Positions 1 to 40,646 of a stretch of 40,646 nucleotides of DNA are shown here, piece after piece; the stretch's first letter is position 1, and the number at the start of each line of letters is the position of its first letter. Under the pieces are notes generated by a model. It saw only the letters and a program-made list of their open reading frames with translations. It was not told the origin of the DNA and ran no database searches. The position numbers and the translations under genes were made by a program. The DNA is from Intoshia linei. Lineage: Eukaryota > Orthonectida > Rhopaluridae. The stretch spans positions 1-40,646 of the forward strand of contig LWCA01000199.1 of NCBI GenBank assembly GCA_001642005.1. The letters run 5' to 3'.

Positions 1-289
1 ATGGTAATTACATTTTTAAATTTGATTATCGTATAAAAAAAGTGATTTTAATGTAAAGTATCCTATGTTTATTGCGCGGCCAATTATCGATTTGTGTGAT
101 AAATTTTCATATAAAAGTGGCAATTAAAAAATAATGGTATCAACGAGCGTACTTTTTAATACCTTTTTTAATAGAGATGAAATATTCATGAAAATTAATG
201 TTAATAGACCAAAAAATAATATAAATCAGTTGAACCTATGTTTATTGCGCGCACTGTATATATTATATAGTCATTACATAATTTTGTAG
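1..289. other. Upstream sequence of the dynein gene, no exon resolved
   Basis: AT-rich. A 17-bp direct repeat containing TATGTTTATTGCGCG begins at 62 and again at 235. The first bases ATG followed by GTAATT could be an exon end plus donor site; ending an exon at base 3 would be compatible with the phase needed by exon 290-410, but one codon is too little to claim it. Confidence 0.3.
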
Positions 290-3200
290 AAAAAGAATGG
301 TATTGTAAAGATAGTGTTTTCGATGTCCGTTGCATCGAATTCAAGCCTTATTATGAAAAAACCTTCGGAGTTCCTCAAGTTCGCAAACCAATACCTCAAC
401 AAGAATCACGGTAATGCTTTTAATTAATTAATATAAAATATAAACGTCAAATAATATAAACAGATCAATCACCTTTCAATAAATATTTATGGTATATCTA
501 TTTGAAATGATTTATATATGTCTACATTCATGTTCAAAGTACATTGTACACATTATTTAATTAGTAAACTGACAGTCCCGGAAATTGCATAAAAAAATCT
601 ATATAAATATAATATAATAAATAAATATAATAATAAATAAATCTTAAGTTTTTTTTCCGCGCGAAAGTTAGATAAGCTTTAGTGTCAGAAACTTGTCTCT
701 TAACAACCAAACACCCAAATTTGCCTTTTTTAACTTTAAAAACTAATAGGCTTAGAATAATGAAGAAATTATAATTAATACAGCTTTTTCCAGTGAATAT
801 ACAGAAAAATTTTCAATCTCCTAAATTAACGTAATCATGGTCAAAAAGGATTATACTATATATTTATTATTATAATACAGAATATGTATTACAGATACTT
901 GTATTTATTAGATTAAACTGTAAATAAATGTACTTGTGGTTGATATAATGGATCAATTAAAAAAATAATTAAATATATTGATTTAGATACTGGGAAGCCA
1001 TAAACTCAATAGAAAATGAACAATTGGCAGACATGTCAACAATTTTCAAAGATTCAACTATAAAAACTAAAACTTCCTATAAAAATGCATTGAACCAAAT
1101 TACTAAACCGGAAATATTACTAAACGTAAATTAATAACTAAAATGCGAAAATATCAACATTATTCATTGTAAAATAATAAATTAACGCCCGTATCGGATG
1201 AACAAAAAATACGTTTCTACCTACTCTACTACCTATTCTGCCTACGTTTGGGCAGTTTTAACTTTTAATTAGTTTTAGAGGAGTGTTTCCTAACCGTGGG
1301 GATAGGTCCCACCTTTGGGTTTGACGAAAGTTTTGGTAGGGCATGTGAAACTTGGTGGGGCGTAACATATTTTGATGGGATTCGGGAAATTTTACGAATT
1401 AAGGGAATTATGAAAACTCTAGATTCATTTAATGTTCATTTTGTATAATACTAACTTGACTGTTATGTACTTTAAGACTTACCAATTTAAGAATTAAAGC
1501 TGATTTGGTCATAATAATGGTCGTGGAGAGCCAGCAAAAATCCCGGGCGCGATGGAAAATATAGACCCCTATAAATCAATTATTAAAAAAGGACCTCTAT
1601 ACATTAATTAATCGAACGTTCATTATCTAAAAATTAAAAATAACCATTGGAAATCGTATTGATTATCGAAAATATGATATACTTAAAAAATTTTTTATCA
1701 TTTTTCATTGAAAAATATCGGAAAATGTAGTAGCCCTGGTCATACTACCAAATTCATTAATCAAAAATATACTATTCAAATATAATGTTATAGACTCAGA
1801 AAATAGACGAATTAAGTAGTAGCGGAAAACTTTTACAAAACAATTGAACAAATTTATATACATAAATTTTAATGGGATCGTTATTGTTGCTTTGAATTGA
1901 GAAGCCTAATCTTAGCATTGTTTTTAATAGGCTCACTCGCTTACCGGCACGGATATCTAATTTATTTTTTTTTCATTTTTTTTAACTTGTTAGAATAGAA
2001 AATCCAGCCTCACAAAACTATGTTGTAGCAAAAGTAATAATTACTTCAAAGGCAATTTTAATCACAAACTGATGTGCATGCACATCAGTTAAGAACCATT
2101 GCCTTAAGGGATTAATCCACTTTTACAAATCCCTAAGAGAAAAATTCCAATTTTATTAAGCTTTAGAAGAAAAATTCAGTCTTACCAAACCTTTAAGGAA
2201 AATTCCACGTTTACCAATCCTTAAATGAAAAATTTACTTTTACAAACCTTAAAACGAAAAATCCGGTTTTACCAACCATCAAAGATTAAAACCTTAACTA
2301 AAAACATTAACTACACACTACACAAAATATACACTTTTTCAATTCATTAAGGGTAAAAGTGGATGTTTCTTTTTAGGGTTGGTAAAAGTAGGTTTTTCAT
2401 TTTAAGTTTGGTAAAATTCGATTTTACTATTAAGGGTTGGTAAAAGTGGAATTTTCCTTAAAGGTTTGGTAAAACTGGATTTTTCTTTTAAGGATCAGTA
2501 ATTTTGATTTTTAGTAAAAATGGTTGGATTTAAGTGAACCCCTTTAAAAATTATAGTTTTTGTAAAAAATAGTCACTGAATTAATAATGATTTTTTTTAA
2601 GTGGGACTTGTATTCAAAAGAGGGAAACATTGTTTTAGGATGAATGAAATTTTTTAATTTGTTTACATTTAAAAACAATAAATTAAAAAAATAAATAAAA
2701 ATATTACTTTTCTTATAAATTTTATTTTAATTGGTTAATATTTACCCTCTCTCCAATGCAATTATTAACTTATATCATTATTCATTATATTATTTCAATG
2801 TACATTATCCAATTACATTAAATTAAATGTAATTAATATCTAAATTTAAATTATTAGGAAATTAAACAAAATTATTACAATTTTTCGAAAAAAGCAATAA
2901 TGGATTATATCCTACTAGATAAAAACATGCAAAATTACTTGGAAATTAATACTACTGAAAACAAAATTTCTGAATACACCAATTGGATATATCCTTGGAA
3001 AGACTCAAAAACAGAAGCTACCAGTTTTATAGATATAAACTTATACACCGTCAACCCTATCATTTTTTATATTCAAACCGATTGTCTTATTACGTAAGTT
3101 TATTTATTTAAAATATAATGTCCAAAAATGTTAACATAATATATTATATTATTTTTATAGATTCAATTTTCCAAATGTTTTCAATTATAGTGAAATTACT

Positions 3201-6200
3201 AGTAAATTTCCAATAAAAATAGTGGAGTTGGTCAAATCCGTTACTAATCATTGTTCAATTTTCTCGTAATTACTTACAGTAGTTGTAGTTGGTGTCAGGC
3301 GACAACCTTTATCACAATTGGATACTTCATGAAACGTTCGTCCTACACCGATTATCCTCTGTTTGTACAAAGTATTCAACAATTAGTCATGTCATAAATC
3401 ACGTCATAGTTTGTACCGTGAAGTCTCCAATATTCGCCAATGTGGATATTTGCTCAAAAAAATTTTTTCCAAATGAAAATAAATCAAAAAAACTGAAACC
3501 CCATCATTTTTTTAAAATAAATGAAAATGAAATATTCCTAAAATTTTTGAATTGTCAATTTGGCGAACAGTCATAGTGTCAGTTAGTTTTAGTCATCTTT
3601 CAAATGATAAAAAATCTTAAATAAAAATTATCTAATAAGATTATATGACAAAAACTAATACTGGTAATTACGATTTTTATAAAGAGCCACTTGTCGCCAT
3701 TTTTTTGTCCATTCTTTGTCGTCTTTGATTAATTAAATCAGTATTATATTAAAAATTTTTAGAAACTATTTAAAAAACACGTGGCTAACTAATTGCATTC
3801 ATTTTATATCTACCAAAAGAAATGAAATAAATCATTTTGTATATAGTACAGAAAAGGTATGCTAATTAATTGATTAATTATGTTAATTTTAAAATGATTA
3901 ATTAAAATGTCCCAAAAATTTAGCTTGGAAAATTTAATAATATGACAAAATATTTTAATGTCATTGCAAAGTTGATGGAACTAGATTTGAGAAAATCCGT
4001 ATCTAACAATATTGAAAATCTTATTGATATTTTTTCACAATATCGAGATAAATCGAGCAATACTACGATCAACAACATTGAATTTTTGTATCTTGATATG
4101 GTATTTTTTAAAAATCAGTAAAAATCACTCAAATATTTTTTCATACATTTTATTTTAATTTATATTAATGCTAGACTGTATCGGAAGATTGTGAAATAAC
4201 ATATGAATACAATTCTGAAGAAATAATTACAATTTTTCAGGAAATTGTAAAATCTATATTAAATTCAACAAATGATTTACTCCGAATAGAACACGGTTTA
4301 TTTGTCAAATTACCGTATCAATCCAAAAAATTTATACGAAATTTGCAATATCATGAAGAATTTACTGTAAAATCTCTAAATATCATTGAGGAAATTGTTC
4401 TCATGTATGAACCTGATTTATTAAAGTAATATTTATAAATTTTTTAATTAAAGTAGCAGTGTACTAAAGAAATCGGTGTAATATAGAAAGGATAAACATC
4501 GTAAATACTTGGAATACACTTAATTTTTATAAGAAAATTTTTTATACCTTGAACCGATTAAAAAAATTCACTTTTCCAAAAAAATTCTGGTCGTGTATAG
4601 AATTTTCGAACCGGTAACGGGAACTGGGGAATTGTAGATAATGCTGTATTACTATTATTATAATAGTCAACGTTTTAGTTTCAATACCAATAATTACATA
4701 CATTTTGAGTATTTATTAAGTCCGGAAAGAATATTGGAATATGAATTATTTATCATGGATTCTCACAATGTTGACGAATATCGTAAAGTACTTGAAGATT
4801 TTTTGGATTACAGAACAACTATTCTATCATTGCCTTATAATTATTCATTAAAATTTTACAAGATTAATACCGAAAATTTACATAAGGTTAATAAAAATTT
4901 TTTATATAATTTGTTGTCGTATACCAAATCTAATTATACATTGATACATTTAGCGTCTAATAGAACGAATAGATTATTTAATGGATCTATACGCAAATAA
5001 TATCCTGTTATTATCCACAAATTTAAATAAAAGTATAAGTGCCAAGTATGACGAAATTGTTAATACACTATCTCAAACAACCCAAGAGATTGGTGAGATT
5101 GTTGATATGCAATTATACCAAGATACTTTGAATAAATTTGAATTAAACAATTTGGAGGAAAAAATAGAATTTTCAACACATTATTTATATTTTATATTGG
5201 AATATAAATTACTTTCTCGTGAAGACTTTGCACTAAACGACATTACCTTTTCGTGGAATAAGAGGATTCGACTTATTTTAAGTGCAAGGTACTATTAACT
5301 TTGGAAATTAAATTTTGTTAATAAAAAATTAAGAGAAGAAAGTTTAAAAAATGAAAAAAACAACGCCATTAATATTTTGGAACATAACATAAAAGTTTTA
5401 ATGACGGACTTTGAAAGTATTCATGAAAAAATTACCAACTTTAGAAATAAAGACCGTTTGGCTGATGCAAACTCAAATGTGGCAGAGTTGAATAAAATTT
5501 CGGATAAAATTGAGTTTTTAATTATTAAGGTAAATAATTTATATCATTAATTTTATAAAAATTAAAAAGTATGCATAATTGATAATTTAATGTAGAAAAA
5601 TAAATTCAACGAAGAAGAAGAATTATTGAATTTACCAAATCCGTCCAATTTTGACATTGTAAATTCAATATATTTCACAAAAGAACCATATGATAAATTA
5701 TGGGAAATTGGTGCAAATATACAAAAAAAACATAATGAATGGTTGGATGGGTGTATTCTTAATTTGGATGCAACAGAAATTGAAAATAGTGTAAGAATAT
5801 AAAATACCAAGTTTATACCAAATTTATAAATATTGAATTAGGTTCAATCAATGTGGCGTTCAATGTACAGACTGGTAAAGCAATTTTCGCATCCGTCCTT
5901 TAAAGGTCCCATGAAAGTAGCAAAGTCGATTAAATTAAAATTGGAAAAATTCCGAACTCACATGCCTTTAATTAATGTCATTTGTAGTCCAGGTTTAAAG
6001 CAACGACATTGGAATGAAATGGGATTGATTGTTGTTGTATTTTAATTGAATTGACTTTATAAATAGATTGGAAAAAGTATTGAACCAAATCAAGATACAA
6101 AATTGAATCAAATATTAAATAAAAATTTGGATTCATATGTTAATTTGTTATCTCCAATTTCTCAAAGAGCAGCCAAGGAATTTGGTGTTGAAAGTGTAAT

Positions 6201-9200
6201 TATTAATTTTTATGCATTTTTGTGATAGTTTTTACATTTTCTTTCAGATTCTAAATACAATGATCTCTGAATGGGAAAATATGGAATTGACTTTTATTAA
6301 TTATAAACAAAAGGATATTTACATTTTGGGAGATTTAGACAATATTCAATCAATATTAGATGATCATATCGTGAAATGTAAAACTTTAAAAAATTCTACT
6401 TTTTCGTCGCATATTGCTCAAGAAATTGTAGATTGGAGTAATCAGTTGGTAAATTTTTCATTATAACTACAAGTGTGTATTTCAGTGTTCATATCGAAAC
6501 ATCATATAATTCTACGAATAACAGGGTTGTAGCCTACATAAATACTATGACTAAATAGTCATACAACTTCTAGGGCAGTTTATTTATTCAGGGTTATAGT
6601 TTACGTGTCAATATCTTAAATTGACATCTTCACTTTCAAAAATTTATATTACAATTTTGACTACAAATTCACTTTGTATATTTTAAAATGGAACTTTGCC
6701 ATTTCAAGATATTGAAAGTAAAATTTTGTTTACCCCACTTTAACTTAAGAATTAATAAAAATAAGGATCGTAGAATCTTGAAAATAACTCAAATAATAAG
6801 TTGAAAGTCACTTTTTCCTGTACAAGTTTTAGGTTAGGTCTCAAAGTCTAAAAGTGACACCTTCACATTAAAAAATTTATATTGTGATTTTAACTACAAA
6901 TTTACTTTGTATATTTTGAAATGGAACTTTGTTATTTCAACAATGTTGAAAACAATATTTTTTTATCTCCCTATACAGCGAAAAATCAGGTTCGTAGAGT
7001 CTTGAAAATAACACATTGTTAGAACAGTTTTGTCCTGTGCAAGTTTTAGGTTAGGTGTCAAAGTCTAAAAGTGACACCTTCCCAATAAAAATTAATATTG
7101 CGATTTTAACTACACATTTACTTTGTATATTTTGAAATGGAACTTTGTTATTTCAACAATGTTCAAATTTTTTTGTTTGTTTAGATTAAACGTTAAAGTT
7201 TTACGGAGAAACTAAGAAACGCAGATACTTGGAAATACCACATTGTTAAGATAGTTTTTTCTTGGGCAGGTGATAGGTTAAGTTTAAATGTCTGAGATGG
7301 ACACGTTCATTGTAAAAAAAGCAAATTACAATATCAACAACGTTTACTTTCAATATTTTAAATTGATAATATTCAATTTTGAAATTAAAAATGTTTTTTA
7401 GAAAAACATAACCAGCGTTTCTTAAATGGGGCTTACAGTATGGGGCTGTATATAAAATATTACCCTATTACCATATTATCTTTAGACCAAAGTACAACAA
7501 GTTTTGGATATTTGGAGACATACGCAAATATCGTGGATATATTTTCAAGAAGTTTTTAATTATTCAAATATTTCTAACGAATTATCCGAACAACAGGAAT
7601 GTTTTGGAGAAATAAATGAAAAATGGTATAATTTTATATAAATAAAATGTAGAATTTAATCTACATTTTAGTTAGATTATAATTATAAGGTACATCCAGC
7701 TACGAGCATGTAGTTAAAATTAGCTTTAAATTTAAAATTTAAATTTTGATAGGAATTCAATTGTACAGAAAATGCTTGATAATAGCAAAGCTTTAATAAT
7801 TTTTAAAAATCCAGAAGTTTACGAAACACTAAACTTGGCTCTCGTAATTTTATATCCAAAAAACTAATAATAATTAATTTAGAATGTTATCGAAAAAATA
7901 AAAAGTGTTTTAGTCCAATATTTATCTGGTAAAATGAAAATTTTTCCGAGGTATACATTACATTATTTCTTGTGATAACATTTCATAACAATTTTTTTTT
8001 AAATTTAAAATTTCTGTAAAATTCGTGTCATGTTGAATCAATGCACTAATTAGTAATTAAATGACACTGCATTCAATTCAGTGCATTGTTACAATTTACG
8101 AATCGAACCTAATAAAAACTTACTGTTGATAACAATCGGGAATATCAGTCTCTACAGGGCTGAATCGTTTATAAATGTCATCTAAATGGGATTTTAGATT
8201 TTATTTTTTATCGGAAGATGAATTATTGGATATTTTAAGTGAATCAAAAAATTTAAAACGAATAGAAACAAATTTGAAAAAAATATATTCTGGATTTAAA
8301 AAACTAAAGATAAATGCATCAGATCCTTATCAAATTGATGGAATTATTTCAGACTATGGAGAAATTGTTATATTTATGAAGCCCATCAATATAGAAAAAT
8401 TTGATTTTCATGTAGAAAAATGGATTGTTGCTGTAATTTTATTTTTATTTCATAAATACACTGTACTCTATGTTTAGTTGGATAATATGATTATTTCTTC
8501 ATTGAAAAATCATCTTACACAATTAACTAATCAAGAATGGGACTATAAACAATTTATCAAAGTTGACAATATTAAAAAATTTCCATCACAAATTAATATT
8601 TTATGGTCTCAAACTATTTTTTGTTCTCAAATTGAAGAGGTAAGATAATTTTTTAATAACATATATTATATTTCTCTGCATACACTTTGAGCCATTGAAT
8701 ACTGATTATGTCATCTGGAGGAATGTGTTTAGTATCGGTTATCACTCTCTAAAAACTGTCTTGAAATTGAGTTTTTTTAATTTTAAGACTTTTAATTTTT
8801 TAATTAAACGGTATCACATTCACAGAAATTCAATTTTATTTAAGTAAAGGATAACTGAAAAGTGTTGAAAAAATTTAATTTAAAGCCGACTATTTTTTTA
8901 TTTCGTGTTTCGTGTGCATAGATTAAATTAAATTAAATCTAACATATGTTTTTTAATTTTAATGTATATATAGGCATATCAGAAACAAAGCGGTCTCAAC
9001 GAGTTGCTGGTAAAAGTGGAGACTACATTAAAAAACGCATTGGACATGAAACTAAATTTAAAAAAAGAGTACAAATTTGAAAATTTTAAATTGATGAGCA
9101 TTTGTTATCAAAACATATTAGTAGTACTGATGTATCAAAAAGATGTACTCAAACGATTACTAAAAAGTAAGATGGATAAAATACCATTCGAATGGATTTC

Positions 9201-12200
9201 TCAGATTCGATATTACATTGACGAATCAAGTAATAACTTGATAATAGAAAGCGTATACGGTAATTTAAACTATCAATATGAATATCTGGGTAATCAAGAT
9301 TCATTGATAATCACACCAATAACTGAAAAAGTGACAACATTTTTATTGTGTACATTTTCATTGATGAAAGGAGGAAATATATGGGGCCCTACTGCTACAG
9401 GGAAAAAGGCAATGGTAAAAGAATATTGTAAAAGGATTGGTAAAAACTACATTTGCCGAAATTGTTCAAATGGCGACCAAGAACTAACAAAGCTTTTTAA
9501 GGGAGTATTTCAAACTGGAGCATGTCTTCTTTTATCAGAATTAGATAGATTAAACCCAAAAACACAATTAATATTTATAGAACATTTAAAACATATTTGG
9601 AATGCATTTAGAACAAAAAATAGTGTAATTATTTTTAATGGTTTTGAAATTTGTGTAAATTTCGAATCTGTGATTTGTACAACTATTTGCACCAATTCGA
9701 TATCTCAAAATTCTATATCTGACGAAGTAATGTCAAGTTTTCGATCAGTTTCAATTATAAAACCAAATGTGGATATTATTGTAGCAAATAGTTTGTTTAT
9801 CCTTGGGATCAGTCAGTATCAATCACTCTCTGAAAAAATTGTCCATTTGTTTCAAATTTGTAAATACATGCTCAGTTCTCAATCTCACTACAATTTTGGA
9901 CTTGAAAATTTGAATATTGTGCTGAAATTTGTTAAATCTAAAATGAATGAAAATGTACTTTCCGAAACTGTAAATATTATTAAAATGGAGCAAGATATAG
10001 TTGAAAGTGCACTAAACCACATAATTTGGCCTACTCTATTACCCGATGATTCTACAAAATTTGCTAGAATTATTAAAAATTTTTTCGATTCAGACAAAGT
10101 CAAAAAAAATCCAACTATAGACTTGTTATTCAAAGAAATTATCAAAGAATTAAACTTTGGTTGGGAAGATGGCCAATGTACTAAAGTATTACAAATCCTG
10201 GAAATGATGAATTTCAAAAATTCGATATTACTAGTAGGTGAACCCATGTCAGGTAAAACTAGTTGTATTGAAATTTCTCGGGCTTTCATTAATAAATTGG
10301 ACAAATATCAAGCAATGACTTCATCAGAGGAAATTTTCAAAAAAATATTGATACATAAAATTTACCCATATTCTTTGACAAATACAGAAAACTATGGAAT
10401 ATACGATGCAAATCAAAGTGATTACAATGACGGAATAATATCATCAACTTTTCGTGAAATTTCAAAATCTCCAGATTCAAATTGGATCATTTTTGATGGA
10501 CCAATTGAAAATTCGTGGGTTGAAAATTTAACTACAACAATGACAAATAACCCTTACCTACTTTTCAAAAACGGAGAAACGATTCTGGTCAATAATACGA
10601 CAAATTTAATATTTGAAACGGCGCACATGTCGAATTGTTCACCAAATGTCATTAATCAGTGTGGGGTAATTTATTTTGACGCCACCAAAAATGTACATTG
10701 GAAATCAATCTTGTACTGCTGGAAGACAAATGTATTGAACAAAAATTTTGTAGGTTCCGTGTCTATTGCTGTAAAATTTTTTGTTAACCACCTCATTGAA
10801 CCCACAATAACGTATCTAAAATCTCACGTACCAAATGATATTATTGAAGGAGTTTCATTTAGTATAAAAATTGATAATTTTTGCAAAATGTTTTCAATCT
10901 TTCTCAAAAAAATTAAATGCCTCAATGAATCTGAAAATGAAAACGACAATGAAAACTCGGAAATGGAACCAGATGAAATGTTTGCATCGGCTTCAGAAAA
11001 ATCACTAATGTTGGAACAAATTAGTATGGCTATAGCTCAATGTCAGTTTTCTATAGTATGGTGTCTAGCTTCATTAATTCCCCAAAAATATGTCAATCCT
11101 TTTAGCACCTTTTTTATTAATCTCATTACTAATACTCTAAAAGAATATAACGAATCTGAAACCAAATACAAAGTACAAAAATCAGCTTTGTACCCTAAAC
11201 GGGGCACAGTGTTTGATTTTTACTATAAATTTACAACATTTGGCGCATGGGATCATTGGAGTAATTTGGTAAATTCAAAGCCTAGACGTGAAACCCTGAT
11301 AAATTTACAAAACTATATTGCAAATACGATAGAAAGCGAAAAACAATTATACTTTTTAAAGCTTTACAGTCAAGCTAGAATTCCTCTCATTATTTTTGGA
11401 CCTCCAGATAGTGGCAAAACTTTAATTGCCAGTACATATTTAAGTGAACGAAGGAGTATGTATTTAAAATTGAACGCATTCAAGACTGTAAGTTCAATTC
11501 GAAATACAATTCTTAATCGAATGCAGAGTTATCACAAAAATTTTCAAAATACTACTGATACTTTTCATATTGCAGTAGATGACATTAATAATGACGTCTT
11601 ACCTGAATCAGTAGACTTTTTACGCAATTTAATTGACAATGGAACTGTTTTAAACAGAAATAAATATGAACGTATCTTAGATCAAAATGTTACTCTTTTT
11701 GGTATGATGACGTCTCAATCATGCTCAAAAAAACCTTTATCCGTTAGGTTTTTAAGGTTATTTAATATTCTCACCATTCAAGAACTGTCACAACAAGTTA
11801 TATTCAATATTTTGCAAGACATTTTTAGTCATCATTTTAATAAAAAAAAATTTGATGTTACTTTAAAACATTTTACTCGCGTAATTTTTTTCTTCAATAG
11901 ATATTTCATTCATTTTCATTTTAGATATATATTACCGGTTTATTAAAGCTATATTCTTTGTCCAATGGAATTTTCAAACCTTCCGCCACCAATCCTCATT
12001 ATGGTTACAAAATCAAAGATTTAAAATTTGCTTTACAGGTACAGATATAGTCATATCTTATTATCATTATATCCTAACTTATACAATATGATACACGATT
12101 TTTGTTTGTGTGTGTGTCCTACTTTATTAAAATAAGTATTAGTCTTAGAATTTTATAAAGTCCACATTTCCATTACAGTTTTTTCCGGGGTGATAATAAG

Positions 12201-15200
12201 ATAAATTTCAACCTCCCAAACTGACATCTTACGGGTCAAAAACCCCAATTGTCCTTCGTTTTGAAAATCAAACGAGTTGGAGAATATACAAAAATATATA
12301 CGCTGATACGAATTTTAAAATCATAATCATTATCATAAATTTAAATTAAAAAAAAATTATATCTTTAGGGCCAAAACCCCAAATTCCCCTTCTTTTTTTT
12401 TGAAAGCAGCCCTAGAATTTCAAAAAAATTACAGGTGATACAGTTGTATCCTGTTAACACACACATAAAATTTCAATACGAATAAGTGACGACTTCACGG
12501 TCAAAAAAGCATTTTAGTATTCATATATACCAATTACATTACCAACTAACTTTTCAAGTAGCAAAGATAAAATTAATAGATTTTAATTTAATGTTAGAAT
12601 ATATATCCCTATTTCCTTTAATTTAGAATATTATTATATCTTCAACTTCCATCCTATTAACAGGGCCTTGGAGATCCAGCATTAGGCACTATAAAAAAAT
12701 TTTAAAAATGGGACCTCTATACATTGCTTAATCGATCGTTCATTATCTATAAATTAAAAATAACCGTTGGAAATCGCATTGGTTATCGAAATTTTGGTAA
12801 CTTAAGAAATTTCCAACATTAACTTTTAATAAAAAATTAATATTAAAATTAAAACCTATTAATAATAATAAAAAAGTAGACCTTTCATGATTTTAGACCG
12901 GCCATATGGCCATACCCCTCTCCACGGCCCTTCCCTTTAATACTTTTCTTTGTCTAAAGTTAAATTTACATTAGCGTTTCCCAAATGCCGGTCCACGAAA
13001 TAATTTTTACTAATTAAAAGTCAACTTATATGTTGTATTACGTTTTATATCAAAAATTTTTTAATCTAGCCTAGTACTTTCGCTTTAATATTCCCCGATA
13101 AATTTAATAATTTATTACCGGTTCTCCGTAAAAAAAATTTGGCAACCTTTGCTTTACATCTGTACCATGTTGAGAACATGTGTCATAAACCTTGTTAAAC
13201 ATGACAGTATTTAAAATGCCTCCAAAAAAAATTACTAGAAAAAGTGACCAGTGTGCACCTGGAAAAGTAATATTGCCATTTTTAAATATTTAATCTATAG
13301 GGCTTTTTAATGCTTGATCCAAAAATTTTGATAGAATTGGATACAAAGGATACAAATGCAAAACTATACAAATTTTGGTTACATGAAATGGTAAACACAT
13401 TTGATGATCAATTAGTATGTAATGAAGATCATGAAAAGTTTTATGAAATACTAAAGGTATTATAGCTTGTCATACTTTTTGATTTATTTTAATTAAAAAT
13501 TAAAGACGGTTTATGAAGAATCATTTAAATCGAGATTGAGCAGTTTATTTGGAAGTTCGTTATTTAGTTTAAAAAAAACGGACGTCAATGTGTATAGAAA
13601 ATTAATTGGCCAAATAACTTTTATCTCATTATCTCCAGAAATTCCATATAATGAAATAGACGATATATCAGAAATAAAAGAGGTAAGTGTATATAAATTC
13701 ATCAAGTTTCCAATCACTTTCAGTCTCTTTGTTACTTCTGCTATGTTTACAATAAGTTTATTATATTGTTGATAACCCGTGATTTTATATTAATTGGTTC
13801 ACGTATATCGTAACAATGTAGTATTTTATAACAGTACACTTTCATTTTAAAAAAGGGATGCTTAGGAAAAGGGGTTAGAAATGTTAGAAAACATTAATTT
13901 AGATAAACTGTGAATAAAATGATCGAGATCCCATTAATAATCCGTCAAAGACGAAATAATTGCATTTATGTACATTTCATTTTTAATAATAAAAGTAGAA
14001 ACTGACAAATAGTATCAATGATTACAATAATGATTACCCGACAAAAATTGATGTCGTTTTATTTGACAAATCTATTAAAAATATTATTAAAATTTACAAA
14101 ATCTTGTCTAACGGAGGAGGACATGCATTATTAATTGGTAACGTTTTATAAATATTAAATATGTAAATAAAAATAAAAATTTATATAGGGCCCAGTGATT
14201 CTGAACGCAAATCATCAGTATTTTTGGCATCATACATGTTGGGTTATAAAATTTTTGTTCCACAAGTTTCGAGATATTACGACAACGAGAATTGGAACGC
14301 TGATTTACGAAAATTAATGCGTTATTGTGGTATTGGTAATCAACCAGCATCATTTGTTATCAGTGACACGCATATTAAGGTACGCTATTTTAACATTTAA
14401 AAAAGTATTAAAATTAAACTTTAATTTTTTAGTACTTTTATTTTTTAAGTGATATCAATTCACTATGTCACAAGGGTTTTGTAGCAGACATTTACAGTAA
14501 GCAAGATTTATGTGAAATTCAAGAAAATGTATTTTTTACCAAATTTTTAGTATATTCATTGTAGATGTACCCTATATTGAATGAAATGCAGAATCTCAAT
14601 CCAAATGTTGAAATTACGGATGTGGCTGCATTGGAGTTGTTTTACAAAACAATTTTGAAAAATGTGCACGTGGTTTTAAGTTTAAACAATTTAAACACAA
14701 AATACAACGAATGGTTACATTACACACCTATTTGTTTGAGAAAATGTGTCATTACTTGGTTTGAGGTATCAATATAAAGTTAAAATTAGTTAATTCTTTT
14801 TATATAACATAGCCAATGAACACTGATGCATATTCTGGTATAACGGAAAATATATTTAGTAATATAGAAATGTCTGATGAAGATAGAAACAAGTGCCATA
14901 CTATGATTAATTATTTTTATGATACGAGTATGATGATATCTAAAAAGTACATTTATAGCATATTTTAACTCTTGAATTGAATAGATTGAATAAAGAAAAT
15001 GGAACTCCAATATATATAACTCCAAGTTCTTATGTGGATTGTCTAAATACTTTTAAAAAATTCATTGATATTGATCGTATGAAGTTATTTGTAAGAATAG
15101 AGCTTTATAGAAAGGGCACGGAGACACTTAATACCTCAGAGAAAGCAGTAAGATTAATGCACAATTAAATATAGATATGTCACTTTCATCAGGCTTTTTG

Positions 15201-18200
15201 GTGAATTTATAGTTGTTTAAAGTTGGTAAATAATATTTTATTCCCCCAAATGTTCCTGGAAAAGTGCACTGAAAATCTTTACAAATAAACATTACAATTG
15301 TAGATTGTAATCATGAAGAATGATATCAAAAAACGACAACCTGAGCTCCAACGAATGTCTGATGAAACTATACATTTGATTAAAGAAATTGAAGAAGAGA
15401 ATGTACAAATAGAAGCAATCAAACATAATTTAGAAAATGAAAAGCTTTTATCTAACCAAATTGCTGAAGAAGCTCAACAAATTCGAGTATGATGAATTAT
15501 ATTAGATTTCACAACAAATTTAGAATGAATGTGAATATGAACTATCTTTGGCTATTCCCGCTATGCAAACATCGATAACGTCTCTAAATAAGTTAAAGCA
15601 AAGTGACATTTCTATGTAATGAATTATTATTAATAATTTTTTAATATTAATAAAAAATTTTAATAATGTTACATTTTTAATTTCTGATAGACTAAAGGCC
15701 ATGCAAAATCCTCCTCAAGGAGTAAAATTAGTTATGGAAGCTATTTGCTTGTTGAAAGTTAATTTTATTTCACAATTATTGATTTTATTTTTATTTTAAT
15801 AGGGATTAAAACCAACAAAAAAAATTATTGATGGTAAGAATGTGGATGATTTTTGGGGGTGTGCAAAAAAAGTAAAATTACACTGTTTTATGTCTAATGT
15901 ATATTTATCTATAGATGATGGGAGATTTAAGATTTTTAGAATCATTAAAGGAATTTGATAAGAATAATTTGTCAAATAATGTAATGAAAATTATAAATGA
16001 TAGATATGTTCAAAATCCTTATTTTGTTCCAGAAAAAATAAAAATCATTTCTTCTGCATGTGAAGGTCTTTGTAAATGGGTTATTGCTTTGAACGATTAT
16101 CATAATGCTATGAAAGTAATTGTTTGGTTTATCAATATCAAATGGGTTTCAATTTTTTTAAAGAATCATTGAAAAAATTTTTAATGCACACGAAATTTGT
16201 AGGGTAAAATTAGGGGACTTTTTAGTTTAAAGGTTAAGAGTCATATTAAACAGGTCATGATATAAAGTAAATGTATGTTTTCATTAATTCGTTATAAATT
16301 ACAGATTGTCATACCGAAACAAAAAAGTTTAAAAGAAGCAGAAAAGGTTTATGAACAGCAAGCTCAACAATTTAACCAAAAAACTAAAGAACTTGAAACA
16401 ATTGAAATGAAATTACAAAATCAAAATAAATTTTTAAAAAATAAAATTGCTGAAGAAAAGGTTATTTTATATTTTAACAAATAAGCAGTGGCGGCTCGTC
16501 ATTCCAGGGATGCAGCCTTCCAGAATTTTGAAAAATACATAACAAATTATTCACAAAATTATAATTTTATAATACATACATATTGTAGTACATACTGTAT
16601 AAGTACTACTATTTTAGTACTATTATAATAATTATTAATAAGTATTATTAATTAACTACAGAGTTACATAGCTTTGTTAGTGTAATGCTGTTTCTATATC
16701 GATCTCAATTATCGTTGAATTGGTAGGTATAAAATTTTTCACGACACCCCTTTAAGTTTGGTTCAAAAAAACAATCTTAATAACCCCTCTTGAAATTTTG
16801 CTTCAAAAAAAATCTTAAAAACCCTTCTTGAAAGTTTGGTTCAAAAAAAAATCTAAAAACCCCTCTTGAAAGTTTGATTAAAAAAATTTCCTAAAAACCC
16901 ACATTAAAAGTTTGGTTTAAATAAAAATCTAAAAAACCCCCCTTGAAAGTTTGGTTCAAAAAAAAATCGGAAAAAACCTTCCTGAAAGTTTGGTTCAAAA
17001 AAAAAGTCTTAAAAATCCTTTTAAAATTTGGTTTTAAAAAAATTTTAAGAAACGCACCTTAAAATTTGGTTTACAAATTTACGAAACACAAGTTGAAAGT
17101 TTGGTTCAAAAAAAATATCTTAAAAACCCCTGTTAAAAGTTTGATTCAAAAAAAACCTTAAAAACCCCTGTTGAAAGTTTGATTTAAAAAATTTCCTAAA
17201 AACCCACATTAAAAGTTTCGTTTAAATAAAAATCTAAAAAACCCCCCTTGAAAGTTTGGTTCAAATAAAATCTGAAAAAACCCCCCTGAAAGTTTGGTTC
17301 AAAAAAAAATCTTAAAAACCCCTTTAAAGTTAAGTTTAAAAAAATTCTAAGAAACGCACCTTAAAATTTAGTTTACAAATTTACGAAACACAAGTTGAAA
17401 GTTTTACACATTTTACGACTAACCCATAGATTCTATGCAACATATATATCATTAATGTTTGATATTATTAATGATAATATTTTATTATTAAACATTATTA
17501 ATTATCCATTAATACAATTATATAATAGAATTTATCCAAAGATATTGACATGTGCAATAAAAAAATTACAAGAGCTTTAAATTTAATTGCAGGGTTGTTA
17601 GAAGAAAGAGATCGATGGAATCAGGTTAATTATCAAATTTACAATTTACATATTTGTAGTTATACTTGGAGTTGGTAGAAATGATATTGTCTAAAATAGT
17701 TGTTAAATTTTATTTTTCATAATAGAGTTTGTAGAATTTTATTGATCATAAAAAATTTTCGAAAAGTGGATTGTGTCAAAAAGTGTTAGTAAATTTAGAT
17801 TTATAGTAAAATGATGATAAACTTAGATTTTGTTTAAATGATTTGGTAAATTTGGTATATGTCCAAAAGTGATTGTAAAATGCAATTTTTTTTAAAATTT
17901 TTTATAGATTAAATTGTGTTCAAAAGGGTTGATTAAAGTGAATTTGGCTAAACAGTACTGATACATTTGTATTTTTTATAAAAGTATTGGTAAAATTGAA
18001 TTTGTCAGAAAAAAATTTTATTAGAATAGATTGCGCCCTAAGGGTTGGTAAAAGTGGATTTTGCCCAAAAATTTTGTTAAATTTATATTTTTCATTACAT
18101 GGTTGAAAACAATGAATTTATGATAAAAAAAGTTTATTAAAGTAGATGTACCAAAAATGGTTGATAAATTGAGATTTCTCATAAAAGGTTAAATAAAAGT

Positions 18201-21200
18201 GGAATTTTCATTGTTAAATTAAAACATCAAGTCAAGAGTCTTAGAGAGGTCGTTAGAGCTATATGACTAATGCATACATTTGTAGTTTGTGAAAAAATAT
18301 TTTAGGGACCTATTTTTTATTTTCAGTTACTTATAGCTGGGTAGATTTGGCTCGGCCCTTCCACCACCCGGAAAATTAAAAATAGTCACCTTAAAAATTC
18401 ACTCAAACGATGCGTAATGACATATACCAGCCATCTCTCTACGGGTTGTAATTGACGGTTTTTATATTGAAAAATATACTAAATTTTCAATACTCAATTT
18501 GGAAAAATGCTGACCTGAAAAAAGTCTCGTAAACGACTAGTAGTAATGATTTATAAATCCAAAATTTTTAAAACACAAAATTTTATAGTTGGTTAAAGAT
18601 TTTGCTATAAATTCCCTAAATGATGCTGAAAAATTACCAAAATTTTTAAAGTTAGTAAGATTTCTGTCGTTTCAATATTTATTTTCAAATTAAAAAATAA
18701 TTTATGAAATATTTGACTCAGTGTTTAAAAAAGATGACAATCCTTAATTATAGAGATTGATTAATTTATAATTTTACAAATCCATCTTTAATAAATATGT
18801 AGGAATTGATAAAATTACAAGATCGATTTGATAATATTCTCAGCGATTTATTATTATCATCAGCTATAATAACATACATGTCATCATTCAGTGACACCAA
18901 GAGAAGAGTAATTATTCTTAAAATTATATATATATATATATAAATCAGTGATTCTCGTTGTTCGGTGTCTTACCTCAATTTGTGGTCAAGCGGCAAATTG
19001 AGTTTTTCAAAAATCAATCAATATCTCGCTCAAGCTGTAGTTGGTTTAATTTTATTCGTGTGTAACGCAGCGAACGTACTTTTGATATATGTTAAGATTG
19101 GAACACGGCACCTGAAAATGGTCCTGAACTACTGACTTAAATTGATAAATTTAATAAATTTAATAAAATTTGCAATTAGGAGTGTACGAAGGATTGGGTT
19201 ATTAAAATGAATAAAATAAATTTCAATTTATCTGTCGGATTTTCAATAAAAAGTGTTTTTTCAGAGCCAACTACTATTAAAAATTGGATAATGTGTGGAT
19301 TACCTAATGATGAGTAAGTTTATTAAATTTTTTTTACTTTTGTAATTTTTATAGGTTTTCAATTGAAAATGCAATTATATGTTATAAATCATTGCATTAT
19401 CCTTTTATAATCGACCCACTGGGTCAAGCAAATGATTGGCTGAAATGTAATGAAAAGAATAATAAAATTTTGGTTCTTAACATGAATATGGAAGATTTTT
19501 TACCACGTTTAGAAGATTGCATGCAGGTATAAACTTTATAAACTTGTCATAAATATTGCCCAAATTTATAATTTTTGTTAAATAAATTGTATGACTGAAT
19601 GATTTAGATGGGACAACCCTGTTTATTGGAAAATATATCTGAATATTTTGGTTCAACAATGGATTCCATTTTATCTCCAACAATAATAAAAACATCTCAT
19701 TCATTATTGTTTAAAGTTGGAAATAATGAATTTCCATTCAATCCAGATTTCAGACTGTTTATGACCACTTTAAATTGTGAACCTCAAATCGATAACTCAA
19801 CTCTTTCTAAAGTAATTTCATCAAATATCATTTTAATTTTACAAATCTGAAATTTTAACATAATTTAGATTAATGTTGTCAATTTTTTGCCTACAAAAGA
19901 GGGAATTATACAACAGTTGATGCGCGTCATTTCATTTTATGAACAACCTTCACTGGAACGAGAACATTCTCACTTAATTAATGTTGAAACTTTAAATCGA
20001 TTCAGATTACAGGAAGTAGAATCTAAAATACTTAAAGTTGTTTCAAATATTAAGGTAATAATGTATTTGAAAAAATAAGAAAAGGTGCCAAAACCGCTAT
20101 GAATATTATGTGTCAATTTCCAATATATTATGGGACCCTAATCGAAAACCACTGCCTTAGAGAGTTTTATTTTATTAAATTTGAAGGTTTTTCATATCTA
20201 AAGCATTGAAGATTAGAAACAAAAAATTGATACATATGTAGTGTAAAATTGACTACTATATAAAATATTTAGGGCGAAATACTAAATAACGAAGAAGCAA
20301 TAGAAATTTTATCTGAAAGTCAAAAACTTGCCACAGATTTAATTGAAAAGCAAGAAATTAACAAAAAATTGTTGATTAGTATAGAAGAGAACAGAAATTT
20401 ATATAGAATGGTTTAAATTGTAATTTTATTTAAAATTTAAAATAAATTTAGTTGTCCGTTGAAGCCAGTATTATATTTTATTCAATGTATCACATGCGGC
20501 TCAGTAATATTATGTATGAATTTTCCTTCAAAACATTTGTCAAGCTTTTTACTCAGGTACTACATATCTTAAGTTGAAATTTAACAACAATTATAATTTT
20601 CATATCTTATTCCATACGATATAATTTACAATTTAGTCATTGAAAGGATCCACCAAACACACCAAAATAGAAATTCGTATAAAAAAAATTTTTAACAAAT
20701 TAATGCAAAATATTGTATTATATGTTAATCATAGCTACTTTCAAAAAGACAGATTAAGATTACTATTGTTGATGGTTCTCAAATTGGAAAAATTTAGGTA
20801 TACTCATTGTATTATTAATAATGTAAAATGGCAAGAATGATCAATAAAATAATTTATTAACCAATATTTTTGAGATTATTTTCAAAAAAATATTGAATAA
20901 TTAAAATAACTAGAATTTAACAAAATTTATAATTCCAAGACAGTTTTCTTTCCATTTTTGACATGTGATATCGAGAAAAAATTTCAACCTCAGAAATTTT
21001 CCCCTGCCCGAATCAAAAACACATTTTAAATTAAAAATGTAATCTACGAATCTTAGATATCGTTGGCAGAGCGGAATCTATTTTACGCAATACCTGATTC
21101 CGGGACATTTTGATTCAAATGGGTGCCTCTCATTTTTCAAAATTAAGCAGTGCTCAATAAAAACTTTAAAAAAATTGTATTTTTGATAATCATAACTGTT

Positions 21201-24200
21201 TTGTGTGTCCAATTTAAACTGTAAGTCCAGTAAGATCCTGGAGAGATGGCTTGGATTACATGACATTACGTATCGTTTTAAAATATTTTAGGATATATTT
21301 TTGATTTTTAACGCCGGCGGCCTCAGTAGGTTCAGCTCTGATCGATAATACACTTTTTACGTAGAATTCAATTCAGCGACATACGTTTGAGTGATATTAT
21401 TTTGAGCGATGTATAGTTACAGCAATACATCTTAAAGCAGCGGTCGGCAACCAATGTTCACATAATAATTTTTGGTGGCCCTTTGAGTAAATATGTAAAA
21501 TTTACATTGTAAATTATTTATTTTTCAACTTTTAAACAGTTTTAAATATTTTCTATTATAATTGGCTCATTATAATCATTTTAATACTGAATTTTCAGAT
21601 CGTCCCGGATTTTATTTTGTTGAATATACTAGAAACTTTTCTCTTCAATTAAAATTGAAATCTATCATGTGTAAATTTTCAAAAACGGACCCACATATTT
21701 TTTTTATATAAAAAAGTGACGCACGAGATGCAAAAGGTTGCCGACCCCTGTCTTAGAGCGATATAATCATTGACTTTGTTAATTAATCATACTATTTATT
21801 TTTTGAAAATTGTGGTTTTTTTAATGACAATGACCAAAATGTAGGGTTTTTAAGGGATTTTTTTTCTACTATTTTTTTATTGACTTTGAAGATAATTTTG
21901 GGAACAAAGTTTTGTAGGGTTTTTAATAGTGTTTTTCACCCAATTTTTAAAGATTTTGAAGGTAATTTTGAGACCAAAAATTTGGTAGGTTTTTGAAGGA
22001 AATAGTATTTTTTACTCAATTTTTAAACATTTTAAAGGCAATTTTGGGGTTCAAATTTTGTATGGTTTAGAAGGGAATATTTAACATTTTATGGAATCTT
22101 CAAAATCTTTAAAAATTGGGTGAAAAAAATGTTCTATTAAAAACCCTACGAAATCTTATGACCAAAATCTTGAAAAATGGTAGAAAAAAATTCCCTTAAA
22201 ACCCCTACAAAATTTTCGTCTAAAATTATCAATACAAGATAATAAAAATAATAAATAAATATGAATAAAGAAACCCACTATAATTTTGTGAAAACATCAA
22301 TACATGTATGATAAATTAGTAAAATCGATGATTATGTCGCTCAAACGAATGTCACTCCAGAGAATGGACGTCGAATAATATATTTAAATTTTATAAATTG
22401 GCATATTCGCATTTTGAAAATTTCAAATCTTTAGTTCATCACGAGGTTTAGAAATTTTTTAAGAGTCCGTAAAAAAATTTTCTTGAAATGTGGTAAATAG
22501 GTCCGTAGATTTTTAGAATTTTAAATTTAGGAACCACCACTTTACTGCATTGTATTACATTTTATAGTAAAAATTAGTAATTTTACCTAATCAGTGATCA
22601 CACTTATGCATTCATTGTATTTAGAAAAATCATTAATCAAGACGATATTAATGCTTTGTTAAAACCCTATGACTATATTGTATATACAAAAACACAAAAA
22701 GTCTCTCAAGATGAAAAAAAAAATGAAATTTTGAATAATATTTCTGAAATTCCAAGATTAGAAAACGTCCCACTACATTACAACCAACACGTAATGTGAA
22801 TTACTTTATAATTACAATGTACATTCTAATATTACCGTTTTAGCAAGAGTTATTTGAAAATTTAATCAATAGTCAAAATCCTCTCCAATTTAAACATGAA
22901 GAATTCAATTATTCTATATTCGAAAAATTGTTAATTTTAAAATACTTCCATCCAGAAAAGGTATAAACATTTAATATTTTGTATTATTGTATTTTTTAAA
23001 TTTATTATTTTTAATATAAAATAAATTTAATGTAATGTTTTTAATATTAGCCATATTAATAATTTAAGAAGCGATTAACATTTAAATAATTTATTAACAT
23101 GTAAATATTTTATAAAAACGATAGTACTTATTATAATAATAATTTTAGTTGACTATGTATCTAAACCAATATGTGAATATAATTATTGGTAAAGAAAAGG
23201 GAAAATTCGTCCAATTCATAAATGTACTCAATAATATAATAAAATTATCCAAAAAAGATAAAGTTATAATAAAAGTGTTTTCATCCTTTTATATTGATGA
23301 TACAAACATAATAACTGGATTGGCAGAATCTAAAAGTAAGCAAATGTATTACTAGTATATTATAATATAACTATATATTTAAACTTAAGATATAAAATTG
23401 ACAAAATGTTTGATATACAGAAATACGAAAGAGGAAATACTTTCAATACTAACAAAAGGTATAATAAACGGAGAATGGTTATTGATTGAATCAGCACATT
23501 TATCAATATTACAAATGGAATGGATAGAATATTTTGTTATTAACGTAATTTTAATAATTATAATTTAAAAAAATTTAAATGATTTGCTTTAGATGCCAGT
23601 TAAAAAAAATAGTATTAATGAAAATTTCAGATTATTCATAACCACTAAAGAAACCAACAAATTCCCAGTGTTTTTGATTAAAAAAGCTATTAAATTCATT
23701 CATGAAAGTTCTCATAATTTTAAAACATATTTGGATGAATCGAAACAAGAAATTATGCAAAATATTAATAAAAATGTTTCTAGTTTGAATTATTTGGTAA
23801 ATTTACAATTTATTATTTTGGTAATTATTTACCAAATTAATAGTGTAATTAGACATTCTTAACACTTTGCATGGTGTTTTGAAGCTAAACTACATGAGTA
23901 GTAATTAGATTAATTCCACGTTGAGAATGTCTGATGTGCATGGAAATTTTTAAATAAAATTTAGAAAATTTTATTTTACATCACATACACCCATGCCTGT
24001 ATTCAAGGACGTGAGTTATTCAACACTGTTGGTTATAATGACAATTACAATTTCCACGATATCTATCTGGATGATTTTAAGCATCTCATGAATGTAATTT
24101 TCAATTTTCAATTGACCAATTATAAATTAAAAAATTTTAAAATTAAGATAATATCCGAGAGTTATTCAGACAATTACGAGTTGTTGGAAACTTATAGGTT

Positions 24201-27200
24201 TGAAACGGTCGAATATTTGGCTAAGGAAATTTATACAAAGCAATTAATAAATAGTCATGATGAAATAACGATATGTTCAATTCTGAAACAAATGTTGCTT
24301 GATCCAATGACTAAAGATGTACCAAATAAATACATGACGAAACTAAATTTCCCCGTTTGTGGTATGTATAATTTGGATAAAATTGAAAGATTCGATGAAT
24401 TTATTGAAAGTTTACCAGATTACAACAGCTCTACTGTATTTAATTTGATACAATTTAATAGTAATCATTTAAATTTCTAGTTGTATGGGCTCACTGAAAA
24501 TATATCCGCTCGTCAATCTTTGTCTGAAACAAGTGAATTACTGTATAGTGTTACGTCTCTTTTTGATCAAAAGGTTAGATGCTGTTTTAATATTATCATT
24601 TATTCTAATATAGAATTTATCCAAAAAAATTCGTGGAATTGACGTACACGTTTTGGAAACAATTTTGAAAGATTTTTCATCCCATCAAATTGAGTTAATC
24701 CAAGACGAAGTAATAAATAATTTACGTGTTAATAATAATTATAATTATTTTAGAGTTTGTTAAAAATGAAGAAAAATATTAATAGTCCCATAATAGAATT
24801 CCTTAATGATGAAATCAAAATGCATAATATTATTTTCAAAAAAATTTACACTGACACCCTCCTTATTTATGATAATATCAAAAACAATATAATAACTGAC
24901 GATCAAAACATTCAGATTGTCTCAGACTGTCTTGTAGATAATAAGGTATTATTATATTCTTCATCTTGAAAATGAAACTAAATCAGTTTCTCAACCCTTG
25001 ATAGATGTAATGTTTTTTAAATTTGATAACAGACTAGATTGACTGTTATGTACTTTGTACAAACAGAACCTAGCTCTGCCTAGGGCGGACTTTTTTAATC
25101 GTAACAAAAAATAAATTAAATAAGAAAGCTTAAAAATGCTATTTTTTACTATTATCAATCCTTTAAAGTAGTGATTCCCAAACTTGTTTCACAATAGACC
25201 AGTCATTTAACATTTATGATTTTAAAATTCGTATCAGCGTATATATTTTTTTAAATTCTCCAACTCGTTTGATTTTCAAAAAGAGGAACAATTAGGGTTT
25301 TTGACCGGTAAGATTTGAGTTTGGGAGGTTGAAATGTATCTTATAATACGTCCCGGAAAAAACTGTAATTCAAATGTGGACTTTATAAAATTCTAAGACA
25401 GGTAGTTATTTAAATAAAGCGTAACACAGACACACACAAACAAAAATCGCGTAGCATATTATATAAGTTAGGATACTAATCAAAGTAGTTTAAAGAATCC
25501 TGTAACTGTTTTCATTCAAAAATAAGATATTTTGTGGTTTTGACGGTGAAGATGCTAATTTCTCAATTTGAAATGTATCTTACGTTCTGAATCAGATAAA
25601 TGAGACTTAGAATGTTTGTTATATCAATAAATGGTTACAGACCGACAGACACACATTTTTAGCAACTTTAACTTGCCTATATTTAATAGGTAAGGTAAAG
25701 GATATTATAAATTCAATTTTTTTTATAAGTATACATTCATTTCCAATTTCTCACAAGGTCGTATCAAATTGTGAAAAAGTCATAACTTTTCCTTTGTATT
25801 AGTTCACTCCAATATTCAAAACAATTTATTTAAAATTTTCCAGTGTTTATGTCTACCTCATTAGACGGTATGACCCTGATTAAAAAATTTATCAATTTTA
25901 AATAAAATTTTACATTACAATTCATAAAATGTGAATAAAAATTAAAAAATAGATTCCACCATCTTGGTATGTCATAAAGAACATATGCTCATCTCATACC
26001 TGTGCTTCTTTCTTAGATTATAAAAAACAACAATTGCAGTATACTCAGGTAAAAATTAAAATTAACATGAAAAAATTAAAAATTATCTTTAAATTTAGAA
26101 ATTGTTTGAAAACCGTCAGCACAATGCTACCTACTGGATAGGTGCATTTTTCTACCCATCTCGCTTTTTGATATCAATTTTACAATTTAATTCTATTCGT
26201 CGACGTGTTCCGATTAGCAATCTTATCAACACGTTTAAAATAGCTACTACTAAACTCAAAAAAGCACGATCTAATTTATCAATCCTTGTGGTAATTACCT
26301 TTTTTTATTACTGGCTTGTCTGTTTCGTGTTTAGTTGAATTGGAATAAAAGTAGATGCTTAAATCAGTGGTTCCTGATTGGAAGTCCTTGGACCCTTTCT
26401 CATCAAAAACTATTTTCCTGGGGTCCGTGAGATTTAAATAAAATATAAAAAAATTTTATCAACTTTTGTTAATTTTTATAGGAGACTTTAATATTTATTA
26501 CAGATTTTCCAAATGTTGGGAATTTATCCCAAAGCCTGGACGACCGGTACATTATTATTTAAAAAATTCCATTTTAAAACCTCAGGGAAAAATCGACTTT
26601 TACCGATATTTTATTGAAAAATCCCCTTTTTCAAATATTTTTTTGAAAAACACGATTTCATCAAATCTTATCACAAAAACCTCTTATTCGAACCTCAAAA
26701 TAAAAATCCAATTTTAGAAATGCATAAGGTAAATATCCTCTTTTTCCAATATTTTTTTGAAAAAACTATTTTACCAAATCTTATGAGAAATAACTTCCTA
26801 ATCCAAAATCCAATATTACCCACCCTTAATGAAAAAATCCCCTTTTTCCCATATATTTTTGAAAAAAATGATTTTACCAAATCTTAAGAAAAAACCTTTT
26901 TTTCATTATTGTTTTATATTTCATGTTTCCGTTGGGATCCAAAAAAATAAATATTTTTAAATTAACTTTTTATTCAAAATTTAAATAACATTTGAATCGT
27001 GAACAACCGGCTTAAATTGATTTCATTAAATAATATAAATTTAGAATGAATCGTATCAAATGTATGGGTTGCACATTCACGGTGCTTTGTGGGACCCAAA
27101 AATGAAAAACCTTCAAGTTTTGCATGATAAATCAACATTTAGTGAATTTCCAAATGTAAATTTTTTGTATTTAAGACCAGTGCTGCCCACCTTTATCGTT

Positions 27201-27668
27201 ATCCAATTCTTGACAATAATTTTTTTAACACTCAGCAAATAAACAACTAAAAATGTAATTCTTAATTTAGGACCTAAATTTTAAATTAACAAGTGTAGTC
27301 AAAAGAATAAAATAAAATCCAATTTATAACCAAACATATTTTTTTTAATCCTAATTAAAAATTCTACGGAATCCATTATTAAATTCCAATTTCATTAAAA
27401 AATCAATATCATGTACATGTACATTGTACTAACTGTATTTTAAAAATAGGTAATTATCGAAACCGTGAATAAAGAGGATTATTCAAACATGGAAACTCAT
27501 TATTCTTGTCCAGTTTACTCTACACTTGTTAGACCTAATGAAATGTTTGGAAAATTCAAATCTGTAATAAATGATCCAATTTGTTACATAAAAATTCCAA
27601 TAAAAGACGAACAGGAGGGAGAATTTTGGAAATTACAAGGTTGTACGTTAATTTGTCAAAATATTTAA
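290..27668 (+). CDS. Axonemal dynein heavy chain, DNAH3/7/12 type (57 exons, 5' end missing)
   Basis: Motor subunit of a single-headed inner-arm axonemal dynein: it hydrolyses ATP and walks on the neighbouring doublet microtubule in cilia or sperm flagella. Fifty-seven exons with GT/AG junctions join in one frame of 3964 codons including the stop, close to the usual 4000 for the family. Order seen: tail, linker, AAA1-AAA4, coiled-coil stalk with microtubule-binding tip, AAA5, AAA6 and C-terminal domain. Tail, linker and stalk segments all resemble the DNAH3, DNAH7 and DNAH12 clade; I cannot choose among the three. The first exon seen needs one base from an upstream exon and holds no Met, so the start lies before it, perhaps outside the window. 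The protein is unusually divergent, with damaged AAA1 and AAA4 sites. The gene is convergent with the TMED gene, 11 bp between stops. Exon coordinates are given in the five part entries. Confidence 0.9.
1517..1745 (+). repeat. MITE-like dispersed repeat, copy 1
   Basis: Begins with GGTCGTGGAGAGCCAGC and contains GGACCTCTATACATT followed by CGTTCATTATCTA and AAATAACCATTGGAAATCG. The same blocks in the same order recur at 12661-12933 and 36530-36950. The right end is degraded. No coding capacity seen. Confidence 0.6.
2067..2090. repeat. Perfect 24-bp palindrome
   Basis: The 12 bases at 2067-2078 (AACTGATGTGCA) are exactly complementary to those at 2079-2090. Flanking AAGGCAAT at 2049-2056 and ATTGCCTT at 2098-2105 lengthen it into an imperfect hairpin of about 57 nt. 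It lies immediately before the inverted minisatellite. Confidence 0.9.
2110..2500. repeat. Inverted minisatellite (fold-back array)
   Basis: Units of roughly 30-35 bp with the core TTTTACCAAACCTTAA run rightward to about 2290; after a spacer of about 50 bp the complementary core TTAAGGTTTGGTAAAA repeats to about 2500. The two arms could fold back on each other. The same core is found inside the hAT-like elements at 26365 and 30323. Confidence 0.65.
3266..3762. other. Dynein intron, 497 nt, no gene seen
   Basis: Contains a 95-codon open stretch at 3289-3576 that begins with GTG, has no family resemblance and is bypassed by an exact phase match between the flanking exons (3161-3265 and 3763-3856). 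Treated as intronic. Confidence 0.6.
6600..7400. repeat. Tandem repeat, about 220-bp unit, four copies
   Basis: Inside dynein intron 6449-7485. Units begin near 6603, 6826, 7043 and 7265 and share TTTTAGGTTAGG, AAAGTCTAAAAGTGACACC and ACTTTGTATATTTTGAAATG. The middle two copies are the most alike; the outer ones have drifted. No coding potential seen. Confidence 0.7.
8640..8973. other. Dynein intron, 334 nt, nothing recognisable
   Basis: AT-rich sequence with ordinary donor GTAAGA and acceptor TATATAG; no repeat or open frame of note. Confidence 0.6.
8974..12038 (+). other. Dynein part 2: AAA1, AAA2 and AAA3 (large exon 8974-11880, then 11925-12038)
   Basis: A single 2907-nt exon carries the end of the linker and three AAA modules; the following exon starts after a 44-nt intron. 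AAA1: the P-loop at 9385-9408 reads GPTATGKK, with Lys where the Mg-binding Thr/Ser should be, and the Walker B segment at 9520-9549 reads CLLLSELDR, so the expected Asp-Glu pair is Ser-Glu. The sensor-1 NPGY segment is also not recognisable. AAA2: P-loop GEPMSGKT at 10237-10260 is intact and is followed by WIIFDGP. AAA3: P-loop GPPDSGKT at 11398-11421 is intact and the Walker B region reads IAVDDIN. In active dyneins AAA1 is the principal hydrolysis site, so this pattern suggests a weakened or non-cycling motor (inference). The reading frame is fully open, so it is not a simple pseudogene. Confidence 0.9.
12070..12326 (+). repeat. Dispersed repeat, copy A (inverted partner at 25214-25475)
   Basis: Extended similarity to the reverse complement of 25214-25475: shared blocks include GATTTTTGTTTGTGTGTG, AGAATTTTATAAAGTCCACA, TTTCAACCTCCCAAACT and ACGAGTTGGAGAAT. 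Both copies sit in introns of the dynein gene in opposite orientation about 13 kb apart. Non-coding. Confidence 0.8.
12661..12933 (+). repeat. MITE-like dispersed repeat, copy 2 (most complete)
   Basis: Left end AGGGCCTTGGAGAT and right end CTCTCCACGGCCCT form terminal inverted repeats of about 14 bp with two mismatches. The internal sequence matches the copies at 1517 and 36530. It has no open frame, so it would depend on a transposase from elsewhere. Confidence 0.65.
13301..15147 (+). other. Dynein part 3: end of AAA3 and AAA4
   Basis: Exons: 13301-13456, 13506-13682, 13999-14137, 14189-14379, 14433-14528, 14565-14765, 14813-14946, 14985-15147. The AAA4 P-loop falls on the junction 14137/14189 and reads GGPSDSERKS, where DNAH7-like proteins have a GIGGSGRQS type loop; the conserved Gly-Arg/Lys-Ser core is broken, although HALLIG before it and the Walker B neighbourhood (FVISDTHIK, up to 14379) remain aligned. 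Later landmarks are NVEITDVAALELFYKTILK and ITPSSYVDCLNTFKKF, matching the end of AAA4 just before the stalk. Introns here are short, several of 36-50 nt. Confidence 0.87.
13683..13998. other. Dynein intron, 316 nt, nothing recognisable
   Basis: AT-rich; the acceptor GTAG at 13995-13998 was chosen because it is in phase and the exon then reads KLTNSINDYNNDYP, aligned with AAA4 of the family. Confidence 0.6.
15304..17624 (+). other. Dynein part 4: coiled-coil stalk and microtubule-binding tip
   Basis: Exons: 15304-15486, 15524-15615, 15691-15757, 15803-15871, 15915-16115, 16305-16460, 17529-17624. The first two encode a charged heptad-rich helix (stalk CC1) ending in NECEYELSLAIPAM. The tip follows: MQNPPQGVKLVMEAICLLK, a WG motif at about 15857, MGDLRFLESLKEFDKNN, and SSACEGLCKW near 16050-16079, all well conserved microtubule-binding-domain landmarks. 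The returning helix CC2 is KQKSLKEAEKVYEQQ onward at 16317-16460, and the next exon, after a repeat-filled 1068-nt intron, reads RALNLIAGLLEERDRWNQ. The track-binding end of the protein is therefore better preserved than the AAA1 ATP site. Confidence 0.88.
16740..17405. repeat. Minisatellite with a 305-bp higher-order duplication
   Basis: Inside dynein intron 16461-17528. Units of about 40 bp carry the core CTTGAAAGTTTGGTTCAAAA plus a run of A and CTTAAAAACCCC. A block of several distinct units, marked by CTAAAAACCCACATTAAAAG, occurs at 16891 and again at 17196, giving a 305-bp higher-order period. Confidence 0.75.
17625..18802. other. Dynein intron, 1178 nt, degenerate minisatellite
   Basis: From about 17690 to 18220 imperfect AT-rich units contain TTGGTAAAnnTGGATTTT variants. 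An open stretch at 18591-18650 is not an exon: the flanking exons (17529-17624 and 18803-18907) already align contiguously with the family. Confidence 0.55.
21438..21750. mobile_element. hAT-type MITE, 313 bp
   Basis: Terminal inverted repeats CAGCGGTCGGCAACC (21438-21452) and GGTTGCCGACCCCTG (21736-21750) differ at one position. They are flanked by 8-bp target duplications TCTTAAAG (21430-21437) and TCTTAGAG (21751-21758), one mismatch. Eight-base duplications and CAG-type ends are typical of hAT elements. No transposase, so non-autonomous. Confidence 0.88.
21840..22210. repeat. Inverted minisatellite, about 70-bp units
   Basis: Three direct units carry TAGGGTTTTTAA and CACCCAATTTTTAAAGATTTTGAAG-like blocks; from about 22095 the complementary sequence (CTTTAAAAATTGGGTG, TTAAAAACCCTAC) runs back, so the array could fold on itself. 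It resembles in design the array at 2110-2500 but has a different core. Confidence 0.6.
24946..25952. other. Dynein intron, 1007 nt, with dispersed repeat copy B
   Basis: Contains the repeat at 25214-25475. The block beginning near 25170 (GTGATTCCCAAACTTG) resembles the ends of hAT-like elements elsewhere in the window. No exon fits within it. Confidence 0.55.
25214..25475 (-). repeat. Dispersed repeat, copy B
   Basis: Reverse-complement partner of 12070-12326, sharing AAAATCAAACGAGTTGGAGA and the block CTGTAATTnAAATGTGGACT in this orientation. See copy A. Confidence 0.8.
26365..27009 (+). mobile_element. Non-autonomous hAT-like element, copy 1 (645 bp)
   Basis: Flanked by a perfect 8-bp target duplication GCTTAAAT at 26357-26364 and 27010-27017. 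Ends are CAGTGGTTCCTGATT and, at the right, AATCGTGAACAACCG, imperfect inverted repeats. The interior has an array of ~30-bp units with ATTTTACCAAATCTTATGAG cores. It lies in the last-but-two dynein intron (26291-27044, 754 nt); without element and one duplication the intron would be about 101 nt. Related to the copy at 30323-30986. Short open stretches inside are fragments of the array, not genes. Confidence 0.88.
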
Positions 27669-27679
27669 TGTATTATAAA

Positions 27680-28303
27680 TTAAATGCCTATTGTATTTAT
27701 TCTTTGGGTAAAAAAATTTTTGAGAATATAAATTTCCAAAAAACTCACAATGATGACAACACAGCATTGAAAAAAGGACCAATAATTGATTCTAATGAGA
27801 ATTCTTTTTGCAGCATCCAAAGATTGAAAATAAATTTGTTTTAGTGAAATTTGTATAGAACTAGACATGTGGCCATTTTCATGAATGTCGTTCAATTGAT
27901 CTTCCATTTGAGTGTTTACGGTAATTTTTTCTTTTCCAACTTCTTTCTCAAGGCTGTCAATTTCCGCAGTCTGTATTTGAAAAAAAATGACTTTTTGATC
28001 ACTATCCACATTGGTAAAGCAGAACGAATAAATACCGGATCGTCTCATATCAAAAGTGTATTCATAATCAGGCATATCATCCAACTCTTCGATTCGTCGA
28101 TTTGTAGGGTCATTGGAGTGGTAATTTATTCTATACTCGTTTCCACTAATGACTCGATAAGCAACTACAAACGTTTTCTTTGGAGAATTTGGAAATTCGT
28201 AATAAAAGCATTCCACCATTCTTCCTTGGATAACAAAACTGTATCGAACTTTTTTAGTGTATAGATTATTTAGGAACATGATAAAAATTAAATACAATTT
28301 CAT
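27680..28303 (-). CDS. p24/TMED family cargo receptor, intronless
   Basis: Type I membrane protein of 207 residues of the emp24/gp25L family, which packages cargo into COPII and COPI vesicles between ER and Golgi. Visible parts: a hydrophobic N-terminal signal (MKLYLIFIMFL), a GOLD-domain start with MVECFYYEF, the GOLD end SGIYSFCFTN, a helical stretch, one membrane segment near residues 172-195 and a short cytosolic tail starting KNFF, the usual phenylalanine sorting motif. It looks closest to TMED1/TMED5 (gamma class), by memory only. It is the one gene here without an intron. Its start lies 36 bp after the FCF1 stop on the same strand, and its stop is 11 bp from the dynein stop on the other strand. 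Confidence 0.88.
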   Translation of the reverse strand: MKLYLIFIMFLNNLYTKKVRYSFVIQGRMVECFYYEFPNSPKKTFVVAYRVISGNEYRINYHSNDPTNRRIEELDDMPDYEYTFDMRRSGIYSFCFTNVDSDQKVIFFQIQTAEIDSLEKEVGKEKITVNTQMEDQLNDIHENGHMSSSIQISLKQIYFQSLDAAKRILIRINYWSFFQCCVVIIVSFLEIYILKNFFTQRINTIGI

Positions 28304-28339
28304 CTCAATTTAATAATTTATAATAATACAATAAATACG
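28304..28339 (-). promoter_or_regulatory. 36-bp FCF1-TMED spacer: possible polycistronic junction
   Basis: Read on the minus strand, the spacer is T/A-rich, contains ATTAAA and ends in TTGAG directly before the TMED ATG. An AG abutting the start codon behind a T-rich tract could be a trans-splice acceptor, but 36 bp also could simply mean that TMED transcription starts within FCF1. Not decidable from sequence alone. Confidence 0.3.
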
Positions 28340-29198
28340 TTAGGTTGGTGGAGCTCCAAACGCGTCAGGCATACGTTCGATAGAATATCTAAATGAATCA
28401 ATAAAACACACATTTTTATTGATTACTTGTGTTGAGACAAGTACATAATAGGAACACCCGGTATTTTACGAATACGTCTTTTTAAATCCTTATCACATGT
28501 GGCCACAATGTAACATTTGTGCTGCGTAACTCTGTCTACTAAACAATCATCTGCATACGTGCCTTTATGAAGACATGTTAATCGTTTAAAATTATCGGAT
28601 TTGACGATTCTAAAATAATAAGTAAAATTTTACATGCATTTTTTTAAACTTTAAAGCAACTCGATATTTTCTTCCCAGTTTTTCCAATTCTGCCATTACA
28701 CAATCAGTAATATAAGGAGTACCTAAAAATTGGCATTCATTTTACATTTCACAATATAAATTTACATTTCGCATACAAACAATCTGCCATAGCTTCCATA
28801 ATATCCAATTTATTTTTAATTGAAAAATTTACAAAGTTTGTATCAATTAAAACGCGATAGGGTGGCCCGAGTTGGTTGTTGTATTTGAAAAATAAGGCTG
28901 AAGACAATTGTGGACTAAAATTATTTTAACAAATTACAAAATAAAACATACGCTTGTCTAACAACATTTTTGGTTTTAGCTTCCAGTTTTTTAATTTTCT
29001 TTACCTTTTTAGACATAATTCGATTTTCCGGTTTTCTATTGAAAATATATAAGTTGAAAAAATTAAAAAAAAATTTACATTCTTCCATCTGACGGGTTGA
29101 TTATTTTTTTAACTTGAAATTTTGACTTTTTAGCCTATTCAATCATTACATTATTAAATAAACAAACACACCTTTTTTTTATTAGAAATTGTGCCCAT
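28340..29198 (-). CDS. FCF1: FCF1/UTP24, PIN-domain rRNA-processing nuclease
   Basis: Small-subunit processome factor; family members cut pre-rRNA at the 5' end of 18S rRNA in the nucleolus. Se seven exons: 29172-29198, 29079-29134, 28952-29035, 28766-28914, 28650-28722, 28427-28609, 28340-28388, giving 206 residues (usual about 198). Landmarks: basic N-terminus, [19 protein letters not shown] with the PIN Asp, [64 protein letters not shown] and the end [18 protein letters not shown] acidic residues are present. All six introns are 37-43 nt. The start is 58 bp from the divergent GLRX5 start. Confidence 0.96.
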
Positions 29199-29256
29199 TA
29201 CGAATTATCACACAAGTTAAATTAGTTTAAATGTATCTTTATTTTCGGTAACCAAC
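29199..29256. promoter_or_regulatory. 58-bp divergent start-to-start interval of FCF1 and GLRX5
   Basis: Everything upstream of both start codons before the next gene is 58 bp, so the two genes must share one bidirectional promoter or place control elements within each other. I see no TATA box that I would defend in such AT-rich sequence. Confidence 0.6.
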
Positions 29257-29689
29257 ATGTCATTAACCAAATTTGTCCTCAACTTTACAAGATGCGTGGC
29301 CACGTCTACTCCAATAAAACTTGAATATATTGACAAACTCGTTAAAGGATATAAATTGGTCGTTTTCATGAAAGGAACACCAACCAACCCCATGTGCGGT
29401 TTTAGTAAAGCAGTGATGGATATTTTAAATGTTCACAAGATTAATGATTTCGAAAGTCACAATGTACTTGAAAATAAAAAGTTACGCAAGGGTTAGAATT
29501 TTATGTAATTTTAAAATGTTTAATGTAGATATTAAGGAATATTCCGACTGGCCAACGATTCCTCAAGTATATATAAACGGGGATATGGTTGGAGGCTGTG
29601 AAATATTTATGCAAATGCACGAAAGTGGCGAAATTATTAAGGAATTTGAAAAGGCTGGGTTAGAATCCGGTTTAGAATTGAAAAAATAA
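29257..29689 (+). CDS. GLRX5: Mitochondrial monothiol glutaredoxin 5
   Basis: Iron-sulfur cluster carrier of the mitochondrial matrix, working with glutathione to pass 2Fe-2S clusters onward. Two exons, 29257-29491 and 29529-29689, with a 37-nt intron; joined they encode 131 residues. The N-terminus [13 protein letters not shown] is a plausible presequence. Signature residues: [19 protein letters not shown] with the CGFS active site, then the fold landmarks [20 protein letters not shown]. The reading frame across the intron gives [12 protein letters not shown] as expected. The stop codon is separated by 3 bp from the stop of the opposite-strand TEDC1-like gene. Confidence 0.96.
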
Positions 29690-29692
29690 TTG

Positions 29693-32600
29693 TTAAAATT
29701 TAATACAAAACACTTTATCTGTACACTTTTTTTCAATCATTTCTTTGAGTATTTTTTCCAATGTGTCTTTTTGTGAAATGTAATCGTCTAAAGTTCGTTC
29801 TATCAGAAAGTCAAAATTTAATTTTTCTTGATTTGATTCTATTATTTTTACCTAAATTTTCATATTTTAGTTTTGAGAAATTTAAACACGGTTAAAATTT
29901 TATTATCCATACAGGGTCAAATTAGAATAAATAAAACAATAGTATAATAATTCTACCAACTTTAGACAAACTACGGTTAAGGGAGTATGCGTCACCGCAA
30001 ACTAACCCATTAAAAAAATATTTTAATTGGTTTGGTTAGCACCAGTTGTATTTCATGTCTCGGTTCATCATCACAAGTCTGGGACTTTCTATCCATTTAT
30101 TATACGATATCATTTGATTATCTGTTAAATAACATACCATCCAGTCTACGAAGACTTCAGTACTTTTATACCACAAATCCACAGTTAGAATCAGTTTTTT
30201 GTGTTTTTTTTGCAACGTAAGACACTAAAAAACTTTATATAATAAGATACATTATATTGGTGATTCCACCCCACATTTACACCGGAAATATCTGCATAAT
30301 ATCATAATCTGTTCGTCTAAGGCAGTGGCTCCCAATTTGGGCCAAAACTATAATTATATATGCCTGGGGTCCGTCAGACCAAATAAAATATAAAATCTTT
30401 TGATATGATCTTTTGTTCATTTTTAATATTTATTTCATAGTAGGCAGATCATCTGCCGCAGATGTTGGGAATTTATGTCAAAGCCTAGACGCCCGCTACA
30501 TTATTATTTCAAAAATACTACTTTTATCCCACCATTAATAAAATTTAATCAAAAATACCCTTTCAAACATCAAATCAATCAAGGGAAAAATCCAATTTTA
30601 CCAAAGCTAATGAGAAAAATCCACTCAACCAAACCACCAAATAAAAATCCAATTTTATCAATTCTTAAAAGAAATATCCTTTTTCTAATATTTTTTTGAA
30701 AAATCCGATTTTGCCACATCTTATGAGCAAAAACTTCCTAATCCAAACCATAAAATAAAAAATCCAATTTTACCCAACCGTTAATGGAAAAATTTCCTTT
30801 TCCACTTTTTTTGAAAAATACAATTTTATCCAATGTTATGAGGAAAAACCTTAAATTTTTTTAAATCTTTTATATTTCATTTTCCTTGGGTACTAAAAAA
30901 ATAATATTTGAAATGGGATGCCTACATTATTTTAATATATATATATTATATATTATATTAACAATTATTTAAATTTGGAACCACCGGTCTAAGGATTACG
31001 ACTTAGACCAGTGGTTCATAAACTTTTTCCACAATGGACTACTCGTCACAAAAAAAATCTATGTTCAAATAAATTTGAGTATGTATGAATTGAAAAGCCG
31101 TTAGTTTTTAGTGGGCATTAGATAAAAAAGGTAGATATCGCCGTTTCAACATTCAAAATAGAAAAAATTAAATCTTGAACTAAAACCAACAATTGGTTAC
31201 CGTAAATAAGAAAATTTACATTGTGTGTTCCATTGAATTTGTCAATCAGTGCTAATAGTATTTGGTAAAAATTTTGACGTGATCTTTTACACAATTTATC
31301 AGAATTTAAGTTGAATTGGTTGATTAACTACATAATTAAAAATATGATTTCAAATATAAAAATCTACTTTTTTGTTGAAAGTGTTGAAACTGGAATTAAG
31401 CATATCGAATTTTCTTAAATTTGTATTCACTCTATCAATTAGACCACATAGTTCATTTTCTGAAATAGACTCTATATTAGTAGTATTTTCAGTTGGTGGA
31501 TTTAAAGTTTCTGGGTGTTTCTAAAAATTAACAAATAAAATAGTGCGACCATATTTTTAACGTACTAATATTGTTTAAAAACAAAAATTTAAAAAATATA
31601 TGAAAAAATTGTGTAACTAAACAATAAATAAATTGAGACAAAGTTTATGATAAACACGAGTAATTGCTGAAAATGAAATATATATTTATTATTATTAATT
31701 ATATTTATTGCTAGAATTAATGTTTCTACAAATTTCAATGTCGTTTAACAATTTTTATAAACATTAGTACATTTTTCATTTGAATTTTCTCGAAGTAAAA
31801 TGACAGATTTTAAACGGTTTTAAGCTAAGGTTGGAAATATGCTCTGTTCAAAAATTATTAGTAACACTAAATACTTTTTCTACATATTTATTTGAGCAAT
31901 ATAGAGAATAATAAATCTGGATTCATTTTTTGAATCTATTATTATCGATATTATCACACAAATCCTTCCAAGAAGGAATAGTAGGAGAATTTTTTAAACA
32001 TAAATCAACTGCAACAAATTCATTGAACATTTCATCTCGATTTATCTAGTTAATTAAATTTATTTTGTTATAAATTGTGATACATTTTTGTATGTTGATC
32101 CAATTAAATGTATTTTATTAATAACAAAGTAAAATGGTGATAAATATTGAGTTTGAATGGTTTATGTTAAAATATATACTATAAATACGTAAAAATTATA
32201 AATAACAAAATTTGTAATATAAAATTTAAATTCCTAACTTTATTTAGTACGTTAAAAGTACGTTATTGGCACAGTGCCAACGTACTTTTTATAAAATAAC
32301 ATACTTATGGTTGCACTAAATAAAATCATTTTTAGAAACATGACAACTTTTCATCTATAATTATAATTTAATAAATAAATTAATAAGAACAAAGATGCAC
32401 AAATACGTAATATCAGGTAAACAAGGCACCTGTAGTGTACTCTTTCCTTTTTTAAATTTTTTATAACATTCATGTGGCTGACCCATTGAATGTAATGGCT
32501 CCCTAGATATACACTCAAGGGCTATGGATTCCGTTAAGAACGAATAGTATAGTGTACTAAATTTTTGTACTACATATGTATTAATATATGTATTAATAAA

Positions 32601-33031
32601 AATACCTTAAAATATGCATAAACGACACCTTTGTAATCATTTAGTATTTTCAATTTGGTAAATTTTTTGAAAGATGATTTTCTTATAACAACAGATAAAT
32701 AAATCAGCATTTTACGGGGTTTATTTTCAAATTGAAGCGATAGTTTTCTATTATCTTTAAAAAAAATTATTGGTATATGATGAATCACTAACCAATTTTT
32801 TCAGTTAATGCGACAATAGAATTGTACAATGTACTGGACTAAACAAATTTTGGGATTATTTGAAGTTTTTTAAAAAATTTTTTATAATACCACATTTTTT
32901 AAATCATTATCATTGTTAAACTTTGCTAATCGTAAATGTTCAGCAGTAATTTCGTGATTAATATCTAAATCATTCAGCATTTTTGTCAAATTCTTAATAC
33001 ACATTTTTATTGGAAATGGTGAATTCTCCAT
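29693..33031 (-). CDS. TEDC1-like protein (tubulin epsilon/delta complex), tentative
   Basis: Proposed exons: 32891-33031 (start), 32606-32838, 31958-32045, 31623-31666, 31368-31520, 29693-29851 (stop), about 272 residues. All phases agree except within the second exon, where an apparent one-base shift lies at the T run 32796-32801. Similarity to TEDC1, a partner of delta- and epsilon-tubulin in centriole triplet formation, rests on HLRLAKFNNDND with LYNSIVAL and on RKMLIYLSVVIRKSSF with a TKLKI block in the right order and spacing; this is recalled, not searched. The last exon is a charged helix ending VFCIKF. The 44-nt exon is the weakest. The start is 195 bp from CPSF2 on the other strand. 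The exons look real to me more surely than the name. Confidence 0.45.
29852..31367. other. Intron of the TEDC1-like gene, 1516 nt, with insertions
   Basis: Contains the hAT-like element 30323-30986. A second hAT-like end (CAGTGGTTCATAAACTT) starts at about 31015, but I did not find its partner end. No gene seen; the plus-strand open stretches at 30032 and 30475 show no family resemblance. Confidence 0.55.
30323..30986 (+). mobile_element. Non-autonomous hAT-like element, copy 2 (664 bp)
   Basis: Perfect 8-bp target duplication GTCTAAGG at 30315-30322 and 30987-30994. Ends CAGTGGCTCCCAATTT and AAATTTGGAACCACCG are inverted repeats with three mismatches in 16. It shares GCCTGGGGTCCGT, ATGTTGGGAATTTAT and CCAAAGCCT-like blocks and the internal minisatellite with the copy at 26365-27009, so the two belong to one family. 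No transposase. Confidence 0.9.
32046..32605. other. Intron of the TEDC1-like gene, 560 nt, nothing recognisable
   Basis: AT-rich; a short inverted repeat AAAGTACGTTATTGGCAC / GTGCCAACGTACTTTTT-like lies at about 32253-32290. No open frame of interest. Confidence 0.5.
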
Positions 33032-33226
33032 TGAATCTTAAATTCAATAAACAAAAGACAATGAATACTACTAGAAAAAATAAATAAAAATAAAAATATC
33101 AAATAGTTTTAAATTAAATTAAACTTTTCATTTTACATTTTTATAAATATTGTTTATTGTTGTTATGACAGTTTGTTTATAAAGTTTATATAAAACTTTT
33201 CATTTTATTTCATAACATTTTGCAAA
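33032..33226. promoter_or_regulatory. 195-bp divergent interval between TEDC1-like gene and CPSF2
   Basis: AT-rich intergenic sequence between two divergent start codons; likely to hold the promoters of both. No specific motif is claimed. Confidence 0.5.
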
Positions 33227-36200
33227 ATGGCATCAATTTTAAAAATTCAATCATTTTATGGAACTAGATCTGAAGCTCCTCATTGTTATTTACTGCAAAT
33301 TGATGATTTCAGAATACTATTGGATTGTGGATGGGATGAAAACTTTAACAAAAGTTTTGTTCATACAATTAAACGGTATTTTTGTTAAATGTGCTCTGTA
33401 CAGTATACAGTAGATATTATTTATAGTGACACAATTTTATGTAGATAACAACGAAATTTCACTATGAATCAAGGGTCTTCAACGGGGAAAAAATTTATTT
33501 ATTTTTTTTTGAAATTAAATTTAATACCAAGTAAACTAAAATTGATAGTTTTTTTGTGACCACTTTAACAAATTAAACTAGTGTGACCAGAAAAAAGACG
33601 TACTATCAATTTTAGTTTATTTGGTGATAAATGTATAGCCAAAATTACTTATTTATGATGACGAATTAAAATTTGTTTTCAATATTAGAAGCGTAATTTG
33701 TTAATTAGAAATCAAATTGTTTTATATATGCGACATGCGAAAAAAATTTATATCATGCTTTTAGGTACCGCGATTTTTTGAAATTTTATAAGGGTTCCGC
33801 GCAGTAAAAAAGGTTGAGAAACACTGATGTAAATAATAGAAATACTAAGTGTACGAAAATATTATGCAAATGTAATGAATATTGATAAATTCAACGGAAC
33901 ATATCATTAAAATGTAGGTCTAATGTTTAATATGGTTCCCATGAAGTTGTAAAACTTTAATAAGCCTACCATCCACTGAATCGGTCAATTTTTTAACTTG
34001 TTCTGGTAGGATTAAACTAGACGCCTGCTTGATGGAATCCCATAGAATCTCCAGGGAGTTATACTGAGTCCTAACAGCATATAATTTTCTAAATGGTATA
34101 TTTAATGTATTATTAAAATATTATAAAGCTTATTACATCTTTATCATGCTCCAATAATTTTCTATTGGGTTTAAGTCAGGACTGTTAGGAGGCCAAATCA
34201 TTAATTTGTTCTCTTAATGCCCTTTTCTCATAGAAATTTCCTTGTGAGAGATGATGAATGGGAAGGCGCATTATCCTGCATGAATATTACATTTTTTTAA
34301 ATTCTTCACTCTTCGAATTAAACCAAGGATAGTAGTTTTTTTTTAAGAATTCAGTATAACTTACGTAACAATTTAAAAATGCCAAAATATTAAGTATTAT
34401 AACTTCGAATTCATTTTCACTCCTGTGGGCAATTTATATGGTCCGAATACTTCATTTCCGATTATACCTGCCCAAAACATAACACCACCACCATCTTGTT
34501 GGCGACGTATTATTGATGGAACTTTGACGTCATTGAACACCCATCCGGACCATCTAATGTTGTTTTGCACTCATCAGTAACCTTTAAAAAAATTTGTCTT
34601 TAAATTGATTTTAGCCCATTTTATTCGTTTTTCCTAAAGGATAGATTTCAAAATATGTCTTCTTAGGGCTTTTTTACAGATGCATATAGAGTTTAAAATC
34701 CTACAGCGACTCGTTTTAGACACATTTTTTACATTACAAGATGAGAATATGCTGGAACTCGTGGAAAGTGGTGTTAGTAACACGATCCTTTTATTTAGAG
34801 ATGATTATCTTTGTGACACTACCTTTTTTCGACCGCATTTGGATCTTTTGTTTTTCTTTGATGGGGCATCCAGCCATTTTTTAATAGTCCGGTGATCCCG
34901 GTCTAGACATCGAGAAATTTGAATAGTACTATTTCTTTTAGCTAATAAACCGCCAATTTCATTTTTTTCGTTCACGCTTAGGTCGCTTTTTAACCGTATT
35001 TACGATTTGTCTAATAAATTGGTACACTTTAAATTTAAAAAAAACGTAATATGTAAATATAAAGTTTTTGTGTAACTTAACTACAATATATAATTGTAGT
35101 TATAAATTGCATCAATTAAAAGTCACTGGATCAAAAAAAAAATAGGAGTTTTGAACATTTTTAAAGTTTAATACGCAACTTTTAATGATTTGCATAACAA
35201 ATTGGTACTGTGTGTATTATTACTATAAATAATCTCCACTGTGTATAGCTGTTGGATTAAATAATTGTCTTCAATTTTATATTCATAGACATCTTGGTTC
35301 AATCGATGCCATTATAATATCACATTCAAGTTGTTTACATTTGGGAGCTTTGCCTTACCTTATTGGAAAATGTAATCTTAAAGCGCCCATTTTTGCAACA
35401 TATCCAGTCTATAAAATGGGGCAAATGTTTATGTACGATTTGTATCAGGTTTCTTTTATTCATTATTTTTAATTTATATTTAATAATGAAATCGTCTTTA
35501 ATTGCTTAGCAACGCGGTCCCAAGCACGGTTAGATACGACAATTTTAATTTGGACCGTGTTGTATCACTAAATACAATGGATTCTGGTTATTGTATTGTG
35601 AAGATAACCAGGCGTCAATCTCTGGGTTGATCTGATTTTTTATTTTTTATAGGAATTTTATATGATGAAATCATCCTTGCGCACGTAGTAATGCGATGAC
35701 GTCTAGTCGTCGTATTGTGAAGATAACCAGGCGTCAATCTATGGGTTGATCTGATTTTTTATTTTTTATAGGAATTTTATATGATGAAATCATCCTTGCG
35801 CACGTAGTAATGCGATGACGTCTAGTCGTCGTATTGTGAAGATAACCAGGCGTCAATCTATGGGTTGATCTGAATTTTTTATTTTTTATAGTAATTTTAT
35901 ATGATGAAATCATCCTTGCGCACGTAGTAATGCGATGACGCCTAGTCGTCGTATTGTGAAGACAACCAGGCATCAATCTATGGGTTGATCTAAATTTTTT
36001 ATTTTTTATAAGAATTTTATATGATGAAATCATTCTTGCGCACGTAGTAATGCGATGACGCCTAGTCGTCGTATTGTGAAGATAACCAAATGTCAATCTA
36101 GGGGTTGATCTAAATTTTTTATTTTTTATAAGAATTTTATATGATGAAATCATCCTTGCGCACATAGTAATGCGATGACGCCTAGTCGTCGTATTGTGAA

Positions 36201-38873
36201 GATAACCAGGCGTCAATCTATGGGTTGATCTGATTTTTTATTTTTTATAGGAATTTTATATGATGAAATCATCCTTGCGCACGTAGTAATGCGATGACGT
36301 CTATTCGTCGTATTGTGAAGATAACCAAGCGTCAATCTAAGGATTGATCTGATTTTTAAATTAAGTAGTTGTGGGACCGAGACATGGAAATAATTAACTT
36401 CTATATTATTTATTATTGGACTATATTTAAAAATTTAAATTTACAAATGATATATTTTATTGTGATTGATAGACAATTAAAATTAAATAATTATATTTGG
36501 GAATTAATCTTATCTAGATTCATCTTCCTTGATGGTCAGGGACGTGGAGAGCCAGATGAAAATTTTAGGATCGATATACATTTTTTTTAAAAAATGCGTC
36601 CTCTATACATTGCTTAATGATTAAATTTATTTACAAAAAAAAAAAAATTTAATATAAAAAATATTTATATAAATTTTTATTCGTTCTCATAGATAAGTAG
36701 ATTTGGCTTTACATTTAACACCAAATAAACTAAAATGGATTGTACGTATTTTTTTTGGTCACTTCACTGAATCGATTGTTCATTATAATGATAATTATCT
36801 AAAAATTAAAAAAACCTGTAGCAATCGAATTGAACATTTTATTATACGATTATTTTGGTATACTTAAAAAAATTTCCCACATTACCTATTAATAAATTTA
36901 AAAAGTAGGTCCGTTATGATTGTAGGCCCTGCTGGTGGTGAACGATCCCGACGTTTCTCAATTTAAGGTGAATAAACCTTTTTTAATGAGTTAATTACTC
37001 ATGTAGTTATCATTTATAAGAAATAAAACGGAATTAGGTTATTTTAAAAATTCCCTGTTCGTCTAGTATTAGTTATTTTAAAAAGGGTTTATGACAATTG
37101 AAAAATTGGTAATCATTATTACACACCTAAGCTCACTCGCTGCAAAAATATATTAGTTAATAAGCAAATTTCGCCACGATATAAAAAATATATATGCCAT
37201 CGATGACATGGATTATTTTAAGCTTTATATTTTTAAAAGTTGTTATTAATACAAATTTTAATTTTAGTCTCATAACAATAATGAAAACTTTGACCTTTTT
37301 TCATTGGACAACATTGATATGGCATTTGAAAATTTTCATCTGCTAAAATATTCACAAACGCATACATTTATAGGTAATATATTTTAAACTTTGCAAACAT
37401 TTATAATGTTTAGGTAAGGGAGTTGGAATACAAATTACGCCATTTCCATCTGGTCATTCCATTGGTGGTGCAGTTTGGCGTATAATGAAGGACAATGAAG
37501 AACAAATTATTTATGCCGTTGATTTTAACAATAAAAAGGAGAGGTAGTAACTGATTATGGTTTGTATTAACTATTTTTAGACATCTTAATCCCTGCAATC
37601 TTTTAGTATCAGATGTTGTACGTCCCTATATGATGATTACCGATGCACATAAAGCAGATATCCCTCAAACTCGTCGAAGAACTAGAGACGAACAATTATT
37701 GTGTAAGTTTATGGTATTTAGTACATTTTGTGTATTTTGTTAACTATAATATTGCAATAATTAATGAACCATTTTAAGCCCATGTCATAAAAACCATTCG
37801 GAACAATGGAAATGCTTTAATTTGTATAGACTCAGCCGGAAGATTACTAGAATTAGCTCATTTATTTGTTTATATTTATTTGGTCTACTTAATGTTGATT
37901 TAGGATCAAATGTGGAGTGTTATTACGGCCGGTGTCATGACCTATTCATTAGTCATTTTAAACAACGTTGCTTATAATGTCATAGAATTTGCCAAGTCTC
38001 AGGTACTTATTAACGCTTACAATCGAACCTTGATTTCTGTAGGTTGAATGGATGAGCAATAAAATTGTCCAACAATTTGAAGATCATAGAAATAACCCAT
38101 ACCAATTAAAAAATGTTCATCTTGTACATAACGTTGATGATTTAGATAGTATACATGGATTTAAGGTTATTAATATTGCTTTAATTTTATTCATATTTAG
38201 GTTGTTCTTGCATCACAGCCTGATCTCCAATGTGGCTATTCTAGAGAATTGTTTATAAGGTGGGCTGGTGAAGAAAAAAATACCGTTATTTTTACATCAA
38301 TGACCTCCCCTGATACCTTAGCTAGAAAAATTATGGATAACCCAAATCAAAAATTTTACAATTTGAATGTATGTTGATTTTTTTATTATATTTTAGTTTT
38401 TATAGGTTATAAAAAAAGTTGAATTGTGTAAAACTGATAAAGATTATATTCTTCATACAGTACAAAAACCAGTGAAACCGACACCAATTCCGTATTGTTT
38501 TATATTACACGCAATATTTCCCAACACAAACTCCCAATAAAATGAAGGATGTCAATGACGTCCATCAAAATATATACTGAATAATTGTAGTGGTGATTAG
38601 GGCAAATTTTTTAACTATTTAAATGGCATTTTAAATAAAATAGTAACTTTTGCTTGCCCTAATAGTGAATTTAATTTGTGTTAAATCACAATTATTAATT
38701 TTAAATAATATTGTTTTGTGGAAGTTATAGAATTTTTAATTTATAGTATTGAAACCGTTGAAAAAAAATTCGAAGTAAAAGAAGAACCTGTAAAAATTGA
38801 GACTGAAGAAAGTGATGATGAGTCTACTATGCCTGATGATTCAGAAATTGATTTAATGGCAAACAACGATAGT
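33227..38873 (+). CDS. CPSF2: CPSF2 / CPSF100, cleavage and polyadenylation factor subunit (5' part)
   Basis: Inactive metallo-beta-lactamase partner of CPSF73 in the nuclear complex that cuts pre-mRNA 3' ends. Exons: 33227-33375, 35289-35448, 37268-37373, 37414-37543, 37581-37702, 37779-37867, 37904-38002, 38043-38165, 38201-38368, 38406-38425, 38747-38873; 431 codons in frame, against about 780 in the family. Landmarks: [33 protein letters not shown] where active nucleases have HxHx[74 protein letters not shown] and an acidic linker [14 protein letters not shown]. The 20-nt exon is tentative. The C-terminal half is not found before the window ends, so the gene is partial here. Introns 1 and 2 are swollen by insertions; the others are mostly 36-40 nt. 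Confidence 0.94.
33526..33625. repeat. Short inverted-repeat insertion (MITE-like)
   Basis: The 24 bases at 33526-33549 and 33602-33625 are inverted repeats with one mismatch (core AAACTAAAATTGATAGT). The right part with its flank, read in reverse, matches 36712-36770. It lies within the Tc1/mariner copy, so it is a later, nested insertion or part of a composite. Confidence 0.6.
33925..34990 (-). pseudogene. Tc1/mariner-type transposase remnant
   Basis: DDE-class transposase, disrupted by stops and frame changes. Recognisable pieces in order: an N-terminal helix-turn-helix region ([16 protein letters not shown], then DHRTIKKWL), [17 protein letters not shown]-like core with [10 protein letters not shown] near 34480, [10 protein letters not shown] near 34290 with the second catalytic Asp, and [13 protein letters not shown] near 34170 with the third acidic residue. 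The C-terminal part continues as [19 protein letters not shown] only if 48 nt at 34089-34136, bounded by GT and AG, are skipped; this could be an intron or an insertion. Not functional as it stands. Confidence 0.8.
35593..36360. repeat. 119/120-bp tandem repeat, about 6.4 copies
   Basis: Unit starts (GTATTGTGAAGATAACC) at 35593, 35712, 35831, 35951, 36071, 36191 and 36310; the last copy is partial. Copies differ at only a few positions, so the array is young. Sequence just before it (35485-35520, ATGAAATCGTCTTTAATTGC) resembles the unit distantly. Because 120 is a multiple of three, the minus strand shows a 160-codon repetitive open frame (35734-36216); I read it as a by-product of unit length, not a gene. 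Confidence 0.93.
36530..36950 (+). repeat. MITE-like dispersed repeat, copy 3, with nested insertion
   Basis: Starts CAGGGACGTGGAGAGCCAG and has CCTCTATACATTGCTTAAT at 36600-36618, then resumes at about 36770 with ATCGATTGTTCATT. The 150 bp between, absent from copies 1 and 2, include the sequence at 36712-36770 that matches the inverted-repeat element at 33526-33625. The right end is degraded (GGCCCTGCTGG). Confidence 0.6.
38426..38746. other. CPSF2 intron 10, 321 nt
   Basis: Donor GTGTAA chosen because only it gives the phase needed by the acidic exon at 38747. The beginning stays open for about 100 nt in frame and could instead be a longer exon end, so this boundary is uncertain. No repeat recognised. 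Confidence 0.45.
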
Positions 38874-39145
38874 GTAAGATTATCATATAAATTTAAGTCA
38901 TGAACGGTTTCAGGGTACACAACCTTTCCACCAATTCAGTTGCAAAGCTACTTTACACATTGATACTACGACCGCACAAAATTTACTTTGACATTGAAAA
39001 AGTTTAAATCCGTTTTGAGAAAATGGGCAATGTCAAAAATATAACTTTGATAAAAATATTTTTAATTTCCATTGAATAAAATCTAATTTAAACTTTTCAA
39101 TTTGAAGTAAAATTGTATATTGCATTATTTGCTATTGTTTATTTA
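38874..39145. other. Sequence after the last resolved CPSF2 exon
   Basis: I looked for the next CPSF2 block (a lysine-rich stretch then YPMF and EYGE-type motifs) on the plus strand to the window end and did not find it. It is probably one long intron running past the window. Confidence 0.4.
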
Positions 39146-39518
39146 TTATTTATCAATTGCTAGGTTGGATTCTTGTAACGATCTAAATTCCAACGAATCA
39201 GTTGAGGCAATCAGATATCCAGTGTTTCTAGTATTTAATATATTGACTAAAACTCTATCCCCCGTTGTGATGAGGTAAAGAATAAAATATTTTTCAGTAT
39301 TAATAAAACTGAGGTAAAGACCGTAGGTTACATTTGTTACAATGCATTTGCTGATCTTACATTCCACCTCTAGCTCCGTCAGATTATAATCTAAAAAATT
39401 ATAATTATTATTTTAATTCACTGGCCAACAAAAAAAAATTTGTCATGCTGCCTAAGATGTTTTAACTGTTTTTACCTAATTTGAAGACGCTGATTTCAGA
39501 AGTGTTGTTAACTTTTAT
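39146..39518 (-). CDS. Unidentified two-exon 3' end of a gene, possible S1/OB-fold protein
   Basis: Exon 39476-39518 joins in phase to exon 39146-39390 across an 85-nt intron with GT and AG ends; the last exon ends at TAA and is followed directly by AATAAATAAA-type polyadenylation signals. The 96 codons read include LTELEVECKISKCIV, then GDRVLVNILNTRNTGYLIAS, which has the spacing of the end of an S1-like OB fold (GDxVxVxVL...G...S). This is pattern reading only. The upstream acceptor and start are not resolved, and the whole unit may be nested in a CPSF2 intron on the opposite strand. Confidence 0.35.
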
Positions 39519-39682
39519 CTATCAGGTTTAGTTTTTCCGCTATTGTATCCCACTGTCTGTAGGAAACCGATAACTACAATAAAGATAGGAAAATCGAAGA
39601 AACAGTATTTTTATTTAACGATAAGCCACATAATCATAGAAACACATCAAAATATTTACAATTTAAGTTTGAAGTTGTAATA

Positions 39683-40462
39683 CTAAGCGCCAACATCATC
39701 AGCCATAAAATGGCGTTTTACGGATTTTCTAGAATGGAAGGCTCTGGCATCATCGCACTTGATAATCCATCAGTAGTTTGCAAGCATGGTGCCATCACAA
39801 CGACCTTGATAGCGAACTTCCATGTTCTTGATGAAAGCGCTTCCCTTGCTCATCGCTCATATCACCTAGATTTTATGGAAAACGGTCAAGATGGTTGTGC
39901 AAAAAATGTAACTTGATGCTGATGTTTGCACCCAGTTGATGGAGACTTATGAGTAATGTTTCAACAAGCTCTTTGTAGTTAGGTACCTTTGTTTTTCTTA
40001 AGATGAATTTTACTACATTAGTAAACGCCATCTAGGCACTCAATTCTGCAGGATTCATAAAATTACAAAAATTTGAGTCATTCATTAACTTTCGAATCTG
40101 AGGTCCATCAAAAATTCCTGTTTTTAATTTATTTATAGTTAGGCTTGGAAATTTCATGCAAATATTTGAAATAGTCGCCATCTTTCTCAAGAGCCTTCAC
40201 AAACTGTTTCATGATGCCAAGCTTTATGTGAAGAGAAAGAGCCAGGAGTTAACATACTGCGCACAGACCAATATTTTTGTATCCAGTACCAAGCTGCCGC
40301 AGCAGGCCGGCAATGTCGTTGCAATATATTATGTTGTTTTCTTGAGTGAAATATGGCGCTTTCTATAGAAGGTTATGATAGTTCCAGGCTGAAATAGATT
40401 CTTTTCTTTGAGTCTTGAAGCCAGAAGTTCAGAAAAAGGCCAACCAAACCAAAAATCCTGAA
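39683..40462 (-). pseudogene. Decayed copy of a multi-copy arthropod gene family of unknown function
   Basis: Minus-strand fragments in several frames, in order: FWFGWPFSELLASRLKEKN (from about 40460), IAGLLRQLGTGYKNIG-like, then, after a deletion, LHIKLGIMKQFVKALEKDG (near 40220), a shifted DGPQIRKLM-like segment, NYKELVETLLISLHQLG and KLHFLHNHLDRFP (near 39960-39900), LGDMSDEQGKRFHQ, YCWIIKCDDA-like and a final RHFMADDVGA before TAG at 39683-39685. I recognise these blocks from a long uncharacterised protein repeated many times in arthropod genomes, probably carried by a mobile element. Stops, frameshifts and the missing centre make it non-functional. The first segment follows a splice-acceptor-like TTCTTTCAG. 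Confidence 0.72.
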
Positions 40463-40646
40463 AGAAGATATTACATTCTTAGAATTCCAAAAAAATTCTA
40501 TTGGTAGCATGGCAGGTCCTTCAACAATTTCTCATCCATATGTCGCTGTAAAAAGAAAATTTTAATCACAGGCTCAAAATAAATTAAAATCGAAAAAAAT
40601 GGAAATTACACAAAAGCTGATTTTATATATTCATTTAGTGACGAAA

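Follow-up and report, generated by a model that had tools for sequence, protein, structure and literature searches.

A DNAH3-derived dynein heavy chain with a degenerate AAA1 site and a conserved microtubule-binding tip: a candidate pseudo-motor of inner dynein arm c

The window, that is, the whole stretch of 40,646 nucleotides that was analysed, carries a gene for an inner-arm dynein heavy chain derived from DNAH3, hereafter C79 (Table 1). The gene model was built by spliced alignment to an environmental DNAH3 protein (P0001) and to the DNAH7 of the same assembly (C849). The number of exons is the one given in an earlier note on this sequence, and the 3963 residues claimed there come close to the length modelled here. 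Since the model begins near residue 252 of DNAH3, the N-terminus is missing from it. Among the 56 introns, 55 are of the GT-AG type and one, near the 3' end, is GC-AG. The median intron length is 67 nt, and a median of 57 bp is given for Intoshia linei in the cited part of PMC6543705; such short introns, along with the AT-rich, small assembly, might tentatively point to an orthonectid such as Intoshia linei. A search for COX1 gave no match, nor did one for an arthropod cuticle family, the control of which was equally silent. End-to-end alignment to DNAH3 and DNAH7 recovers the complete dynein domain order, from the tail and linker through AAA1-AAA6 with the stalk and tip, AAA6 aligning weakly (3 of 13 near-invariant residues kept); Pfam matches comprise AAA_6, AAA_7, Dynein_AAA_lid and AAA_lid_11.

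Table 1. Features of the C79 gene in the window
Feature	Position	Strand	Remarks
Whole gene	2858..27668	+	57 modelled exons, 3856 codons, terminal stop; without N-terminus
Tail/stem and most of linker	2858..8639	+	17 exons
Single 969-codon exon	8974..11880	+	linker end, AAA1, AAA2, most of AAA3
AAA1 Walker A	9385..9408	+	GPTATGKK (canonical GPAGTGKT)
AAA1 Walker B	9529..9552	+	LLSELDRL (canonical CFDEFNRI); Asp to Ser, Glu kept
AAA1 sensor-I stretch	9679..9708	+	TTICTNSISQ (canonical ITMNPGYAGR); Asn to Cys
AAA2 Walker A	10237..10263	+	GEPMSGKTS, retained
AAA2-borne arginine finger for AAA1	10639..10665	+	SPNVINQCG (canonical SPATVSRCG); Arg to Gln
AAA3 Walker A	11398..11421	+	GPPDSGKT, retained
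AAA3 Walker B	11575..11595	+	VDDIN, DD retained
AAA3 sensor-I stretch	11704..11733	+	MMTSQSCSKK (canonical AMGPPGGGRN)
AAA4 Walker A	14137..14214	+	GPSDSERKS, broken (canonical DNAH3 GIGGSGRQS); interrupted by intron 14138-14188
AAA4 stretch	14700..14729	+	KYNEWLHYTP (canonical FRNRLRMFPSL with putative AAA3-site arginines)
Most of distal stalk and microtubule-binding tip	15524..16319	+	best conserved part of the motor; 38/46 near-invariant residues over aligned stretch
Last exon	27450..27668	+	C-terminal end and stop codon

The final model contains no internal stops, which bears out the intact frame described in the earlier note, whereas a neutral simulation of the C79 coding sequence has gained some 22 stops once the protein has diverged by 5%. 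The aligner itself tends to some extent towards stop-free chains when 57 exons are joined, a caveat that applies everywhere except in the 969-codon exon, which lies within a single uninterrupted frame of 990 amino acids (8974-11943, forward strand) and is present once in the assembly, with no second allele. The exons between 20797 and 22844 were picked by hand and are of low certainty; the first pass over the N-terminal half contained one stop, a pass over the C-terminal half guided by another dynein of the assembly (C127) contained two frameshifts, and the C849-guided pass contained one stop, at 21490, that was replaced by a hand-chosen exon. The control gene C849, the N-terminus of which lies off its contig, initially showed two stops, both within a single mis-spliced stretch. 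Thus, the disrupted frame typical of a pseudogene is found neither in the 969-codon exon nor in the final model of C79.

By score, C79 is DNAH3-derived. The best PDB matches of the stem are DNAH3 chains (370 and 337 bits, against 321 for DNAH7 and 259 for DNAH12), and so is the best match of the 990-residue frame (338 bits, against 303 and 301, respectively). In the whole-protein search, the top match scores 877 bits compared with 721 for a match named DNAH12; about 110 of the 120 matches listed (of 223) are named DNAH3 or DYH3, and none of these 120 exceeds 31% identity; no sister species was found. Thus, both the stem and the whole protein place C79 in the DNAH3 subfamily by similarity. The stalk alone does not tell DNAH3, DNAH7 and DNAH12 apart. 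In AU tests on this region, where the branch is very long, grouping of C79 with DNAH3 gives p 0.10, with DNAH7 p 0.051 and with DNAH12 p 0.026. In the stalk-region tree, the DNAH3 rows are not recovered together, and C1219, another gene of the assembly that derives from DNAH3, groups with the long-branched C38 (branch lengths 1.43 for C79, 2.87 for C1219 and 3.45 for C38; in the AAA1-AAA2 tree, 7.76 for C79 and about 10 for C1219). Because the branches of C79 and C1219 are too long, the family was assigned from the score margins and not from the tree; the assignment to DNAH3 is more precise than the DNAH3/7/12 of the earlier note.

According to the cited text of a review (PMC4879348), the complete AAA1 catalytic set is present in all dynein isoforms. 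In C79, only 4 of the 9 nucleotide-site residues of AAA1 survive (G G K K S E C E Q, where the comparison rows read G G K T D E N R R). The Walker A lysine and the Walker B glutamate are kept, whereas the Walker A threonine, the Walker B aspartate, sensor I, sensor II (a presumed assignment, made here) and the arginine finger are lost. The earlier note, the coordinates of which are exact, had identified GPTATGKK and the Ser-Glu Walker B and had concluded that the AAA1 site is lost; the loss is real and wider than described. Every readable residue of the site is kept in all 20 comparison sequences (10 outside sequences and 10 paralogues from the same assembly, two of them lacking the arginine-finger column). 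Furthermore, when motif patterns are scored anywhere within each protein, all of the best 120 relatives listed of 223 show those of the AAA1 Walker A and Walker B, and the patterns of sensor I are seen in 117, SPATVSRCG in 119, the AAA3 Walker A in 117 and AAA4 in 112 of the same 120; for at least one of the misses, sensor I in P0118, the asparagine is present by alignment. The survival of the lysine and the glutamate implies that AAA1 of C79 may still bind nucleotide. AlphaFold2 assigns the 990-residue fragment pLDDT values mostly of 28-42 (maximum 60) over AAA1 and mostly of 58-93 over AAA2-AAA3, but low values are also obtained for the fragment of the canonical control C127 (26-47 for residues 1-150, 47-67 for 151-270, then 67-92); although C79 scores lower than this control, the comparison is not a clean one, so we make no claim on the fold of AAA1. 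The 50 VIA-align rows listed for the C79 fragment are dynein motor structures, many of which span only residues 370-968 or so.

The remaining nucleotide sites present a mixed picture. AAA2 and AAA3 both keep GxxxxGKT, as the earlier note had it. The same note considered AAA3 intact, and this holds for the P-loop and the two aspartates of Walker B but not for the sensor-I stretch or for the arginines contributed by AAA4, which we assigned to the AAA3 site. Likewise, the P-loop of AAA4 is indeed broken, but AAA4 of canonical DNAH3 is already atypical (GxGGSGRQS).

Conservation along the protein was assessed against 29 DNAH3 proteins (30 chosen by hand from the 120 listed, minus that of Seison, which groups with DNAH7/12), with domain bounds placed on Anneissia DNAH3 that are approximate and partly our assumption. 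In C79, the tip core retains 17 of 18 near-invariant residues, in agreement with the conserved tip noted before, compared with 58 of 136 in AAA1; a count of 17 of 18 is likewise obtained for C1219 and for the canonical DNAH7 control. The stem keeps 50 of 64. With gaps counted as lost, 58 of 140 residues are kept in AAA1 and 48 of 64 in the stalk (Fisher p 1e-5; p 0.29 for the DNAH7 control). Identity to Anneissia DNAH3 over AAA1 is 30.7% for C79, as against a mean of 87.3% (minimum 80.3%) for the 28 other DNAH3 proteins and 80.7% for the DNAH7 control. The corresponding values are 29.7% against a mean of 40.0% (minimum 28.5%) for the stem, and 52.0% against 66.8% (minimum 56.7%) for the distal stalk and tip. 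The linker, AAA1-AAA4, AAA6 and the C-terminus keep 23-54% of the near-invariant residues (AAA2 45%, AAA4 46%, AAA6 23%, C-terminus 40%), and AAA5 keeps 60%; erosion of the ring outside AAA1 would fit general relaxation.

C1219 displays a similar pattern. Its stem scores 428 and 372 bits with DNAH3 against 242 with DNAH7; over AAA1-AAA2, its best PDB matches are a protist chain (113 bits), DNAH7 (109) and DNAH3 (102). AAA1 is lost, and the AAA2 and AAA3 P-loops and the tip are kept, so that the features kept and lost are nearly identical in the two genes; C1219 differs in that the AAA1 P-loop is wholly absent, AAA4 holds GxxxxGK without the Ser/Thr, and AAA5 and the C-terminus are weaker. Its second half shows no stops or shifts with C849 as the guide and one shift with C79. 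The two stems share 22.0% identity, against 29.7% (C79) and 22.9% (C1219) with canonical DNAH3, so the two genes are no nearer to each other than to canonical DNAH3. Of the 717 near-invariant columns that they share, 235 deviate from the consensus in both genes, where independence would predict 191, and at 38 columns both carry an identical replacement (28.6 on average under permutation, p 0.019), which hints weakly at a degenerate common ancestor; separate loss and a shared onset would both be compatible with these sequences. The earlier note also raised the prospect of a canonical DNAH3, DNAH7 or DNAH12 elsewhere: DNAH7 (C849) and DNAH12 are present, both with canonical AAA1, and a canonical DNAH3 was not found in the 34.65 Mb of the possibly incomplete assembly that were searched. 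The fast-evolving DNAH6-like paralogue C38 keeps 9 of 9 AAA1 residues, and therefore rate alone does not account for the loss of AAA1 in C79.

What, then, could such a protein do? We consider it somewhat better than an even bet that C79 is a retained, ATPase-dead pseudo-motor of the DNAH3 type (inner dynein arm c) that tethers doublets; the sequence pattern would agree with the class of static cross-linkers. Under this scenario, the tail would dock on one doublet and the stalk tip would grip the neighbouring one. Microtubule release is triggered by ATP binding at AAA1, as stated in the cited part of PMC7215579; AAA1 of C79 would go through no Mg-ATP cycle and hence presumably would not hydrolyse ATP, so that neither ATP-triggered release nor a linker swing would be expected. 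Nucleotides at AAA2 and AAA3 might serve as structural pins of the ring, and the product would be a static or slipping cross-link, a tether or brake that generates no force. We infer loss of hydrolysis, assembly of the ring, axonemal location and a tethering role. Of the retained, possibly non-motile inner-arm dynein suggested in the earlier note, the intact frame, the conserved tip and the lost AAA1 all stand, and the protein is probably non-motile.

The main rival is slow decay, whereby DNAH3 is dispensable in this lineage and both copies erode under weak constraint, the tip being the last to go. The erosion throughout most of the ring and the very long branch of C79 in the AAA1-AAA2 tree speak for it, but the lack of stops, either in the 969 contiguous codons or in the 57-exon model, is at odds with the number expected under neutral drift, and decay does not readily yield tip cores conserved as in the canonical paralogue, or two genes whose retained and missing features match almost completely; we regard this explanation as unlikely, albeit a serious contender. 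The sperm setting that the earlier note brought up finds no support in the present data. A working, modified motor, with hydrolysis shifted to AAA3 or slow turnover at AAA1 relying on the kept lysine and glutamate, appears improbable: the AAA3 Walker motifs would allow it, but the sensor-I stretch of AAA3 and the AAA4-borne arginines are gone, and AAA1 lacks sensor I, the finger and both Mg coordinators (the Walker A threonine and the Walker B aspartate, as given in the cited text of PMC4879348). Least probable of all is an artefact, be it misassembly, a faulty gene model or a chimeric pseudogene. The gene lies on one contig, under our own splice model with one GC-AG intron and a stretch of low certainty, but the AAA1-AAA3 motifs are all inside one intronless frame, the 969-codon exon is single in the assembly, and a similar pattern recurs in C1219.

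If the pseudo-motor interpretation is extended to both genes, inner arm c might have been rebuilt from two DNAH3-derived pseudo-motors, with the AAA1 engine lost separately and selection holding the tail and tip, so that an arm that once generated force would now passively tether doublets while DNAH7, DNAH12 and further arms stay active; this scenario is tentative, and we rate its chances as rather below even.

DNAH3 is described, in the cited part of PMC10266980, as the heavy chain of the single-headed inner arm dynein c. Canonical DNAH3 is the best match to C79 in the stem, AAA1-AAA3 and the whole protein, and has the same domain order, but C79 is missing most AAA1 catalytic residues. The human orphan dynein-like 'ghost gene' DNHD1 is likewise retained though suspected of decay, according to the cited text of PMC8754002; unlike C79, it belongs to an orphan lineage, the comparison being one of descriptions. 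DNAH12, another inner-arm chain called non-canonical, is the mirror case of C79, since the cited text of PMC11949491 reports that it has no typical microtubule-binding domain; however, the DNAH12 chains of the PDB do align with C79 across the tip. Among the matches listed from the open-licence PMC literature, neither the titles nor the opening lines of the abstracts mention an AAA1-dead DNAH3. The rule stated for AAA1 of all isoforms in the cited text of PMC4879348 is thus broken in a single animal by both of its DNAH3-derived chains, although their tip core is no less conserved than that of a paralogue whose AAA1 is canonical. If the interpretation is correct, C79 would be a natural AAA1-dead dynein that separates, in a testable manner, inner-arm force from docking and tethering.

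Several comparisons bear on the provenance of the dynein heavy chain encoded in contig C79 (the window; the gene is denoted likewise). The top PDB match of its 990-residue uninterrupted reading frame (8974-11943) is DNAH3, with 338 bits vs 303 for DNAH7 and 301 for DNAH12, and the stem scores 370 and 337 bits with DNAH3, 321 and 317 with DNAH7, and 259 and 248 with DNAH12; the 370-bit chain carries the PDB label malate dehydrogenase 1B but acts as DNAH3. Chain Xx of PDB 9fqr, 'putative malate dehydrogenase 1B', gives DNAH3-like scores, which looks like a label swap. A protein search with the near-complete chain as the query and scoring restricted to residues 900-2700 yielded 223 relatives; the 120 matches listed include about 110 with the name DNAH3 or DYH3, five with DNAH7 and one with DNAH12. 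The best of them scored 877 bits and the DNAH12-named match 721, and none is above 31% identity. The scores of the stalk alone (DNAH12 422, DNAH3 420, DNAH7 406) do not separate the three, and trees gave C79 no firm placement. The DNAH12 chain 9fqr_PW aligns across stalk and tip without a large gap; one report describes DNAH12 as lacking a typical microtubule-binding domain (PMC11949491).

According to a review, every dynein isoform has the full catalytic set at AAA1, with Mg coordinated by the Walker B Asp and the Walker A Thr (PMC4879348). We scored by alignment nine residues of this site: three Walker A glycine/lysine positions and the Walker A Thr, the Walker B Asp and Glu, the sensor-I Asn, the presumed sensor-II Arg and the arginine finger borne by AAA2. 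All 10 outside sequences and 10 paralogues from the same genome show G G K T D E N R R (the paralogues on contigs C368 and C982 end before the finger column). C79 shows G G K K S E C E Q and thus keeps 4 of the nine; both Mg-holding residues are lost, and the Walker A lysine and Walker B glutamate are still present. Both AAA1 Walker patterns are found in 120 of the 120 relatives listed (of 223), and looser patterns for sensor I and the finger in 117 and 119 of these. Elsewhere in the C79 ring, AAA2 retains GEPMSGKTS and its Asp, and AAA3 retains GPPDSGKT and DD, with an altered sensor-I stretch; the AAA4 arginines are altered and its P-loop reads GPSDSERKS, a less informative loss given that canonical DNAH3 already has GGSGRQS at this position.

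The tail and tip of C79 are kept. At near-invariant columns of 29 DNAH3 references, C79 retains 50/64 residues in the stem and 48/64 in the stalk region, with 40/86 in the linker, 58/136 in AAA1, 33/73 in AAA2, 17/31 in AAA3, 25/54 in AAA4, 39/64 in AAA5, 3/13 in AAA6 and 55/135 in the C-terminal part. The genome's own DNAH7, used as a control, keeps 81-100% in each part (the stem comprising 28 columns only). With gaps scored as lost, the comparison of retention in AAA1 vs the stalk gives p of 1e-5 for C79, 3e-5 for C1219 (a gene on another contig) and 0.29 for the DNAH7 control, and each of the three keeps 17 of 18 tip core residues. Identity of C79 AAA1 to Anneissia DNAH3 is 30.7% vs a mean of 87.3% in 28 other DNAH3; that of the stem (29.7%) lies within the range of other DNAH3 (mean 40.0, minimum 28.5), and that of the tip region (52.0%) slightly under it (mean 66.8, minimum 56.7).

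Judged by its sequence, C1219 is another DNAH3-derived dynein gene: its stem scores 428 and 372 bits with DNAH3 vs 242 with DNAH7, and its stalk 207 and 200 vs 181 with DNAH12 and 180 with DNAH7; in the AAA1-AAA2 stretch DNAH7 (109 bits) exceeds DNAH3 (102). Its AAA1 residues are N G A S R E E, with 2 of the 7 readable kept; the P-loops of AAA2 (GPIFTGKST) and AAA3 (GDKQSGKSF) are kept, and AAA4 has NGKIGTGKIK, without S/T. The model has a first half of 26 exons and a second half of 12, neither with a stop or shift; a C79-guided second pass required one shift, and the match over the C-terminal third is poor. The similarity between C79 and C1219 is not above that of either to canonical DNAH3.

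Coordinates of the features discussed
Feature	Contig	Position	Strand	Remarks
C79 dynein gene	C79	2858-27668		57 exons, 3856 codons + stop; splice-aware alignment
Lone GC-AG intron of the C79 gene	C79	26264-26481		
emp24/gp25L (TMED) gene	C79	27680-28309	-	
Glutaredoxin gene	C79	29221-29689	+	
167-aa frame of near-identical ~42-residue repeats	C79	35734-36237	-	
C1219 dynein (L027, L028, L037)	C1219	about 4496-23430		AAA1 site erased

Among the 12 modelled dynein loci with an AAA1 match in the 34.65 Mb assembly, the readable site residues are kept in 10 and mostly lost in 2; this count leaves out a 13th, weak match (C935:47898-48506, AAA_6), which lies within a 3968-aa open frame and is possibly another giant AAA protein. 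AAA1 is canonical in both DNAH7 (C849; 1127 bits vs 955 for DNAH3) and DNAH12 (C982; 644 vs 586 for DNAH7). In C982 (L035), Ala replaces the G of GK in the AAA2 P-loop (GEPFSAKST). A search with the DNAH3 stem, the subfamily-specific N-terminal part, found no high-identity DNAH3 copy in this assembly, which may be incomplete; beyond C79 and C1219 it returned weak pieces only, including one on C940 at 30-38% identity.

Could the state of C79 simply reflect slow decay or rapid evolution? The DNAH6-like C38 (L016-L018) keeps nine of nine AAA1 residues despite a branch length of 4.72, so a high rate alone is insufficient to erase the site. Its AAA4 P-loop is altered (GCQSTGKRR), and its spliced model contains one frameshift, and stops in AAA5. 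The final C79 model contains no internal stops, and 55 of its 56 introns are GT-AG. The purpose-written splice-aware aligner penalizes stop codons, so this absence is partly built in; in the least certain stretch, 20797-22844, exons were chosen by hand from a pair of aligner solutions, and one of these contained a stop at 21490. The 969-codon exon is unaffected by the penalty. Neutral simulation (random substitution of the coding sequence, intron composition, 30 runs) gave on average 22 stops at 95% protein identity and 39 at 90%; about a quarter would fall, by length, in the long exon, where none is observed, which indicates that the frame was maintained over most of the divergence. Slow decay appears less likely than retention, and a very recent release from constraint is conceivable; no second allele was found in the assembly.

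Downstream of the gene, a search with the TMED protein brought up no near relative, its sole match being a 131-aa record. The repeat frame is probably a minisatellite and shows a weak, sub-threshold VPS28 match.

Among the papers listed in literature searches, titles and abstract openings include no report of an AAA1-dead chain that derives from a standard axonemal subfamily and is present as two copies with conserved tips. There is a precedent in DNHD1, described as a dynein-like gene retained though suspected of decay (PMC8754002). ATP binding at AAA1 is reported to close the ring and release the tip, with hydrolysis and release resetting the linker (PMC7215579), and human DNAH3 is described as the single-headed inner arm c (PMC10266980). 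Lacking an AAA1 cycle, a chain that still has its tail and tip would link doublets, with either a tight or a slipping grip, and ATP would not drive its release. On the sequence evidence, we lean somewhat towards C79 being a retained, ATPase-dead DNAH3-type pseudo-motor that would bridge doublets.
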